The notes beneath the pieces are model-generated. The model was not told the DNA's origin, did not search any database, and saw only the letters and a list, made by a program, of their open reading frames with translations. Made by a program: the position numbers and the translations under genes. This document shows positions 1 to 64,000 of a stretch of 64,000 nt of DNA, one piece after another; the first letter of the stretch is position 1; the number at the start of each line of letters is the position of its first letter. This DNA comes from Neohoeflea coraliihabitans (GTDB lineage: Bacteria; Pseudomonadota; Alphaproteobacteria; Rhizobiales; Rhizobiaceae): NCBI RefSeq assembly GCF_019334345.1, contig NZ_JAHWQX010000002.1, positions 620,001 through 684,000 of the forward strand, given 5' to 3'.

Positions 1-3000
1 ACAAGGCAGAGTTTGTCAAGAAAGCAGAGGGTCTTGAGACGGTGCTCGAATGCATTGTCTGCCATGAGGCTGATGCCGAAGGCCGACGCCTGACCATTCG
101 CAATCGCAGTGATCAGGACCGCTTCATCGAGGTGACGTCCTATGGCGAGATCGTGCTCGAAAAGGCGGATGCGGACCTGGCGCATCCGGCATTCTCGAAA
201 ATGTTCGTCGAAACGGATGTCATCCTCCCGGACGGCGTCATTCTGGCGCGCCGCAAGCAACGCAATGTGGATGACCAGCCCATCTATTTCGCGCATCTGT
301 TCTCGGACAGCGTCAATGTGGCCGGCCTGGAAGCGGAAACCGACCGGCGTGCCTTTATCGGCCGTGGCCGTGATATCAGTGATCCGCAGGCAATGGATCA
401 GGGTTGTGAACTGGGCGGCTCCGACGGTTTCACGCTTGATCCGATCTATGCTCTGCGGCGGACAATCCGCGTGCCGGCTTTCAAGAGCGCAACGCTGACG
501 ATGTGGAACATTGTCAACCGCGATGCCAAGGCCCGCGACCAGGCCGTAGCCCATTATCGGCGCGGCGAGATGTTCGAACATGAGCTGCGGCTGAGCTGGA
601 CCTATTCGCAAATCCAGCTGCGCCACCAGGGGATCAGTGTCGAAGATGCCAATCTGTTTCGCTCATTTGCCAGCTTGCTTGTCTATCCGGACAGCCGGCT
701 GGCGGCGGGAGATGCCACGGTGCGGGACGCGGCCGGTCGGCAATCCCTGCTGTGGGGACAGGGTATCTCCGGTGATGCGCCGATCTTCGCGCTGAGGATC
801 GATGATGAGGCCGATCTGCCGGTGGCGCGCAAGGCGGCAATGCTTGTTCACTATCTGCGCCAGCGCGGTGTCTCGGTCGATCTGGCGCTGGTCAACGAGC
901 GGCGGTCCTCCTATGTGCAGGACCTCAATGACGCGCTGAACGCTATTGCCGAACAGGCAGCTCAGCGTGATGGCGGGGTGCGGCAGGTTTTCGTCGTGCG
1001 CCGCGATCTGTTGGGGGATGCCGGCTGGCAGGCGCTGCTTGCAGCGGCGCGCATCGTGTTGCATGCCCGCAATGGCAAATTGTCCGAGCAGATTTCGCGG
1101 CTGCCCAGCCAGGACGCCGATCTGGCACCGAGCGATGACGTGCCGGTCGCCGTGGATGGCGCGGCTGCAGTTGCCATCGCCGGCTCTGATTTCGACGCGC
1201 CGGCAGCGCAGCAGGAGAGCCTCGATACCGCCGCTGGCGAAGCCACAAGCGCCACCGCGGGGCCCGGCGATATGACGCATGCGGACGCTGCGGAACTGAG
1301 TTTTTTCAACGGCTATGGCGGTTTCGCCAAATCGGGTCGCGAATATGTCGTGCAACTCAGGCATGGCGAACGGACCCCGCAGCCCTGGATCAATGTCGTG
1401 GCGCGCGGCGAATTCGGTTTTCACACCTCCGCCGAGGGTGCGAGCTACTCCTGGGCGCTCAATTCACGCGATTTTCAGATCACGCCCTGGTCGAACGATC
1501 CGGTCAGCAACCGGCCCGGCGAAACCATCCATGTTGTCGACCTGGGGACCGGGCGCGTGGCCACCCCCTATGCGGCTTTGTCCAGTGATCCGGACAGCCG
1601 CTACGAAGCGCGGTTCGGCATGGGATACTGCGACTTCCGCAGTACCACCGACTGGCTGTCGCTGCAGGCCGTGCAGACACTCGCCGAAGATGAGAACAGC
1701 AAGCTGATCGAGCTGACGCTGCGCAATCCGACAGCCGCGCCGCTGCAGCTGCGTGTTTTCGGCTATGTCGAATTGGTGCTGGGCAACAACCGCGCCCGCA
1801 ACGCGACGCATGTGCAGGTGCGTCCCAGCCCGGATGGCCGTGGATTGCTGGCTCGCAACCCGTTCTCCAACGATTTCGGAGACACGGAGATCAGCTTCAG
1901 CCTTGATCGGCCGGCCAGGCTCCTGACAGCCTCACGCGGCGCCTTCATCGGACGCAACGGCACGATGCGGCTGCCGGCGGCGCTGGCCGGCGGTGCGCTG
2001 CCAGCGATTGAGGACAGCGGCGGAGATCCCTGCATGGCGCTCGGCTGCGATATCGCTCTGGCCGCCGGCGCAGAAACCCGTTTGCTGCTCAAACTAAGTG
2101 CGTTGCCCCATGATGACCGGGAAGGTGGCGCCGCCGAGCGGGCGGTCACCGCCGGCACGTCAGCAGTCAATCGCGGTCTGGCTGCGGCGAAGTCAGAATG
2201 GGACGCCCTTCTCGGGACTTTGCAGGTGGCGACGCCGGACGAGAAACTTGACCTGATGGTCAATACCTGGCTGCCCTATCAGAGCATCGCCTGCCGTATC
2301 CGGGCCCGCAGTGCCTTCTACCAGGCCTCCGGGGCCTATGGTTTTCGCGACCAGTTGCAGGATACGTCGGCCCTCCTGCTGCAGGACCCCGGCCTGGCCA
2401 GGGCGCAGATTCTCAATGCCGCCGGCAGGCAGTTTCCGGAGGGGGATTTCCAGCACTGGTGGTTGCCGCGCAGCGGTGCGGGCGTTCGCACGATGATCTC
2501 CGATGACGTGGTCTGGCTGCCGCACATGGTGGCTCGCTATTTGCGGTTCACCGGCGACCAGGCCCTGCTCGATGAAGCGATACCGTTTATCGAAGGGCGG
2601 GAACTGGCCGAAGGTGAACATGATGCCTTCTACCAGCCGGACGTTTCCGCCACGAGCGTCAGCCTGTTCGAGCACTGCGTCCGGGCCCTGAACCTGGCTA
2701 TCGCGCGCACCGGGCCGAACGGCCTGCCCCTCATTCTCGGGGGTGACTGGAATGACGGGATGAACCGCGTCGGCGAAGAGGGCCGCGGCGAGAGCGTCTG
2801 GCTTGGCTGGTTCCTCGGCGACACATTGCAAAGCTTTATCGAGATGACCGGCGATCATCTCGATGCCGGGCTCAAAAAGCGCTGGCAACTGCACCGCGAG
2901 CAGCTCGCTGCGGCCCTGGAGACAGCCGGCTGGGATGGTCAGTGGTACCGGCGTGGCACGTTTGATGACGGCGCTCCGCTCGGGTCAAGCGAGAGCGACG

Positions 3001-3659
3001 AATGCCAGATCGACTCGATCGCACAAAGCTGGAGCGTCATTTCCGGCATGGCGCCGCCGGAGCGCGCGCAACAGGCGATGGATTCGCTGATGGCCCGGCT
3101 TGCGGACCGGCAGCATGGCCTGATCAAGCTTTTCACGCCTCCGTTTGAAAACACGCCGCGCAATCCCGGCTACATCAAAGGTTATCCGCCGGGCGTACGG
3201 GAGAATGGCGGGCAGTATACGCACGCCGCCAGCTGGGTGGTTTATGCATTGGCACGCATGGGCCGCGGCGATGCGGCGCATGCCGCCTTCGACATGATCA
3301 ATCCTATCTCGCATTCGCTCGACCGGAATGCCGCCGATCACTACCGCACCGAGCCCTATGTGGTGGCAGCCGATATCTACGGGGAAGGTGTGCGCGCCGG
3401 ACGCGGCGGCTGGACCTGGTACACCGGTTCGGCCGGCTGGCTCTATCGCGCCGCGGTGGAAGGCATTCTCGGTCTGACGCTGTGTGAAGGTAAATGGCTG
3501 GAGGTGCGACCGGCGCTTCCCGAGGCATGGCCGGGCTACAGCGCCGATCTGCAGCTGGGCGGCCGGCAGAGGCATCTCGATGTGCAGCGCGACGGCGCAA
3601 ATTTGTCGATCACGCTGGACGGCGAGGCTCCTGATGCGGAAGGCCGCTTCCGCATCTAG
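1..3659 (+). CDS. ndvB: Cyclic beta-1,2-glucan synthase, C-terminal part (gene cut by window start)
   Basis: The reading frame is open to the left edge, so this is the C-terminal ~1,200 residues of a much larger protein (full NdvB/ChvB proteins are about 2,800 residues). The visible part holds two copies of the sugar-binding beta-sandwich typical of the family (around residues 1-250 and 430-680, counted from the first visible GTG at 42), separated by an Ala/Asp-rich linker. It is followed by an (alpha/alpha)6-barrel GH94 phosphorylase-like domain with the GGDWNDGMN motif near residue 900, which carries the presumed catalytic Asp. In the family the membrane N-terminal GT84 half polymerises UDP-glucose and the GH94 half trims the chain before cyclisation. 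The product is periplasmic cyclic glucan used in osmoadaptation and host interaction. The GTG at 42 is internal, not a start. Confidence 0.93.
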
Positions 3660-3802
3660 GGTCAGGACCCTCGGAACTTCTCCCTGCCCAAGCTGTGTTT
3701 ATCGCGGACAACGCGCCTGGGCGGTCGACACAAGCCGGCGCGGCAGTTATTTGCGATATATCGCGGATGATTGCTGCAACCGCACCGGGAGAAGTACACC
3801 CT

Positions 3803-4765
3803 ATGCCACGTTTGTATGCCAGCCGAAAAAGAGTGCTCGTCACCGGCGGGGCCGGGTTTCTCGGTTCGCATCTGATCGACCGGCTGCTCGAAGAGGGGCA
3901 TGAAGTCCTGTGCGTCGACAATCTGTTCACCGGTACAAAGGAAAACCTCGATCATCTGCATGGCCATGCGCGTTTCGAGTTCATGCGTCACGACATCTGC
4001 TTTCCGCTGTATGTCGAAGTCGATGAGATCTGGAACCTCGCATGTCCTGCTTCCCCGGTGCATTATCAGCATGACCCCGTGCAGACCGCCAAGACCTGCG
4101 TGCACGGCGCGATCAACATGCTCGGCCTGGCCAAACGGCTACGTTGCCCGATCTTCCAGGCCTCGACAAGCGAAGTCTATGGCGATCCGGCAATGCATCC
4201 GCAGTCCGAGGCCTATTGGGGCAATGTCAATCCGATCGGCATCCGCTCCTGCTATGACGAGGGCAAGCGGTGTGCCGAGACCCTGTTTTTCGATTATTGG
4301 CGCCAGCACGAGGTCGAGATCAAGGTGGCGCGCATTTTCAACACCTATGGACCGCGAATGCATCTGAATGACGGGCGGGTCGTCTCCGCGTTCATCATGC
4401 AGGCGCTGCGCGGCGACGAGATCACGATCTTCGGGGATGGCAGCCAGACACGATCGTTTTGTTATGTGGACGACATGATCGAAGGCTTTGTCCGTCTGAT
4501 GAACTCCGAAAAGAGTGTCACCGGACCGATCAATCTCGGCAATCCGGGTGAGTACTCGATGATCCAGCTTGCCGAGTTGATCGTGCAGAAGACGGGGTCA
4601 CGGTCGCAGCTGAGCTTCAAGCCCCTGCCCTTTGATGATCCCAAACGCCGCAAGCCAGATATCTCGCTGGCCCAGTCCACACTCGGCTGGCAACCACAGA
4701 TTGGTGTCGACGAGGGACTGGCGCAGACGATCGACTATTTCCGGTCTCACCAATCAGGGCATTAA
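3803..4765 (+). CDS. NAD-dependent epimerase/dehydratase, UDP-glucuronate decarboxylase (UXS)-like
   Basis: A 320-residue extended-SDR protein. The NAD-binding glycine motif TGGAGFLG lies at residues 14-21 and the catalytic YxxxK at Tyr151/Lys155, with a TSEVYGDP strand before it. The CPASPVHYQ and RSCYDEGKR segments are characteristic of UDP-glucuronate decarboxylases, which make UDP-xylose. A related UDP-glucose epimerase cannot be fully excluded. The ATG at 3803 is chosen because a GGGAGA ribosome site lies about 10 bases upstream and the TGGAG motif then falls at the usual distance from the N-terminus; the frame is open further upstream. It lies 143 bases downstream of the glucan synthase, on the same strand, so a shared envelope-polysaccharide role is plausible. 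It converges with the histidine kinase. Confidence 0.88.
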
Positions 4766-4842
4766 TTGCCCCAGCTTGAATTGCTGCGATCAGCTGAAAC
4801 CTGTGCCGGGAAGATTTCCCTAAAAGGACGACTTGGCCAAGG

Positions 4843-7326
4843 TCATGTCGGGGCGCTTATCGCTTCCTGCAATGCAGCGATGACTTTCTCGACATCCTGG
4901 CTGGAATAGGGTTTGGCAAGATGGTCGGCCTGATAGGCGGCGTCGATATGACTGGTGTCATGGCCGGTCATGAAGGCGAACGGGATGTGACGCGAGGTCA
5001 GCAGGTCAGCGACCGGATAGACGGTCTTGCCGCTGACATTGATGTCCAGGAGGGCCACGTCAAAATTCTCTGCCGTATCGCTCGTGACTGCAGCTTCCGC
5101 CTTGGCCACTTGATCGAAGGGGCCGACAACCTCGCAATCCAGATCGAAAAGCATGTCCTCAAGCGTCATGGCAATAAGAGGTTCATCCTCGACCACCAGC
5201 ACGCGCAGCTTCTGCCGGGTGGATTGCGGCGGTGACGGTTCGGCGCCAGCCGGTTGGTCAGCCTTTGGCGGCCGGCCCGCGCCTGCCGCATGCGCCATCG
5301 CTTTGCCGATCGCCGCGATGACCTCCTCGGCGCTGTAGGGTTTGCGCACCAAAAGGAACTCATTTTTCGATCCGTCTTCCGTGGCCCGCGACTGGGCTGT
5401 AAATCCGGACGTCAGGAGGACCGCCAAATCCGGACGACGGCGTCGCGCTTCCTGGGCAAGGTCAATGCCACTCATTCCGCGCGGCATGACGATGTCGGTA
5501 AAGAGCAATTGGATATCGGCTCGCCGTTGCAACTGATCGAGACCATCATGCCCGTTGCTGGCTTCGATGACCGTATGACCAAGGTCGGTCAGAAGGTCCG
5601 TTGCCAGCTGACGGACATCGTCATCGTCCTCCACGACGAGAATAACAAGGGGCTCGGTGTCAAGGTGAGGGCTGGCGGCGGAGCGCTCGTTGTCGATGCT
5701 CGCCGTATCCGTCCAGGGAAGATAGAGATGAACGGTCGTTCCGCGACCTGGCGCACTGTCGAGGACGACATAGCCATTTGACTGGCGGGCAAAGCCATAG
5801 ACCATCGACAGTCCAAGCCCCGAGCCCTTGCCCACCTCCTTGGTGGTGTAAAACGGTTCGAAAACCCGGGCCTGCACCTGGGGGGACATCCCTTCTCCTT
5901 CGTCGGCCACAGTAACGCGAACGTACCGGCCGGGGACCAGATCAGGGATCATGGATGACGATCCGTCGGCGCTCGCCGTTTCCGGAAGTGTGACATTCGC
6001 CGTCGCAAGGGTCAGGCGCCCGCCGCGCGGCATGGCATCTCTTGCGTTGATGACGAGATTGAGGATCGCGGATTCGAAAAGATTGACGTCGCACCAGCAA
6101 TGCCAGAGCCCGTCGCCAGCCTGAACTTCGACCTCGATTTCCTCGCCCACGGTCCGCTCGATCAAATGTCTGAGTTCCGGCAAACGATCATTGACGGAAA
6201 AGGCCTGCGCCTGCAGCGTCTGGCGCCGTGAAAAGGCAAGCAATTGCTGCGTCAGCCCGGCGCCACGCTGGGCGGCCTGACTGGCGTGGGTAATCTGACG
6301 CAGGAGCGAGGCGTCGGTGACCCTGAGGCGAGCGCGTTCCAGATTGCCGAGTATCACGGTCAGGAGATTGTTGAAATCGTGCGCCAATCCGCCGGTCAGT
6401 TGTCCGACAGCCTCCATTTTCTGTGCCTGGCGAAGCTGATCTTCCAGGAGGCGCTGGTCGGTGATGTCGGTCACGACACCCGCCATCGAGGCGGCCCGCC
6501 CATTGGCGAAATAGGTGCGCCCCTTGCCACGGATCCACCGCACCTCACCGTCATTGGCGCGCCGAATGCGGCACTCGAACTCCAGCTGTCCGGTTTGCAT
6601 CGCCGTGTCGAAACTGCTGATCACGGTTTCCCGGTCTTCGGCGAGCACGTGCTCGAGAAACAGCTCGCGGCTCCAGTGGTCAAGCGGGGTGGAATATCCG
6701 AATATCTCGTCGTGCCGCGCCGAGCGGCGCGCAATGTCACCGACCAGATCGAGCTCCCAGCTTCCCATATCGGAGGCCTCAAGGGCAATCTGCTGACCTT
6801 CCTCGGCGATCCGGCGCTGGCGTTGCTGGGTCAGATCCGTGACGATGCCGCACAGGACCCGGTTTCCCTCGGTGGGAAGATCGACGAACGAAAGATAGAC
6901 GGGGACCAGTTCGCCATCTTCACGGCGAAGCTCAAATTCACCATTGCCGCCGCCATGGGCGCTCTGCCGCATTAACCGAGCCAGAGCGCTGGCCTGCGAG
7001 GCCCGGACATACTGGTGGATGGAGGTTCCGATGAGCCGCTCATGGCGGAAGCCGGAAATCTCTGCGAAACGCCGATTGCAGTAGAGGATCGTGCCATCGA
7101 CAGAGAGGGTCAGAGCCCCTTCCTGCATCTGTTCGACCAAGATGCGGTATGGTCGATCCGCATTGTCGAGCGTGTAGACCTTCTGAGCTTCAGGTCCGCC
7201 GATGATGACGGCATCGACCTCGCCGCTGCGGATGGCATCGAGGGTTTCATCGGCTTCGCGGAGGCGTTCTTCCAGTTCAGCAATCCTCCGGCGGAGATCT
7301 TCAGCATCCGGGCCGTCGGAGCTCAT
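4843..7326 (-). CDS. Hybrid sensor histidine kinase with two receiver domains (Kai operon)
   Basis: An 827-residue soluble kinase with no membrane segment. Order: N-terminal coiled coil (about 8-33); PAS (about 60-170); PAS/PAC (about 180-292); HisKA with phospho-His316 in the GLAHDFNN motif; HATPase_c (about 410-540, GKGSGLGLS G-box); receiver 1 with Asp611; receiver 2 with Asp761. Receiver 2 is the HWE/stress-type kind with LLDINVSG around the Asp. The N-terminal stretch with ETLDAIRSGEVDA and YTLDNADRPYRILVE is a signature I associate with kinases encoded next to proteobacterial kaiBC. It is the last gene of the kaiC-kaiB-kaiB-kinase operon and its ATG overlaps the stop of the preceding kaiB by 4 bases. 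It is the likely output or input kinase of the Kai module. Its partner regulator is not in the window. Confidence 0.9.
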   Translation of the reverse strand: MSSDGPDAEDLRRRIAELEERLREADETLDAIRSGEVDAVIIGGPEAQKVYTLDNADRPYRILVEQMQEGALTLSVDGTILYCNRRFAEISGFRHERLIGTSIHQYVRASQASALARLMRQSAHGGGNGEFELRREDGELVPVYLSFVDLPTEGNRVLCGIVTDLTQQRQRRIAEEGQQIALEASDMGSWELDLVGDIARRSARHDEIFGYSTPLDHWSRELFLEHVLAEDRETVISSFDTAMQTGQLEFECRIRRANDGEVRWIRGKGRTYFANGRAASMAGVVTDITDQRLLEDQLRQAQKMEAVGQLTGGLAHDFNNLLTVILGNLERARLRVTDASLLRQITHASQAAQRGAGLTQQLLAFSRRQTLQAQAFSVNDRLPELRHLIERTVGEEIEVEVQAGDGLWHCWCDVNLFESAILNLVINARDAMPRGGRLTLATANVTLPETASADGSSSMIPDLVPGRYVRVTVADEGEGMSPQVQARVFEPFYTTKEVGKGSGLGLSMVYGFARQSNGYVVLDSAPGRGTTVHLYLPWTDTASIDNERSAASPHLDTEPLVILVVEDDDDVRQLATDLLTDLGHTVIEASNGHDGLDQLQRRADIQLLFTDIVMPRGMSGIDLAQEARRRRPDLAVLLTSGFTAQSRATEDGSKNEFLLVRKPYSAEEVIAAIGKAMAHAAGAGRPPKADQPAGAEPSPPQSTRQKLRVLVVEDEPLIAMTLEDMLFDLDCEVVGPFDQVAKAEAAVTSDTAENFDVALLDINVSGKTVYPVADLLTSRHIPFAFMTGHDTSHIDAAYQADHLAKPYSSQDVEKVIAALQEAISAPT

Positions 7327-7679
7327 CCCTGCGTTCCTCCGGGAGGTGACGTGGCGGGAACGAGATTAAGCCCCGCCAGCACCCGGTCGCTGTTGGAAAG
7401 GTCACCGATGATCCGCCGGAGCGGCTCCGGCAGGATCTTGACCAGGGTCGGCGCGGCGATGATCTGAGCGTCGCGGGCGGCTTGTGGGTTTTGGTAAATG
7501 TCGATCACCTCAAGGTCATAGCGGCCGTTCAAACGCTCTTCACAGACGCGTCGGATAATCTCCACGGCCCGCGTCGAGCGCGGCGTTGAACCCGTTACAT
7601 AAAGGCGCAGAACGAAGTGTGTACCGGAATGATCACCGTCTGCCTCTTCCCACCAGGGCGTTTGCGAATTACCGGTCAT
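7323..7679 (-). CDS. kaiB: KaiB-family protein, second copy
   Basis: A 118-residue thioredoxin-like KaiB protein. The core (about residues 21-107) includes [12 protein letters not shown], the [19 protein letters not shown] block and VLAGLNL. The Gly-Asp of the IIGDLS motif, which matters for fold switching in cyanobacterial KaiB, is kept. Members bind the KaiC ring and reset its phosphorylation state. The gene overlaps the upstream kaiB by 4 bases and the downstream kinase by 4 bases, so translation of the operon is probably coupled. It differs clearly from the first copy (N-terminus with WW, different C-terminal tail), so this is not a recent duplication. The two KaiBs may have split roles. 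Confidence 0.92.
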
Positions 7680-8032
7680 GGTCCTTTGCTCTGGCTGCGA
7701 ATGTCGAGGCCGACCAACACACGCTCCTGATTGGACAGATCTCCAATGATCTTCTTCAATGGCGGCGGCAAACGGCGCACCAGAGTCGGCAAAGCCAGGA
7801 TCTGATCGCCAGCTGCCAATTGCGGATTCTGACTGAGATCGACGACCTCAATGTCATACTGACCGGCCAGATGATCCTCGCAAAGCTTCTTGAGATTGGC
7901 GACGGCTGACAATGATTTCGGGGTCTGTCCGGCGACATAGAGCCGCAAATTGTAAAATGTGCCATCTGGCGCGCGGCCATCCTCATCGGTTGTATCTTCC
8001 AGAGGCGCGATGCCCTTGCGCTCGGAGGTCAT
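7676..8032 (-). CDS. kaiB: KaiB-family protein, first copy
   Basis: A 118-residue KaiB with an acidic N-terminal extension of about 25 residues, followed by the thioredoxin-like core ([38 protein letters not shown]). It matches the cyanobacterial KaiB core more closely than the second copy, notably in the LPPPL and VGLDI segments. It is translated directly after kaiC (4-base overlap at 8029-8032) and overlaps the second kaiB. No kaiA is present in the operon or elsewhere in the window, as is usual for proteobacterial Kai systems. Expected partner: the KaiC encoded just upstream. Confidence 0.93.
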
Positions 8033-9732
8033 TCATCCACTCCCCTGCTTCTCGCCATCACCTGCCGGTCATGGTTAACCAATTCGGCGTCGAGTCGTTC
8101 CGCTTCGGACAGGTCGTCGATCTCGGCCTCCTGCATGGCCAGCGTTGCCTGCAATTCAGCAATCTGACCTTCGAGAACGAGGCGCTTGCGCTCCAATTTT
8201 CGGCGGCGACAGGCGATTTCACGCTGCCGCTGCGTTTCCAGGGTCCTTGCACGCCATTCCTGCGCAATGCGGGCACTGCCCGTCAGCATGCCGTCCGGGC
8301 CCATATACATGTCGCTCAATTGCACACCGTTCGATGTCAGACGGTATTCCCTGATCTGGTTCGAATTGGACATGCCGCGCGATTTCAGCACGTATAGACC
8401 GCGGTTGCGCTCGCCACTGCTTTCAATATCGAGCAATGAAATCCAGGTGTCCATCAGGGATGAGACGCCGCGATCGGCATCGCTCATCAGCCGCTCGTCC
8501 GCCGGTGTCAGACTGGTGAACACCGCCGTAATGCCTCTGGCCTTCAACATATCGACCACGCGCAGCAGCGTCGAATGCACCTCTTCGGCGGGGCCTCGGA
8601 AAGCTGAAATCGGATCAATGACGACTATCGTCGGCTTGAATGTCTCGACAATGCGATGCAGGCGCGTCAGATGCATTTCGAAGCCGTAGAAGCTGGGTCT
8701 TGCGGCTTCGAACCGCAACAGATCGGCATCGATGTGATGCTGCAAATCCAATCCCACCGAGCGCACATTGCGCACGATCTGGCTCGGCGATTCCTCGAGT
8801 GCCACGTAAAGGCAGTGCTCGCCGCGGGCACAGGCGGCATTGGCAAAGTGAGCGCTGAAGATGGTCTTGCCGGTGCCCGCAGAACCCGAGATCAGTACGC
8901 TTGAGCCCCGGTAATAGCCGCCGATGCTGAGCATCGCGTCGAGGTCTTCCACGCCCGTGGGGACCGGCTCCTCGGAGACGTCATAGGACAGGCCCGCCGA
9001 CGTGATCGGCAACACCGTGATGCCGTGATCGTCGATCAGGAACGGATATTCGTTCGTACCGTGCGCTGACCCCCGATACTTGACCACCCGCAGCCGCCGT
9101 GTGGTGATCTGGTCTTCAACGCGATTCTCGAGCAAAATCACGCAGTCGGAGACATATTCTTCCAGACCGTGCCGGGTCAGCTGGCCCTCGCCGCGCTCTG
9201 CGGTGACGATTGCCGTTATCCCCTTCTGCTTGATCCACTCGAACAGGCGCCGCAACTCCGAGCGCAACACGGCCACGTTGTCGAGGCCGGCAAACAGGGT
9301 CTCCAGGGTATCCAGAACGATGCGCTTGGCGCCTATGGAATCGATGGCATAACCGAGCCGGACAAACAGACCTTCGAGATCATATTCGCCCGCTTCCTCG
9401 ATTTCGCTGCGGTCGACCCTGACGTGGTCGATGACGAGCTTTTTCTCGTCGATCAGCTTATCGACCTCATAGCCGAGCGATGCGACATTGACGGCGAGAT
9501 CCGGGGCTGTTTCCTCGAAACTGACGAAAACGCCGGGTTCGTCGCGCCGAACCGCACCATCAACGAGAAAAGTCATGCCAAAAAGCGTCTTGCCGCACCC
9601 TGCCGCGCCGCACAGCAAGGTCGGACGACCTGTCGGCAGCCCACCGGCCGTGATGTCATCAAGACCGGATATGCCTGTGAGCGACTTCGGCAGCAATTTC
9701 GAACTTCCAGGAGATTGGCTGCCGTGATTCAT
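8029..9732 (-). CDS. kaiC: KaiC-like circadian clock/timer ATPase with C-terminal coiled coil
   Basis: A 567-residue double-domain KaiC. CI has Walker A at residues 42-49 (GAAGCGKT) and the catalytic Glu pair 73-74. CII has Walker A at 283-290 (GSAGTGKT) and the Glu pair 313-314. The CII phosphorylation pair aligns to Ser424-Ser425 (RGVSSLMDT) where cyanobacterial KaiC has Ser-Thr. After CII, from about 495 to 560, a strongly heptad-like Arg/Glu/Leu-rich helix replaces the KaiA-binding tail. This resembles the coiled-coil extension reported for Rhodobacter sphaeroides KaiC, which forms a dodecamer and works without KaiA. First gene of the Kai operon. The ATG at 9732 is the first in frame; its ribosome site is weak. 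About 260 bases of non-coding DNA upstream probably hold the promoter. Confidence 0.95.
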
Positions 9733-9992
9733 CGATGCTGATCCGGGAGAAAGTGCAAGAGTGCTGAATTCCTACGTTATTTTCGCTGACCTCGCAACGC
9801 GGCAAACTGGGGAGAGAGCGTCGCATCTCACCTTCTGACGCGCGTTGTCCGACGGCAGTTGCCTGCTTCTCGGCCACCGACAACATGGCGCAAGATAGGT
9901 CAGTTGGCACCATATCCAACCCCTCAAAGTGGCTGCCTTCGAAATTTTCTGCAGAGAAGACTTGAGCCCGCAGGTGCGCGTAGCGTGGTCCG

Positions 9993-10463
9993 CTAGCGGC
10001 CGCAGCGCGCGCTTAGGACTGCATCATCGACAGTCTCCAGATCGATCGACAGACTGGCGAAGGCCAATGTCTCTTCAAGTCGCAGCTTGCGTGCCAGGCA
10101 CAGACCCGGACGATCTTCGCAGTAGAGGATGATCTTCGGCCGCTTGCCGGTTTGTTGGGCGTAATGCAACGCCTGTCCGATCGCCTGTGCCCAGCCTGCC
10201 GTCTTGTCGACTTCGATGGCATGGGTCGCCGAAACGCAATCTGCACGAGCGCCGCTTTCGAGCGCCACCTCGGTGTCCATTCCCTGGCAAACGCATTGTT
10301 GCACCGAGCGCTCCGAGACCGCGGCATTGGCCAGGGACCCAGGAATGAGGCATGCCACGATCGCAAAACCGAGGGCAGTGCTCAAGCGTTTGAACAGGGC
10401 TGCTGCATCGACGCAGTTTCCCGGCGGCGGCTCAAAACCATCGACTTCACTCTCACTTTTCAT
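9993..10463 (-). CDS. Small exported protein, possible PD-(D/E)XK-like fold
   Basis: A 156-residue protein. After about 25 polar residues comes a hydrophobic stretch with an Ala-rich end (about 28-48), a plausible signal peptide. The true start could therefore be downstream of the ATG used here. The mature part has four to six Cys and a conserved-looking block, RADCVSATHAIEVDKTAGW followed by AIGQALHYAQQTGKRP. The D...ExDK...QxxxY arrangement recalls the restriction-endonuclease-like fold, and similar small proteins occur in many Gram-negative genomes. The nuclease link is only pattern similarity. It lies between the asparagine synthetase (109-base gap, same strand) and the kaiC promoter region. 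Confidence 0.6.
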   Translation of the reverse strand: MKSESEVDGFEPPPGNCVDAAALFKRLSTALGFAIVACLIPGSLANAAVSERSVQQCVCQGMDTEVALESGARADCVSATHAIEVDKTAGWAQAIGQALHYAQQTGKRPKIILYCEDRPGLCLARKLRLEETLAFASLSIDLETVDDAVLSARCGR

Positions 10464-10572
10464 CGGCGCAGGGTGGCCTGGAAAGCAGTGGATTTACCAG
10501 TGTGATTTAAGGGGAACGAATTGTTGGATCAGCACCAGAGCGGCGGGTCCATTTCAGACCCTTTGCGGAGGC

Positions 10573-12438
10573 TCAGTCCGCGCCGGCGGCCGCATGCAGC
10601 TTTTCCGAAAGATTTTCCGTCGTCTCGCGCTCTGCATACAGGCGCAGAAACAGATCCATGCCGACCAAACGCATGCGCGATCCCGGATCTTGTGCGGCAA
10701 GGCCGATCATGTCCGTGACGGATGCCGCCGGCCATTTCAATACCTCGCGCAGCGGGCCATTGATGAGAATGCGCTCCGCTCCGGCGGACAGATCCGAGGA
10801 AATGCCGAAGCCGTTCTTGCGAGCGTAGATGTTGCTTTTGGGCACGTAGCGTTCGGCAACCTTCTTGAGCAGCCATTTGCCGGTGCCGCGCCGATGCTTG
10901 AAGCGGCGCGGCAGATGCAGGGCGAAGTCGATCATCGCGTTCTCGATAAAGGGCACGCGAAGCTCCACCGAGGCTGCCATGCTCATGCGGTCGTGCCGGT
11001 TCAGGAGATCCCCGAGATGGGCATAGAGATCGTAGATGCAGCCGGCGAGGAATGCGCGGTCGCTGAGCGATGCAACCGGCTGCAGGTGATCGAACAGTCG
11101 CTTTGGCAAAAAACCCAGCTCGGGGGAAAGCGCGCGCCGGAGGGGATTGATCCTGTCCGCGTTCGGTCCACCCCAGGATGGCGAGAAAGGATCCTGTCCA
11201 CCCTTGCGCAACCGGCTGGCGATCAGGCGGCGGGGGAGCAACCTGTCAAACGGCGGCGAGATCGGCCGCCACTGGCGGGTGCGCTTGGCCTGAAAAGGGT
11301 AGCCGCCAAACAGTTCGTCGGCGCCCTCCCCTGTCAGCAACACCTTGACCCCATCGGCTCGGCACTGCTGCGCCAAAGCGAGCAGGGCGACGCGGCTGCC
11401 GTGCCAGCCGTCGCTTTCGAGATGCCAGACCATTTGCGGCCAGAGATCGAACATCTGCGCGCGCCCGAACGGCACCCGGCGCAATTCGACACCTGCCGCG
11501 CGGGCCGTCAGTTCTGCACCCTCGGCCTCGCTCCGGCCCATCTGCGGGTCGACGACATAAGCATGCAGGTCCGGCCGGCGACGTTTGGACAGCACCGTGA
11601 TGACCCCGGAATCCACCCCGCTGCTGCAGGCCGATGCAATCGCGGTATCGGCAATGCAATGAAGGTCAATGCTTTGCTGCAAAAGCGCCTCGAGCCTGTC
11701 GTGATGCTCTGCGTCGGTGCCATAGTCATTGATGATACGGTCGACGTTGACGGACCCGATCGGATCCCAGAAGATCGATTTCTCGATGCCGCTGCCGTCG
11801 ATCCGCCACAATCCGCCGGACGGAACCCTTTCGATGCTGTCGAACAGGCTGAAGCCTGAATCGCGGTATTGGGATGCCAGGCGAAGCATGATCTCACGCT
11901 TGTCGACCGTGCGGTCAAATCCGTCACAGGCCAGGAGAGCCTTGTCTTCGGAGGCAAACAGAATGCGCTCGGATGTCTCGGCGACGGACAGCGGCTTGAT
12001 GCCAAGTCGATCGCGTGCCAGCCAGAGATCGCCGGTGCGAAGGTCCACATAGGCAATGGCGAACATGCCATTGAAAAGCGGGATGGCCTTGCGTGGCCCC
12101 CAGTGATGCAGAGCGTTGAGGACGACTTCGGTATCGCATGCCGTCTGGAATGCGATTCCTTCGGCGCGCAGCTCGGCGCGCAGAGCGTGAAAGTTGTAGA
12201 CCTCGCCGTTGAAGATCAGCACGCCATCGCCACTCTGCACCTGCATCGGCTGGCGGGCCTTGCGCGATGTATCGATGATGGCCAGGCGCTGATGGCCGAA
12301 TGCCAGCCGCCCATTGGACCAGGTGCCGCTGTCGTCCGGGCCACGATGGACGATCGCCCGCATCATGCTCGCAACATCGGCCAGATCGGATTGACCAAGC
12401 GGACTGTGCTTGCGCCAGATCCCTGCTATTCCGCACAT
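10573..12438 (-). CDS. asnB: Asparagine synthase (glutamine-hydrolysing)
   Basis: A 621-residue AsnB-family amidotransferase. The start at 12438 gives MCGIAGIW, so Cys2 becomes the N-terminal nucleophile of the class II glutaminase domain (about 2-200). A GGAG ribosome site lies at the right distance, although the frame is open upstream. The synthetase half has a PP-loop reading SSGVDSG (usual SGGxDS, so one Gly is Ser here) and the TGEGADELFGGY block. Family reaction: aspartate + glutamine + ATP to asparagine; many paralogues of this size instead amidate cell-surface or exopolysaccharide precursors. It is a single gene with no partner that would point to a dedicated substrate. Confidence 0.87.
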   Translation of the reverse strand: MCGIAGIWRKHSPLGQSDLADVASMMRAIVHRGPDDSGTWSNGRLAFGHQRLAIIDTSRKARQPMQVQSGDGVLIFNGEVYNFHALRAELRAEGIAFQTACDTEVVLNALHHWGPRKAIPLFNGMFAIAYVDLRTGDLWLARDRLGIKPLSVAETSERILFASEDKALLACDGFDRTVDKREIMLRLASQYRDSGFSLFDSIERVPSGGLWRIDGSGIEKSIFWDPIGSVNVDRIINDYGTDAEHHDRLEALLQQSIDLHCIADTAIASACSSGVDSGVITVLSKRRRPDLHAYVVDPQMGRSEAEGAELTARAAGVELRRVPFGRAQMFDLWPQMVWHLESDGWHGSRVALLALAQQCRADGVKVLLTGEGADELFGGYPFQAKRTRQWRPISPPFDRLLPRRLIASRLRKGGQDPFSPSWGGPNADRINPLRRALSPELGFLPKRLFDHLQPVASLSDRAFLAGCIYDLYAHLGDLLNRHDRMSMAASVELRVPFIENAMIDFALHLPRRFKHRRGTGKWLLKKVAERYVPKSNIYARKNGFGISSDLSAGAERILINGPLREVLKWPAASVTDMIGLAAQDPGSRMRLVGMDLFLRLYAERETTENLSEKLHAAAGAD

Positions 12439-12684
12439 AGATTTACTCCGGTGCGAAAGGAACCATGGCGCAGGAGAATTGTCACGCGAAACCAATGTAA
12501 TTTTTAGGTTTTTTTGGCACTGGATCGATCTCCGCAAAGGCGGAGTGCGCGTGGAACCCGCGAGATCCTGGAAAACCTAAGTGAGCGACCCGAGACAAAC
12601 TGGGGCCACTTCGTTCCGGAGACATAGGTCACACTCTTGGCCATTTGGGAGCGCCCGCTGCCCTGACAAGAGATTGCGTCGTGA

Positions 12685-12936
12685 CCGGACGGAACGGCTG
12701 ATTGGCGCTTTCACGACTTTCGGCGCACGGCGCCAGCGGGAATGGCGAAGCTCGGCGTGCTGCCCCATGTGATTGACGCTGTGACGAACCACAAATCAGG
12801 GGTCGTCTCAGACTTTGGCGCAACTTACAATCGTTACACCTATTTCAACGAGAAGCGAGAGGCGCTGGAGCTGTGGGCGAAGAAGGTCGAGGAGATCCCG
12901 TGGTCGGGCCCACTTGGCAGTTCCTGCTCGGTCTAG
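12685..12936 (+). pseudogene. Tyrosine recombinase (phage/island integrase), C-terminal remnant
   Basis: About 84 codons matching the end of a tyrosine recombinase. The conserved box HDFRRTAPAGMAKLGV (His and Arg of the active site) is followed by the TNHKSG segment (second active-site His) and the Tyr-containing YNRYTY, then KREALELWAKKVEE, the usual helix at the end of prophage integrases in this group. In frame, a stop codon lies at 12682-12684 just before the homologous part. The N-terminal and core-binding domains are missing, so the gene is broken. It lies on the left edge of the catabolic block and is the best sign of past mobility here. Confidence 0.75.
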
Positions 12937-13072
12937 ACAATCCATTGAAATTAGATCAATCCCGACCACTAACCCTTGCGAAACGTCTCTGAGGAAAACG
13001 AGGAAGTGCGCTGATAGGAGACATTGTTGAGGATTGCCAGCGTTACAACTCGAATTTTCCGCCCGCGAGCTT

Positions 13073-13093
13073 TCTTCTCTTATGTTGAGAAGA
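13073..13093. repeat. Inverted repeat overlapping the leader of the HxlR-type gene
   Basis: Perfect 7-base arms, TCTTCTC at 13073-13079 and GAGAAGA at 13087-13093, separated by 7 bases. The right arm contains the only Shine-Dalgarno-like sequence in front of the ATG at 13101. It could be an autoregulatory operator, or a hairpin covering the ribosome site. Small size makes chance possible. Confidence 0.4.
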
Positions 13094-13100
13094 CCAAGAA

Positions 13101-14078
13101 ATGCGAGATGACTTGATGACACCGAATCTCAACGTCGAATCCAGCCCGCTGATCGAGCGCAATTGCTCGGTTCGCAGCACCGTGGAGATTGTGCTCGATA
13201 GCTGGAGCTTCTTAATTATCAGGGAAGCGTTTTTCGGCGTCCGCCGATTCGACACTTTTCAATCAAGACTGGCGATACCCCGCCAAACCTTGTCGGCCCG
13301 CCTCGCAGCTCTGGTCGAGAACGACATATTCGTGATCGGTCGTCGGCCGAACGAGCCGGGGCGGCAATACTTCTTTACCGCGCGTGGCAAAGATCTCTTT
13401 CCAGCGATGCTGTCGCTCATGGAATTCGGCGACAAGAGGCTGACGAATGGTGCAGCTCCGCCGCTCCGCCTCTTCCACACGTCGTGTGGCAACGAGTGCC
13501 ATCCGACGACAGTCTGTTCCGAATGCAAGCAACCCGTGCGCGCGCACGAGGTTCATTTCCGCGATGGACCCGGCGCCGGCTTTTCCTCAGCGGAGCGCCG
13601 CTCGAAAACGCGCCGAAGTTCCGATCCGAAATTGTTGCAGCGCGTGCGCCCGTGCTCGGTCGCCCGCAGCCTGATGATTATCGGCGACAAATGGAGCTTT
13701 CTCATCCTCCGAGAAGCTTGGTTCGGTGTGCGCCGCTATGACGAAATGCGTGAAAAGCTCGGCATCGCCAGCAATGTGTTGGCCGATCGCCTCAGTCGAC
13801 TGGTCGATGAAGGTATTCTGCGCAAAACCTCTTACGGAAACTCACGCAACCGTTTCGAATATCGCCTAACCGAAATGGGCCACGATCTCTACAAGCCGAT
13901 GATCGTCATGATGGCATGGGGCGATCGTTGGATTAATGACGGGCGTCCGCCTCTTCGACTGCGCCATCGCAGCTGCGGACAGGACTTTGTGCCGCAGGTG
14001 GTTTGCGACCATTGCCTGAAACCGATCCAGGCAAGCGAGACCGACTACATTCTAAACTATGATTTGCCCGTGAAATGA
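13101..14078 (+). CDS. Tandem HxlR-family transcriptional regulator with Cys-rich ends
   Basis: A 325-residue protein with two complete HxlR winged-helix domains in one chain: about 20-118 (WSFLIIREAFFGVRRFD) and about 183-283 (WSFLILREAWFGVRRYD). Each begins with the Cys that HxlR/MarR-type sensors often use for redox or aldehyde sensing (Cys22, Cys185). Each is followed by a short ribbon-like motif: SCGN(E)C...CSEC in the first (Cys129, 133, 139, 142) and SCG...CDHC in the second (Cys292, 302, 305). HxlR proteins normally have one such domain and dimerise; here one polypeptide could act as a built-in dimer. A second ATG at 13116 is possible. It sits beside the Liv/molybdenum-hydroxylase block, convergent with livM, and is the obvious candidate regulator. 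Confidence 0.85.
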   Translation: MRDDLMTPNLNVESSPLIERNCSVRSTVEIVLDSWSFLIIREAFFGVRRFDTFQSRLAIPRQTLSARLAALVENDIFVIGRRPNEPGRQYFFTARGKDLFPAMLSLMEFGDKRLTNGAAPPLRLFHTSCGNECHPTTVCSECKQPVRAHEVHFRDGPGAGFSSAERRSKTRRSSDPKLLQRVRPCSVARSLMIIGDKWSFLILREAWFGVRRYDEMREKLGIASNVLADRLSRLVDEGILRKTSYGNSRNRFEYRLTEMGHDLYKPMIVMMAWGDRWINDGRPPLRLRHRSCGQDFVPQVVCDHCLKPIQASETDYILNYDLPVK

Positions 14079-14084
14079 CGTCAG

Positions 14085-15065
14085 TTAGGCCCGGTCGCGC
14101 TCGACTATGGCTTTCAGGCGGGCCCGGGTCTCGCCGTAAACGCCGCGTCTGAACAGCATGACGCACCCCATGAAAATGACCCCCACCACGAGCGAGATTG
14201 GCAGACCGCTGGTCGCAAGCATATGCTCCAGCGTCACAACGAAGGCCGATCCGATGATCGGCCCGACGAATGTGCCCATCCCGCCAATGAGGGTCATGAG
14301 GACGACTTCACCCGACAGATGCCAAGACACATTGGACAGTGAGGCGAGCTGAAAGGCGATCACCTTGAGCGATCCCGCCAATCCGGAAAGCGTCGCCGAT
14401 AAAACGAAAGCGATCAGCTTGTAGCGGGCGACGTCGAGCCCGAGGGAAATTGCCCGCGGTTCGTTCTCACGGATCGCAGCGAGGATGTGCCCAAAAGGCG
14501 AATGAAGCGTTCGCCACAGGAAGAGAATTCCTGCAACGGTCGCACCCAGAACGACATAATACATTGCCGCTATGTCGTTGAGATCCACAATCCCCAGGAA
14601 CGTTCCGCGTGGAACGGCCTGGATCCCGTCTTCGCCGCCGGTGAAAGGCATCTGAACGGCAAGGAAATAGATCATCTGCGCGAGTGCAAGCGTGATCATG
14701 GCGAAGTAGATGCCATATCTGCGGATACCGATGAGGCCGAAAACGAGACCGAGCAGGCCGGCAAATGCCGTGCCCAGAAGGACCGCGACTTCGAATGGCA
14801 TCTCCCAGACCTTTGCAGCATGGGCAGTAACATATGCGGCGCCACCGAAGAACGCGGCATGCCCCAGGGACAAAAGACCCGCGTAGCCAAGCACGAGGTT
14901 CAGGGCCGATGCGAATAATATGAAGCAAAGAATGTTTATCAGGAACAGCGGGTAGACGAGATGGGGCGCGAGCAAGAGCGCAACAGCAATCGCCACCGCC
15001 GCGAACCCTGCTATCCAGCGTCTCTCGACAGTTGCCACAACCACGTTTTGAAGGAGAGTAGACAC
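14085..15065 (-). CDS. livM: Branched-chain amino acid-type ABC transporter permease
   Basis: A 326-residue polytopic permease of the LivM family, with GYAGLLSLGHAAFFGGAAY and the EAA-type loop IRENEPRAISLGLDVARYK typical of this subunit. Inner membrane. I start it at the GTG at 15065, 10 bases after a GGAAGG ribosome site lying in the end of livH; a TTG at 15071 is the alternative. The frame remains open far upstream inside livH, which is not coding. It is the second permease of the importer and the third gene of the leftward livG-livF-livH-livM run. Liv-type systems in catabolic islands often carry aromatic or short carboxylic acids rather than amino acids. Confidence 0.92.
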   Translation of the reverse strand: MSTLLQNVVVATVERRWIAGFAAVAIAVALLLAPHLVYPLFLINILCFILFASALNLVLGYAGLLSLGHAAFFGGAAYVTAHAAKVWEMPFEVAVLLGTAFAGLLGLVFGLIGIRRYGIYFAMITLALAQMIYFLAVQMPFTGGEDGIQAVPRGTFLGIVDLNDIAAMYYVVLGATVAGILFLWRTLHSPFGHILAAIRENEPRAISLGLDVARYKLIAFVLSATLSGLAGSLKVIAFQLASLSNVSWHLSGEVVLMTLIGGMGTFVGPIIGSAFVVTLEHMLATSGLPISLVVGVIFMGCVMLFRRGVYGETRARLKAIVERDRA

Positions 15066-15067
15066 GA

Positions 15068-15955
15068 TCAATTTTCCTTCCCGAAGAGGCCGGATGGACG
15101 GAGAAGGAGCACAAGCACCATCACGAGGAACACCACGATGGTCGATGCGGACGGGTAGAACACTTTCGTGAGTCCTTCTATGACGCCGAGACCCAGACCG
15201 GTCAGTATCGCGCCGCCGATCGAGCCAAGCCCGCCGATGACCACGACAGCAAAGACGATGATGATCAGGTTGGACCCCATGCCCGGACTGACCTGATAAA
15301 TCGGCGCGGCGAGGACGCCCGCGAAACCCGCGAGCCCGACGCAAAAGCCATAGGTCAGCGTGAGCATGAGTGGTACATTTATGCCGAACGCGGTGACCAG
15401 GGAGGGATTTTCGGTTGCCGCGCGTAGCCAGGCGCCGAGCTTTGTCTTCTCGATCACCAGCCAGACGGCAACACAGACGGTGACGGCTGCCACGATAACC
15501 CAGGCGCGGTAGATCGGCAGGATCATGAAGCCGAGCTTGAAGACGCCTGTGAGCTCCTGCGGGACGGGATAAGGCTTGCCTGCCGCGCCGAAGATGTAGC
15601 GAAATAGCCCTTCCAGAGCGAGTGCGAGCCCGAAAGTAAACAGCAGACTGTAAAGGTGATCGATCCGGTAGAGATGCCGCAGGAAAAGACGTTCGATGAC
15701 TATTCCGAACGCCCCGACGACAAGGGGGACAACGACAAGCGCCGCCCAGTAGTTGAGCCCCAGTTGCGACAGGCAGAGCCACGTCACGAATGCGCCCATC
15801 ATGTACAACGCGCCATGGGCAAAGTTGATGATGTTGAGCATCCCGAAAATGATCGCCAGCCCCAGGCTTAACACCGCATAGAAAGAGCCGTTGATCAGGC
15901 CCAACAGAATTTGGCCGAGCAGCACCACGACCGGAACGCCGAATATCTCAGGCAT
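15068..15955 (-). CDS. livH: Branched-chain amino acid-type ABC transporter permease
   Basis: A 295-residue polytopic permease of the LivH family with IIFGMLNIINFAHGALYMMG near the N-terminus and the cytoplasmic loop ATENPSLVTAFGINV. A strong GGGAGGG ribosome site precedes the ATG at 15955. Its stop (15068-15070) is immediately next to the livM start, implying translational coupling. It forms the transmembrane channel with LivM, energised by LivG and LivF, and fed by the periplasmic binding protein encoded divergently at 17.7 kb. Confidence 0.93.
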   Translation of the reverse strand: MPEIFGVPVVVLLGQILLGLINGSFYAVLSLGLAIIFGMLNIINFAHGALYMMGAFVTWLCLSQLGLNYWAALVVVPLVVGAFGIVIERLFLRHLYRIDHLYSLLFTFGLALALEGLFRYIFGAAGKPYPVPQELTGVFKLGFMILPIYRAWVIVAAVTVCVAVWLVIEKTKLGAWLRAATENPSLVTAFGINVPLMLTLTYGFCVGLAGFAGVLAAPIYQVSPGMGSNLIIIVFAVVVIGGLGSIGGAILTGLGLGVIEGLTKVFYPSASTIVVFLVMVLVLLLRPSGLFGKEN

Positions 15956-15966
15956 TCTTCCCTCCC

Positions 15967-16677
15967 CTAAACGCCGAGATAAGCGTTGATCCGCGCCATG
16001 TCTGAAAGAAGCGCTTCGTTACTGAATTCGTCGACGATCCGGCCTTGTTCCATCACATAGTGCCGATCGGCGCTGGCCGTGGCGAACTGGATATTCTGTT
16101 CGACCAGAATGATCGTCAGACCCAGATTTTTCAGTTCTCCGAGCACACGAGCAATATCTTCAACGATCACCGGCGCGAGGCCCTCGGTTGGCTCATCGAG
16201 CAGAATGAAGTCGGCCCCGGTTCTCAGGATTCGCGCGATCGCGAGCATCTGCTGTTCGCCGCCTGAGAGCCTGGTGCCGACTGTCGAGTCGCGCCCTTTC
16301 AGATTCGGGAACAATTCGTAGATGTGTTCGATGCTCATTCCACCGGCCTTGACGACCGGCGGGAGGACCAGGTTTTCGGCGACATTTAGCGAAGAGAAGA
16401 TTCCGCGCTCTTCCGGGACATAGCCCAGTCCCAGTCGGGCGACGCGATGGGCCGGCGTGGACATCAGGTCGTGACCATCGAAAACCAGCTTGCCTTTGCG
16501 TTGTCTTACGACGCCGGCAAGCGTGCGCATCATGGTGGTCTTTCCAGCGCCGTTGCGCCCGAGCAAGGTGACGATCTCGCCCTTGCTGACCTTCATCGTT
16601 GCGCCGTGAAGTATGTGGCTTTCGTCGTACCAGCTGTGCAGATTCTCGACCTCAAGGCGCGTTGCATCCTCAATCAT
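15967..16677 (-). CDS. livF: ABC transporter ATP-binding protein, LivF type
   Basis: A 236-residue ABC ATPase. Walker A GRNGAGKTT, signature LSGGEQQ, Walker B with LLDEPTEGLAP, and the short C-terminus ending NAYLGV typical of LivF. I prefer the ATG at 16677, which has GGAGG five bases upstream, over the ATG at 16689 four codons earlier. The start overlaps the end of livG by 8 bases. It powers the LivHM permease with LivG. Confidence 0.93.
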   Translation of the reverse strand: MIEDATRLEVENLHSWYDESHILHGATMKVSKGEIVTLLGRNGAGKTTMMRTLAGVVRQRKGKLVFDGHDLMSTPAHRVARLGLGYVPEERGIFSSLNVAENLVLPPVVKAGGMSIEHIYELFPNLKGRDSTVGTRLSGGEQQMLAIARILRTGADFILLDEPTEGLAPVIVEDIARVLGELKNLGLTIILVEQNIQFATASADRHYVMEQGRIVDEFSNEALLSDMARINAYLGV

Positions 16678-17416
16678 GAGAGCCTCCAATATAGGCCTGC
16701 TGAACCTCGCGATCGGACGAAATCTCTGCGTAGCTTCCCTCGGCGATGACCTCGCCGCGGCGCAGGACCGTGATGCGGTCGGATATGTCGGCGACTACCG
16801 AGAGATTGTGTTCCACCATGACGATCGTCGTCTGCTCGCCGACCCGCCTGATAAGCTTGGACGTGCGATCGATGTCTTCCTGGCCCATCCCGGCCATCGG
16901 TTCATCGAGAAGAATGACCTGCGGGCGCATCGCCAGAGTCGTAGCCAGTTCGAGGGCGCGTTTGCGACCATAGGGCAGTTCGACGGCAAGGCGCCGGGAA
17001 TAGTCCGCCAGACCCACTTCGGTGAGCAAGGCCATGATTTCCGCATCGTGGCGGGAAAGGGCGCTGTCGGATCGCCAGAAGCTGAACGTTTCCCGATCTT
17101 TCGACTGCAAGGCGATCCTGATGTTCTCATGGACTGACAGGTGCGGGAACACAGACGAAATCTGGAATGAGCGGACAAGTCCCTTGCGCGCCACGGAGGC
17201 CGCCGGGACGTTGCTGATGTCTTCACCCTTGAACCTGATTGTCCCTCTGCTGGGCGAGAGAAACCGCGTCAGCAGGTTGAACAGGGTGCTTTTACCGGCG
17301 CCATTCGGCCCGATCAGCGCATGAAGTGATCCGGCACTGACCGTGAAGTCCACATTGTTGACCGCCACGAAGCCATTGAACTCGCGAGACAGGCCTCGTG
17401 TCTCAAGTATCGGCAT
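16670..17416 (-). CDS. livG: ABC transporter ATP-binding protein, LivG type
   Basis: A 248-residue ABC ATPase with Walker A GPNGAGKST, the LivG-type RSFQISSVFPHLSVHENI segment, and a Walker B region reading LLDEPMAGMGQED. The canonical LSGG signature is degenerate: the stretch reads ELPYGRKRALELA, as in many LivG proteins of aromatic-acid importers. The start at 17416 follows an AGGAGGAGG stretch; the frame is open for 28 more codons upstream without similarity. First gene of the leftward transport run, transcribed away from livK. Confidence 0.91.
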   Translation of the reverse strand: MPILETRGLSREFNGFVAVNNVDFTVSAGSLHALIGPNGAGKSTLFNLLTRFLSPSRGTIRFKGEDISNVPAASVARKGLVRSFQISSVFPHLSVHENIRIALQSKDRETFSFWRSDSALSRHDAEIMALLTEVGLADYSRRLAVELPYGRKRALELATTLAMRPQVILLDEPMAGMGQEDIDRTSKLIRRVGEQTTIVMVEHNLSVVADISDRITVLRRGEVIAEGSYAEISSDREVQQAYIGGSHD

Positions 17417-17698
17417 CACCGTCTTCGTCCTCCTCCTGCCGTCCCAAAGGCGCTCTCCAGCCGGCGCATACGCAAACGAACGTTTGATCCGGCGCCTCAT
17501 ATTCGCTTTGGGGCTTGACTCAGAAAACCAGATTAAGTCTATTAGTGCAAGTTAAAAGATGGCAGTCGCAAAAACTAGTGCGAATAGGAGGCTCCATTTT
17601 TTAGCTCAGAATGGAGGGTATCCGCAGGTTTTTATCGGACACTCAGTCTATTAGAGCAATCTTGAATGTCGGCGTTAGGACTGACATGGGAGGAAACG
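17417..17698. promoter_or_regulatory. Divergent control region between livGFHM and livK operon
   Basis: A 282-base non-coding region between two divergently transcribed units, markedly more AT-rich in its middle (17520-17660) than the flanking genes. It carries a near-perfect direct repeat (listed separately) and a third partial copy. Both operons must start here. It is the natural place for the neighbouring HxlR-type protein to act, though that link is inferred. Confidence 0.6.
17536..17659. repeat. Direct repeat AGTCTATTAG(T/A)GCAA, candidate operators
   Basis: The 15-base sequence at 17536-17550 recurs at 17645-17659 with a single mismatch, start to start 109 bases apart. A looser match, ACTAGTGCGA, lies between them at 17574-17583. 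The second copy is 39 bases before the livK start. One copy is placed for each divergent transcription unit, as expected for paired operators. Confidence 0.55.
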
Positions 17699-18910
17699 AT
17701 GATCATGAAGAAGATTCTGAGCGCAGGCATTGCCGCGCTGATGTGTTCAACCACCGCTGGAATGGCGCTAGCTGACGATGGACAGGTGAAGATCGGCGTG
17801 CTGACCGACATGAGCGGTCAGTTCAGTCACGAGTCCGGCAAAGGCGCCGTCACGGCGATCGAGATGGCGGTCGAGGACTTCGGTGGTGAAGTGCTTGGCA
17901 AGCCGATCGAGGTTGTCGTGGCCGACCACCAGAACAAGCCAGAGATCGCGGCATCCACGGCACAGGAGTGGTATGAAAATTCGGGTGTCACCCTGATCGG
18001 CAATCTGATCAATTCCGGCATTGCTTTGTCCGTCGCGCAGATTGCGGCCGAGAAGGACGGCATTGCCATCGTCACCGGGTCCGGCTCGTCCAAGCTGTCC
18101 GGTGCCGGATGCACGCCGAACTCAATCCACTATTCCTATGACACCTATGCGTTGGCGAACGGCACGGCCAACCAGCTGGTCAGTCAAGGCATGAAGGACT
18201 GGTATTTCCTGACGGCTGACTACGCCTTCGGTCATGCCCTGGAAGCCGATGCCTCCGCTATAGTCGAAAAGGCCGGCGGTACGGTCGTCGGCAATGCGCT
18301 TTATCCAATCGAGACATCCGACCATTCCGCATACATGCTTCAGGCCCAGGCGTCCCCGGCGCAGGTAGTCGCGATCGCCGGATCGGGAACGACCTTCATC
18401 AACGCCGTCAAGTCAGCGCGTGAATTCGGCCTGGCCGATACGGGCAAGCTCACGGCCGGTTTGCTCGTCTGGCTGACGGACGTCAAAGCGCTCGGCCTTG
18501 ATGTTGCCCAGGGCATGATCCTGACAAACGGGTTCTACTGGGACCGCGACGACGAAACCCGTGCCTTTGCGGAGCGGTTCAAGGAGCGCATGGGCGTCAT
18601 GCCGCATATGGGCGACGCGGGCGACTACTCCTCGACGATGCATTATCTGAAAGCTGTCGAGGCGACCGGTACGACGGATGCGAAGGCCGTGATGGCCAAA
18701 ATGCGGGAAATGCCTATCGACGACTTCTTCGCGCAGGGCGGCGAGATCCGTGAGGACGGTCGCATGGTGCATGACATGTATGTTTACCAGGTAAAGACTC
18801 CGGAAGAGTCCACCGGCGAATGGGATGTCTACAAGCTGGTTGAAACGATCCCGGGCGACAAGGCTTTTCGCCCGCTCTCAGAAAGTGAGTGCCCGCTCGT
18901 CAAGCAGTAA
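17699..18910 (+). CDS. Periplasmic substrate-binding protein of the Liv-type ABC importer
   Basis: A 403-residue type I periplasmic binding protein. Signal peptide at the N-terminus (MIMKKILSAGIAALMC.. to an AMA-like site near residue 25: GMALA followed by DDGQ). The mature part begins VKIGVLTDMSGQFSH, with SGSGSSKLSGAGC and YSYDTYALANGTA segments of the LivK-like family used by aromatic-acid and other organic-acid importers. The start at 17699 follows GGGAGGAAA; an ATG two codons later would fit as well. It is the first gene of the rightward operon and captures the substrate for LivHMGF. Ligand not predictable from sequence alone. Confidence 0.92.
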   Translation: MIMKKILSAGIAALMCSTTAGMALADDGQVKIGVLTDMSGQFSHESGKGAVTAIEMAVEDFGGEVLGKPIEVVVADHQNKPEIAASTAQEWYENSGVTLIGNLINSGIALSVAQIAAEKDGIAIVTGSGSSKLSGAGCTPNSIHYSYDTYALANGTANQLVSQGMKDWYFLTADYAFGHALEADASAIVEKAGGTVVGNALYPIETSDHSAYMLQAQASPAQVVAIAGSGTTFINAVKSAREFGLADTGKLTAGLLVWLTDVKALGLDVAQGMILTNGFYWDRDDETRAFAERFKERMGVMPHMGDAGDYSSTMHYLKAVEATGTTDAKAVMAKMREMPIDDFFAQGGEIREDGRMVHDMYVYQVKTPEESTGEWDVYKLVETIPGDKAFRPLSESECPLVKQ

Positions 18911-18987
18911 ATCGCTTCGAGCATCCTCCCAGACCGGGGCGGGTTCGCCCGCTCCGGAACCTTTCCCTTCGTTGATTTGGTGGTGCC

Positions 18988-19449
18988 ATGAATTTCAAGG
19001 ATTCGGTGACAATTCCGTGCGACCGGGCGACGGTCTGGTCGGCCCTGAACGATCCCGGGGTCTTGCGCCAATGCATTCCAGGCTGTGAAGAGCTGGAACA
19101 GCAGACGGCAGATCACATGACCGCGAAAGTGTCGCTGAAGATCGGGCCGATCAAGGCGCGCTTCACCGGCGCGGTTGATCTCACCGATATCAAACCGCCC
19201 GAGAGTTACGTTCTCTCAGGTGAAGGCAAGGGCGGCATTGCCGGCTTTGCGAAGGGGTCGGCGCATGTCCGACTTGAGGAAACGGGTCCGCTCGAAACCG
19301 TTCTGCACTACGAGGCGGCAGCCGATGTCGGCGGCAAGGTCGCGCAGCTCGGATCCCGCCTGCTCGATTCCACGGCGAAAAAGCTGGCGCGACAGTTCTT
19401 TGACGATTTCCAGGCTGTCGTCACCGCTTCGAAAGCTGAACCCCAATGA
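18988..19449 (+). CDS. CoxG-like SRPBCC protein
   Basis: A 153-residue protein of the CoxG/SRPBCC lipid-binding-like fold (PCDRATVWSALNDPGVLRQCIPGCE, then KIGPIKARFTGAV and GKGGIAGFAKGSAHV). CoxG in CO-oxidisers helps attach the molybdenum enzyme to the membrane, and relatives accompany many non-CO molybdenum hydroxylases. It lacks a long C-terminal hydrophobic tail. Its stop overlaps the crotonase start by 4 bases. Likely an accessory of the hydroxylase encoded downstream. Confidence 0.88.
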   Translation: MNFKDSVTIPCDRATVWSALNDPGVLRQCIPGCEELEQQTADHMTAKVSLKIGPIKARFTGAVDLTDIKPPESYVLSGEGKGGIAGFAKGSAHVRLEETGPLETVLHYEAAADVGGKVAQLGSRLLDSTAKKLARQFFDDFQAVVTASKAEPQ

Positions 19450-20213
19450 ACGATATTGCAATCAGTACCAATGACGGAATCGCGACGGTGACTATCAATC
19501 GGCCGGCCCAGCGTAATTCCGTGTCCTATGCGATGTGGAACGCCTTCGGCGATATCTTTGCCGAACTGTCCGCTGATCGCGACGTGCGAGCGATCATACT
19601 GACCGGCGCCGGTTCTGATTTTTCCGCTGGAGCGGACATAGCGGAATTTGCGTCGGTGCGCGACGACCTCGGCCAGTCCCGCGCCTATGAGGTCGCTGTC
19701 GATTACGGATGTGCCGGGATTACCCATGCCAGCAAGCCGGTGATCGCGGTCAATCTCGGATACACTCTCGGTGGCGGCGCACATCTGGCAATGTCGGCCG
19801 ATTTCCGATTTGCGCATACCAAGGCGATTTTCGGCATTCCTGCCGCGCGGCTTTCGATCGTTTACGGCGTGCAAGCGACACGGAAACTCCTGGGCCTGGT
19901 CGGGCTGACCAACGCCAAACGCATTCTCTATTCCGCCGAACGGTTCGGCGCAGAGGAAGCCCTTGCGATGGGGTTTGTCGACAAGGTGAGCGACGACCCG
20001 ATGGCCGATGCAATCGCTTTCGCAAGATCTCTCTCGGGCAATGCACCATTGTCGATGGGAGGCGCGAAATACATCCTCAACGGAATTTCGCAGGGAAGCT
20101 TCGACCCTGGTCACGCCCAATCGCTGATAGATCAAGCCTCGACAAGTGACGATTATCGCGAGGGCCGAGACGCCTTTGCGGAAAAACGCGCTCCAAAGTT
20201 CAAGGCGAGTTGA
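19446..20213 (+). CDS. Enoyl-CoA hydratase/isomerase-family (crotonase) protein, atypical active site
   Basis: A 255-residue crotonase-fold protein. Oxyanion-hole elements are present (SAGADIAEF near residue 60 and LGYTLGGGAHLAM at 104-116). The two glutamates of true enoyl-CoA hydratases are both replaced: the GGGxE position is His113, and the FGxPE position is Ala133. A plain hydratase reaction is therefore unlikely; hydrolase, isomerase or ring-opening chemistry on a CoA ester fits better. It is placed between the CoxG-like gene (4-base overlap) and the FAD subunit of the hydroxylase, so it probably acts on the hydroxylase product. Confidence 0.85.
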   Translation: MNDIAISTNDGIATVTINRPAQRNSVSYAMWNAFGDIFAELSADRDVRAIILTGAGSDFSAGADIAEFASVRDDLGQSRAYEVAVDYGCAGITHASKPVIAVNLGYTLGGGAHLAMSADFRFAHTKAIFGIPAARLSIVYGVQATRKLLGLVGLTNAKRILYSAERFGAEEALAMGFVDKVSDDPMADAIAFARSLSGNAPLSMGGAKYILNGISQGSFDPGHAQSLIDQASTSDDYREGRDAFAEKRAPKFKAS

Positions 20214-20214
20214 G

Positions 20215-21075
20215 ATGAAGCCCGCTGCCTTCGAATTTTGCCGCCCCTCGACGTTGGAGGAAGCATTGGCCGCGCTTCAGCATGACGACGCCAAGATTCT
20301 CGCCGGCGGGCAGAGCCTCGTGCCGATGATGAACTTCAGGCTGGTGCGGCCCGAGCGGCTGGTCGACATCAACAACCTGTCCGATCTTTGCGATATTCGC
20401 GATGAGGGAGATGCAATCCGGATCGGCGCTCTGGTGCGCCATGCACAGGCCGCGGCCAGCACGGAGCTTTGTGGCGCCTTCCCGATTGTCACGGAGGCCA
20501 TGGCCCATGTGGCCCATGTTGCCATCCGCAATCGCGGTACGATCGGAGGTAGCCTGGCTCACGCGGACCCGTCGGCCGAATGGCCCCTGCTCATCACCTT
20601 GCTGGACGGCGAGATCGAGATCGCCGGAAGCGACGGCACCAGAATCGTCGGCGCCGAAGAATTTTTCTTCGCGCCATTGGTGACGGCGATCGAAGAAACC
20701 GAGATCCTCGTTTCGATAAAGCTTCAGAAACCGACGGCAGGAACAGGCATGGCGTTCACTGAGGTCGCTCAGCGGGCTGGCGATTTCGCTGTCGTGGCTG
20801 CCGCGGCGACTGTGCACACGAAGAACGGATTGATCACCCGCGCAAGATTGGCGCTTGGCGGTGTGGGCGACTTTCCCCTCCGCATGAAGGACGTCGAAGA
20901 AAAGCTCGAAGGCATGCCACCGGACGCGATCGACGAGGCGATTCGCGGCTGCGCGGATGTGCTCGAGCCCAATGACGACATGCATGCGTCGTCGCACTAT
21001 CGCAGATCGCTTGTGCCGACCCTTGCGTCCCGCGTTCTCAAACAGGCGGCGATCCGAGCCGCAGGCGTGACATGA
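20215..21075 (+). CDS. Molybdenum hydroxylase FAD-binding (medium) subunit, CoxM-like
   Basis: A 286-residue FAD-binding subunit of the xanthine dehydrogenase/CO dehydrogenase family. It has the FAD motifs AGGQSLVPMMNFR (about 33-45) and TIGGSLAHADPSAEW (about 107-121), and the C-terminal CO_deh_flav_C domain. The ATG at 20215 lies one base after the crotonase stop. It carries electrons from the 2Fe-2S subunit to the final acceptor. Its stop overlaps the small-subunit start by 4 bases. Confidence 0.92.
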   Translation: MKPAAFEFCRPSTLEEALAALQHDDAKILAGGQSLVPMMNFRLVRPERLVDINNLSDLCDIRDEGDAIRIGALVRHAQAAASTELCGAFPIVTEAMAHVAHVAIRNRGTIGGSLAHADPSAEWPLLITLLDGEIEIAGSDGTRIVGAEEFFFAPLVTAIEETEILVSIKLQKPTAGTGMAFTEVAQRAGDFAVVAAAATVHTKNGLITRARLALGGVGDFPLRMKDVEEKLEGMPPDAIDEAIRGCADVLEPNDDMHASSHYRRSLVPTLASRVLKQAAIRAAGVT

Positions 21076-21557
21076 CAAACGAGACAAACATCACTCTGAC
21101 CCTGAATGGCGAGAAAGTCAGTGCGAAAGCGGAACCTCGGATGCTGGCCTCCGACTTCATACGCGATGTGCTGTTCATGTCCGGCACCCATGTTGGCTGT
21201 GAACACGGCGTCTGCGGGGCATGCACGATAAGGTTCAATGGCAAGACGGCCCGCTCATGCCTGCTTTTCGCAGCGCAACTGGATGGGGCGAATGTGGAAA
21301 CTGTCGAGAGCCTTGGCACGGCGATCGACATGCATCGCATCCAGAAGGCGTTTCGCAAGCACCACGCGCTTCAGTGCGGCTTTTGCACTCCAGGCTTTCT
21401 GATGACGGTCTCGGAGATCCTCGAAACCTTGCCGCTGTCCACCGATGACGAGATACGCGACGCCTTGTCCGGAAATTTGTGTCGCTGCACCGGCTACGAG
21501 CACATCGTTCGGGCCGTGCGAGAACTTGTCGACGAGCGTGATGGAGTCCCGGCATGA
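21072..21557 (+). CDS. Molybdenum hydroxylase 2Fe-2S (small) subunit, CoxS-like
   Basis: A 161-residue iron-sulphur subunit with all eight cluster ligands. Plant-ferredoxin-type cluster: Cys43, 48, 51 and 63 (CEHGVCGAC...C). Second cluster in the helical domain: Cys102, 105, 137, 139 (CGFC...CRC). It passes electrons from the Mo centre to FAD. Overlaps its neighbours by 4 bases on both sides. The next gene is not the large subunit, as would be usual, but a lactonase-like hydrolase. Confidence 0.94.
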   Translation: MTNETNITLTLNGEKVSAKAEPRMLASDFIRDVLFMSGTHVGCEHGVCGACTIRFNGKTARSCLLFAAQLDGANVETVESLGTAIDMHRIQKAFRKHHALQCGFCTPGFLMTVSEILETLPLSTDDEIRDALSGNLCRCTGYEHIVRAVRELVDERDGVPA

Positions 21558-22315
21558 AAATGCATATTCTCGATGGTGGCCGGTTGCGGATGCGCAAACG
21601 CATCTATGTACCCGAAGCCGACAAGTCTGAAGCGATCGAACTGCCAGTCATCGCCGTCCTGTTTGCCCATGAAACGGGCTACGTTCTCTACGACACCGGC
21701 TGTCATCCGAGCGTTTCGGACGATGCCGAGGCGCGATGGGGGAAACTCGCACAGGTGATGACGCCTATCGGCGGACACTCCGCAAATGTTATCGACGCGC
21801 TTGCGGAACTCGGCCTATCGCCCGATGACATCGACGTGGTCGTCAATTCCCATTTCCATCCCGATCACTGCGGCTGCAACGAATTCTTCCGCAAGGCCCG
21901 CTTCATCTGCCATGAGGCGGAGCTCGCATCAGCGAAGTCTGACGGCGCCGAGATGCAAGGTTATCTGCGCGTCGAGTGGGACCACCCGATGCCGATGCAG
22001 GCCGTCGGCGAAGGGCACGATGTCCTCGGTGACGGGCGACTCGTCACCGTTGCATTGCCGGGTCACACTCCTGGCCTGATGGGGCTGCTCGCGAAGCTCG
22101 ACAGCACCGGCGATGTGCTGCTGGTCTCCGATGCGGTGAGCCTGCGCCGCAATCTCGACAATGACGAGATACCCAGAAATGCGGTCGATGGCGATGCGCT
22201 GCTGAAATCCTACGCAAAGATCCGGCGGTACGAAGCGGGCGGCGCAATGATCATCTGCGGCCACGACGATGCCCAATGGCAGACACTGCGCAAGGGGAGC
22301 GATGGATATGAATGA
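21554..22315 (+). CDS. Metallo-beta-lactamase-fold lactonase, AHL-lactonase (AttM/AiiB)-like
   Basis: A 253-residue MBL hydrolase. The dinuclear zinc ligands are complete: H100xH102xD104H105, His171 (PGHTPG), Asp193 and His237 (CGHDD). Spacing between the last three (22 and 44 residues) equals that of the AHL lactonase AiiA, and the N-terminal RMRKRIYVPEADKSEAIELP strand resembles that group. The Tyr that follows the Asp in AiiA is Ser196 here. Members open lactone rings, including acyl-homoserine lactones and gamma-butyrolactones. Wedged between the small and large hydroxylase subunits with overlapping ends (4 and 8 bases), it more likely hydrolyses a lactone intermediate than a quorum signal; the latter remains possible. 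Confidence 0.87.
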   Translation: MKMHILDGGRLRMRKRIYVPEADKSEAIELPVIAVLFAHETGYVLYDTGCHPSVSDDAEARWGKLAQVMTPIGGHSANVIDALAELGLSPDDIDVVVNSHFHPDHCGCNEFFRKARFICHEAELASAKSDGAEMQGYLRVEWDHPMPMQAVGEGHDVLGDGRLVTVALPGHTPGLMGLLAKLDSTGDVLLVSDAVSLRRNLDNDEIPRNAVDGDALLKSYAKIRRYEAGGAMIICGHDDAQWQTLRKGSDGYE

Positions 22316-24716
22316 TGTCTCATCGCAGCGCGGTGTGGATTCAATCCCGTCAAAAATCAGCCGGCCCAAATATATCGGCGAACCGGTTCAGAGACTTGAG
22401 GATCCGCGCCTGCTGACCGGAGCCGGTCGGTTCACCTCAGACATCCGTCTCGAACGCATGGTGCATCTCGCCTTTGTCCGCTCCGACCAGGCTCATGCGA
22501 AAATCTCCGAGATCGATTTCGGCGATGCGCTGGAAATGCCCGGGGTTCTCGCGATCTACACTGCAGGGGACTTCACGGACATTCCGGACATATCGGCCCC
22601 ATCGCGCATGAAGAATTATCACGCGACGCACTGCCCGGTCCTTGCCCGGGACGTTGTCCGCTATGTTGGCGAGCCGGTGGCCGTCGTCGTCGCGACGGAC
22701 CGCTACCTGGCCGAGGATGCGGCGACCTCGATCGTGGTCGAATACGAGCCGCTCGGCGCGTCATCGAATGTCGATGGCGCGCTTGCAGCCGGTGCGGTGC
22801 AGCTGCATGACGATGTTCCCGGCAACCTCGTACTCGAGCGCGTCTTCGCCACCGGTGAAGCCCCGGAACAAATCGCCGCTGCTTCTCATGTCGTCGAAGG
22901 CCGCTTTCGCCTGAAGCGCAAATCCCCTCTCGCGATGGAAAACAGAGCCTACGTCGTCGACTATGATCGCGGCCGGGACGCCCTGACGCTGTATGGCTCG
23001 ACACAGATTCCCGGCGTCGTCCGTGACGAGCTTTCCCGGCTGCTTGGCATGCCGGGGAACAGGATCCGTGTCGTCGCCCCGGATGTGGGTGGCGGCTTCG
23101 GCGGCAAGGGCTCGATTTACCCCGAAGAAATTCTCGTTGTCGCCATCGCGCGCAGGCTGGCAAGACCTGTCAAGTATGTCAGCGATCGCCTCGAAGATCT
23201 TACATCCACCAGCCAGGGCTTCGACGAAGTCGTCAAAGCGCGGCTCGCATTCGACGACGACGGAACGTTCATCGCCCTGGAAGCCGAGGTGATCGGCGAC
23301 ATCGGCGCTTACTCCATCTACCCGTGGACTGCCGCACTCGAACCGGTTCAGGTCGCGAGTTTCCTGCCCGGTCCATACCGCACACCCCATTATTGGGGCC
23401 GCGTTCGCGCGGTCTGCACGCCCAAGCCTCCGACCGGCCCATATCGTGGTGTCGGTCGCCCGATGGCCGTGTTTGCGCTCGAACGCCTCGTCGACAAAGC
23501 CGCTGCCCATCTTGGGATGGATCGGGCCGAAATCAGGCGTCGAAACCTCGTGCGCCCCGAGGAGTTTCCGCATCGGATCGGGTCGGGGATCATCTGGAAC
23601 CGGTCCGGTTTCATGGAGTGCCTGGAAGCCGCTGTCGAAACGATCGACTATGCCGGTTTCAAGAAGCGACAGGAGGCGGCCCGAAAGGAAGGGCGCTGGA
23701 TTGGGCAGGGCATCGGCACCTATGCGGAATTGACAGGGATCGGATCGCGTATCGCGGTCGCGCCCGGCATGCCGATCAACACCGGCAGCGAAACGGCCAC
23801 GGTGCGGATCGATGCGACAGGGGCTGTCGTCGCGATGTTCGCCACTGCATCCCACGGTCAAAGCCTGGAAACCACATTGGCGCAAATCGTGGCTGAAGAA
23901 CTGGGGGTCCGTCCCGAAGACGTGCAGATCATGCAAGGTGACACGGCCGTTGCTGTGCACGGCACCGGCACCTATGCAAGCCGCAGCGCGGTGATTGGTG
24001 GTGGCGCCGCGATCAAGTCCACTCGGTCCCTGCTGACCAAGGTCAAACGCGTCGCGGGACGGCTGTTCGATGTTGACCCCGACCGCGTTGAAACAGGCGA
24101 CGGTGAGATCTTCGTACCCGGCACCAACCATCGGATTCGGTTTGCGGACTTAGCCCGTGCTGTCTATTCGGACATGGCGACGTTACCGCTCGATGCGCGC
24201 GAAACACTCGAGTCGCAGGAAAGTTTTGACCCTTATCTGGGCACGACTACGTCCTCCACGCATATCGCGGAGGTCGAAATCGACCCGGAAACGCTCGCCA
24301 TACGGCTGACCCGTTTCGTCGTGGCCGAAGACTGCGGCAAGATGATCAACCCGCAGGTCGTCGACGGCCAGGTCCACGGCGGTGTGGCACAGGGCGTCGG
24401 CGTCGCATTGCTGGAAGAGCTGCAATATGATGAGACGGGCCAATTGCTGTCCGCAAGTCTTGCCGACTACCTGATCCCGACGTCGGCCGAAGTTCCGCAT
24501 ATCGAAGTCATCCACCTCGAAACCGAACTGCCGGACAATCCCGGCGGCTTCCGTGGAATGGGCGAAGGTGGGACGATCGGCGCACCGGCGGCCATCGCAA
24601 ATGCCGTCGCCGATGCACTCGCACATCTCGATCTGGATATCACCGAATTACCGATAACACCCAGCAAGCTTCATCGGCTGATCGTCGACAAGCGGGCTAC
24701 GAAAGATATGGAGTAA
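22308..24716 (+). CDS. Molybdenum hydroxylase large (Mo-cofactor) subunit, not CO dehydrogenase
   Basis: An 802-residue xanthine-dehydrogenase-family catalytic subunit. The active-site loop is PYRGVGR at 378-384; the Cys of true CO dehydrogenase (AYRCSFR) is absent, so CO oxidation is unlikely. The catalytic Glu753 lies in GMGEGGTIG. MoCo-binding segments GGGFGGKGS and GQSLETT are present. The ATG at 22308 is preferred to 22302 because of its spacing to AAGGGGAGC. It forms a heterohexamer-type enzyme with the two subunits encoded before the lactonase and would hydroxylate an aldehyde, N- or O-heteroaromatic, or CoA-ester substrate using water. No cofactor-maturation genes (coxD/E/F or xdhC) are in the block. 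Confidence 0.92.
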   Translation: MNDVSSQRGVDSIPSKISRPKYIGEPVQRLEDPRLLTGAGRFTSDIRLERMVHLAFVRSDQAHAKISEIDFGDALEMPGVLAIYTAGDFTDIPDISAPSRMKNYHATHCPVLARDVVRYVGEPVAVVVATDRYLAEDAATSIVVEYEPLGASSNVDGALAAGAVQLHDDVPGNLVLERVFATGEAPEQIAAASHVVEGRFRLKRKSPLAMENRAYVVDYDRGRDALTLYGSTQIPGVVRDELSRLLGMPGNRIRVVAPDVGGGFGGKGSIYPEEILVVAIARRLARPVKYVSDRLEDLTSTSQGFDEVVKARLAFDDDGTFIALEAEVIGDIGAYSIYPWTAALEPVQVASFLPGPYRTPHYWGRVRAVCTPKPPTGPYRGVGRPMAVFALERLVDKAAAHLGMDRAEIRRRNLVRPEEFPHRIGSGIIWNRSGFMECLEAAVETIDYAGFKKRQEAARKEGRWIGQGIGTYAELTGIGSRIAVAPGMPINTGSETATVRIDATGAVVAMFATASHGQSLETTLAQIVAEELGVRPEDVQIMQGDTAVAVHGTGTYASRSAVIGGGAAIKSTRSLLTKVKRVAGRLFDVDPDRVETGDGEIFVPGTNHRIRFADLARAVYSDMATLPLDARETLESQESFDPYLGTTTSSTHIAEVEIDPETLAIRLTRFVVAEDCGKMINPQVVDGQVHGGVAQGVGVALLEELQYDETGQLLSASLADYLIPTSAEVPHIEVIHLETELPDNPGGFRGMGEGGTIGAPAAIANAVADALAHLDLDITELPITPSKLHRLIVDKRATKDME

Positions 24717-24720
24717 ACAG

Positions 24721-25476
24721 ATGCAATTTGGACTGAACGGAAAAGTCGCTCTCGTGACCGGCGGCGGCCGTGATACTGGCGCTGAAATCTGCAAGCTTCT
24801 GGCCGCCGAAGGCGCGACGATAGCCGTCAACTACCGAAAATCGGCGGATGAGGCCGCCGCTGTCGTCGATGACATCACCGCATCGGGCGGGACCGCGAAA
24901 TCATTTCAGGCCGACATCAGCGATTACGAGCAGGTGAAGTCAATGGTTGATGCGATCGTCAGCGATTTCGGACGCGTCGACATCCTCGTCAACAACGCGG
25001 GTTACGTGAAATACCAGCGCTTTGTCGAGAGCACACCAGAAGATTGGAAGGCGCAAATCGATACCTGCCTTTATGGCGCGATCCACTGCTGCCACGCCGT
25101 TGCGCCGCACATGATCGCTCAGAACACCGGCCGGATCATCAGTCTGATCGGCGACAGTTCCAGGATAGGCGAGGCAAATCTCGCAATGGCCGCTGCCGCG
25201 CGCGCCGGGACCGTGGCGCTGGGCAAGTCGCTCGCCCGCGAACTCGGCCGTGCCAATGTCTGCGTCAACGCCGTCTCGCTGGGACTGGTCCAGACCGCAC
25301 ACTCGGATGCGGATTTTCTTGCCAAGAACATGGACAAGATCGTCAAGGCCTATCCGCTCCGCCGGATTGGCACGCCCGATGACGTGGCTCCGCTCGTCGC
25401 TTTCCTGGCGTCGGACCAGGCCTCCTGGATCACCGGTCAGGTGATCAGCGCGAACGGCGGCTTCTCGATGGTCTGA
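24721..25476 (+). CDS. SDR-fold protein with a lost catalytic tetrad
   Basis: A 251-residue short-chain dehydrogenase-fold protein. The Rossmann part looks intact (TGGGRDTG at 13-20, NNAG at 91-94). By alignment to BadH-like SDRs, all four catalytic positions differ: Asn to Cys116, Ser to Gly144, Tyr to Ala157 and Lys to Arg161 (MAAAARAGTVALGKSLARELG region, around residues 156-176). The reading frame is clean and the gene sits in the middle of the operon, 4 bases after the large subunit, so it is probably functional but not as a standard oxidoreductase. Roles to consider: a non-redox enzyme, or a binding/scaffold subunit. Confidence 0.85.
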   Translation: MQFGLNGKVALVTGGGRDTGAEICKLLAAEGATIAVNYRKSADEAAAVVDDITASGGTAKSFQADISDYEQVKSMVDAIVSDFGRVDILVNNAGYVKYQRFVESTPEDWKAQIDTCLYGAIHCCHAVAPHMIAQNTGRIISLIGDSSRIGEANLAMAAAARAGTVALGKSLARELGRANVCVNAVSLGLVQTAHSDADFLAKNMDKIVKAYPLRRIGTPDDVAPLVAFLASDQASWITGQVISANGGFSMV

Positions 25477-25500
25477 TGAGCGGGTAACGGGAGGCATAAG

Positions 25501-27045
25501 ATGATCAGACTGGATCTCATCGCGCCCTTGGCGGAATTGTTGCGGCGGCAATCCGCGGACCATCCTGACAAGATTGCGTTCGAAGACAAGACACGCAGCA
25601 TAACCTACCGGGACCTCGCGAATGAGGTGAATACCCTTGCCTCGAACCTGATCGCCCGCGGCTTACCACCCGGCGGATCGGTCGGTATCTGGTTACCGAA
25701 CTCGGTGGATTGGGTTGTTGCGACGCTCGCTGCCATTCGTGCAGGCGGCGTCGCCGTTCCGATCGCCTTTGACGCAAAACAGGCAGAGATGGACTACCGG
25801 GTGGAAGATGCCGGCATCCGGATCATCGTAAGTCGCATCGAAAAGCGCGAAGCGATCGCAACGTCGGGCAAGATTGACCCATCTGCCGTGATTTTGACCG
25901 ACGACGCGGATTCAGAAAACGGTTTCAAGTCCCTGTGTCCACGCACTGCCAGCGAGATCGCCCTGAAGGACGACGATATCGATGACGTATCAATGATCGT
26001 CTATACGTCGGGCACCACGGGGTCGCCCAAAGGGGTGATGCTGACGACACGATCGATGCTCTGGGTCAATGCCGCCTGCTGGGCCCCGATCTTCGGTATG
26101 GGACCTGACGATACGATCTTGTCACCGCTGCCGCTGTTCCACTCCTACGCGCTGAATTTTTGCGTCCTGTCGATCGTCGCCAATGGCGCCACCGAGTATG
26201 TGATGGAGCGGTTTTCCACGCATGAAGCGATGGATCTGCTTGGCTCCGGGCGTTTTACCAAGATGCCCGGCGTTCCGACAATGTTCCACTATCTCATGCT
26301 GGCGGCCAAGGAAGCCGGGACCAATCCATTCTCGTCGGTTAGCCGTTGCGTGTCGGCGGGCGCGATCATGCCCGCCGCCCTCAACAACGCGTTCGAGGAG
26401 CGTTTCGGGGTCGAACTGCTCGACGGCTACGGCATTACCGAAACCTCCACCATGGTGACGATGAACTGGCCGGGACAGGCCCGCATCGCAGGATCATGCG
26501 GCCTTCCACTGCCCGGTCTTGCAGTCCGTATCATTGATCCGGCTACTGGGAAGGATGTGCCCCAGGGAGACGAAGGCGAGCTGGTCGTCCGCGGCCCGAA
26601 TGTCATGAAGGGCTACCATAACAAACCCAACGAAACGGCGTCGGCTCTCAAGAACGGCTGGTACCACACAGGTGACCTGGCCCGGGCGGATGCAAACAGC
26701 TTCCTGACCATTACGGGGCGCCTGAAGGAATTGATTATCCGGGGTGGGCAAAACATTTCTCCGGCCGAAGTCGAAGAAACCATCGTGGTCATGGACGGTG
26801 TGCGCGATTGCGCCGTGGTCGGAGTCTCGCATGACACGCTCGGCGAAGTTCCGGTGGCGTTTATTGTCGCCGAGGAAACGGCGCCGGATATCGACAGCAT
26901 CAAGGCGTTCTGCAGCGAACGCCTGTCATCCTACAAGATCCCACATGATCTCGTGATTATCGAAACCATTCCGCGCACGGGGTCGGGAAAAATCATTCGG
27001 TTTCAGCTGCGCGAGCACTATGAGAACGCAGGTCAGGGCAGGTGA
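25501..27045 (+). CDS. Acyl-CoA synthetase (AMP-forming)
   Basis: A 514-residue class I adenylate-forming ligase. P-loop YTSGTTGSPKGVM near 171-183, the GYGITETSTM A5-type motif, TGDLARAD and the C-terminal catalytic Lys in RTGSGKIIR. It activates a carboxylic acid to its CoA thioester using ATP. 24 bases separate it from the SDR gene. In this operon it probably primes the imported acid for hydroxylation or ring-opening as a CoA ester. Substrate class (aromatic, furanic or aliphatic) cannot be read reliably from sequence. Confidence 0.9.
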   Translation: MIRLDLIAPLAELLRRQSADHPDKIAFEDKTRSITYRDLANEVNTLASNLIARGLPPGGSVGIWLPNSVDWVVATLAAIRAGGVAVPIAFDAKQAEMDYRVEDAGIRIIVSRIEKREAIATSGKIDPSAVILTDDADSENGFKSLCPRTASEIALKDDDIDDVSMIVYTSGTTGSPKGVMLTTRSMLWVNAACWAPIFGMGPDDTILSPLPLFHSYALNFCVLSIVANGATEYVMERFSTHEAMDLLGSGRFTKMPGVPTMFHYLMLAAKEAGTNPFSSVSRCVSAGAIMPAALNNAFEERFGVELLDGYGITETSTMVTMNWPGQARIAGSCGLPLPGLAVRIIDPATGKDVPQGDEGELVVRGPNVMKGYHNKPNETASALKNGWYHTGDLARADANSFLTITGRLKELIIRGGQNISPAEVEETIVVMDGVRDCAVVGVSHDTLGEVPVAFIVAEETAPDIDSIKAFCSERLSSYKIPHDLVIIETIPRTGSGKIIRFQLREHYENAGQGR

Positions 27046-27053
27046 GCACAGTC

Positions 27054-28214
27054 ATGAATCCATTTGTATTCAACACAACCAAGTCACTCGTTTTCCGTCC
27101 GGGAGCGGCGGCGAAACTGGCCTCAACGGCAGGCGACCTCCTCGGCAGGGCATCTCTGTTCGTAACAGATCCGGGCTTGCGCAAACTCGGTCTATGCGAT
27201 CCCGCCATCGCCTCGTTTGAAGCGGCGGGGATCGCTGTCACCCTATTTGATAGTGTCGAGGCCGATCCCAGCCTTGCAACGCTCATGGCAGCGGTCGAAG
27301 CAGGGAGAAATGGCGCTGTTACCAGCGTGGTCGGATTTGGTGGAGGCTCCTCGCTGGATGTGGCCAAGCTTTCCGCGCTCCTGCTTGGCTCAGAAGAGGA
27401 TCTCGATGAAGTCTGGGGTGTCGGCAACGCGAAAGGCCCTCGCCTGCCGCTCATCCTGGTGCCGACGACGGCCGGCACGGGATCGGAGGTCACTCCGATC
27501 TCGATCATCACCGTTGGCGAGGAGGAAAAGCGGGGCGTGTCCTCGGCTGTCATCCTTCCCGATCTCGCGGTACTGGATGCCAATTTGACCCTGGGCCTGC
27601 CGTCGGCGATCACGGCCGCGACCGGTGTCGACGCGATGGTGCACGCGATCGAGGCTTACGCTTCAAAGAGTGCCAACAACAATCCCATGTCCCGGCTTCT
27701 GGCGCGCGAAGCACTTCGTCTGCTGGGCGCGAATATCGAGACAGCGGTACTCGACGGCGGCAATGTCGAAGCGCGCGGCGCAATGCTGCTCGGATCCATG
27801 CTCGCCGGCCAGGCTTTCGCCAATTCACCCGTCGCCGCCGTCCATGCGCTTGCCTATCCGATTGGCGGGACGTTCCATGTCCCGCACGGTCTCTCCAATG
27901 CGCTGGTCCTGCCGCATGTGCTCCGTTTCAACGCACCGGACGCAGCTTCCCTCTACGCCGAGATTGCCCACGATGCTTTCCCGCACCTGGAACGCGAAAC
28001 CGGCGCACAGTCGCTCTGTGCCGCTTTTATCGAAGAACTGGCGATCCTGCCAAAGAAGCTCGGCATGCAGACGCGGCTGCGCGACGTGGATATCCCCGAG
28101 ACGGCGCTTCCCAAGCTGGCTTCGCACGCGATGCTTCAGCAGCGCTTGTTGATCAACAATCCACGCGAAGTATCCGAACAGGACGCCCTTTCGATCTACA
28201 AGGCAGCCTGGTAA
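27054..28214 (+). CDS. Iron-containing (group III) alcohol dehydrogenase
   Basis: A 386-residue Fe-ADH. NAD-binding GGGSSLDVAK, and the four metal-ligand positions in TGVDAMVHAIEAY (Asp and His) and AVHALAYPIGGTFHVPHG (two His). The ATG at 27054 has an unusually good AGGTGA ribosome site 8 bases upstream, formed by the end of the ligase gene; a GTG at 27042 is the alternative. It would interconvert an alcohol and aldehyde (or a hydroxyacid and semialdehyde) feeding the pathway. Its TAA overlaps the thioesterase ATG by one base. Confidence 0.92.
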   Translation: MNPFVFNTTKSLVFRPGAAAKLASTAGDLLGRASLFVTDPGLRKLGLCDPAIASFEAAGIAVTLFDSVEADPSLATLMAAVEAGRNGAVTSVVGFGGGSSLDVAKLSALLLGSEEDLDEVWGVGNAKGPRLPLILVPTTAGTGSEVTPISIITVGEEEKRGVSSAVILPDLAVLDANLTLGLPSAITAATGVDAMVHAIEAYASKSANNNPMSRLLAREALRLLGANIETAVLDGGNVEARGAMLLGSMLAGQAFANSPVAAVHALAYPIGGTFHVPHGLSNALVLPHVLRFNAPDAASLYAEIAHDAFPHLERETGAQSLCAAFIEELAILPKKLGMQTRLRDVDIPETALPKLASHAMLQQRLLINNPREVSEQDALSIYKAAW

Positions 28215-28666
28215 TGACCGACCGCGCCGCCCCCTCAAAGCGTAGTGACTATGCGGACTTCTGCATCATCCAGACCCGCTGGATGGACAATGACGTCTAC
28301 GGCCATATGAACAATGTTGTTCACTATTCACTCTTCGATACGGCAGTAAACGGCTGGCTGATCAGACGGGGATTGCTTGACCCCCGGTCCAGCGAGACCT
28401 TCGGTCTGGTCGTTGAGACCGGCTGCAGATATTTTGCGGAAATGGCGTTTCCTGACGAAGTGACCGCCGGCATCCGCGTATCAAAGCTTGGCACCAGTTC
28501 GGTCCGCTACGAGGTCGGACTTTTTCGAAATAACGAAGACAGCGCTTCGGCTGAAGGTTTTTTCGTTCACGTCTATGTCGATGCAAAGACAAGAAGGCCG
28601 ACTGCAGTTGATGAAACGCGGCGCGAGGCACTCCAAACCCTGATACTGCCCGGACATGGCATATGA
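28214..28666 (+). CDS. Acyl-CoA thioesterase, hot-dog (4HBT/YbgC-like) fold
   Basis: A 150-residue hot-dog protein with the 4HBT active-site segment MDNDVYGHMNNVVHYSLFD near 20-38; the Asp of NDVYGHMNN is the expected catalytic residue. It hydrolyses a CoA thioester. Last gene of the rightward operon, started at the stop codon of the dehydrogenase (TAATG). It may release the final product, or free CoA from dead-end intermediates. A hairpin about 215 bases downstream may end the transcript. Confidence 0.88.
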   Translation: MTDRAAPSKRSDYADFCIIQTRWMDNDVYGHMNNVVHYSLFDTAVNGWLIRRGLLDPRSSETFGLVVETGCRYFAEMAFPDEVTAGIRVSKLGTSSVRYEVGLFRNNEDSASAEGFFVHVYVDAKTRRPTAVDETRREALQTLILPGHGI

Positions 28667-29066
28667 GGTCGAACCCGCCATCTGCGAAGACGATCTCCTC
28701 GCAAACCGCCGAGCATAATCGCTCGCCCGGGCGATCACATCGGAAACCTTGAGACGCGCCGCCAATGACGTGGACATCGTCATGCAGCGTGGCGAAACAA
28801 GCCGGTCGGTCTGGTCGCTGCCGTAACCCAAAGATCGACTTCTGAGAAGCACGCCAATCACGTTCTGGCGGGCGATTTTCAATCCACTTGTTCAAAAGTC
28901 ACTCACGTACATGAGTTTTGAACAAGTGGATTTTTTCAGGCCTGTGAAGGTGCCACCCTGACAGCCTGACCAGGCCAAAAAACACCCAAACGGCACCCAG
29001 TGCGATTCTTCTCGCATGAGCGCGCGGGCGAGAATTTGATAACTCGCTGATTTATTTAGGGAAAAA
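28667..29066. other. 400-base non-coding stretch between the catabolic operon and tRNA-Phe
   Basis: No frame here shows codon-like structure or recognisable protein. It holds a long perfect hairpin (28881-28932) and a 12-base copy of the tRNA-Phe anticodon region (GATTTTCAATCC at 28874-28885, also at 29103-29114). It would contain the right boundary of the proposed island, but I find no convincing attachment repeat. Confidence 0.6.
28881..28936. terminator. Long perfect hairpin with T-tract, probable operon terminator
   Basis: Arms AATCCACTTGTTCAAA (28881-28896) and TTTGAACAAGTGGATT (28917-28932) are exactly complementary, 16 base pairs. The 20-base loop has its own small ACTCA/TGAGT stem. 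Four further T follow. It is long and AT-rich compared with a usual intrinsic terminator and could also be a protein-binding or transposon-end remnant. Confidence 0.6.
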
Positions 29067-29142
29067 TGGTGCCCAGACGCGGATTCGAACCACGGACACG
29101 CGGATTTTCAATCCGCTGCTCTACCAACTGAGCTATCTGGGC
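29067..29142 (-). tRNA. tRNA-Phe (anticodon GAA)
   Basis: A 76-base gene on the minus strand, including an encoded CCA end (29067-29069). The acceptor stem GCCCAGA pairs with TCTGGGC. The anticodon arm is GCGGA-TTGAAAA-TCCGC with anticodon GAA, and the T-arm has GTTCGAATC. Its 3' end faces the catabolic block, the side on which tRNA-targeted islands insert. It follows yacG on the same strand, the conserved core order. Confidence 0.97.
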
Positions 29143-29411
29143 ATCCCGCTGCCAGTGCCGGCAACTTTGCTTCCCGCCGGCCTGCACCACGCCGGAAGCG
29201 AGCGCGTTATAGCATCTTGCTCTGCGCTGTCCAGCACCTTTTCGGCTGGAATGAGCCGGCCGGTGCGGCAATGGCGGTCAGGTGCTTTTTCGCGTTCTGC
29301 CCGCTGGTGTGGACGGGGGTGTTTCTGCGGGCCCCCGCCCCTTCGCGTGCCAGCCCTGCAGCGGCGCATGGGCCGCGGCGAGCGCCTTCTGATCTGCTGC
29401 CGTCCAGGTCT

Positions 29412-29615
29412 TCAACCGCGATCGTCGGGGTCAACCTCGGAATTTTCTTCCGCCTCGGTCACCGGGATGGCGTAGCTGCCCGACAGCCAGCGATTGAGAT
29501 CGAGCGCGCGGCAACGCTCGGAACAGAACGGATAGCTGTCGCGGGCCGAGGGCCGGCCGCATTCCGGGCAGGGCTGCGGCTTGCGCAGCGGCGTGACCTT
29601 GGCCGGTTCGGTCAT
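29412..29615 (-). CDS. yacG: DNA gyrase inhibitor YacG (zinc ribbon)
   Basis: A 67-residue protein with the YacG zinc-binding motif CPECG and CSERC (about residues 16-20 and 31-35), followed by the conserved RALDLNRWLSGSYAIP. YacG binds GyrB and inhibits gyrase. Its ATG overlaps the maf stop by one base (TGATG), so the two are translationally coupled. Larger open frames through this region are not coding. Confidence 0.93.
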   Translation of the reverse strand: MTEPAKVTPLRKPQPCPECGRPSARDSYPFCSERCRALDLNRWLSGSYAIPVTEAEENSEVDPDDRG

Positions 29616-30238
29616 CAGGCTTCCTCCGCCCAGCGGGTGTGGACATCGTAGCCCTCGCCCGAGAGCAGTTGCACGGTCTCGTAGAGCGGCAGGCCGACCA
29701 CATTGGAATACGAACCAACCAGCTTGACGACAAAGGTGCCCGCCAAGCCCTGGATGGCATAGGCTCCGGCTTTCCCGCGCCATTGCCCGGATGCCAGGTA
29801 GCTCTCGATCTCCCGGCGCGAAAGGCGCTTGAAGCGGACCCGCGTCTCGACGACTTTCTGGCGGGCGCGCTTTTCCGGAGTGATAACGCACACGCCGGTG
29901 AAGACACGATGGGTGCGGCCGGACAGAAGATAGAGAGCCTCGGACGCTTCCTCGACCCGTTCGGCCTTTCCAACCAGGCGGCGGCCAACGGCGACGACGG
30001 TATCGGCGGCAAGAATATGGGTTCCGACCCAGCCATAGTCGCCCTTCAGGGCCGACAGGGCCGCCTCGGCCTTGTTGCGGCTCAGGCGGCGCGCCAATGA
30101 GCGCGGATGCTCGCTCGGCCCGGGAGTCTCATCAAGATCCATAGGCATGAGACGGTCCGCGACAATGCCGGCCTGACCCAGAAGCTCAACCCGGCGCGGC
30201 GACCCGGAGGCCAAGATCAGTTTCTGCGGTTCAACCAT
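29615..30238 (-). CDS. maf: Maf-family nucleotide pyrophosphatase
   Basis: A 207-residue Maf protein with [14 protein letters not shown] at the N-terminus and [14 protein letters not shown] in the middle. Family members hydrolyse dTTP/UTP or modified nucleotides as house-cleaning enzymes and can delay septation. It lies between infA and yacG, the typical rhizobial order. Confidence 0.95.
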
Positions 30239-30276
30239 GGACGGTGCGGACTTGTCCGTTTGCGCGAGATGCCGCC

Positions 30277-30495
30277 TTAGCGGAAGCGATAGGTGATGCG
30301 ACCCTTGGTCAGATCATAGGGTGTCATCTCGACCTGAACCTTGTCGCCGGCAAGCACGCGGATGCGGTTCTTGCGCATGCGGCCGGCCGTATGGGCAATG
30401 ATTTCGTGATCGTTTTCAAGCCGCACGCGGAATGTCGCGTTGGGCAGCAATTCAACCACAGTGCCCGGAAATTCGAGAACTTCTTCTTTCGCCAT
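30277..30495 (-). CDS. infA: Translation initiation factor IF-1
   Basis: A 72-residue S1/OB-fold protein beginning [19 protein letters not shown] and ending [12 protein letters not shown], matching IF-1 in full length. It binds the ribosomal A site during initiation. The 38-base gap to maf on the same strand suggests a shared transcript. Confidence 0.98.
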
Positions 30496-30656
30496 ATTAG
30501 TTTCAATCGTCCTTTGAGGGCGGCGCGCGCAAAAGTCCCAACGGGCACAGTGCGCGGGCCGGCGCCGAGAATTGGCCGGAACCTACACAAACCCGAGGCA
30601 TTTGTGAACACTCTTGTTCCAACGTCCTAACCGGGTCGGCTTGCCCGTCCTGAGGC

Positions 30657-31103
30657 TCAGGCGAGCCGGTCTTCAATGCGCTGCCGGATCATCTCGCGTA
30701 CCTGGCGATAGGCGGCAAGAATCTGCTCGCGGGTGCCGGTTGCCACGGTGGGATCCGGGGTCGGCCAATATTCGACACTGACAGCGGTCGACCGGGTGCG
30801 CTCGAGCGCCTGATGATGCGCCTCCGGTGCAAGGGTGACGATGAGATCGAAATAGTCGTCTTCCAGTTCTTCGAGCATCTGCGGTTGCCGCTCGGCCAGA
30901 TCGAGGCCGATCTCGGAGAGGACCGCATCGACGAACGGGTCCCGCTTGCCCGGCCTCACACCGGCCGAAGCGATATAGGTGCCCCTCGGCAACGTGGCAC
31001 GGGCAATCACCTCCGCCATCGGCGAGCGGATGGCGTTCATGCCGCAGACGAACAATATGGCGCCTGGTCGTGCCGGCGGGCCGCCGCTTGCCTGCCCCGT
31101 CAA
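30657..31103 (-). CDS. Low-molecular-weight phosphotyrosine phosphatase-family protein
   Basis: A 148-residue LMW-PTP-fold protein with the phosphate-binding loop C20GMNAIRS (Cys-x5-Arg) and a TPDPT segment carrying the expected acid Asp. I start it at the TTG at 31103, preceded by GGGTAGGGG and 10 bases from the UPF0262 stop; no ATG or GTG fits and the frame is open far upstream without similarity. The arsenate reductase branch shares the fold; the protein tyrosine phosphatase role is more likely. Part of the conserved hisD-UPF0262-phosphatase-infA run. Confidence 0.85.
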   Translation of the reverse strand: MTGQASGGPPARPGAILFVCGMNAIRSPMAEVIARATLPRGTYIASAGVRPGKRDPFVDAVLSEIGLDLAERQPQMLEELEDDYFDLIVTLAPEAHHQALERTRSTAVSVEYWPTPDPTVATGTREQILAAYRQVREMIRQRIEDRLA

Positions 31104-31113
31104 TGCGCTGCCC

Positions 31114-31587
31114 CTACCCGCGCCAGTGCAGCACGCAGACAAGCGTGAAAAGGCGGCGGGCGGTGTCGAAATCCATATTGATCTTGCCTTCGAGACGATC
31201 CATGAGCGTTTGCGAGCCCTCATTGTGCACGCCGCGACGGCCCATGTCGATCGCCTCGATCTGGCTCGGACTGGACGTGCGGATGGCCTCGTAATAGCTC
31301 TCGCAAATGAGAAAATAGTCCTTGACGATGCGGCGGAACGGCGTCAGCGACAGGATATGCGTGGCCACGGCCGCGCCCGCCTGGGTGGTGATCGTCAGGA
31401 CCAGCCGGGAATCAACCAGGGAAAGGTTGAGGCGGTAGGGACCTTCACTGTGCCCCACCGGCTCAAAGACATTTTCCTCGAGCAGATCGAAAATCGCCAC
31501 GGCGCGCTCATGCTCGATGTCGGGCGTGGCACGGCCGATGGTCTCGTCGAGAACCACATCGCACAGGCACTGGCTGGCTCGCGTCAT
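31114..31587 (-). CDS. UPF0262 family protein
   Basis: A 157-residue protein matching UPF0262, a family of unknown function in alphaproteobacteria ([50 protein letters not shown]). No membrane segment or known catalytic motif. Its ATG overlaps the hisD stop by 4 bases, a linkage conserved in rhizobia. Confidence 0.92.
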
Positions 31588-32888
31588 TCCCGGTCCTCGA
31601 GGTTGAGGCGGATGGCCACCGAACGGGCATGCGCTTTTAGGCCTTCAGCTTCAGCAAGGGCGATGGCGGCCGGCGCCAGCTGGCGCAACTGCTCCGGACC
31701 AAGCTTCAGGATCGATGTGCGCTTCATGTAATCGAGCACCGAGAGGCCGGAGGAAAAGCGCGCCGAGCGGGCCGTCGGCAGCACATGATTGGAGCCGCCG
31801 ACATAGTCCCCAATGACCTCGGGCGTGTGCCGGCCGAGAAAGATGGCCCCGGCGTTGCGAATGTGATCGACCCATTGTTCCGGATCAGCGGTTGCGATCT
31901 CGAGATGCTCGGCTGCAATGCGATTGACCAGGGGGATCGCCGTCGGCCAGTCGGGCACAAGGATGATCGCTCCGAAGTCCAGCCAGCTTCGCCGTGCCGT
32001 CTCAGCCCGCGGCAGCATCGCCAATTGCCGCTCGACTGCGGCAGCGACGGCTTCGGCAAAGTCCCGGTCGGGCGTCATCAGGATCGATTGTGCGCCAGCG
32101 TCGTGTTCGGCCTGGGCGAGAAGATCGGCGGCGATCCAGTCGGGATCATTGTCTCCATCGGCCATCACCAGCACTTCCGACGGCCCGGCGATCATGTCGA
32201 TGCCGACGGTGCCGAACACCTGACGCTTGGCGGCCGCCACCCAGGCATTGCCGGGACCGACGATTTTCGAAACCGGCGCGATGGTTTGCGTGCCGTAGGC
32301 CAAAGCTGCGACGGCCTGGGCGCCGCCGACGCGGTAGATCTCGTCGATACCGGCGATCTTCGCTGCCGCGAGGACCACCGGGTTCAACTCGCCCTGGCGC
32401 GCCGGAACGACCATGACGATGCGTTCGACCCCGGCGACACGGGCCGGCACGGCGTTCATCAGCACAGAGCTCGGATAGCTTGCAGTGCCGCCCGGAACAT
32501 AGAGGCCGACCGCCTCGACCGCCGTCCATCGCGTGCCAAGGTCGACACCGAGCGCATCCTGATAGCGATCATTGCCGGGCAGCTGCCGACGATGATGGCT
32601 GGCGATGCGGTCATGGGCAAAGTGCAGTGCGGCGCGCAGATCCGGATCGAGTGCCTCGTAAGCGGCCTCGATGTCAGCGGCCGCAACGGACAGACCGGCC
32701 GCGCGGGTATCGAGTCCATCAAACCGCAGGGTGAAATCGTGCAGGGCGTCATCGCCACGCTGGCGTACGGCATCAATGATGGCACGCACATCCGCATCCA
32801 CATCGGCTGAAACTTCCCGTTTCGTGGTCAGGAACGCCGCGAACCGATCGGCAAAGTCCGGATCGCCGTGATCGAGCCTTAAAACCAC
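31584..32888 (-). CDS. hisD: Histidinol dehydrogenase
   Basis: A 434-residue HisD with [28 protein letters not shown] and [19 protein letters not shown], segments that surround the zinc and active-site residues. It catalyses the last two steps of histidine synthesis (L-histidinol to L-histidine). The start is GTG at 32888, with GGGAGA about 9 bases upstream. Unlinked to other his genes in the window, as usual in this order. Confidence 0.97.
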
Positions 32889-32995
32889 TGTCTTGTCTCC
32901 CTCTTCGGACGCCCTTGAGCGGTCGCCTCAGCGCCGCCCCTTCAGGCCGCGGGTGCCGTTACCAGTCCATTGGCCGATCGCTGGCCGGATGCGGG

Positions 32996-33436
32996 TCAAT
33001 TCAGCGGATGACGGGGGCGAAATGCCGTGCCCCAGGAGCCGCTGAGGTCGCCAAGCTGAACTTCGATGCATTCGACATCGACCGAGATCGCGCCGCCACC
33101 CGCAAGCACGATCTCGATGGTGCCGCCCGGCCCCTCGGCGCCGGGGAGAAAACGCAACGCCAGAATGGCATGGACCGCATCAGGCTTGGCGCGGTCGACG
33201 CCGCGCGAGCGCACTGCCTCGGCTCTCTTGATCGCCAACAGGGCGCGACGGCGTTCAAAAGCCTCACCCTTTTTCGGCTTGCCCTCGGCGCTCTCCCAGA
33301 CAAAACGGTTCGCTTCGAGGGTCAATTGCCCGTTTGTGTAGGCCAGGTCCCCGGCCCGAAAAACCGCATCCTGCAGGCAGGCGGAGACGATCGCGATATC
33401 CGCCTCGTCCAGCGCCAACAGTTTCAGCCGTTCCAT
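32996..33436 (-). CDS. DUF2948 family protein
   Basis: A 146-residue protein of the alphaproteobacterial DUF2948 family (MERLKLLALDEADIAIVSAC at the start). Function unknown. The ATG at 33436 is chosen over one 7 codons earlier because GGAGGA lies 8 bases upstream. It lies between murA and hisD, the conserved position of this family. Confidence 0.9.
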   Translation of the reverse strand: MERLKLLALDEADIAIVSACLQDAVFRAGDLAYTNGQLTLEANRFVWESAEGKPKKGEAFERRRALLAIKRAEAVRSRGVDRAKPDAVHAILALRFLPGAEGPGGTIEIVLAGGGAISVDVECIEVQLGDLSGSWGTAFRPRHPLN

Positions 33437-33640
33437 CGGTCGTCCTCCACTTGCCATCTCATCCCCTCCGTGCGCCGGTCATTGTCAGACCCGAGGCGTC
33501 GCGGCGGAACCAAGGCGTTGCTGCGATGCAACATAGGGTCATCACAGGGCCAAGACAATGGGCGGCGTTGCGCGGCGGCAAGCGGCATTTTCCCCGTCGT
33601 CAGTGCCACTGCGCCAGCGGCAAAGCCTTCTTGTCCGGGA

Positions 33641-34930
33641 CTATTCGCTGACCCGCTCGACATGTGCGCCACACCGGGTGAGTTTTTCTTCCAAACGTTC
33701 GAAGCCGCGATCGAGGTGGTAGACGCGGTTGACCACCGTTTCGCCTTCGGCAGCAAGTCCGGCGATGACAAGTGACACCGAGGCGCGCAGATCGGTGGCC
33801 ATCACCTGTGCGCCCTTCAGGCGCTGCACGCCGTTTATCGTCGCCACCTGGCCGGAAAGCGAGATGTCGGCGCCGAGGCGGGCGAGTTCCTGCACATGCA
33901 TGAAACGGTTCTCGAAAATGGTTTCCGTGATGCGCGCAGTGCCATCAGCGCGGGACATCAAGGCCATGAATTGCGCCTGCAGGTCGGTGGGAAAGCCCGG
34001 GAACGGATCGGTGACAATGTCCACCGGCCGGATCGGCCCGCCATCCTTGCGCACGCGGATGCCACCTTCGACATCGGTTACATCGGCGCCAGCTTCGCGC
34101 AGTGCCACCAGCGCCGTGTCAAGCAGATGCGAAGCGGTATTGGCAAGGGTCACGTCGCCACCGGTCATGGCGACGGCCATGGCATAGGTGCCGGTCTCGA
34201 TGCGATCGGGCAGCACGCTGTGGCGGGCGCCAGACAGGGACGAGACGCCCTGAATGGTGATGGTCTGGGTGCCGGCCCCCGAGATCTTGGCGCCCATCGC
34301 TGTCAGGCAGGCGGCGAGATCGGCCACTTCCGGCTCGCGGGCGGCGTTTTCGATGATTGTTTCGCCCTTGGCAAGGGTCGCCGCCATCATCAGAACGTGG
34401 GTGGCGCCGACAGAGACCTTGGGGAAGGTGTAGCGCGCGCCGACCAGTCCTTTTGGCGCGCGCGCATTGATGTAACCGGCGTCGATGCGGATTTCGGCAC
34501 CGAGAGCCTCGAGCCCGTGGATGAACAGGTCGACCGGCCGGGTGCCAATGGCGCAGCCGCCAGGCAGCGACACGCGTGCCTCGCCCATGCGGGCGAGAAG
34601 CGGCCCGATGACCCAGAAGCTGGCGCGCATGCGCGAGACCAGTTCATAGGGCGCGGTGGTGTCGACAATGGTGCGGGCGGTGAAATGCACGGTTCGGGCA
34701 TGGCCGCTGTCCTGGCGCTGGCGGCGGCCGACCACCGAGATATCGACGCCATGATTGCCGAGGATGCGCTGCAACTGCTCGACATCGGCAAGATGCGGCA
34801 GGTTTTCCAGCGTCAGCGTATCGTCGGTCAGGAGCGATGCGATCATCAATGGCAGGGCGGCATTCTTGGCACCGGAGATCGGGATGGTCCCGTTAAGTGG
34901 GTTACCACCGATAATTCTGATACGGTCCAT
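33641..34930 (-). CDS. murA: UDP-N-acetylglucosamine 1-carboxyvinyltransferase
   Basis: A 429-residue MurA. Lys22 in the AKNAA motif and Cys126 in [11 protein letters not shown] (equivalent to the fosfomycin-targeted Cys115 of E. coli) are present. It transfers enolpyruvate from PEP to UDP-GlcNAc, the first committed step of peptidoglycan synthesis. The Cys predicts normal fosfomycin sensitivity of the enzyme. Confidence 0.98.
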
Positions 34931-35073
34931 ATGACCCTCGAAGGTTGGCAGAGCGCTGTGCGCAAGATGAAAAGCGGCTGTCGGGCGCTGTTTAGACGAT
35001 CAGCGGAGATACGGCAATCATCGAAGCAAGGTCGCTGGCGCCACCCTGTCGCATGGCGCTCGGCAGCCCGTCG

Positions 35074-35268
35074 TCAGCTGGAGTCGCCTGGCTTATGTGG
35101 ATGGTCGCCGGATGTCGTATCGGCAGCCGGCAGACCGTCGGTCTCGTCAGCCAGTCCCTCGCGACGGGCACGGCTTTGCTGCTTGCGGCGCTGCAGATTG
35201 GCGCGCAGTTCCGCGGCGAGGCGTGCGGCGCGGCGCTGCTGTCGGTCGTTTTTCGGATCGTCCGTCAT
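35074..35268 (-). CDS. Small basic hypothetical protein
   Basis: A 64-residue charged protein: MTDDPKNDRQQRRAARLAAE followed by an Arg/Lys/Gln-rich helix and an acidic, Pro/His-containing tail. Short proteins of this kind are common beside murA in rhizobia, which is the main reason to keep it. The ATG at 35268 has no clear ribosome site; a TTG six codons earlier is possible. No function can be assigned. Confidence 0.6.
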   Translation of the reverse strand: MTDDPKNDRQQRRAARLAAELRANLQRRKQQSRARREGLADETDGLPAADTTSGDHPHKPGDSS

Positions 35269-35549
35269 GTCTGGCGCATAGCGCAAAACAACGGCGCGGG
35301 GAAGGTTGATGGCGGCATCGGCCGACCCGGCGTGCTGCGAGCGCGGTGTACACCTGCGCCATGCCGGCAGGCGTGACTCGACAGGGGCGGCCCGCCAGGC
35401 TGGTTGGCAGGGGTCGCAAAAGCATCCCTCAAGGGCTTGCGCTGCCCGGAAAGCTGTGGCAAGAGCGAGCCGCTTTCAGACGTTGCGGCGCACCCCGCCC
35501 CGACGCTGGTCTTGGCGCCGCAGCGCCAGTGCCTCCGACTGATCGCCAG

Positions 35550-35624
<75 letters not shown>

Positions 35625-35796
35625 GTTTTTGTCTGACGTCACTCCTATTAAATCGCTCAGAGACTTTTATCCGCGATTGCCAGGTGAGGAAACTTGTCCC
35701 GTTCGGGTGGCGATCTCAGCGCGCCGATTACCAAGAAAAATTAATTGCCCGTCTACGCCGGTGTCCGCCGCTCACCCGTGCGCCCGCACCTCTTGA

Positions 35797-35810
35797 TTGA
35801 TTTTAATCAA
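35797..35810. promoter_or_regulatory. Perfect FNR/FixK-type box (TTGAT-TTTA-ATCAA)
   Basis: The 14-base sequence equals the FNR/FixK/Anr consensus TTGAT-N4-ATCAA in both half-sites; flanking A and T extend the palindrome to 16 bases. It lies 75 bases before the ATG of the MHYT-GGDEF-EAL gene, a suitable place for activation under low oxygen. No other full match was noticed in the window. Confidence 0.7.
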
Positions 35811-35885
35811 TATGAAACCGGCCCCAACCTATACCCATGGTGTTGAAAAAGCCGATCTTTCGGCTGCGAAGTTGGGGCAAATACA

Positions 35886-38267
35886 ATGATGAATGTGCTG
35901 GCGTGTATCGTAACCGAACACGATCCGTGGCTGGTTCTGGTTGCGGCGATCATCTGCGTCGTCGGGGCCTGGGCGACATTGCAGCTGTTTTACCGTGCCT
36001 GCGCGACCACCGCGATCGAACGCGCCGCCTGGCTGGTTCTGACAGCGGTGATCGCCGGCGCGGCGATCTGGTGCACGCATTTCATCGCCATGCTCGGCTA
36101 CGAGCCCGGCCTGCCGGTCGGGTTCGATCCCGTGCTGACCATCGTGTCGCTGCTCGTGGCGATTACCGGGGTGGCCGGCGGGTTCTGGGTTGCCGCCAAT
36201 GGTTCACAACGCGCAGCAGCGGCGCTCGGCGGCGCGATCGTCGGACTGGCCATCGCCGTCATGCATTACACCGGCATGTACGCCTACCGCATCCAGGGTA
36301 TCGTGACATGGAATGAGACCTATCTTTCGGCTTCGCTGGTCTTGTCTGTTGTCCTTTCCGCCGCTGCGCTGCACGTCTCGCGCCATGCGCGCGCCGCTCG
36401 TCGCAAGGAATTCGCCGCCGGCCTTTTGGTGCTGGCGATTGTCGGACTGCATTTCACCGGGATGACGGCCTTCAAGGTGGATCCGCTGCATGTCGATGCG
36501 GCGTTCTCCAATCCCGCTGCGCTGCGTGCAATGGCGCTTGCGGTGGCTGCGGTCGGCCTGGTGATTGTCGGCGCCTGCTGGGCAAGCAGCCTGATCGACA
36601 CCCGCGCGCGCGCCGAGGCGGCGGACGCGCTTGCCAACATGTCGAACGGTCTGGTGATGGTCTCGCATGACGGTACGGTGCAGCTCTTCAACCGCCGCGT
36701 CCTCGACCTGTTCGACCTTGACCCGGCGAAGGTCGCGATCGGCATGCCGTTCGACGACCTGCTCGGCCTGATCAGCAGCACGCAGGGGTGGGACGCGGCG
36801 CGAAGTGAACGCATCGCCAGCACGCAGGGGCGGTGGCGCACGGAAAACCTCGCGGTGCGGCTCGATCATCATCTGAGCGACGGCACCGTCTTGAACATTG
36901 CCTGCCAGCCGATGGATGGCGGCGGCGCGATCTTCACCTATGATGATGTCACGGAGATGCGTGAAAGCCAGAAGAAGGTGGCGCATCTCGCCTTTCATGA
37001 CGCGCTGACGGGGCTGGCCAATCGCCGCCGCTTTGCCGATGAACTTAGCAAGCTTGCCGGCGCCCGCTTTGCGCTGCTGCTGATTGATCTCGACCGGTTC
37101 AAATTCGTCAACGACACTTTCGGGCACGCGGTCGGCGACAATCTGCTGGTTGCTGTCGCGGATCGTCTGCGTGCGGTGTGCAAGGATGTCGGTCAGCCGT
37201 TCCGGCTCGGCGGCGACGAGATCAGCCTGCTGATTGTTGATGACACCGGCAGCGCCATCGAGATTGGCGAGGAGATCGTCCGCGTGCTGTCGATCCCCTT
37301 CGAGATCGGCAGTGAGATGGTGTCCGTCGGCTGCAGCGTCGGCGTCGCCTTCAGCGATACGGAGACCGATCAGGATACGATCCAGCAGATGGCGGATCTG
37401 GCCCTGTATGATGCCAAGGACAAGGGACGCGGGCGGCTGGCGATCTATCAGGACGGGATGATGGAAGAGGCTGTGCGGCGCCGACGCCTTGAAGCCGACC
37501 TCTGGGTCGCCGTCGAGAAGGGGCAGTTCGAGCTGCACTATCAGCCCCTGTACCAGCTGCCGGACCGCAAGGTCTGCGGTTTCGAGGCGCTGATTCGCTG
37601 GCAGCATCCTGAAAACGGGTTGATCCCGCCGAACGACTTCATTCCCGTTGCCGAGCAGTCCGGCGCCATTCTCGACATTGGCGGCTGGGTGATCAACGAG
37701 GCATGCCGGCAACTGGCAGAGTGGCCGGATGACATCTATGTGTCGATCAATGTTTCGCCGGTGCAGTTGCGCAGCGCCAATATCCTGCAACAGGTCACCA
37801 AAGCCCTCGCAGACCATCAATTGCTGCCGCAGCGGGTGGAGATCGAATTGACCGAAACGGCGATGGTGGAAAGCAACGGGGAAATCGCCGCTGCGCTGTC
37901 CGGGCTGCGTGCTCTCGGTGTGCGGGTGGCGATGGATGATTTCGGCACCGGCTATTCGTCGCTGGCGCATCTGCGCAGCTTTGAACTGGACCGCATCAAG
38001 ATCGACCGCAGTTTCGTCAGCGTCTCGCAAACCGACGCCGGCGCTGCAGCCGTCGTACGCGCAATCACCGGCATGGCCCGCGATCTGGCAATCGAAACCA
38101 CCGGCGAGGGTGTGGAAACCGAAGATCAACTGAGCAAGCTGATCTCACTCGGATGCGGCACGGCGCAGGGATTTTTCCTCGGCAAGCCGGTCCGCTCCGA
38201 GCAGGCCACCCGACTGGCGCGTGCGGATCGCCCCGCAACCGGCGGCGCGGCGCGCGAGATCGCCTGA
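35886..38267 (+). CDS. MHYT-PAS-GGDEF-EAL c-di-GMP signalling protein
   Basis: A 793-residue inner-membrane protein. The N-terminal seven-helix MHYT sensor (about 1-235) has its three signature motifs: THFIAMLGY, MHYTGMY and LHFTGMTAF. MHYT domains are thought to bind copper and sense O2, CO or NO. Next come a PAS-like region (about 250-355), a GGDEF domain with GGDEI at 442-446 (Phe replaced by Ile) and no RxxD inhibitory site upstream, and an EAL domain with FEALIRWQHP and DDFGTGYSSL, which look catalytic. It may make c-di-GMP, degrade it, or both; the intact EAL motifs favour phosphodiesterase activity. A perfect FNR/FixK box precedes it, so both expression and sensing point to oxygen. Confidence 0.92.
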   Translation: MMNVLACIVTEHDPWLVLVAAIICVVGAWATLQLFYRACATTAIERAAWLVLTAVIAGAAIWCTHFIAMLGYEPGLPVGFDPVLTIVSLLVAITGVAGGFWVAANGSQRAAAALGGAIVGLAIAVMHYTGMYAYRIQGIVTWNETYLSASLVLSVVLSAAALHVSRHARAARRKEFAAGLLVLAIVGLHFTGMTAFKVDPLHVDAAFSNPAALRAMALAVAAVGLVIVGACWASSLIDTRARAEAADALANMSNGLVMVSHDGTVQLFNRRVLDLFDLDPAKVAIGMPFDDLLGLISSTQGWDAARSERIASTQGRWRTENLAVRLDHHLSDGTVLNIACQPMDGGGAIFTYDDVTEMRESQKKVAHLAFHDALTGLANRRRFADELSKLAGARFALLLIDLDRFKFVNDTFGHAVGDNLLVAVADRLRAVCKDVGQPFRLGGDEISLLIVDDTGSAIEIGEEIVRVLSIPFEIGSEMVSVGCSVGVAFSDTETDQDTIQQMADLALYDAKDKGRGRLAIYQDGMMEEAVRRRRLEADLWVAVEKGQFELHYQPLYQLPDRKVCGFEALIRWQHPENGLIPPNDFIPVAEQSGAILDIGGWVINEACRQLAEWPDDIYVSINVSPVQLRSANILQQVTKALADHQLLPQRVEIELTETAMVESNGEIAAALSGLRALGVRVAMDDFGTGYSSLAHLRSFELDRIKIDRSFVSVSQTDAGAAAVVRAITGMARDLAIETTGEGVETEDQLSKLISLGCGTAQGFFLGKPVRSEQATRLARADRPATGGAAREIA

Positions 38268-38342
38268 GCGAACCGGCCCCGGGCAGACGGACAAGAGCAG
38301 CGGAGCTGGCGCGAAATTCAGTACCGGCGAACGCCGCGCCTG

Positions 38343-38777
38343 TCAGGCCCGCACCACATACACCGAGCAGTCGGAATGGCGCACGACGCGGGCGGCGTTG
38401 GGGCCAAGCAGATAGTCCTTGAAGTCCGGCTTGTGAGCACCGATCACGATGAGATCGGTGCCGGCGTCCCTGGCCACCTTGAGAATCTGCTCATAAGCGT
38501 TGCCGGTGCCGACGATATGGCGCACCTTCTCGTCGGCGCCGGCGCCAAGCGTGGCGGTAACCGACTTCTTCAAGAGCTTGCGGGCATGATCGACGACCTT
38601 CTCGTGATGTGCCTTGTCGAAAAACTGCCCGACGACGCTCATGCCGAAATCGGGGACGACGGTCATCACATCGACCGCGGCATCGTAGGCCTCGGCCAGT
38701 TTCCAGGCGGCGCGCAGTACCTCCGACCCCGCCTCGGCCTGGCTGACATCTATGGCGCAGAGAATGGACTTGATCAT
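38343..38777 (-). CDS. Universal stress protein, UspA family
   Basis: A 144-residue UspA-fold protein: MIKSILCAIDVSQAEAGSEV at the start, IVGTGNAYEQILKVA in the middle, then LIVIGAHKPDFKDYLLGPNA, a variant of the ATP-binding G-x2-G-x9-G motif. Its ATG overlaps the TRAP permease stop by 4 bases. USPs in this position (TeaD-like) are known to bind ATP and tune TRAP transporters. Confidence 0.93.
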   Translation of the reverse strand: MIKSILCAIDVSQAEAGSEVLRAAWKLAEAYDAAVDVMTVVPDFGMSVVGQFFDKAHHEKVVDHARKLLKKSVTATLGAGADEKVRHIVGTGNAYEQILKVARDAGTDLIVIGAHKPDFKDYLLGPNAARVVRHSDCSVYVVRA

Positions 38778-41422
38778 GCGAGTGCCTCCCCTTTGCTGGT
38801 CGTATCCGCGGGATCCGCCGGATCCTCCTTGCGGGCCCGGCCCCGCTGCAGCCAGGCGATGAACCCGAGCAGGAGCAACGCCGGAATGTAGATCAGTTCC
38901 TTCGGCGGCTGCTGATTGGTGACCTGCACCGTGGCAACGGTCACCGGCTCGTCGCCGTAGAAGTCGAAATCACTCATCTTTTCGAAATACGGCGTGCCGG
39001 GGAACGGCTCGTCAAGCGTGACGACATCGCCGTCGGCCATGGTCGCAAGTCCCAGCGCCTCAAGGCGTGCTTCGCCGCCCTCGGCATCGCTTGCCGGCAG
39101 GACAAGGGTCTTTTCGGATGGCTCGCCGGTGTCGAAATCCGGACCGGTGACGATGATCCGGACCTCTTCGCCCGGTGCTGCCTCGCCAAGCGCCGCCGTC
39201 AGATCTGCCGGAGCCACCTGACGATAGGGCGGCTCGATGTAATCCATGAAGAACCCCGGCCGGAACAGGGCGAAGGCGACGAGGATCAGTGCCACGCTTT
39301 CCCACAGGCGCGAGCGGGCAAGAAACCAGCCCATGGTGCCGGCGGTGAAGATCAATATGGCGATGGTGGCGACCACGGCGACCGTCAGGCCTTCCACCCA
39401 GCCGACATCGATCAGCAGAAGATCGGTGTTGAAGATGAACAGGAAGGGCAGCACGATGGTACGCAGCGAATAGAAGAAGGCGATGAAGCCGGTGCGGATG
39501 GCATCGCCCCCCGAGACCGCAGCTGCGGCGAAACTTGCCAGGCCGACCGGCGGCGTGACGTCCGCCATGATGCCGAAATAGAAGACGAAGAGATGAACGG
39601 CGATCAGCGGCACGATGAGACCGGACTGGGCGCCCAATTCGACAACCACCCCGGCCATCAGCGAGGACACGACGATGTAGTTGGCGGTGGTCGGCAGGCC
39701 CATGCCAAGGATGAGCGAGAGCAGTCCGACCATCACCAGCATCAGGATCAGGTTGCCGGCGGAGAGAAACTCGACCAGATCAGCCATCACCTGGCCGACG
39801 CCGGTCAGCGTTACGGTGCCGACAATGACGCCGGCGGCGGCGGTTGCCAGTCCGATGCCGATCATGTTGCGGGCGCCGGTGATCAGTCCGTCAAGCAGAT
39901 CGGTTCCGCCGCGCATGAAGGCGTTGGCATAGTCGTTCTGACCGCGGAACAGGGTTTTCAGCGGCCGCTGGGTCAGCAGGATGACGAACATCAGGGCGCT
40001 GGCCCAGAACGCCGACAGTCCCGGCGATTTCTGCTCGATCATCAGGAAGTAGACGAGGACGACAATCGGCAGCAGATAATAGAGCCCGGATTTGTAGATT
40101 TCGGAGATTTCCGGCAGTTCGACAACTTCGGCCTCCGGATCGTCCGGCTCAAGATCGGGTCCCTGCGCTGCGAGCCAGACCAGAGCCATGTAAGCGAGGA
40201 AGACAAGCAGGGCGAGCACCCAGCCGGCGCCCTCGGGCACCAGGGCCGTGACCCAGGCCACGGGGTATTGCACCGCGTAGCAGATGGCCGCGAAGAGAAT
40301 GAAGAAGGCCGCCATGCCGCCGACGGTCTTGCCGACATTGGCCACCTTGTTGCCGAGCGTCGGCATGTTCTGCTTCACCGCCTCAAGATGGACGATATAG
40401 ACCAGCGCGATGTAGGAGATCGCCGCAGGAATAAAGGCGTGAGTGATCACCTCGACATAGGAAATGCCGACATATTCGACCATCAGGAAGGCGGCCGCGC
40501 CCATCACCGGCGGCATGATCTGGCCATTGACCGACGAGGCGACCTCGACCGATCCGGCCTTCTCGGCGCTGAAGCCGACGCGCTTCATCAAGGGAATGGT
40601 AAAGGTGCCGGTGGTCACCACATTGGCGATCGAGGACCCGGAGATCAGACCGGTGGCGGCGGAACCTACAACGGCGGCCTTGGCCGGCCCGCCCTTCATG
40701 TGGCCGAGCGCGCCAAAGGCCATCTTGATGAAATAATTGCCGGCGCCGGCCTTGTCGAGCAGGGCACCGAATAGGACGAACAGGAAGACGAACTTGGTCG
40801 ACACGCCAAGGGCGATACCGAAGACACCTTCCGAGGTGATCCACATGTGGCTCATCGCCTTTTGCAGCGAAGCCCCCTTCCAGCGAATGACCTCGGGCAC
40901 CCAGGGCGAAGCGCCGAAAAAGACGTAGAGCAGAAAGATGGTGGCGATGATCGCCATGGCCGGGCCGAGGGCGCGGCGTGCCGCTTCGAACAGAAGGATC
41001 AGCCCGACAAGCGCCACCCATTTGTCGGTGTCATCGGCAAGACCTCCGGAATCGACGATCTTGTCATAGAAGAAATAGCCGTACAGAGCGATGAATGCCG
41101 CGACGATGCCCATCACCCAGTCCTGGATCGGGATATAGGCGCGCGGACTCGACTTGAGCGCCGGATAGGCCATGAAGGCCAGGAAGACGGCGAAGGCGAG
41201 GTGGAACTGGCGGGAATTGTTGATGATATCGCCCGGCAGCACGATGTTGGAGACCGGCGAGGCCAGCAGCACCTGAAACAGAGACCAGATCAGCGCCACG
41301 ACGGCCAGAAAGACCGCGACGGTCCCTGTCGGATTGCGCGCGCCGGCATCCGTGGAACTGACTAGCTCCTGCAGTTCCGCTTCGCTCAAGGGTGTGCCGC
41401 TTTGCTTTGAATTGTCTGCCAT
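38774..41422 (-). CDS. TRAP transporter fused permease (DctQM-type, TAXI family)
   Basis: An 882-residue polytopic protein that fuses the small (about 4 helices) and large (about 12 helices) TRAP membrane subunits, as usual for TAXI systems. Recognisable segments: SGSSIANVVTTGTFTIPLMK, NGQIMPPVMGAAAFLM and GMGLPTTANYIV. A C-terminal soluble insert (about 745-830) with acidic character is followed by one last helix. It is a secondary importer using an ion gradient, partnered with the binding protein encoded 110 bases upstream. Substrate unknown; the neighbouring enzymes suggest an amino or keto acid. Confidence 0.94.
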   Translation of the reverse strand: MADNSKQSGTPLSEAELQELVSSTDAGARNPTGTVAVFLAVVALIWSLFQVLLASPVSNIVLPGDIINNSRQFHLAFAVFLAFMAYPALKSSPRAYIPIQDWVMGIVAAFIALYGYFFYDKIVDSGGLADDTDKWVALVGLILLFEAARRALGPAMAIIATIFLLYVFFGASPWVPEVIRWKGASLQKAMSHMWITSEGVFGIALGVSTKFVFLFVLFGALLDKAGAGNYFIKMAFGALGHMKGGPAKAAVVGSAATGLISGSSIANVVTTGTFTIPLMKRVGFSAEKAGSVEVASSVNGQIMPPVMGAAAFLMVEYVGISYVEVITHAFIPAAISYIALVYIVHLEAVKQNMPTLGNKVANVGKTVGGMAAFFILFAAICYAVQYPVAWVTALVPEGAGWVLALLVFLAYMALVWLAAQGPDLEPDDPEAEVVELPEISEIYKSGLYYLLPIVVLVYFLMIEQKSPGLSAFWASALMFVILLTQRPLKTLFRGQNDYANAFMRGGTDLLDGLITGARNMIGIGLATAAAGVIVGTVTLTGVGQVMADLVEFLSAGNLILMLVMVGLLSLILGMGLPTTANYIVVSSLMAGVVVELGAQSGLIVPLIAVHLFVFYFGIMADVTPPVGLASFAAAAVSGGDAIRTGFIAFFYSLRTIVLPFLFIFNTDLLLIDVGWVEGLTVAVVATIAILIFTAGTMGWFLARSRLWESVALILVAFALFRPGFFMDYIEPPYRQVAPADLTAALGEAAPGEEVRIIVTGPDFDTGEPSEKTLVLPASDAEGGEARLEALGLATMADGDVVTLDEPFPGTPYFEKMSDFDFYGDEPVTVATVQVTNQQPPKELIYIPALLLLGFIAWLQRGRARKEDPADPADTTSKGEALA

Positions 41423-41532
41423 GTGCTGATCCCCGACGGCTGTGCCGTTCCGTGCCGACGCTTGATGCGCCGGTCATTTCCCCCCGCATGGAGACGAAGC
41501 GGCGAACCGCTTCGTCCTTGTTCAGGTCCGGA

Positions 41533-42498
41533 TTACATCCAGCCCTTTTCCTTGTAGTACTTCTCGGCACCCGGATGAAGCGGGGCGGAGAGGCCGTCCT
41601 TGATCATTTCCTCGGGCTTGAGGTTGGCAAAGGCCGGATGCAGCTTCTTGAAATCGTCGAAGTTCTCGAAGACCGCTGAGACGACAGCATAAACGGCATC
41701 TTCCGAGACATCGGTGGAGGAAACAAGCGTGGCGCCCACACCGAATGTTGCGGTGTCTTCATCCGTGCCGCGATACATGCCGCCCGGGACCGTCGCCTTG
41801 CGGTAGAAGGGGTTGTCGGCGATCAGCGCATCGATCTCTTCGCCGCTGACTTCCACCAGAACCGATTCGCAAGCGGTCGTGGCTTCCTGGATGGTGCCCG
41901 AGGGGTGGCCGACAGTGAAGACGATGGCGTCAACCTGATTGTCGCACAGTGCGGCGGACTGCTCAGCCGGCTTCAGTTCGGCGGCAAGAGCGAAATCATC
42001 GGTCGACCAGCCTTTTTCTTCCAGCACCACCTCGAATGTGCCGCGTGCGCCGGAACCGGGGTTGCCGAGATTGACGCGCTTGCCCTTCAGGTCGTCAAAC
42101 GACTTGATGCCGCTGTCGGCCCGGGCAACAACGGTGAACGGTTCCGGGTGGATGGAAAAAACGGCGCGCAGATTTTCGAACTTGCCGTCGGATTCGAATT
42201 TCGATGTGCCGTTATAAGCGTGATACTGCCAGTCGGACTGGGCGACACCGAACTCCAGTTCGCCGGCGCGAATGGTGTTGAGGTTGTAGACCGAACCGCC
42301 GGTCGATTCGACCGAGCAGCGCACGCCGGTTTCCTTGCGGTTCTTGTTGACCAGCCGACAGATGGCGCCACCGGTCGGATAGTAGACGCCGGTCACGCCA
42401 CCGGTGCCGATGGTGATGAACTCCTCGGCCACGGCCGCAGTGCCGGCCATGGCGCAAAGGGCCGTTCCGGCGATTGCCAGTTTCACTTTGTCGAGCAT
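41533..42498 (-). CDS. TAXI-family TRAP solute-binding protein
   Basis: A 321-residue periplasmic protein with a signal peptide ending near AVAEE, then [20 protein letters not shown], the hallmark start of TAXI binding proteins. Segments [16 protein letters not shown] and [18 protein letters not shown] follow the family. Two ATGs lie 6 bases apart; 42498 has the better spacing to AGGGAGA. The long open frame upstream into the rpiR-type gene is not coding. It captures the substrate for the fused permease. Confidence 0.94.
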
Positions 42499-42529
42499 TA
42501 TCATTCTCCCTGTACTCTGACGTGGTGGT

Positions 42530-43393
42530 TCAGCCGTCCCAGACCTCCTGGAGACGGCGGTTCTTCTCCTCGACGGCGGCAATGCGTTCGCTGCCGCGCG
42601 GCCCAGCCAGTGCAACGAGCATGCCGACCAGCACCTCGACCAGCACCAGCGTCGCCGCATAGGATGAAAAGAAGTTTGGAGATTCGGTCGGGACCCGGAA
42701 CGCCGTATCGGCGAAGCGCAGGGCCGGTGATTCCGGTGCATCGCAGATGACGATGACATGGATGCCCTGGCGGCTGGCAAGCTCAGCCGCGGCGACCGAT
42801 CGGCGCGCATAAGGCGCCTTGGTGATCAGCAACAGAACATCACGATGATCCATGTCGACCAGCGAGGCGGCAATCGAGGCGCCGCCATGCCCGGCCATGG
42901 CCCAATTTCCACCGACAAAGTTCATCTGGTAGACCATATATTCCGCGATGCCCTGCGACCCCAGGTTGCCGGAGACCAGTATGCTGCGCGCCGCATGAAG
43001 CTTCGCAACCGCGGCAGTGAGCTGTGTGCGATCAATGGCGGCCGTCATCTGCTGAAGATTGTCGAGACAGGCGATGGCATGGGCGTCGAGAAGCTCGCGG
43101 CCGCCAGCGGCCTGACCGGTCTGCAATCGACGGGCGCGATCGGAAAAGCTGTTGATGCGCTCCTCAAGCGCATGCCGCATCTCTTCGCGCAACTGTTCGA
43201 AACTATCGTATTGAAGGGCTTGCGACAGGCGGCTGAACGTGGCCGGAGGCAGCTTGCTCTCACCGGCCAGCGACCGAAGGCTGCGGGTGGCGACCGCGAT
43301 CTTGTTGCCGGCAATATAATCGGCGGCTGCCCGCAGGCGCTCGCTCAGGTCTCGGTAGTGTTCGGTCAAGCGGGCTTCGAAGGCCGACATCAT
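42530..43393 (-). CDS. RpiR/MurR-family transcriptional regulator
   Basis: A 287-residue regulator with an N-terminal RpiR helix-turn-helix (about 1-80, with [19 protein letters not shown]) and a C-terminal SIS sugar-phosphate-type sensor domain (about 125-260). First gene of the leftward TRAP operon, divergent from the aminotransferase-BKACE pair. A perfect 14-base palindrome in the shared promoter is a likely binding site. The effector is probably a pathway intermediate. Confidence 0.92.
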
Positions 43394-43460
43394 GCCACCA
43401 GAATTACGCGAAAACGCAGGGTGGCAACTGTTTCATCCGTTTCAAAGCTTGTCAACACAT

Positions 43461-43474
43461 GAAACATATGTTTC
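43461..43474. promoter_or_regulatory. Palindrome GAAACATATGTTTC, candidate RpiR operator
   Basis: A perfect 14-base palindrome in the divergent promoter, 26 bases before the GTG start of the aminotransferase. A related GTTTC-ATCC-GTTTC pair lies about 30 bases further left. Its position fits control of both directions by the RpiR-type protein encoded next door. Confidence 0.55.
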
Positions 43475-43500
43475 GAATGCTGCAACGGAAGGAACCGGCG

Positions 43501-44835
43501 GTGTCCCACATTTTTGCAAGAGCCTGTGCAGGCGATCTGCCTGAAGTCGCGCGCGGCGACGGGGTGTATCTTTTCGACAAAAGCGGCAAGCGTTATCTCG
43601 ACGGTTCGGGCGGCGCTGCCGTGTCGTGCCTTGGACACAGCGACCCAGACGTCCTGGCGGCGATGACGGCGCAGATGAAGGCAGTGGCCTTTGCGCACAC
43701 AGGTTTCTTCACCAGTGCTGCCGCAGAGGCCCTGGCCGACAAACTGGTGGCACATACCCCGCCCGGTCTGGATCGCGTATGGCTGGTCTCGGGAGGGTCA
43801 GAAGCCATCGAAGCCGCCCTGAAACTGGCGCGCCAGTATTTCATCGAGGTTGGTCAACCGACGCGGCATCGGGTCATCGCGCGGCGGCAAAGTTACCATG
43901 GCAACACGCTTGGAGCGCTTGCCTCCGGCGGCAATATGTGGCGCCGGCAACCATTCGATCCGCTGTTGATGCCGAGCAGCCACATCGCACCTTGCTACGC
44001 CTATCGCGATCAGCGTCCTGACGAGGATACCGAGGCCTACGGCCAGCGCGTCGCCGATGAACTGGAAAGCGAAATCCTGCGGCTCGGGAACGAACAGGTA
44101 ATGGCGTTCATCGCCGAGCCGGTGGTCGGCGCGACAGCCGGCGCCCTTCCGGCAGTGCCCGGCTATTTCCGCCGCATCCGCGAGATCTGCGATCGCTACG
44201 GTGTGCTGTTGATCCTCGATGAGGTGATGTGCGGAATGGGGCGCACCGGAACGCTGTTCGCGTCGGAGCAGGAGGGCATTTCACCCGACATCACGGTGAT
44301 CGCCAAGGGGCTCGGGGCCGGCTACCAGCCGATCGGCGCGATGATGTGCCAGGGGCGGATCTATCAGGCGATCGCCGAGGGTTCGGGGGCTTTTCAGCAC
44401 GGTCACACCTATATGGGACATCCGGTGGCTGCAGCGGCAGCCCTGGCGGTCGTCACGAAGCTCACCGATGGCGGCCTGGTCAAGCGGTCGGCGGCGATGG
44501 GTGAGGTGCTGGCTGAACGCCTGTTGGCGCAATTTGGCCAGCATCCGCATGTCGGCGACATTCGCGGACGTGGCTTGTTCATGGCGCTCGAACTGGTTGC
44601 CGATCGCGACAGCAAGGCGCCCTTTGACAGCGCTGACAAGATCGCAGGACGGATCAAGAAGGCCGCTTTCGCACGCGGTCTGATCTGCTACCCGATGGCC
44701 GGAACCATCGACGGGCAGAGAGGCGATCACGTCTTGCTCGCGCCGCCCTTCATCATCAGCGAGAGCGAGATTGACGAGCTGGTCGACAAGCTGGCCATGG
44801 CGCTCAACGACGTGGTGCCAGAGAGACGCGCATGA
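43501..44835 (+). CDS. Class III (omega) aminotransferase
   Basis: A 444-residue PLP enzyme with LILDEVMCGMGRTGT and the PLP Lys269 in IAKGLGAGYQPIGAM; GHTYMGHP and the C-terminal DHVLLAPPFIIS are typical of omega-amino-acid:pyruvate-type enzymes. The GTG at 43501 (VSHIF) fits best: GGAAGGA precedes it, homologues begin this way, and earlier ATGs would put the operator palindrome inside the gene. It probably converts an imported beta- or omega-amino acid into the keto acid used by the next enzyme (4-base overlap). Confidence 0.92.
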   Translation: MSHIFARACAGDLPEVARGDGVYLFDKSGKRYLDGSGGAAVSCLGHSDPDVLAAMTAQMKAVAFAHTGFFTSAAAEALADKLVAHTPPGLDRVWLVSGGSEAIEAALKLARQYFIEVGQPTRHRVIARRQSYHGNTLGALASGGNMWRRQPFDPLLMPSSHIAPCYAYRDQRPDEDTEAYGQRVADELESEILRLGNEQVMAFIAEPVVGATAGALPAVPGYFRRIREICDRYGVLLILDEVMCGMGRTGTLFASEQEGISPDITVIAKGLGAGYQPIGAMMCQGRIYQAIAEGSGAFQHGHTYMGHPVAAAAALAVVTKLTDGGLVKRSAAMGEVLAERLLAQFGQHPHVGDIRGRGLFMALELVADRDSKAPFDSADKIAGRIKKAAFARGLICYPMAGTIDGQRGDHVLLAPPFIISESEIDELVDKLAMALNDVVPERRA

Positions 44836-45605
44836 CGCCAGCCCCCCTGCCCGCCATCATGGTCGCGCCGAACGGCGCCCGGCTGTCCAAGCGCGATCAT
44901 CCGGCGATACCGATGACGATCGGCGAGATCGTTGCGTGCGCACGCGACTGCCACACGGCCGGCGCCGGCGGGATGCATGTGCATGTGCGCGATGCGGCGG
45001 GCCGCCATGTCCTCGATGCCGGGCTCTACCGGGAAGTCCTGGCCGAGCTGGCACAGGCCGTCCCCGGCATGGCCGTGCAGGTCACCACGGAGGCAGCCGG
45101 GCGCTACGAAGCCCCAGCGCAGCGGCAACTGGTACGCCATCTTCGCCCGGCGAACGTGTCGATCTCGGTGCGCGAGATGCTGTCTGACGGCGCGCGAAGC
45201 GCCGCACTCGATCTTTATCACTGGTGCCTGGAGGCGGGAATTGCCGTTCAGCACATTCTCTACGACCTTGCCGATCTGCGCCTTTTCTCAGAGCTCGACT
45301 TGCCAGACCCGAAGCCGCAGCTTCTTTTCGTGCTCGGGCGGTACGGCGCGCGCGGCGGTCAGCCCGGTGATCTGCAGCCCTTTCTAGCCGAGCTGAAAAA
45401 AATTGGCCTCGACGCCGACTGGGCAGCATGTGCGTTCGGCAGCCAGGAAATCGCCTGTCTGCTGGAAGCGGCACGCAACGGCGGCAAGATGCGGATCGGC
45501 TTCGAGAACAATTGCCTGGATCCAGAGGGCCACCCGGCCACGGGCAACGCAGCGCGGGTGGCCGAACTGGTGGCCGCGCTCAGCGCGGCTGGGCTTCAAA
45601 GATGA
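44832..45605 (+). CDS. BKACE family (DUF849) 3-keto acid cleavage enzyme
   Basis: A 257-residue TIM-barrel enzyme of the beta-keto acid cleavage family. The zinc ligands His49 and His51 lie in MHVHVRD, and the third, Glu225, in RIGFENN. Family members combine a beta-keto acid with acetyl-CoA to give acetoacetate and a new acyl-CoA. It is somewhat shorter than the usual 270-310 residues. Translation is coupled to the aminotransferase, so the substrate is probably the beta-keto acid that enzyme makes. Confidence 0.9.
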   Translation: MTPAPLPAIMVAPNGARLSKRDHPAIPMTIGEIVACARDCHTAGAGGMHVHVRDAAGRHVLDAGLYREVLAELAQAVPGMAVQVTTEAAGRYEAPAQRQLVRHLRPANVSISVREMLSDGARSAALDLYHWCLEAGIAVQHILYDLADLRLFSELDLPDPKPQLLFVLGRYGARGGQPGDLQPFLAELKKIGLDADWAACAFGSQEIACLLEAARNGGKMRIGFENNCLDPEGHPATGNAARVAELVAALSAAGLQR

Positions 45606-45650
45606 TGCCTGTACTTAGTCTGCCTGGCGGCGCCGGCGAACGGGAGGCAA

Positions 45651-46880
45651 TCAGAGGGCCGCAGCATAGGCGGCGATGCGGCGTGCCGCCTCCTCCACCT
45701 CATCGGTGCGCCGGAGAAAACAGGCGCGCAGATACTGCTCGCCGCCGGGTCCGAAGGCGGTGCCGGCAGCAAGTCCGACATTCGCACGATCGACGATATC
45801 AAGGGCGGCGCTGCGGGTATCGGTGATGCCGTCAATCTTGAAGAAGGCATAAAACGCGCCGTCCGGCGGGCGCAGTCTCACCCGCTCGGAGGCGCGCAGA
45901 ATCTCGGTGAAAACCGACCGCGCTTCTTCGGCCTGTGCCACCTGCTGGTCGACAAACGCATCTCCGTCATTGATCGCCGCGATGGCCCCCTTCTGCAAGA
46001 ATTGCGGCACACCGGAGTTTGAGTATTGCACCAGATTTTCAAAGACCTGACCGAGATCCTCCGGAGCCACCAGCCAGCCGACCCGCCACCCGGTCATGGC
46101 CCAGTTCTTGGAAAAGGAATTGACATAGATCACGCGGTCGCTTGGCGCAGCGACATCGAGAAAGGACGGCGCACGGCGTTCGCTGCCATAGAAGAAGCGG
46201 GAATAGATCTCGTCTGCGATGATCCACACATTCTTGCGGCGACACAGATCGAGGACAGCGGCAAGTTCATCGATGGTCGCGACCCAGCCGGTCGGATTGG
46301 ACGGTGAATTGACGAACAGGGCGCGGGTCTTCGGCGTGAGCGCCTGTTCCAAACGATTGAGGTCAAGCTGCCACCCGCCATCATTTTCGATCAACGGGAA
46401 CGGCACCGGCACGGCTCCGGACACGGCGGTTGCTGCCGGCAGGTTGGGCCATGCCGGGGTCAGATAGACCAGTTCGTCGCCGGGTGCCGTGACCGCCTCG
46501 GCTGCCAGCTTGATTGCGTGCATCCCCGATCCCGTCACCGTGAAATCCCCAATCGGGCGTTCGACGGCAAACTGGCGCCGGTAGTAGTCCGACAGTCCCT
46601 GGCGCAAGGTCACGATGCCGCGTTGCAGCGTGTAAAAGGTTTCTCCGGCCGCCAACGCGTCGGCAGCAGCCTCGCAGATGAATTTCGGGGTCGAACGGTC
46701 GCCCTCTCCGGCCCAAAGCGGGATCAGGCCGGGGCGTTGCCAGCCATGATTGATGACCTCGACAATACCGCTTTCCGGCGCGGCGCGCGCACGCGCACTC
46801 AGTTGCGAGACGCCGGACCCCGCACCGGCAGATGGCCATGAATCAGCAGGCGCGGATTTGCCCGGTGCCGTTGCGCACAT
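45651..46880 (-). CDS. Class I/II pyridoxal phosphate aminotransferase
   Basis: A 409-residue fold-type I aminotransferase. The PLP lysine lies in SFSKNWAMTGWRVGW, with NSPSNPTGW and IADEIYSRFFY before it. The ATG at 46880 has GGGAGA six bases upstream; the first ~25 residues are Ala/Ser/Pro-rich and unlike homologues, so a later start is possible. Convergent with the BKACE gene (45 bases apart). Annotated relatives include aspartate and methionine aminotransferases; the true substrate is unknown. Confidence 0.9.
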   Translation of the reverse strand: MCATAPGKSAPADSWPSAGAGSGVSQLSARARAAPESGIVEVINHGWQRPGLIPLWAGEGDRSTPKFICEAAADALAAGETFYTLQRGIVTLRQGLSDYYRRQFAVERPIGDFTVTGSGMHAIKLAAEAVTAPGDELVYLTPAWPNLPAATAVSGAVPVPFPLIENDGGWQLDLNRLEQALTPKTRALFVNSPSNPTGWVATIDELAAVLDLCRRKNVWIIADEIYSRFFYGSERRAPSFLDVAAPSDRVIYVNSFSKNWAMTGWRVGWLVAPEDLGQVFENLVQYSNSGVPQFLQKGAIAAINDGDAFVDQQVAQAEEARSVFTEILRASERVRLRPPDGAFYAFFKIDGITDTRSAALDIVDRANVGLAAGTAFGPGGEQYLRACFLRRTDEVEEAARRIAAYAAAL

Positions 46881-46986
46881 GCGTAGTCTCCCGAGGGCGC
46901 TCAATCCTCACCTTGATCGCCGGATCGGGACGGCCTGTCCAGCCGTCCCCTTAGATCGATTGATGCATTTTTGTGATGCGTGGCGA

Positions 46987-47451
46987 TCAGGCGCTGGTGC
47001 CGGGACCGGTGCGGGAGCCCGTGCCGGGGGCGGATCCGCCGGCCAGCAGATCGCGTATTTCCGTCAGCAATTTGACATCAGCCGGCGGCGGGGCGGGGGC
47101 CGGTTCCGGCTTGGCTTCTTCCTCGGCGCGGATCCGGTTGACCATCTTGACCATCAGAAAAATGATCCAGGCAAGGATCAGGAAGTTGAGAATGACCGTG
47201 ATGAAGCTGCCATAGGCGAGCACCGCACCCTGCTCGCGCGCCGCTTCCAGCGTGTCGGCGGTCACGCCGCCAGCCAATGGCAGAAAATAGTCGGAAAAGT
47301 CGAACCCACCGAAGATGGCGCCGACCACCGGCATGATGATGTCATCTGTCAGGGAGTTGACGATCAGGCTGAACGCGCCTCCAATTATGACACCAACCGC
47401 CAGGTCCATCACATTGCCCTTGGCAATGAATGCCTTGAATTCCTCAATCAT
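46987..47451 (-). CDS. mscL: Large-conductance mechanosensitive channel
   Basis: A 154-residue Msc[21 protein letters not shown] start, first helix [20 protein letters not shown], second helix [20 protein letters not shown], and a C-terminal helical bundle ([10 protein letters not shown]). The Pro/Ala linker and Gly/Ser/Thr tail are longer than in E. coli. The ATG at 47451 is chosen by its GGAG site. It opens under membrane tension during osmotic downshock. Confidence 0.96.
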
Positions 47452-47678
47452 GCAGTGCTCCACCGGCGCGTTGTTTCATCAGCCAGGTTCACCGCGCCCC
47501 CCTGAACCGGCTGGGTGCTTTCGTAACACAACTAATTACGTGTTTGGAATTTGTTGATTCTGCATGCGGCGAAGGGAGGACTTGTGTCACCGCCGGGCGA
47601 GGATATCCTTCCATTCACGGGCGGGCCGTCTCGGCACAGCGGGCGCCGCGGCTGGTGTGGGACCGGGGAGGACATTTC

Positions 47679-50600
47679 ATGCTGCCAGGCTGGCTGATCT
47701 TCTCATCGGCCCTTTTGTACATGGCGCTCTTGTTTGTCATCGCCGCCTTTGGTGACCGGCGAGCGTCCCGGCGTCTGCGACAAAACCGAGGCCGGCCCAT
47801 CATCTATGCACTCAGCCTGGCCATCTACTGCACGTCGTGGACCTATTATGGCGGCGTCGGCCTTGCAGCCAATCGCGGCCTTGAGTTTATCGCGATCTAT
47901 GTCGGCCCGGTGTTGATGTTCACCGTCGGCATGCCACTGATCCGACGGATCGTGATGCTCGCCAAATCCGAGCGGATCACTTCGATCGCCGATTTCATGG
48001 CGGCGCGATACGGCAAGAATCCCGCCGTCGCAGCAATCGTGGCATTGATCGCGTTGATCGGCTCGGTGCCCTACATCGCTCTGCAACTGAAAGCCGTATC
48101 CGGCTCGGTGTCGGCGATGATCGACATCGATCAGTTCCACGTGCTGACCGATACCTTCGTCTTCGCCGATATCTCGCTGTTCGTGACCATCGCGCTGGCG
48201 ATCTTCGCGATGATCTTCGGAACGCGCCACACCGATGCAACCGAACATCAGGATGGACTGATCCTTGCCGTGGCGATGGAATCGCTGGTCAAGCTGGTTG
48301 CCTTCACGGTTATCGGGCTGACGGTGGTTTTTCTTTTGTATTCGGGTCCGGGGGACCTGATGCGTGCCGCAGCGGCCCGGGAGGAAGTCAGGGCGGTTCT
48401 GAACTATGAGACGAGCCCGGCCCGGTGGCTGCTGCTCATCCTGCTGTCGGCGGCGGCAATCATCCTGCTGCCGCGGCAGTTTCACGTCACAGTGGTGGAG
48501 AATCGGACACCCTCCGAACTGAAGCTGGCGCGCTGGCTGCTGCCTCTTTATCTGGTGGCGATCAACCTGTTCGTTCTGCCGGTCGCCATCGCCGGGCTGA
48601 TCCAGTTCGGTAGCAGCGAGCAGTCCGATCTTTTCGTGTTGTCGCTGCCGCTCGCCAACGACATGCCGGTGGTGGCGCTGATCGCGTTCATTGGCGGGTT
48701 CTCGGCGGCCACCGCAATGGTCATCGTGGCTTCGGTGGCGGTGGCGATCATGGTGTCAAATGATCTGGTCGTGCCGCTGGTGCTGCGCAACCGCGACAGA
48801 CGGTTGCCGGGCCGGCTGCCGGAAGAGGACTTTTCGCGCACCATCTTATGGATCCGCAGAACGGCGATCGGCGGAATTCTTTTTCTCGGCTTTGCCTATT
48901 ACAGGGCCACCGACATCAATGCCGGGCTGGCCTCGATCGGATTGCTGTCTTTCGCCGCCATCGCCCAGCTGGCCCCCGCCTTCTTCGGCGGATTGTTCTG
49001 GCGCCACGCCACGGCGCGCGGCGCCATTGCCGGTCTGGTCAGCGGTATTCTTGTCTGGGCATACATGCTGTTGCTGCCCAGTCTTGGCGGTCCGGATAAT
49101 TCTCCGATCGCCGCTGCCATTCTCAGCTTCATCGTTCCGGGTATCGAGCAGCTTGGCGGCAGCAACGACCCGCTATTCAATGCCGTGGCGCTGAGCCTGA
49201 TCGTCAACTGCCTGTTTTACGTGCTTGGCTCCCTGATGCGGCGGCCGCGCTCGGTCGAACGCGTGCAGGCCGCGGTGTTCATTCCCGAAAGCCGGCGCCC
49301 GAAAGTTTCCGGCAATGGCTGGAAATCAAAAGTCACAGTCGGCGATCTGAAACAGACGATCAGTCGCTATCTCGGCGCCGAGCGCACCGACCGGTCGTTC
49401 CTGACCTACGAGCAGACCCTCGGCCAGCCGGTCAGGGACGACGACCCGGCCGATATGGGACTGTTGCGGTTTTCCGAGCAGCTTCTGGGCAGCGCGGTCG
49501 GCTCATCATCGGCACGGCTGGTGCTGACCTTGCTGTTTCAGCGCGCCGACGAACTGCCTGGCGAGGCTGCGCGCCTGCTCAACGAAGCCTCGAACGCACT
49601 GCAATACAATCGCGACCTGCTGCAGACCGCGCTTGGCCAGCTCGACACCGGTATCACGGTGTTCGATAGCTCCAACCAGCTGATCATCTGGAACCGACGC
49701 TTCCGGGAAATGTTCAATCTGCCGGAGAGTGTGGGCCAGGTCGGCACGCCGCTTGAGAGCATCCTGCGCATCCTCAGCGAGCGCGGCGACATCCCCAAAG
49801 GCATGCAAACAGAGACGCTGCAAAGCTTCCTGACCATGGATCGCCCCTTCACCATCACCACGAGACCTGGCACGCGCGGGGGGAACGCGGGGGCAGACCA
49901 AAAAGGCTTCGATGACGGAAAGCGGATTGTCGAAATTCGCTCAAACCCGATGCCGGGTTCCGGCTTCGTGACGAGCTATTCCGATATCACCGAAAGGGTG
50001 GCAGCCGATGCGGCCCTGAAACAAGTAAACGAAACGCTGGAGCAGCGCGTCGAGGAGCGCACGGCGGAACTTACCCGGGTGAATGTCGCGCTGGAGAAGG
50101 CACAGCAGGCCGCCGAAGACGCCAATCTCGGAAAGACGCGATTTCTTGCTGCCGCAGGCCATGACATCCTGCAGCCCCTCAACGCGGCGCGGCTGTATTC
50201 GTCGACCCTCGTTGAACGGCTCGGCGAGACCGGGGACCGCGAGCTGGTCGCCAACATCGACTCTTCCCTTGAATCGGTGGAGACAATTTTGGGGGCGGTG
50301 CTCGACATTTCGCGCCTTGACGGTGTGATGAAGCCGCAGATCAGCAGCTTTCCGCTACAGGACGTTCTGGCGCGTGTGAAGACCGACTTCGCGCCGGTGG
50401 CCAAGGAGAAAAACCTGCGGTTCACCGCCATGCCGACCGGCTTGCACGTGTACACGGACCCCAATCTGCTGCGCCGGCTGATCCAGAACCTCGTGTCGAA
50501 TGCGATCAAATATACCCGGCAGGGCCGCGTGGTGATCGGCGTACGACGCCGGGGCACCGACGCGGTGGTGCAGGTTCTCGACACCGGGATCGGGATACCC

Positions 50601-51221
50601 TCTTCGAAGTTCACGACCGTTTTCAAGGAATTCGCCCGGCTCGACGAGGGTGTGCGGACGGCCGATGGTCTCGGTCTCGGACTGTCGATCGTCGATCGTA
50701 TTGCGGCTGTGCTCAAGCTGGATGTCACAATTGCCTCGACGCCCGGCAAGGGCACGGAAATTCGCGTGCGTGTACCGCTCGCGGCAGCAGGCACGGCGCG
50801 CCGCCCGGCGCAACCACACAGCGTGCGACCGGCGCCCGACCGCCTCGACGGAATGAGGGTTCTCTGCATCGACAACGAGGAGAAGATCCTCGAAGGCATG
50901 CAACTGCTGCTGTCAGGCTGGGGGTGCGTCGTGACGACCGCGTCGTCGCTCGATATGGCGATGCAAGCGGCTGTGCGACCCGAAGTCATCCTGGCGGACT
51001 ACCATCTCGATGATGGTCTTGGCACCGAGGCGATCATCGCCTTGCGCCGGCACTGGAACAGTGACATCCCCGGGCTGCTGGTCACGGCGGACCGTACGTC
51101 TGAAGTTCGCGTTTCGGCCGAGGCCGCGGGCATTGCCGTGCAACACAAGCCGATCAAGCCGGCGTCGTTACGCGCCTTTCTGGCGCGTTTTGCAGCCCAG
51201 GGCCGCAGCGCCGCGGAATAG
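47679..51221 (+). CDS. SSS-domain hybrid sensor histidine kinase, CrbS/MxtR-like
   Basis: A 1,180-residue protein. Residues 1 to about 530 form a sodium:solute-symporter-like domain of about 13 helices (YCTSWTYYGGVG, RRIVMLAKSERITSIADF). A linker, a PAS domain (about 650-780), a coiled coil, HisKA with His828 (AAAGHDILQPLNAARL), HATPase_c and a C-terminal receiver with Asp1107 (LADYHLDDG) follow. This order matches CrbS (Vibrio) and MxtR (Pseudomonas), which control acetate use through a LuxR-type partner. The start at 47679 has GGGGAGGA upstream; the frame is open earlier. The convergent gene encodes a matching regulator. Confidence 0.92.
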   Translation: MLPGWLIFSSALLYMALLFVIAAFGDRRASRRLRQNRGRPIIYALSLAIYCTSWTYYGGVGLAANRGLEFIAIYVGPVLMFTVGMPLIRRIVMLAKSERITSIADFMAARYGKNPAVAAIVALIALIGSVPYIALQLKAVSGSVSAMIDIDQFHVLTDTFVFADISLFVTIALAIFAMIFGTRHTDATEHQDGLILAVAMESLVKLVAFTVIGLTVVFLLYSGPGDLMRAAAAREEVRAVLNYETSPARWLLLILLSAAAIILLPRQFHVTVVENRTPSELKLARWLLPLYLVAINLFVLPVAIAGLIQFGSSEQSDLFVLSLPLANDMPVVALIAFIGGFSAATAMVIVASVAVAIMVSNDLVVPLVLRNRDRRLPGRLPEEDFSRTILWIRRTAIGGILFLGFAYYRATDINAGLASIGLLSFAAIAQLAPAFFGGLFWRHATARGAIAGLVSGILVWAYMLLLPSLGGPDNSPIAAAILSFIVPGIEQLGGSNDPLFNAVALSLIVNCLFYVLGSLMRRPRSVERVQAAVFIPESRRPKVSGNGWKSKVTVGDLKQTISRYLGAERTDRSFLTYEQTLGQPVRDDDPADMGLLRFSEQLLGSAVGSSSARLVLTLLFQRADELPGEAARLLNEASNALQYNRDLLQTALGQLDTGITVFDSSNQLIIWNRRFREMFNLPESVGQVGTPLESILRILSERGDIPKGMQTETLQSFLTMDRPFTITTRPGTRGGNAGADQKGFDDGKRIVEIRSNPMPGSGFVTSYSDITERVAADAALKQVNETLEQRVEERTAELTRVNVALEKAQQAAEDANLGKTRFLAAAGHDILQPLNAARLYSSTLVERLGETGDRELVANIDSSLESVETILGAVLDISRLDGVMKPQISSFPLQDVLARVKTDFAPVAKEKNLRFTAMPTGLHVYTDPNLLRRLIQNLVSNAIKYTRQGRVVIGVRRRGTDAVVQVLDTGIGIPSSKFTTVFKEFARLDEGVRTADGLGLGLSIVDRIAAVLKLDVTIASTPGKGTEIRVRVPLAAAGTARRPAQPHSVRPAPDRLDGMRVLCIDNEEKILEGMQLLLSGWGCVVTTASSLDMAMQAAVRPEVILADYHLDDGLGTEAIIALRRHWNSDIPGLLVTADRTSEVRVSAEAAGIAVQHKPIKPASLRAFLARFAAQGRSAAE

Positions 51222-51232
51222 CGCTCTCTCTC

Positions 51233-51248
51233 GCTCCGAAGACGGAGC
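51233..51248. terminator. Short hairpin between convergent genes
   Basis: GCTCCG (51233-51238) and CGGAGC (51243-51248) form a 6-base-pair stem with a 4-base AAGA loop in the 32-base gap between the convergent kinase and regulator genes. There is no T-run, so a bidirectional terminator role is only a guess. Confidence 0.35.
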
Positions 51249-51253
51249 TGGCC

Positions 51254-51907
51254 CTAGTCCTGCGGATCGAGAACGGCGGCGCCGATTTTCGAGAGCTGGA
51301 TCACCGCCTGGGTGCGGCTGTCGACCGAAAGCTTTTGCAGGATTGCCGAGACATGCGCCTTGATCGTGGCTTCGGAAACACCGAGTTCGTAGGCAATCTG
51401 CTTGTTGAGCAGTCCCTGGGCCAGCATGCCGAGCACGCGGCCCTGTTGTGGTGTCAGGGTCTTCATGCGTGAGATCAGCGCGGCAATCTCGGAGTCATGT
51501 TCAGCGCCGAGATCGATGCCGGCCGGCGTGTAGACCTCGCCTGCCAAAACGGTCGCAATGGCCGAACGAATGTCATCAATACTGGCGGATTTCGAAACGA
51601 AGCCCGTTGCCCCCAGTTCGAGCGCCCGGCGAATGGTGGCCGGATCATCGCTGGCAGAGACGACAACCGCCGGAAGACTGGCAAATTCGGCACGAAAGGC
51701 CACCAGTCCCGACAGGCCACTGACACCCGGCATCGCCAGATCGAGCAATATCAGATCTGCTTCAGGATGATCACTGGCCGCACGGCGGGCGTGATCGAGA
51801 TCGCCAGCCTCAATGATGACCGCCCCGCCGTCGATCCCTTCGAGAGCCTGGCGCATTGCCCCGCGAAACAAGGGATGATCGTCGGCAATGATAAAGGTCG
51901 ACTGCAT
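51254..51907 (-). CDS. LuxR-family response regulator, CrbR/ErdR-like
   Basis: A 217-residue NarL/LuxR-type regulator: receiver domain (FIIADDHPLFRGAM start, phospho-Asp56 in LLDLAMPG) and C-terminal LuxR helix-turn-helix (LTPQQGRVLGMLAQGLLNKQ, about 150-212). The start at 51907 follows GGGGGAG. Convergent and adjacent to the SSS-domain kinase, the typical pairing of CrbS with CrbR or MxtR with ErdR. Likely targets would be acetyl-CoA synthetase and related genes; none is in the window. Confidence 0.9.
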   Translation of the reverse strand: MQSTFIIADDHPLFRGAMRQALEGIDGGAVIIEAGDLDHARRAASDHPEADLILLDLAMPGVSGLSGLVAFRAEFASLPAVVVSASDDPATIRRALELGATGFVSKSASIDDIRSAIATVLAGEVYTPAGIDLGAEHDSEIAALISRMKTLTPQQGRVLGMLAQGLLNKQIAYELGVSEATIKAHVSAILQKLSVDSRTQAVIQLSKIGAAVLDPQD

Positions 51908-52003
51908 CCTGTGAACTCCCCCGCAAGCGGAAATAGCCGCTAATCCGGCCGCTGGCAAGAAGCGCGCGTCCCTGCGGTGCCTTTCGGTGCAAGCAAGTCT
52001 GCT

Positions 52004-52312
52004 TTAGCGGGCTGACAGCCGTTCCCTGATGAGCGGCAATCGCCAGATGAACCAGACAAGTGTCCAGAGATTGCCGAGTATCGGCAGTGGAATGATCCAC
52101 AAGAGGGCTGTGCCGCGTGCGGGTTCGAACCACCAGATGATCAGTGCCAACACGATGAAACCGCTATAGAGATCGACCAAGGTGACCAGACCCCAGAGCT
52201 GCGAGGTCAGCCAGGCTGCGGCGATGGAAAAGGAGCCATCGCCAACAGCCAGCCAGATCAGGCTGCCCAGTCCGAGCGCCAGGGCTGTCAGCAGCAGACG
52301 TAAAACTGCCAT
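52004..52312 (-). CDS. Small inner-membrane protein of unknown function
   Basis: A 102-residue protein with three predicted membrane helices (about 3-23, 38-61, 68-91), containing VDLYSGFIVLALIIWWFE and ILGNLWTLVWFIWRL. The pattern recalls short DUF-type membrane proteins in many bacteria but I cannot name the family. Free-standing on the minus strand. Confidence 0.75.
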   Translation of the reverse strand: MAVLRLLLTALALGLGSLIWLAVGDGSFSIAAAWLTSQLWGLVTLVDLYSGFIVLALIIWWFEPARGTALLWIIPLPILGNLWTLVWFIWRLPLIRERLSAR

Positions 52313-52390
52313 TGGTCGAGCCTTTTCTTCGCATGTGGCGTTCAGATGCCCACACGCAGATAAGTAAGCCTGCGCTTACAATGCGATGCG

Positions 52391-52927
52391 TCAGGTCTTC
52401 TCGGGCAGAGGCTCGACCGGGCTTTCACCTGGTGCACTTTCCGGCGTTTGATCCGGCATCGGAGCCCGGTATGTGTCATCGAGATCGCGGAATACGCCCA
52501 TAAAGCGGTGCAGGAAACGCTCCATCAAGGAGAAAGCCTCGTCAAGTTCCTCGTCCGAGGGCAGCCCGTTCAGCGATGAGCCAGGCGCGTCATTCGTGTC
52601 GGCATCCGCAGCCCGGCGTTCCAGCGCTTCGACGCGCGCTTCAAGTTCGGCAAGACGCTGGCGCAGCCGGGATGCCTGCCGGTCATGCGGCGCGAGTTCA
52701 CCTTCAGCATTTCCGCAGTCGAATCGTCCGTCGGTTTCCAGACACCGGGAAATCTCGCCGGTCACCGTATCAAGCCGCACCCAGCCTTGCTCGCTGCTTT
52801 CCAGTTGGTAGCGGGGTGACTGTTGGCCGGCGCCATCCTGTGCCGCCGCTGGCGTCATCGCCCCCAGGCTTGCCAGCAGAAACAAGGCCGGCGCCACGGC
52901 CCATACCCGTTGATCTGTCGCACGCAT
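52391..52927 (-). CDS. Secreted coiled-coil protein of unknown function
   Basis: A 178-residue protein with a clear signal peptide (to AAAQ near residue 29). A small domain with two Cys (YQLESSEQGWVRLDTVTGEI, CLETDGRFDC) is followed by a heptad-rich coiled coil (about 85-108), a linker and an acidic/Pro-rich tail. The EQGWVRLDTVTG segment recurs in periplasmic proteins of rhizobia. Function unknown. Confidence 0.75.
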   Translation of the reverse strand: MRATDQRVWAVAPALFLLASLGAMTPAAAQDGAGQQSPRYQLESSEQGWVRLDTVTGEISRCLETDGRFDCGNAEGELAPHDRQASRLRQRLAELEARVEALERRAADADTNDAPGSSLNGLPSDEELDEAFSLMERFLHRFMGVFRDLDDTYRAPMPDQTPESAPGESPVEPLPEKT

Positions 52928-53130
52928 ATACTCTCCTTTCCGGCTATTTCGCGGCTCGCGGCCGTTCGTTTGCTGCTAGTGCTGGATCACCAGGCATGAA
53001 ACCGGCGCCGTTTGCAGCGCAACTGACGAATTCATGCGCATTTGCGTTCCGACCTTGATCGTAGCATGCAATCTGGTCGCAATTGCGTTAGGTGTATGCC
53101 GATCCCTCAGACGCATACGGGCAGAGACTC

Positions 53131-53478
53131 ATGACGACCACCATATACAAGATCGCCACCCGCGCGCAGTGGAAGGCGGCAGAAGAGGCCGGCGCCTTTG
53201 ACGGCGCTCCGATCGACCACCAGGACGGCTTCATCCACCTCTCAACCGCCGATCAAGTGATCGAGACGGCGGAAAAACATTTCAGCGGTCAGGGCGATTT
53301 GCTGTTGATTGCGGTGGACACCGAGGCGCTCGGCGACGCCTTGCGATACGAACCGTCGCGCGGCGGCGCCCTCTTTCCGCATCTCTATGCACCGCTCGAC
53401 CTGCGGTCCGTGCGCTGGGTCAAACCTTTGCCGGTGGGCGCCGATGGCTCGCACTCGTTTCCGGAGCTGGAGCGATGA
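53131..53478 (+). CDS. DUF952 family protein
   Basis: A 115-residue protein matching DUF952 (TIYKIATRAQWKAAEEAG, DGFIHLSTADQVIETAEKHF, GALFPHLYAPLDL). The fold is related to mono-ADP-ribosyl/glutathione-type small domains, but no activity is established. The ATG at 53131 begins at the conserved N-terminus. Its stop overlaps the pyrD start by 4 bases, a linkage common in rhizobia. Confidence 0.9.
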   Translation: MTTTIYKIATRAQWKAAEEAGAFDGAPIDHQDGFIHLSTADQVIETAEKHFSGQGDLLLIAVDTEALGDALRYEPSRGGALFPHLYAPLDLRSVRWVKPLPVGADGSHSFPELER

Positions 53479-54563
53479 GCGGCAGACTGGCCGAGTGGGG
53501 CGGAACGGCTTTGTTCGCCCTGCCGCCGGAGGCGGCCCACACAGCTGCGATCACGGCGCTTGCAAAGGGATTGGGGCCACGCCCGCCGGCGCATGCAGAT
53601 CACCGTTTGAGGGTTGAAATCGCCGGACTGCGCTTCGCCAATCCCCTCGGACTGGCGGCCGGTTTCGACAAGAATGCGCAGGCCGCTCCGGCATTGTTCG
53701 GGCTGGGCTTCGGGGCCGTCGAAATCGGCACCGTGACGCCGCGGCCGCAACCCGGCAATCCCAAGCCGCGCTTGTTCCGGCTGGCCAGCCATCACGCGAT
53801 CATAAACCGTCTCGGGTTCAACAATGACGGCCACGCGGTGGTGCGTGAACGGCTGGGAACTCAGCACCACGCCGGTGTTCTCGGGATCAATATCGGGGCC
53901 AACAAGGACAGCGGCGACCGGGTGGAGGACTATGTGCAGGGGATCGGTGCCTTTCACGACATTGCCGATTACTTCACGGTCAATATCTCCTCGCCGAACA
54001 CCCCGGGGTTGCGCCAGCTGCAGGACCGCACGGCGCTGGCTGAGCTGCTCGAAAGGGTTCTCGCCAAGCGCGACGGCCAGACAGAAAGACGACCGGTTTT
54101 CGTCAAGATCGCACCCGACCTGAGCGAGAGCGAACTGGACGCTATCGCGGCCGAATGCCAGGACAAAAAGATCGATGGCGTGGTGGTTTCCAACACGACC
54201 CTGTCGCGCAGCGAGATCGCCGGCGCCCGGCATTTCGGCGAGGCAGGCGGCCTGTCGGGGCGGCCGCTGTTTGCGCGCTCGACGATCGTGCTGGCGAAGA
54301 TGCGGCAACGGCTCGGGCCGAAGATGCCGTTGATTGGCGCCGGCGGCGTCGAAAGCGCCGAGACAGCCGCCGAGAAAATGCGCGCCGGGGCGGACCTCGT
54401 CCAGGTCTATACAGGCTTCATCTATGGCGGACCGTCGCTCCCCCAGTCCATCCTGGAGGGATTGTCGCAACTGTGTGATCGCGAGGGACTGGAGCATATC
54501 GGTGCATTGCGCGATCGCCAGGTCGAAGCCTACGCTTCGCGTCCGCTCCCGGCGGAGTCCTGA
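53475..54563 (+). CDS. pyrD: Dihydroorotate dehydrogenase (quinone), class 2
   Basis: A 362-residue class 2 enzyme: the N-terminal membrane-associating helices, GLAAGFDKNAQA, NRLGFNNDG, and the catalytic Ser in NISSPNTPGLR that marks class 2. It oxidises dihydroorotate to orotate with ubiquinone at the inner membrane, step four of pyrimidine synthesis. Its end overlaps the convergent MATE gene by 34 bases. Confidence 0.97.
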   Translation: MSGRLAEWGGTALFALPPEAAHTAAITALAKGLGPRPPAHADHRLRVEIAGLRFANPLGLAAGFDKNAQAAPALFGLGFGAVEIGTVTPRPQPGNPKPRLFRLASHHAIINRLGFNNDGHAVVRERLGTQHHAGVLGINIGANKDSGDRVEDYVQGIGAFHDIADYFTVNISSPNTPGLRQLQDRTALAELLERVLAKRDGQTERRPVFVKIAPDLSESELDAIAAECQDKKIDGVVVSNTTLSRSEIAGARHFGEAGGLSGRPLFARSTIVLAKMRQRLGPKMPLIGAGGVESAETAAEKMRAGADLVQVYTGFIYGGPSLPQSILEGLSQLCDREGLEHIGALRDRQVEAYASRPLPAES

Positions 54564-55903
54564 AAAGTCTGGCGCAGGCGACGTGGCAACATCGCCAGCA
54601 GACCAAAACCGCGGCTGAGAAGAAACAGATTGAGCGCCGCCCACAGACCGTGATTGCCGAAGGCAGTTCCCAAAAGGTGGGCGCAGAGCACGAACAAGAC
54701 CAGCGAGGCCAGCATCATGTTGCGCATGTCGCGCGACCAAGTGGCGCCGATATAGACCCCGTCCATCTGGAAGGCGAGCACGCCGGAAAGGGCCGTCAGC
54801 GCTGCCCAGGGCAAAAACTGCCCCGCCACAGCCCGCACCTCCGGCACGGTGGTCAAAAGGCCGATGACCGCGTCACCAAAGACCAGGAAAAACGCCGTAG
54901 TCAGCGCAGCAAGCGCGGTCCCCCAGCCAATCGTTAGACGCGCCGCACGCAGGAAGGCGACACGGCGGCCGGCGCCGATGGCGCGTCCGACGATCGTTTC
55001 AGCCGCTGTTGCGAGGCCGTCGAGATAATAGCCGGCAACCAGGAAGAAGTTCATCAAAATGGCATTTGCAGCAAGCTGCAATTCGCCGAACTGCGAGCCG
55101 AGGCGGGTGAACCATGCGAATGCAAAGACCAGCGCCAGGGTGCGCACCATGATGTCGAAGTTCAGCGACAGCAGACGCTTTAACGCGGCCACGTTGAATA
55201 TGCGGCGCAGTCCCGGCGCCGGCGTCGTCCGGAAGCCTGCAAGCAGAATGGCGCAACCCAGTACAGCGCCGGTGGTTTCGGCGATCACCGTCGCCCAGGC
55301 TACGCCCGGCAGGCCCCATCCCAAGCTGAGACCAAGCCAGATAGAAAGCACGATGTTAACGCCATTGATCACCGATTGCAGCAGCAGACCGAGCCCCGAC
55401 CGGCTCTCGCCAAGCACGTAGCCAAGCACCACATAATTTGCGAGCGCCAGTGGCGTCGCATACAGCCGGATCACCAGATAGGCTGCTGCCGCTGCGGCCA
55501 CTTCACCGCCGGGAGCCATGAAGGCAAGGCCGCCGGCGATCACCAGCGGGCCGGCAAGGACGACAAGGATACCGACGGCCAGCGCCGAGAGCATCGCACG
55601 CCAGAAGATCGCCTGCTTTTCAAGCGCATCGCCACGTCCGAAAGCTTGCGCCACCAGACCGGTGGTCGAGGAGCGAAAGAAATTCAGTGCGCCAAAGACG
55701 AGATCGAACAAGGCGGCGCCAATCGCCAGACCACCGATCAGTGCCGCATTGCCAAGCCGTCCGACGACCGCCGTGTCGACCAGGCCGAGCAAGGGCGTGG
55801 TCAGGAATGCCAGCGTCATTGGCGCGGCGATGGAAAACACCATGCGATGGGTGACTTCAAAGGTGTCGGCGCGGAATGCCCCTGTCTGTCGTGTCGCGTC
55901 CAT
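54530..55903 (-). CDS. MATE-family efflux transporter (DinF-like)
   Basis: A 457-residue twelve-helix MATE protein: FSIAAPMTLAFLTTPLLGLV at helix 1, RSSTTGLVAQAFGRGDALEK, and a DinF-like pattern of GRLGNAALIGGLAIGAALFD. It exports drugs or metabolites in exchange for Na+ or H+. The ATG at 55903 starts just before the conserved part. Confidence 0.92.
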   Translation of the reverse strand: MDATRQTGAFRADTFEVTHRMVFSIAAPMTLAFLTTPLLGLVDTAVVGRLGNAALIGGLAIGAALFDLVFGALNFFRSSTTGLVAQAFGRGDALEKQAIFWRAMLSALAVGILVVLAGPLVIAGGLAFMAPGGEVAAAAAAYLVIRLYATPLALANYVVLGYVLGESRSGLGLLLQSVINGVNIVLSIWLGLSLGWGLPGVAWATVIAETTGAVLGCAILLAGFRTTPAPGLRRIFNVAALKRLLSLNFDIMVRTLALVFAFAWFTRLGSQFGELQLAANAILMNFFLVAGYYLDGLATAAETIVGRAIGAGRRVAFLRAARLTIGWGTALAALTTAFFLVFGDAVIGLLTTVPEVRAVAGQFLPWAALTALSGVLAFQMDGVYIGATWSRDMRNMMLASLVLFVLCAHLLGTAFGNHGLWAALNLFLLSRGFGLLAMLPRRLRQTFQDSAGSGREA

Positions 55904-56074
55904 AGGTGTCTTTCGTCTACGGCTGCCGCCGGCCTTTGCTCTTTGCTCGTCTGGTGGCGCATCTGCAGCGGCGAGTAAAGCCGGCAATCGACAGCGGGAA
56001 AGAAATTCGGTAGCCGCGGTTGCGCTCTCGATCCGGTTAAGCCTTGCTGCACGGGTCCGCTGTAGGAAAGCACG

Positions 56075-56980
56075 ATGTCACGTCTGCCGATCATCCATTC
56101 GCCGTTCTACGACGCGCAGTTCGACCCAAACCATCGGTTTCCGATGGGAAAATACAGCCATATCCGCACGCTGATTCTCGACCGCGGGCTGGCGCAACCG
56201 GAGACGCTTCTGGAGCCGGTCGCAGCGCCGCGTTCATGGCTCGAGCTGGCGCATGCGCCACGCTATGTCGATCAGGTTCTTTCCTGCACAGTGCCAGCAT
56301 CGATTGCGCGGGAGATCGGGTTCGAAGTGACCGAACAGGTGGCACGCCGCGCGCGACTGGCCTCGGCCGGCACCGTGCTGGCGGCGCGGCTGGCAATGGA
56401 CTGCGGCGTCGCCTGCAACGCAGCCGGCGGCAGCCATCATGCGCGATATGACAGCGGCGCCGGGTTCTGCGTCTTCAACGATGTGGCCGTGGCGGCGCGG
56501 CTGCTGCTGGCGGAAGGAATGGTGTCGCGGGTTCTGGTGATCGATCTCGATGTGCACCAGGGCGACGGTACAGCGCTGCTTTGCGCCGACGAGCCACGCA
56601 TTCGCACCGTCTCGATGCATGCCGAGCGCAATTATCCGGCGCGCAAGCAGCTCTCATCGCTGGATTTCGACCTGCCGGACGGCCTTGGTGATAGCGCCTA
56701 TCTGGATGTGCTCGGCCGGGTGCTGCCGCAAACGCTTGCGGGTTTCGAACCGGACATCGTGTTCTACAATGCCGGTGTCGACCCGCATGCGAGCGACCGG
56801 CTGGGGCGCCTGTGTCTCAGCGATCACGGCCTGCGACAGCGCGACCATGCGGTTTTTGCGTTCTATCGCCAGCGGCAGATCCCCGTTGTGTCGGTGATGG
56901 GCGGCGGCTACGGCTTTGATGCCATGGCCGTGGCCGAGCGCCATCTGATCACCTTCGAGGTGGCGGCCGAATTCACCTGA
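56075..56980 (+). CDS. Histone deacetylase-family (class IV-like) hydrolase
   Basis: A 301-residue arginase/deacetylase-fold protein. GGSHHARYDSGAGFCVFND contains the active-site His pair, VIDLDVHQGDGTA the zinc Asp and His, and NAGVDPHASD the remaining Asp. Bacterial relatives deacetylate small amines or act on acetylated metabolites or proteins; physiological substrate unknown. A stand-alone gene with a good AGGAAAG ribosome site. Confidence 0.92.
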   Translation: MSRLPIIHSPFYDAQFDPNHRFPMGKYSHIRTLILDRGLAQPETLLEPVAAPRSWLELAHAPRYVDQVLSCTVPASIAREIGFEVTEQVARRARLASAGTVLAARLAMDCGVACNAAGGSHHARYDSGAGFCVFNDVAVAARLLLAEGMVSRVLVIDLDVHQGDGTALLCADEPRIRTVSMHAERNYPARKQLSSLDFDLPDGLGDSAYLDVLGRVLPQTLAGFEPDIVFYNAGVDPHASDRLGRLCLSDHGLRQRDHAVFAFYRQRQIPVVSVMGGGYGFDAMAVAERHLITFEVAAEFT

Positions 56981-56990
56981 CCGGCGACAT

Positions 56991-57257
56991 TCAACGGCGG
57001 TAGTTGACCAAGCGCAGGAGGAGGAAGATCGGGATGACGATGGTGGCGCCGAGAACAAGGTAGCTGCCGAACCGGCCAAGAGCGGCAAAGCCGGTCTCCC
57101 ACAGATGCACCACCATATCGCGCAGCCAGAAATAGATGTCGACCGGATACCAGTTGATGGCACTCATGACGACGCCGACAATGAAAGAGATGACGAGCAG
57201 TTTGAGAAGGGTGCGCAAGGGTGAATCGCCGAGAAATCGGTTGAGCCGTTCGGCCAT
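56991..57257 (-). CDS. DUF6460 family small membrane protein
   Basis: An 88-residue protein with two predicted helices (about 18-37 and 60-81). The start MAERLNRFLGDSPLRTLLKL and the following segment match the DUF6460 pattern of alphaproteobacteria. The ATG at 57257 has GGAGA 8 bases upstream. A longer form from 57380, overlapping the ligase stop, has no ribosome site. Function unknown. Confidence 0.82.
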   Translation of the reverse strand: MAERLNRFLGDSPLRTLLKLLVISFIVGVVMSAINWYPVDIYFWLRDMVVHLWETGFAALGRFGSYLVLGATIVIPIFLLLRLVNYRR

Positions 57258-57366
57258 CAGACAGTCTCCATCAATCGTTGCTCCCAGATAGGCACTCGCA
57301 GCGGCGAGAGCAAGGCTGATCACATTGTGGTCGTCCGGGCGGTCTTCGGGGCGGTCTTCAGGTCGT

Positions 57367-59025
57367 TCAGTCGGCGCCATTGTCTGATGCAAGAAGCACC
57401 TCAAGAGCCTCAAGTGTATCGGCCTCGGCGGGCGGCTTGTCCCAGCGCAAGCGGCTGATGCGGGGAAAGCGCATGGCGAGCCCGGATTTGTGCCGCGTCG
57501 AACGGTTCAGTCCTTCGAAAGCCACTTCGAGAACCAGTCCCTTCGTGGCGTCGGCACGCACGGAGCGTACCGGACCAAAGCGTTCGACGGTGTTGTTGCG
57601 GACAAACTTGTCGATGGCCTTGAGCTCTTCGTCGGTGAAGCCGAAATAGGCCTTGCCGACGGGCACCAGTTCGCGGTGGCCCGCCTCTTCGCGCCAGACA
57701 CCGAACGTGTAGTCCGAATAAAAGCCTGACCGCTTGCCATGACCGCGCTGAGCGTACATCAGCACGGCGTCGATGAGGAACGGATCGCGCTTCCACTTGA
57801 ACCATTCGCCGCGCGGCCTGCCGGCAAGATACGGTGCCTGCCGGCGCTTGATCATCACACCTTCGATGATCGGCAGAGGCGGTTCGGCGCGCAAGGCGGC
57901 AAGGTCCTCCCAGCTGTCAAACGGGATCAGCGGCGACAGATCGAAGCGGGTCGGATCGAAATCGCCGGCATGCATCTCAAGCCGGCTGCGGCGCGCTTCA
58001 AAGGGCAAATCGCGCAAATCCTCGCCGGCGTGAAAGAGCAGATCATAGACCCGCAGAAACGCCGGATGATCCTCGAGATGCCGGGGCAACAGCTTCTTGC
58101 GGTTGAGGCGTTGCTGAAGGTCGGAGAACGTTCCGATCGTCACGCTCTGCTCGGCGCCAACGCCGGCGGGACGCGCGATCAGCAGTTCGCCGTCGATTGT
58201 GCCCTCAAAAGCCAGGGCATCAACAAGATCAGGGAAAGCCGGCGAAATGTCGTCGCCGGTGCGGCTGTATAGACGCTTGATGCCGCGGTCGAGGCTCGCC
58301 TGCACCCTTATGCCGTCCCATTTCCATTCGGCCACGAAATCCTCGGGGTTCAGTTTGGCAAAGTCGCCCTCCTCAAGCGGATGCGACAACATCACCGGGC
58401 GAAATGGTGCGAGGGCGGCGCTGACCGGCTTTTCGGCAAAGCCCTCAAGCCAGGCAAACAGGCTCTCATAGGGAATGTCGAGACCGTGCCAGAGCTCCTC
58501 GATCTCGTGAACCGGCACGTTGCCGAAACCGGCAAGAGCCTGCTTGGCCAGTCGCGCCGACAGACCGATGCGGAACCCGCCGGTGACCAGTTTGGTCAGC
58601 GCATAGCGGCCCGAGGGGTCAAGGCGGTCGAGCCAGCCTTCGATCAGCGCCGGACCTTCGCGGCGCGAGGCGGCCTGCAGTTGCGTGACCACTTCCGTCA
58701 GGCTCGGCATGTCGTTGCGGCCATGAGGAATGCTGCGCGCCGGATGATCCGCTGCATCCGGCCAGATGAGCGCAACGGTTTCGCCGAGATCGCCGACGTA
58801 GTCATAGGAGAGGCGAAAGAGTTCCTCGTCGATGCGGGTGGTCACGAGCTGGCGCAGAAGAGCCGGTTTGACAGACGGGATATCGAGTTCGCGGGTCAAG
58901 GCCGCGAGGGCATAGCCGCGTTCGGGATCCGGGACTGATCGAAAGAAATCGATCATCAGCCGCAATTTACCATTGCGCGAAGGGGTCAGGATCAAGGTCT
59001 CGAGGAGATCGGCGAAACGCTTCAT
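57367..59025 (-). CDS. ATP-dependent DNA ligase (ligase-associated repair cluster)
   Basis: A 552-residue ligase: an N-terminal DNA-binding domain (about 1-200), the nucleotidyltransferase domain with Lys235 in EWKWDGIR (the adenylated Lys of motif KxDG), GTIDGELLI motif III, and an OB-fold C-terminus with GLVLEVAFEG. The ATG at 59025 overlaps the exonuclease stop by 4 bases. Together with the exonuclease, Lhr-like helicase and PdeM-like phosphoesterase it makes a conserved repair cluster, separate from the essential NAD-dependent ligase. Confidence 0.94.
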   Translation of the reverse strand: MKRFADLLETLILTPSRNGKLRLMIDFFRSVPDPERGYALAALTRELDIPSVKPALLRQLVTTRIDEELFRLSYDYVGDLGETVALIWPDAADHPARSIPHGRNDMPSLTEVVTQLQAASRREGPALIEGWLDRLDPSGRYALTKLVTGGFRIGLSARLAKQALAGFGNVPVHEIEELWHGLDIPYESLFAWLEGFAEKPVSAALAPFRPVMLSHPLEEGDFAKLNPEDFVAEWKWDGIRVQASLDRGIKRLYSRTGDDISPAFPDLVDALAFEGTIDGELLIARPAGVGAEQSVTIGTFSDLQQRLNRKKLLPRHLEDHPAFLRVYDLLFHAGEDLRDLPFEARRSRLEMHAGDFDPTRFDLSPLIPFDSWEDLAALRAEPPLPIIEGVMIKRRQAPYLAGRPRGEWFKWKRDPFLIDAVLMYAQRGHGKRSGFYSDYTFGVWREEAGHRELVPVGKAYFGFTDEELKAIDKFVRNNTVERFGPVRSVRADATKGLVLEVAFEGLNRSTRHKSGLAMRFPRISRLRWDKPPAEADTLEALEVLLASDNGAD

Positions 59026-60038
59026 TCGTTCTCGTCCTCGTAACCGACCATGTGCAAAGGCCGGGCCCGGCGGCCGTTGAGGGCGCACCAGCGCACCAGG
59101 GCCTCTTCGCGGCCATGGGTGACCCAGACTTCTTCCGGCGCAACGGTGTTGATTGTGGCTGTCAGCTCGTCCCAATCCGCGTGATCGGAGATGACCAGCG
59201 GCAATTCGACCCCGCGCTGGCGTGCGCGCTGGCGGATCTGCATCCAGCCGGACGCGAAGGAAATGAGGGGTTCGGGAAAGCGGCGCACCCAGGGCTCGCC
59301 GAACGCCGAGGGCGGACCGAGGACGACGGCCCCGGCAAAGTCGCCCTTTCCGCCGCGGGCAACCGTGGCTGGCTGCAGATCGCCGAGATCGATGCCTTGC
59401 TGCTGATAATAATCGCAGAGCTTCTTCAACGCACCGTGGATGAAAATCGGCGCCTGATATCCGCCGTCGCGCAACAGGCGGATGACCCGCTGCGCCTTGC
59501 CAAGCGAATAGGCGCCGATCAGATGCGCCCGGTCGGGGTTGCGGCGTACGGATGCCAGAAGCCGTTGCACCTCGGCCGCCGCGTCGGGATGGCGAAACAC
59601 GGGAAGGCCAAATGTCGCCTCGGTGATAAAAACATCACAGGCCACCGGTTCAAACGGCGCGCAGGTGGGATCGGGGCGCGGCTTGTAATCGCCGGATGCA
59701 ACGATTTTCATTCCCTTCCAGGTCACGGCAATCTGCGCCGAGCCGAGAACATGCCCGGCGGGATGGAAGCGCAATGCGACATCGCCGATTGTGATGTCCT
59801 CCCCAAGAGCGGCAGCCTGGGTCTGGCCCGCATGTTCGGCGCCGTAGCGGATGGCCATGATGTCGAGCGTCTGAGTGGTGGCAAGCACATGATGATGGCC
59901 GGCGCGAGCGTGGTCGGCATGTCCGTGGGTGATCAAAGCTCGATCGACCGGGCGCACCGGATCGATGAAGAAATCGCCGGGCGGGCAATAGAGCCCCTCG
60001 GGACGGGGAACCAACAGCTGTTCGAAACGCTTTGACAT
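59022..60038 (-). CDS. Ligase-associated MBL-fold DNA exonuclease
   Basis: A 338-residue metallo-beta-lactamase/beta-CASP-type nuclease, with metal site HGHADH at 38-43 and later AGHVLGSAQI, FITEATFGLPVF and ISDHADWDEL motifs like those of SNM1/Pso2-type nucleases. It probably trims ends in the repair pathway served by the overlapping ligase gene. First gene of the leftward pair; divergent from the helicase across a 131-base promoter region. Confidence 0.94.
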   Translation of the reverse strand: MSKRFEQLLVPRPEGLYCPPGDFFIDPVRPVDRALITHGHADHARAGHHHVLATTQTLDIMAIRYGAEHAGQTQAAALGEDITIGDVALRFHPAGHVLGSAQIAVTWKGMKIVASGDYKPRPDPTCAPFEPVACDVFITEATFGLPVFRHPDAAAEVQRLLASVRRNPDRAHLIGAYSLGKAQRVIRLLRDGGYQAPIFIHGALKKLCDYYQQQGIDLGDLQPATVARGGKGDFAGAVVLGPPSAFGEPWVRRFPEPLISFASGWMQIRQRARQRGVELPLVISDHADWDELTATINTVAPEEVWVTHGREEALVRWCALNGRRARPLHMVGYEDENE

Positions 60039-60169
60039 CTGCGCTCATCTAGGGCCGGCCTCGCCGTGGGAAACCGCCACATACCACCTTTAAGGCAATC
60101 CGGAGAACCGTGATATCGGCACGGGCGACGCGATTGCGACAGAACGATCCGATAGGCTAGGTTTGCTTC

Positions 60170-62749
60170 GTGACCCCACAGCCCCCCACACCGACGCCTG
60201 ACGGAACATCGCCCACGATGCGCCTTCCCGAACCGTTTGCCGGATGGTTCGCGGCGCGTGGCTGGCGGCCCCGCCCGCACCAGCTCGGGCTGGTGCAATC
60301 GGCGGCTGTCGAGCGCCGTTCTATGCTGTTGATTGCGCCGACCGGCGCCGGCAAGACGCTGGCCGGCTTCCTGCCGGCCCTGACAGAGCTGGCGCCAACC
60401 GGTCGGCGCAATCGCCCGGAGCCGGGTGCCGCGGCGACAGGTGTACACACGCTGTATATTTCGCCGCTGAAGGCGCTGGCCGTCGATATCGAGCGCAACC
60501 TAGCGCAGCCCGTTGCCGAAATGGACCTGCCTGTGCGAATCGAGACACGGACCGGCGACACGCCGCAGCACAAGCGCCAGCGCCAGCGCAGCGCCCCGCC
60601 CGAGATCCTGCTGACAACGCCGGAGCAGGTGTCGCTGTTGCTTGCCAATCCGCATGCCGAGCGCATGTTCTCGGATCTGCGCTATGTCATCTTCGACGAG
60701 TTGCACTCGCTCGTCACCTCCAAGCGTGGCCATCTGCTGGCCCTGGCGCTGGCGCGCTTGCGCCGGCTGGCGCCGGACCTTGTGACGATCGGCCTTTCGG
60801 CCACGGTGGCAGCGCCGGAAGATCTGCGGCGCTGGCTGGTCGCGCAGCCGCGCGAGGGCACGGCGATGGCCGGGCTGATCGAAATCGCCGGCGGTGCAAA
60901 GCCGGACATTTCGTTGCTGGAGGCAAGCGAACGCATTCCGTGGTCCGGCCATTCGGCGCGCTACGCCATTCCCGGGATCTACGCGGCGATAAAGGCGCAC
61001 AGAACAGCATTGATTTTCGTCAACACGCGCAGCCAGGCGGAGCGGCTGTTTCAGGATCTGTGGCGCATCAATGACGACAATCTGCCGATTGCCCTGCATC
61101 ACGGCTCGCTGGATGCAGGACAACGCCGGCGGGTGGAGGCCGCAATGGCGCGCAACGAATTGCGCGCCGTGGTGGCGACGTCGACCCTCGATCTCGGCAT
61201 CGACTGGGGTGATATCGATCTGGTGATCCATGTCGGGGCACCGAAAGGGGCCAGCCGCCTGGCGCAGCGCATCGGCCGCGCCAACCACCGGATGGACGAG
61301 CCGAGCAAGGCGATCCTCGTGCCCTCCAACCGCTTTGAAGTGCTTGAGTGCCGGGCGGCGATCGAGGCCAGCAGGGTCGGCGCGCAGGATACGCCGCCGC
61401 CGCTGTCCGGCTCGCTCGACGTCCTGGCGCAGCATGTGCTCGGAATGGCTTGCGCCGCCCCGTTCGCTGCCAGCGACCTTTATGCCGAGGTGATCAGCGC
61501 CGATCCTTACGCCGATCTGGACGAAGCGACATTCGAGCGGATCATCGCCTTTGTCGCGACCGGCGGCTATGCGCTGCGCAGCTATGAGCGCTATGCGCGC
61601 ATCAGGCAGCGGCCGGATGGGTTGTGGCGGGTTGCAAATCCGCAGGTGGCGCAGCAGTACCGGCTCAATCTCGGCACAATCATCGAAGCGCCGATGCTCA
61701 ACGTGCGACTGGCCAGCCGCAAGACAGGGAATGCGGGGCCACGCGTCGGGCGGGGCGGACCGGTTCTCGGCCAGGTCGAGGAGTATTTTCTCGAACAACT
61801 GACGGCCGGAGATACTTTTCTTTTCGCCGGCAAGATCCTCCGGTTTGAAGGCATTCGTGAGAATGAATGCCTGGTCAGCAATGCTTACAACGAGGATCCG
61901 AAGGTTCCCTCCTACGCCGGGGGCAAGTTTCCGCTGTCGACCTACCTCGCCGACCGGGTCCGCTCGATGCTTGCCGATCCCGACAGCTGGCAGGCGCTGC
62001 CGGATCAGGTGCATGAATGGCTCGATCTGCAGAAGGGCGCGTCGATGCTTCCGCGGCGGGACGAATTGCTGATCGAAACCTTCCCCGAAGGAAAACGGCA
62101 TTTCCTCGTGGCCTACCCGTTCGAAGGACGCCTGGCCCACCAGACCCTCGGCATGCTTCTGACACGCCGGCTCGAACGCGCCGGTGCGAGGCCGCTCGGT
62201 TTTGTGGCAACCGAATATTCCCTCGCCGTGTGGGCCATCGCGGATATCGGCGCGATGATCGGCAGCGGGCGGCTGGATCTGGTCGATCTCTTCGATGAGG
62301 ACATGCTGGGCGACGATCTCGATGCCTGGCTGGCCGATTCCTGGATGCTGAAGCGAACGTTTCGCAATTGCGCCGTGATCTCCGGGTTGATCGAACGCCG
62401 CCATCCGGGCAAGGAAAAAACCGGCCGCCAGGTCACGGTCTCCGCTGACCTGATCTATGACGTTCTGCGCAGTCACGAACCCGATCATATCCTGCTGCAG
62501 GCGACCCGGTCGGATGCGGCCACAGGGCTTTTGGATATTCGCCGACTTGGCGATATGCTGAAGCGAATCAAGGGACATCTGGTGCACCGGCCGCTCAGCC
62601 GCGTATCGCCTCTGGCGATTCCGGTGATGCTGGAAATCGGCCGGGAAATTGTCTCCGGGGAAGCGCAGGACGCAATTCTCGCAGAGGCGGCGGACGAGTT
62701 GCTGGCGACAGCGCTTGGCGATCAGCAGACCGGGCCGGATGAACCGTGA
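60170..62749 (+). CDS. Ligase-associated DEXH-box helicase (Lhr-Core-like)
   Basis: An 859-residue superfamily 2 helicase: Walker A APTGAGKT with Lys62, Walker B DELH at 176-179, GLSATVAAPEDLR motif III region, and RIGRANHR motif VI, followed by the winged-helix and Lhr-type beta-barrel domains. It resembles the Lhr core, a 3'-5' DNA translocase. The GTG at 60170 is used; an ATG 16 codons later is possible. Divergent from the exonuclease-ligase pair. Confidence 0.94.
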   Translation: MTPQPPTPTPDGTSPTMRLPEPFAGWFAARGWRPRPHQLGLVQSAAVERRSMLLIAPTGAGKTLAGFLPALTELAPTGRRNRPEPGAAATGVHTLYISPLKALAVDIERNLAQPVAEMDLPVRIETRTGDTPQHKRQRQRSAPPEILLTTPEQVSLLLANPHAERMFSDLRYVIFDELHSLVTSKRGHLLALALARLRRLAPDLVTIGLSATVAAPEDLRRWLVAQPREGTAMAGLIEIAGGAKPDISLLEASERIPWSGHSARYAIPGIYAAIKAHRTALIFVNTRSQAERLFQDLWRINDDNLPIALHHGSLDAGQRRRVEAAMARNELRAVVATSTLDLGIDWGDIDLVIHVGAPKGASRLAQRIGRANHRMDEPSKAILVPSNRFEVLECRAAIEASRVGAQDTPPPLSGSLDVLAQHVLGMACAAPFAASDLYAEVISADPYADLDEATFERIIAFVATGGYALRSYERYARIRQRPDGLWRVANPQVAQQYRLNLGTIIEAPMLNVRLASRKTGNAGPRVGRGGPVLGQVEEYFLEQLTAGDTFLFAGKILRFEGIRENECLVSNAYNEDPKVPSYAGGKFPLSTYLADRVRSMLADPDSWQALPDQVHEWLDLQKGASMLPRRDELLIETFPEGKRHFLVAYPFEGRLAHQTLGMLLTRRLERAGARPLGFVATEYSLAVWAIADIGAMIGSGRLDLVDLFDEDMLGDDLDAWLADSWMLKRTFRNCAVISGLIERRHPGKEKTGRQVTVSADLIYDVLRSHEPDHILLQATRSDAATGLLDIRRLGDMLKRIKGHLVHRPLSRVSPLAIPVMLEIGREIVSGEAQDAILAEAADELLATALGDQQTGPDEP

Positions 62750-62809
62750 TGACGATGCGGATCAAGTGGAAGATCAGGGTCAGGACCCAAAGCAGGGCAT
62801 ACGGAAGCA

Positions 62810-63583
62810 GTGAATCAGGCGACATATCGGGCGGCGGCGCGCGAACCGGCAGACGACATGCGGCAAAGCGAGATTGAACTGAATGGCACGGCCGCTGTGT
62901 GTGCCTGCGAGGGCGTGCTTTACCTGCCCGGCTCACAGCTTCTCGCCGTGTCTGACCTGCATCTGGAGAAAGGCGCGGCTTTTGCACGGCGCGGCCTGTT
63001 GCTGCCGCCCTATGACACCGCAGCAACGCTGTCTCGGCTCAACGCGGCGATCACACGCTTCCAGCCGAAAGTTGTCCTGAGCCTCGGCGACAGTTTTCAC
63101 GACCGGACTGGCTCCGCACATCTCCCTGACCTGTATCGCACGGCGCTTCAGGCGCTGCAGCGCGGTCGCGACTGGATCTGGATCGAGGGCAACCACGATC
63201 CTGATCCGCCTGTCGGACTGGACGGCGAGTGCTGCCGTGAATTCAATGTCGAGACGCTGGTGTTCCGCCACGAGCCGCTGCCACGGGCGACGACCAGCGA
63301 GGCGACGATGGCGGCCGGAACGGCGGGGGCCGGAACGGCGGGTGAAGTGGCGGGCCATCTGCATCCGGTCGCACGCGTCGTACGGCGCGGGAAAGGCGTG
63401 CGCCGCGCCTGTTTTGCGACGGACGGGAAGCGTATGCTGATGCCCGCCTTCGGTGCGACGACGGGTGGGTTGCTGCTCGAGCATCCGGCAATCCGGCCGT
63501 TGTTCGATCCGGCCCGTCTTGTTGCGCATCTGATCGGCGGCCAGCGCATTTATTCCATCCCGGCACGGCGGCTGGCCGGCTAA
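62810..63583 (+). CDS. Ligase-associated DNA endonuclease PdeM-like (metallophosphoesterase)
   Basis: A 257-residue calcineurin-like phosphoesterase with VSDLHLEKG, LGDSFHD, GNHD and GHLHPVARV metal-binding motifs. It matches the MPE/PdeM group found with Lhr-like helicases, shown in Pseudomonas to be a DNA phosphodiesterase. The GTG at 62810 has a GGAAG site close by; the ATG at 62858 is an alternative. A low-complexity AGTAGAGT-type stretch occurs near residues 165-180. It lies 60 bases after the helicase. Confidence 0.92.
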   Translation: MNQATYRAAAREPADDMRQSEIELNGTAAVCACEGVLYLPGSQLLAVSDLHLEKGAAFARRGLLLPPYDTAATLSRLNAAITRFQPKVVLSLGDSFHDRTGSAHLPDLYRTALQALQRGRDWIWIEGNHDPDPPVGLDGECCREFNVETLVFRHEPLPRATTSEATMAAGTAGAGTAGEVAGHLHPVARVVRRGKGVRRACFATDGKRMLMPAFGATTGGLLLEHPAIRPLFDPARLVAHLIGGQRIYSIPARRLAG

Positions 63584-63587
63584 ACTA

Positions 63588-64000
63588 TCAGTCCTTGCGA
63601 AAGATGATGCTGCTCAGCCAGCCTGTCAGAATGGCGAAAGCGACCGCAAGGCAGCCATACAGAAACGCGTGTCGGTGCGCCAGATTGTAGGTGAACTGCT
63701 CGAGTCCGGTCTTGACCACGCGCAGGTGAATTCGCCGCTCCGTGACGAATTCGCCGTGCCGATAGAGCTCGGCGCGCACCGTGTGCAGTCCGACCGGAAT
63801 GCTGGCGGGCAGCCGGACCGAGGCGCGGAACAGGCTTTGTGAAATGAACTGCACGCCGGATGGATCGCGCTGATAGAGACCACTGGCTTGCATGATGCGG
63901 CGCAGGGCTTCGCGAAATTCAGCGATGCGACTGCCATCGCCGAGTGCGCCTGTCGGACTGAGCCGGATATTGTTGATGCCGACATCATGGGCGGCGAGCG
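63588..64000 (-). CDS. TIGR02186-like membrane protein, C-terminal part (cut by window end)
   Basis: The frame is open to the right edge, so only the last ~136 residues are visible. An extracytoplasmic beta-rich part (NNIRLSPTGALGDGSRIAEF, then GLYQRDPSGVQFISQSLF and VGLHTVRAELYRHGEFV) precedes one C-terminal membrane helix (FLYGCLAVAFAILTGWLSSII) and a short basic tail. This pattern matches the TIGR02186 conserved alphaproteobacterial family, often next to sulfite-exporter-type genes. Function unknown. Confidence 0.8.
   Translation of the reverse strand, partial: LAAHDVGINNIRLSPTGALGDGSRIAEFREALRRIMQASGLYQRDPSGVQFISQSLFRASVRLPASIPVGLHTVRAELYRHGEFVTERRIHLRVVKTGLEQFTYNLAHRHAFLYGCLAVAFAILTGWLSSIIFRKD

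Follow-up and report, generated by a model that had tools for sequence, protein, structure and literature searches.

An 11-gene operon on the + strand at 17699-28666 of the window (the whole 64-kb stretch of DNA analyzed here) is, on balance, probably a dedicated catabolic operon for one imported carboxylic acid, distinct from the HmfABCDE route for 2-furoate and ending in four-carbon products, as judged from its gene content and conserved residues. More tentatively, the substrate may belong to the oxygen-heterocycle carboxylic acids that carry the carboxyl on C3, such as furan-3-carboxylate or a reduced relative. Open reading frames and Pfam and NCBIfam scans yield the following features, in which neighboring operon genes mostly overlap by a few bases.

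13101-14078, + strand: tandem-HxlR transcriptional regulator, two HxlR domains (Pfam HxlR, two stretches; orthologue in 24 of 28 loci)
14085-15095, - strand: LivM-like permease, start approximate (ORF, profile scan, locus comparison)
15068-15955, - strand: LivH-like permease (ORF, profile scan)
15967-16689, - strand: LivF-like ATPase (ORF, profile scan)
16670-17500, - strand: LivG-like ATPase, true start perhaps near 17413 (ORF, profile scan)
17536-17550, + strand: operator-like motif AGTCTATTAGTGCAA (15-nt direct repeat; relatives carry a similar motif before transcription units)
17645-17659, + strand: second copy of the operator-like motif (15-nt direct repeat; motif search in relatives)
17699-18910, + strand: Liv-type periplasmic substrate-binding protein (Peripla_BP_6, 347 bits; closest solved chain 3i09, 408 bits)
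18988-19449, + strand: CoxG-like SRPBCC protein, Mo-enzyme accessory (Pfam COXG, 119 bits)
19446-20213, + strand: crotonase-fold enzyme in which both hydratase glutamates are replaced, with Tyr at the position known from methylmalonyl-CoA decarboxylase (Pfam, active-site alignment)
20218-21075, + strand: Mo hydroxylase FAD subunit, CoxM-like (Pfam)
21072-21557, + strand: Mo hydroxylase 2Fe-2S subunit, CoxS-like (Pfam)
21554-22315, + strand: metallo-beta-lactamase-fold lactonase-like hydrolase, HxHxDH motif (NCBIfam, motif alignment)
22305-24716, + strand: Mo hydroxylase large subunit, CoxL-like, without CoxG fusion (Pfam, solved relatives, tree)
24721-25476, + strand: SDR-fold protein without the catalytic Asn-Ser-Tyr-Lys tetrad (active-site alignment)
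25501-27045, + strand: AMP-forming acyl-CoA ligase (NCBIfam, solved relatives, alignment)
27042-28214, + strand: Fe-containing alcohol dehydrogenase (Fe-ADH), predicted 4-hydroxybutyrate dehydrogenase (profiles, locus comparison; closest solved chain is 1,3-propanediol oxidoreductase)
28214-28666, + strand: 4HBT-fold thioesterase, predicted 4-hydroxybutyryl-CoA thioesterase (Pfam, locus comparison)

All genes named in a first-pass annotation of this DNA are present, and the set or its core (in the window ordered coxG-ech-M-S-mbl-L-sdr-ligase) recurs in 27 further loci. Missing from that list was the CoxG-type SRPBCC gene. The divergent Liv importer genes and the regulator at 13101-17500 lie outside the segment it delimited, and supply four further importer subunits (14085-17500) besides the substrate-binding protein of the operon.

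The exit of the pathway looks like a C4 exit rather than one to 2-oxoglutarate. Fe-ADH genes are found in 19 of the 28 loci and thioesterase genes in 21, and a succinate-semialdehyde dehydrogenase (SSADH) at 65% or above is found in 16 of the 19 loci with Fe-ADH. SSADH passes model TIGR01780 (722 versus 646 bits). Within the 64-kb window there is no SSADH, nor is there one of 65% in the stretches compared from G226, and S. chiapasense shows a 30-residue N-terminal SSADH match beyond the thioesterase and nothing more. The window genome has two SSADH genes of 62% located elsewhere. Also outside the window, a paralogous Fe-ADH (60%) adjoins an SSADH (62%), and the same pairing occurs in G204 (61% and 58%). 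Pairing with SSADH supports 4-hydroxybutyrate dehydrogenase activity for Fe-ADH. The corresponding NCBIfam model scores far below its cutoff (223 versus 500). Models for ErcA, sulfoacetaldehyde reductase and lactaldehyde reductase score higher, and among solved structures Fe-ADH most resembles propanediol, methanol and lactaldehyde enzymes.

In Bradyrhizobium elkanii, Fe-ADH, thioesterase and SSADH are all missing from the compared stretch, and no Fe-ADH is found on the whole plasmid (E 1e-90). The cluster there encodes a protein with full-length homology to the 4-hydroxybutyryl-CoA dehydratase AbfD (1u8v, 574 bits; 6vjr, 797 bits), whose CxxxC and His/Cys positions, which we take to be FeS ligands, align with those of AbfD. 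An intact copy resides on one B. elkanii plasmid and an N-terminal fragment in L016; three more B. elkanii plasmids share the same large-subunit match. The intermediate common to both exit modules is probably 4-hydroxybutyryl-CoA. The first-pass annotation had proposed a furoate route to 2-oxoglutarate; this gene content opposes it, since the exit genes point to 4-hydroxybutyrate and succinate semialdehyde.

Judged by their aligned active sites, the crotonase and the SDR-fold protein are retooled enzymes without canonical catalytic residues. The top profile models of the crotonase bear the name enoyl-CoA hydratase. Its earlier description as atypical holds: the two catalytic glutamates are replaced by an invariant His and by Ala or Ser in all 21 aligned rows (20 loci). 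In the same 21 rows a tyrosine aligns with that of the GVPYN motif of ScpB, and alanine occupies the position of the ScpB AGHD histidine; we presume both residues to serve the methylmalonyl-CoA decarboxylase reaction of ScpB. A decarboxylase function is suggested by this single aligned tyrosine, with its presumed role. None of the 26 orthologues of the SDR-fold protein has any residue of the Asn-Ser-Tyr-Lys tetrad; four of four control SDRs and FabG keep all of them.

Alternatively, the crotonase could be a C-C bond hydrolase cleaving a beta-dicarbonyl, either cyclic or linear, derived from a substrate of at least six carbons. 6-Oxocamphor hydrolase and BadI are crotonase-fold enzymes of this kind, the loss of both glutamates with gain of an invariant histidine would suit such chemistry, and BadH is the second-best NCBIfam model of the SDR-fold protein, below cutoff. 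We nevertheless regard this as doubtful, given the tyrosine shared with ScpB and the lack of a conserved gene to handle the second acyl fragment.

The closest solved relatives of the ligase are malonyl-CoA synthetases. We reject that function for it: the motif DGYGITE has Gly in 23 of 23 aligned ligases at what we take to be the malonate-binding Arg position of MatB. Plain beta-oxidation of an omega-hydroxy acid is likewise rejected, as neither a thiolase nor an acyl-CoA dehydrogenase is among the conserved genes and the glutamates of a hydratase are absent from the crotonase. Vitamin B6-type degradation has an SDR, a lactonase and an SSADH in common with this cluster; it is rejected on a pyridoxolactonase score of 111.6 against a cutoff of 325 and on the absence of a ring-cleaving gene among the conserved genes.

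The Mo hydroxylase large subunit combines Ald_Xan_dh_C with two MoCoBD domains and has FAD and 2Fe-2S partners (Pfam), which places it in the xanthine oxidase family. Its translation carries GEGG near the C-terminus, with a glutamate that presumably plays the role generally ascribed to it in Mo hydroxylases. The lactonase has the HxHxDH metal motif of AHL and gamma-lactone lactonases in 27 of 27 aligned rows (G364 counted twice). The order S-lactonase-L is kept in 25 of 28 loci (24 by script, plus G020), lactonase and Mo hydroxylase diverge jointly across loci, and the two mostly move together as one cassette. The first-pass annotation held that clustering with a different known pathway would refute its proposal; the core groups with no characterized enzyme compared.

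The Mo enzyme could instead oxidize a lactol or aldehyde, converting a cyclic hemiacetal to a lactone that the lactonase opens before the ligase activates the hydroxy acid, as in part of the Pseudomonas simiae deoxyribose pathway. Glyceraldehyde dehydrogenase NCBIfam models indeed rank first or second for all three Mo subunits, though below cutoff, and in P. simiae a Mo dehydrogenase is followed by a lactonase and then by an SDR, according to the accessible part of the report (PMC6365646). As described there, however, the Mo enzyme is iorAB-like with a cytochrome and the SDR is an active dehydrogenase, whereas the window SDR has no classical catalytic residues; no beta-keto-acid cleavage enzyme was recognized either, and we consider this scheme rather unlikely. 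Less likely again is an N-heteroaromatic acid hydroxylated beside the nitrogen, with the metallo-beta-lactamase-fold protein opening a lactam. Among solved structures the large subunit matches quinoline 2-oxidoreductase best (582 bits), and an amidase lies close to some type-B cores, but the conserved genes of type-A clusters include no amidase, deaminase or transaminase, and a nitrogen ring is not expected to yield 4-hydroxybutyryl-CoA.

The general scheme proposed earlier, from CoA ester through Mo hydroxylase, lactone and lactonase to thioesterase, agrees with the operon, but the assignment to furoate does not. Identity to Hmf proteins is approximately 35% for the large subunit, 30% for the ligase and 30-32% for the crotonase. 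A tree of large subunits places the window and HmfA types in separate clades (100/100), with HmfA references chosen by cluster architecture rather than by HMF14 sequence. In the hmf loci examined, HmfA is about 1000 aa long and fuses CoxL to CoxG, versus 803 aa for the unfused window subunit, and HmfE retains both catalytic glutamates, of which the window crotonase has neither. Moreover, the window genome apparently carries a separate hmf-type operon (G000:C1, order A-B-C-D-E, with the HmfA fusion). Thus an HmfABCDE variant for 2-furoate, proceeding through furoyl-CoA, 5-hydroxylation, lactone opening and 2-oxoglutaryl-CoA to 2-oxoglutarate, is very improbable despite identical enzyme classes and steps that lactonase and thioesterase could fill, and we reject Hmf membership on the second operon, low identity, separate clades, unlike crotonase active site and C4 exit genes. 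The premise that hmf has no separate lactone-opening enzyme stands in part: the accessible text of a 2019 paper assigns no gene to this step, while a table in a paper from 2025 includes a putative hydrolase, 'hyd', for hmf clusters.

A link to furans may nevertheless exist, because hmf genes adjoin the core in three of 28 loci (L016, G204 and G020). An hmfA gene is present in seven of 20 core-bearing genomes or records; among 297 genomes of the order, 15 have one. Within the window's family, the seven other genomes that bear the core have none, so the link may reflect catabolic islands.

Nine of the 28 loci are on plasmids, whose carriers are root-nodule and plant-associated bacteria, and the operon is probably horizontally mobile. 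In this comparison, matches under per-gene identity thresholds are scored absent, as are genes past contig or stretch ends (L001, G185, G580 and the liv genes of G621). The conserved gene set carries a common operator-like motif, a candidate regulon motif that stands upstream of many transcription units in relatives (37 matches in 24 stretches versus 0.8 in shuffles). Type-B loci (G204, G020, G185, G036, G113 and L016) have no Fe-ADH/SSADH exit adjoining the core, which may therefore supply a different route in these loci; in G113 the lactonase, SDR and ligase are absent as well. Nothing informative came from loci whose large subunits match at 37-43% (L002-L005, L007-L015 and L017-L026), and the Azospirillum and Embleya loci are similarly uninformative. 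Crotonase matches on pJP4 and in Sphingobium CFD-1 gave no clue to the pathway. Among the literature matches listed, no paper was recognized as describing the cluster, which does not prove its absence from the literature.

We favor an oxygen-heterocycle carboxylic acid because of the hmf genes beside three cores and the decarboxylase-like crotonase. The Liv importer would take up the ring-shaped acid and the ligase would form its CoA ester. CoxLMS would then add a water-derived oxygen beside the ring heteroatom, giving a lactone that the lactonase opens. The glutamate-less crotonase would remove carbon from the opened intermediate, in our preferred reading by decarboxylation of a 2-substituted malonyl-CoA, to give 4-hydroxybutyryl-CoA. 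Thioesterase, Fe-ADH and SSADH would carry this through 4-hydroxybutyrate to succinate, or, in B. elkanii, the dehydratase would convert it to crotonyl-CoA. The SDR-fold protein would perform some non-redox step. In its full form the proposal is a speculative one: a plasmid-spread, undescribed pathway for oxygen-heterocycle-3-carboxylates (furan-3-carboxylate class), in which C2 hydroxylation of the CoA ester may create an alpha-acyl lactone and the tetrad-less SDR may catalyze a new reaction.

If true, this would add to the CoA-dependent routes that use molybdenum enzymes on cyclic acids, and its plasmid location may reflect a plant compound for which root-nodule and plant-associated bacteria compete. 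The folds of the crotonase and SDR are known; their active sites are not. The cluster would also represent a natural experiment in which exit modules are exchanged around one intermediate. Regardless, operons with a Mo hydroxylase, ligase and crotonase should not be named furoate operons by default, as the window genome apparently has both kinds.

Several known systems resemble parts of this arrangement. The HmfABCDE system of the Cupriavidus basilensis HMF14 type has an acyl-CoA ligase, three-subunit Mo hydroxylase, crotonase and lactone logic in common with the window operon, which differs by its own lactonase, tetrad-less SDR, glutamate-less crotonase, C4 exit and gene order. The AttKLM/BlcABC pathway for gamma-butyrolactone consists of a metallo-beta-lactamase-fold lactonase, an Fe-ADH and an SSADH. 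Window-type clusters add ligase, Mo hydroxylase, crotonase and thioesterase, and AttM is the best curated model of the window lactonase at 131.6 bits, under its cutoff of 390. Deoxyribose oxidation in P. simiae is likewise a single route that draws on a Mo dehydrogenase, a lactonase and a protein of the SDR fold, with an exit that differs from that of the window operon in the accessible part of its description (PMC6365646). Finally, the dehydratase AbfD is also encoded in the B. elkanii cluster, where, as we read it, it provides the exit from a degradation route.

Open reading frame calls and family scans place eleven genes on the forward strand at 17699-28666 of the window (G000:C2:620001-684000 in the 3.93-Mb genome), bearing out the gene inventory of the first-pass annotation. 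The genes overlap or lie at most 24 bases apart, except for a 77-base gap 3′ of the gene for the substrate-binding protein (SBP).

17699-28666, + strand: SBP, coxG, crotonase, coxM, coxS, metallo-beta-lactamase-fold lactonase-like hydrolase (MBL), coxL, SDR-fold protein, acyl-CoA ligase, Fe-ADH and 4HBT-fold thioesterase, in this order
Facing the operon, opposite strand: livG, livF, livH and livM
Beyond these, + strand: regulator with two HxlR domains

This is a real, conserved catabolic operon, and probably one previously undescribed. Under strict E-value limits, orthologous clusters occur in 8 of 397 genomes of the order sample and 8 of 394 of the family sample (own genome counted in both), and plasmid copies are found in Aminobacter, Agrobacterium, Rhizobium, Sinorhizobium and Bradyrhizobium elkanii. 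Among 28 loci compared, including the window and nine plasmid loci, coxL is present in all, MBL in 27 (the exception being genome G113), and coxM and coxS in 27 (the G580 locus starts at a contig end). The division into transcription units differs between loci. Thioesterase is encoded in 21 and Fe-ADH in 19, of which 16 also carry a succinate-semialdehyde dehydrogenase (SSADH) at least 65% identical to that of Aminobacter, which passes TIGR01780 (722 bits versus a cutoff of 646). SSADH was not found in the 64-kb window, though Fe-ADH is there, and the stretches seen of genome G226 hold none of at least 65% identity. On a Sinorhizobium chiapasense plasmid, a 30-residue match to the SSADH N terminus (43%; L049:884-973) lies beyond the thioesterase gene with nothing more of SSADH there; sister plasmids carry a whole SSADH at this position, and the remnant is perhaps a decayed gene. 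On Rhizobium phaseoli plasmid NZ_CP064932.1, only short pieces of the large-subunit gene match (107841-108129; 11% of the query, 52% identity), and these may be what remains of a decayed cluster copy.

coxS and coxL flank the MBL gene in 25 of the 28 loci (24 by script, plus G020, where the script probably picked a neighbouring hmf subunit). The exceptions are G364, with MBL apart from coxMSL, G113, without MBL, and G580, cut by the contig end. Mean identity to the window drops steeply from the five co-linear to the eleven split clusters for coxL (73 to 55), MBL (71 to 50), coxS (73 to 59), coxM (59 to 43) and coxG (68 to 50). The drop is small for SDR (79 to 74), Fe-ADH (78 to 74), SBP (78 to 73) and livH (79 to 74), and intermediate for crotonase (71 to 61), ligase (66 to 59) and thioesterase (70 to 64). 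Because its five members diverge jointly, the coxG-coxMS-MBL-coxL cassette seems to have a history of its own, in which MBL follows the Mo enzyme; this would be expected of a hydrolase acting on that enzyme's product.

Two proteins appear retooled. All 26 SDR orthologues, each distinct (the G185 row has two undetermined letters), replace FabG N110 with C, G or D, S138 with G, Y151 with A, V, G or T, and K155 with R; the N, S, Y, K tetrad is intact in four of four control SDRs. An invariant stretch, G144-D-S-x-R-x-G-E151, stands instead of the tetrad, and alignment to solved FabG chains agrees on its loss. Since the tetrad residues are replaced in every orthologue, a dehydrogenase role is unlikely for this protein. 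Similarly, the crotonase carries His and Ala/Ser at the hydratase glutamate positions in 21 of 21 rows (20 loci; G557 twice). PaaF and HmfE keep these glutamates, which are absent also from the isomerase PaaG. The best NCBIfam models, named enoyl-CoA hydratase, give 245 bits against a cutoff of 291. In all 21 rows a tyrosine lines up with the one in ScpB, the E. coli methylmalonyl-CoA decarboxylase, but the ScpB histidine is replaced by alanine, so that a decarboxylase reading is a lead rather than a result.

The biochemical statement with the best support is a C4 exit, with 4-hydroxybutyryl-CoA as the simplest intermediate common to a thioesterase, Fe-ADH and SSADH route and a dehydratase route. 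The core on B. elkanii plasmid pK07G comprises crotonase, coxMSL, MBL, SDR, ligase, SBP, coxG and regulator; the stretch compared lacks thioesterase, Fe-ADH and SSADH, and the whole plasmid gives no Fe-ADH match at E 1e-90. A pK07G protein annotated as 4-hydroxyphenylacetate 3-hydroxylase superfamily matches 4-hydroxybutyryl-CoA dehydratase/vinylacetyl-CoA isomerase (797 bits to 6vjr, 574 to 1u8v), and its cysteine pair and His/Cys region align with the dehydratase. In another locus, a truncated dehydratase gene (N-terminal residues 7-130; L016:14773-15144) directly 3′ of the ligase suggests that such an exit once existed there. A search at E 1e-60 finds the dehydratase in two of the 20 core-bearing genomes or records, on the B. 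elkanii plasmid and, at 37% and on another contig, in G580; the other 18 have none. Counting against a 4-hydroxybutyrate dehydrogenase reading, Fe-ADH fails the curated model (223 versus 500), which the ErcA, sulfoacetaldehyde reductase and lactaldehyde reductase models outscore; the solved structures related to it are those of 1,3-propanediol, methanol and lactaldehyde enzymes. Outside the window, a second Fe-ADH (60%) directly adjoins an SSADH (62%) at G000:C1 (L083:8379-11012), a probable 4-hydroxybutyrate operon. Genome G204 also has such a pair elsewhere, and G020 has a 60% Fe-ADH elsewhere, for which the 11-kb stretch compared shows no match to SSADH.

Six loci (G204, G020, G185, G036, G113 and L016), here called type B, have the core without thioesterase, Fe-ADH or SSADH beside it. 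In three of them, L016, G204 and G020, the stretches compared also hold hmf genes, no more than about 10 kb from the core. Type-B stretches L042:378-4854, L075:6033-8907 and L077:11672-15442 share an HpaB-like monooxygenase and a DUF2848-like protein, with an amidase in two of three and a small cupin-like protein in two of three; this common neighbourhood, with several names assigned by eye, may form an upper pathway. Seven of the 20 core-bearing genomes or records carry hmfA, compared with 15 of 297 genomes sampled from the order. A hypergeometric test on the order sample gives 4.5e-5 when the own genome is left out and 0.003 when genera are collapsed, on the assumption that this sample contained G113 and G226, which the hmfA count for the order does not list. 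Counting against a furan link, hmfA is absent from all seven other core genomes of the window's family, which we take to be Rhizobiaceae as GTDB defines it. By hand redox count, one Mo hydroxylation, one hydrolysis and one decarboxylation would take a 4,5-dihydrofuran-3-carboxylate exactly to 4-hydroxybutyrate; 3-furoate would give succinate semialdehyde, so that arriving at 4-hydroxybutyrate would cost one extra reduction. Both are candidate substrates. The solved-structure matches of the SBP, 3i09 and 3n0w, name no ligand; oxygen-heterocycle acids are first in line as candidates.

A 15-nt motif, first seen as a repeat between livG and SBP (17536-17550 and 17645-17659), is a candidate operator of the tandem-HxlR regulator. 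Close to AGTCTAATAATGCAA, it precedes transcription units and the regulator gene, with sites in 17 related loci. There are 37 matches with at most two mismatches to AGTCTAWTARTGCAA in 24 stretches totalling 561,766 bases, where mononucleotide shuffles give 0.8; the shuffles overstate significance because the pattern was drawn from these loci, many of them related. Thirty-four lie in the livG-SBP gap, in the coxG-coxM gap or before the regulator; of the remaining three, one falls within an sdr, one in the Fe-ADH-livM gap and one in the regulator-coxM gap. Loci L061, L048, L016, L006, L037 and L038 have no site.

The first-pass annotation had proposed a variant of the HmfABCDE furoate pathway, a label that should be dropped. 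The genome has a separate operon, likely its real 2-furoate operon, that begins with a 990-aa CoxL-CoxG fusion (G000:C1:1092983-1095952) found among its CoxL paralogues.

G000:C1:1092983 onward (L080:7042-19968): hmf-type operon with the fusion, then FAD subunit, 2Fe-2S subunit, ligase, HmfE-like crotonase and its own Liv importer

An AraC-like gene precedes the fusion gene, and an alpha/beta hydrolase was identified by eye in L080:7042-19968. Cupriavidus necator, Paraburkholderia aromaticivorans and Caballeronia plasmids encode relatives of the fusion in clusters with UbiD, UbiX, GMC and LysR genes, and a Dinoroseobacter relative lies with UbiD/UbiX and a Liv importer. These reference clusters were assigned to hmf by architecture rather than by HMF14 sequence; we take UbiD to be HmfF and GMC to be HmfH. 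Identities of the window proteins to the Hmf set are 34-35% for coxL, 30-32% for ligase, 30-32% for crotonase, 38-41% for coxM and 52-57% for coxS. A maximum-likelihood tree was built from 58 large subunits, with HmfA cut to its first 800 residues; it has a midpoint root and several long branches. The 27 core sequences form one clade in it (100/100) and the four HmfA a second, parted at the first fork drawn.

The hmf-type operon matches that of C. necator at 56% (A), 48% (B), 68% (C), 56% (D) and 72% (E), an order of conservation close to that published for two hmf operons in PMC6678421 (E 80, C 77, A 64, D 61, B 59). According to PMC6678421, lactone hydrolysis in the furoate pathway has no assigned gene; Table 2 of PMC12064950 gives "hyd" as a putative 5-hydroxy-2-furoyl-CoA hydrolase. 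For deoxyribose, PMC6365646 describes a Mo dehydrogenase, a lactonase and an SDR that act in sequence.
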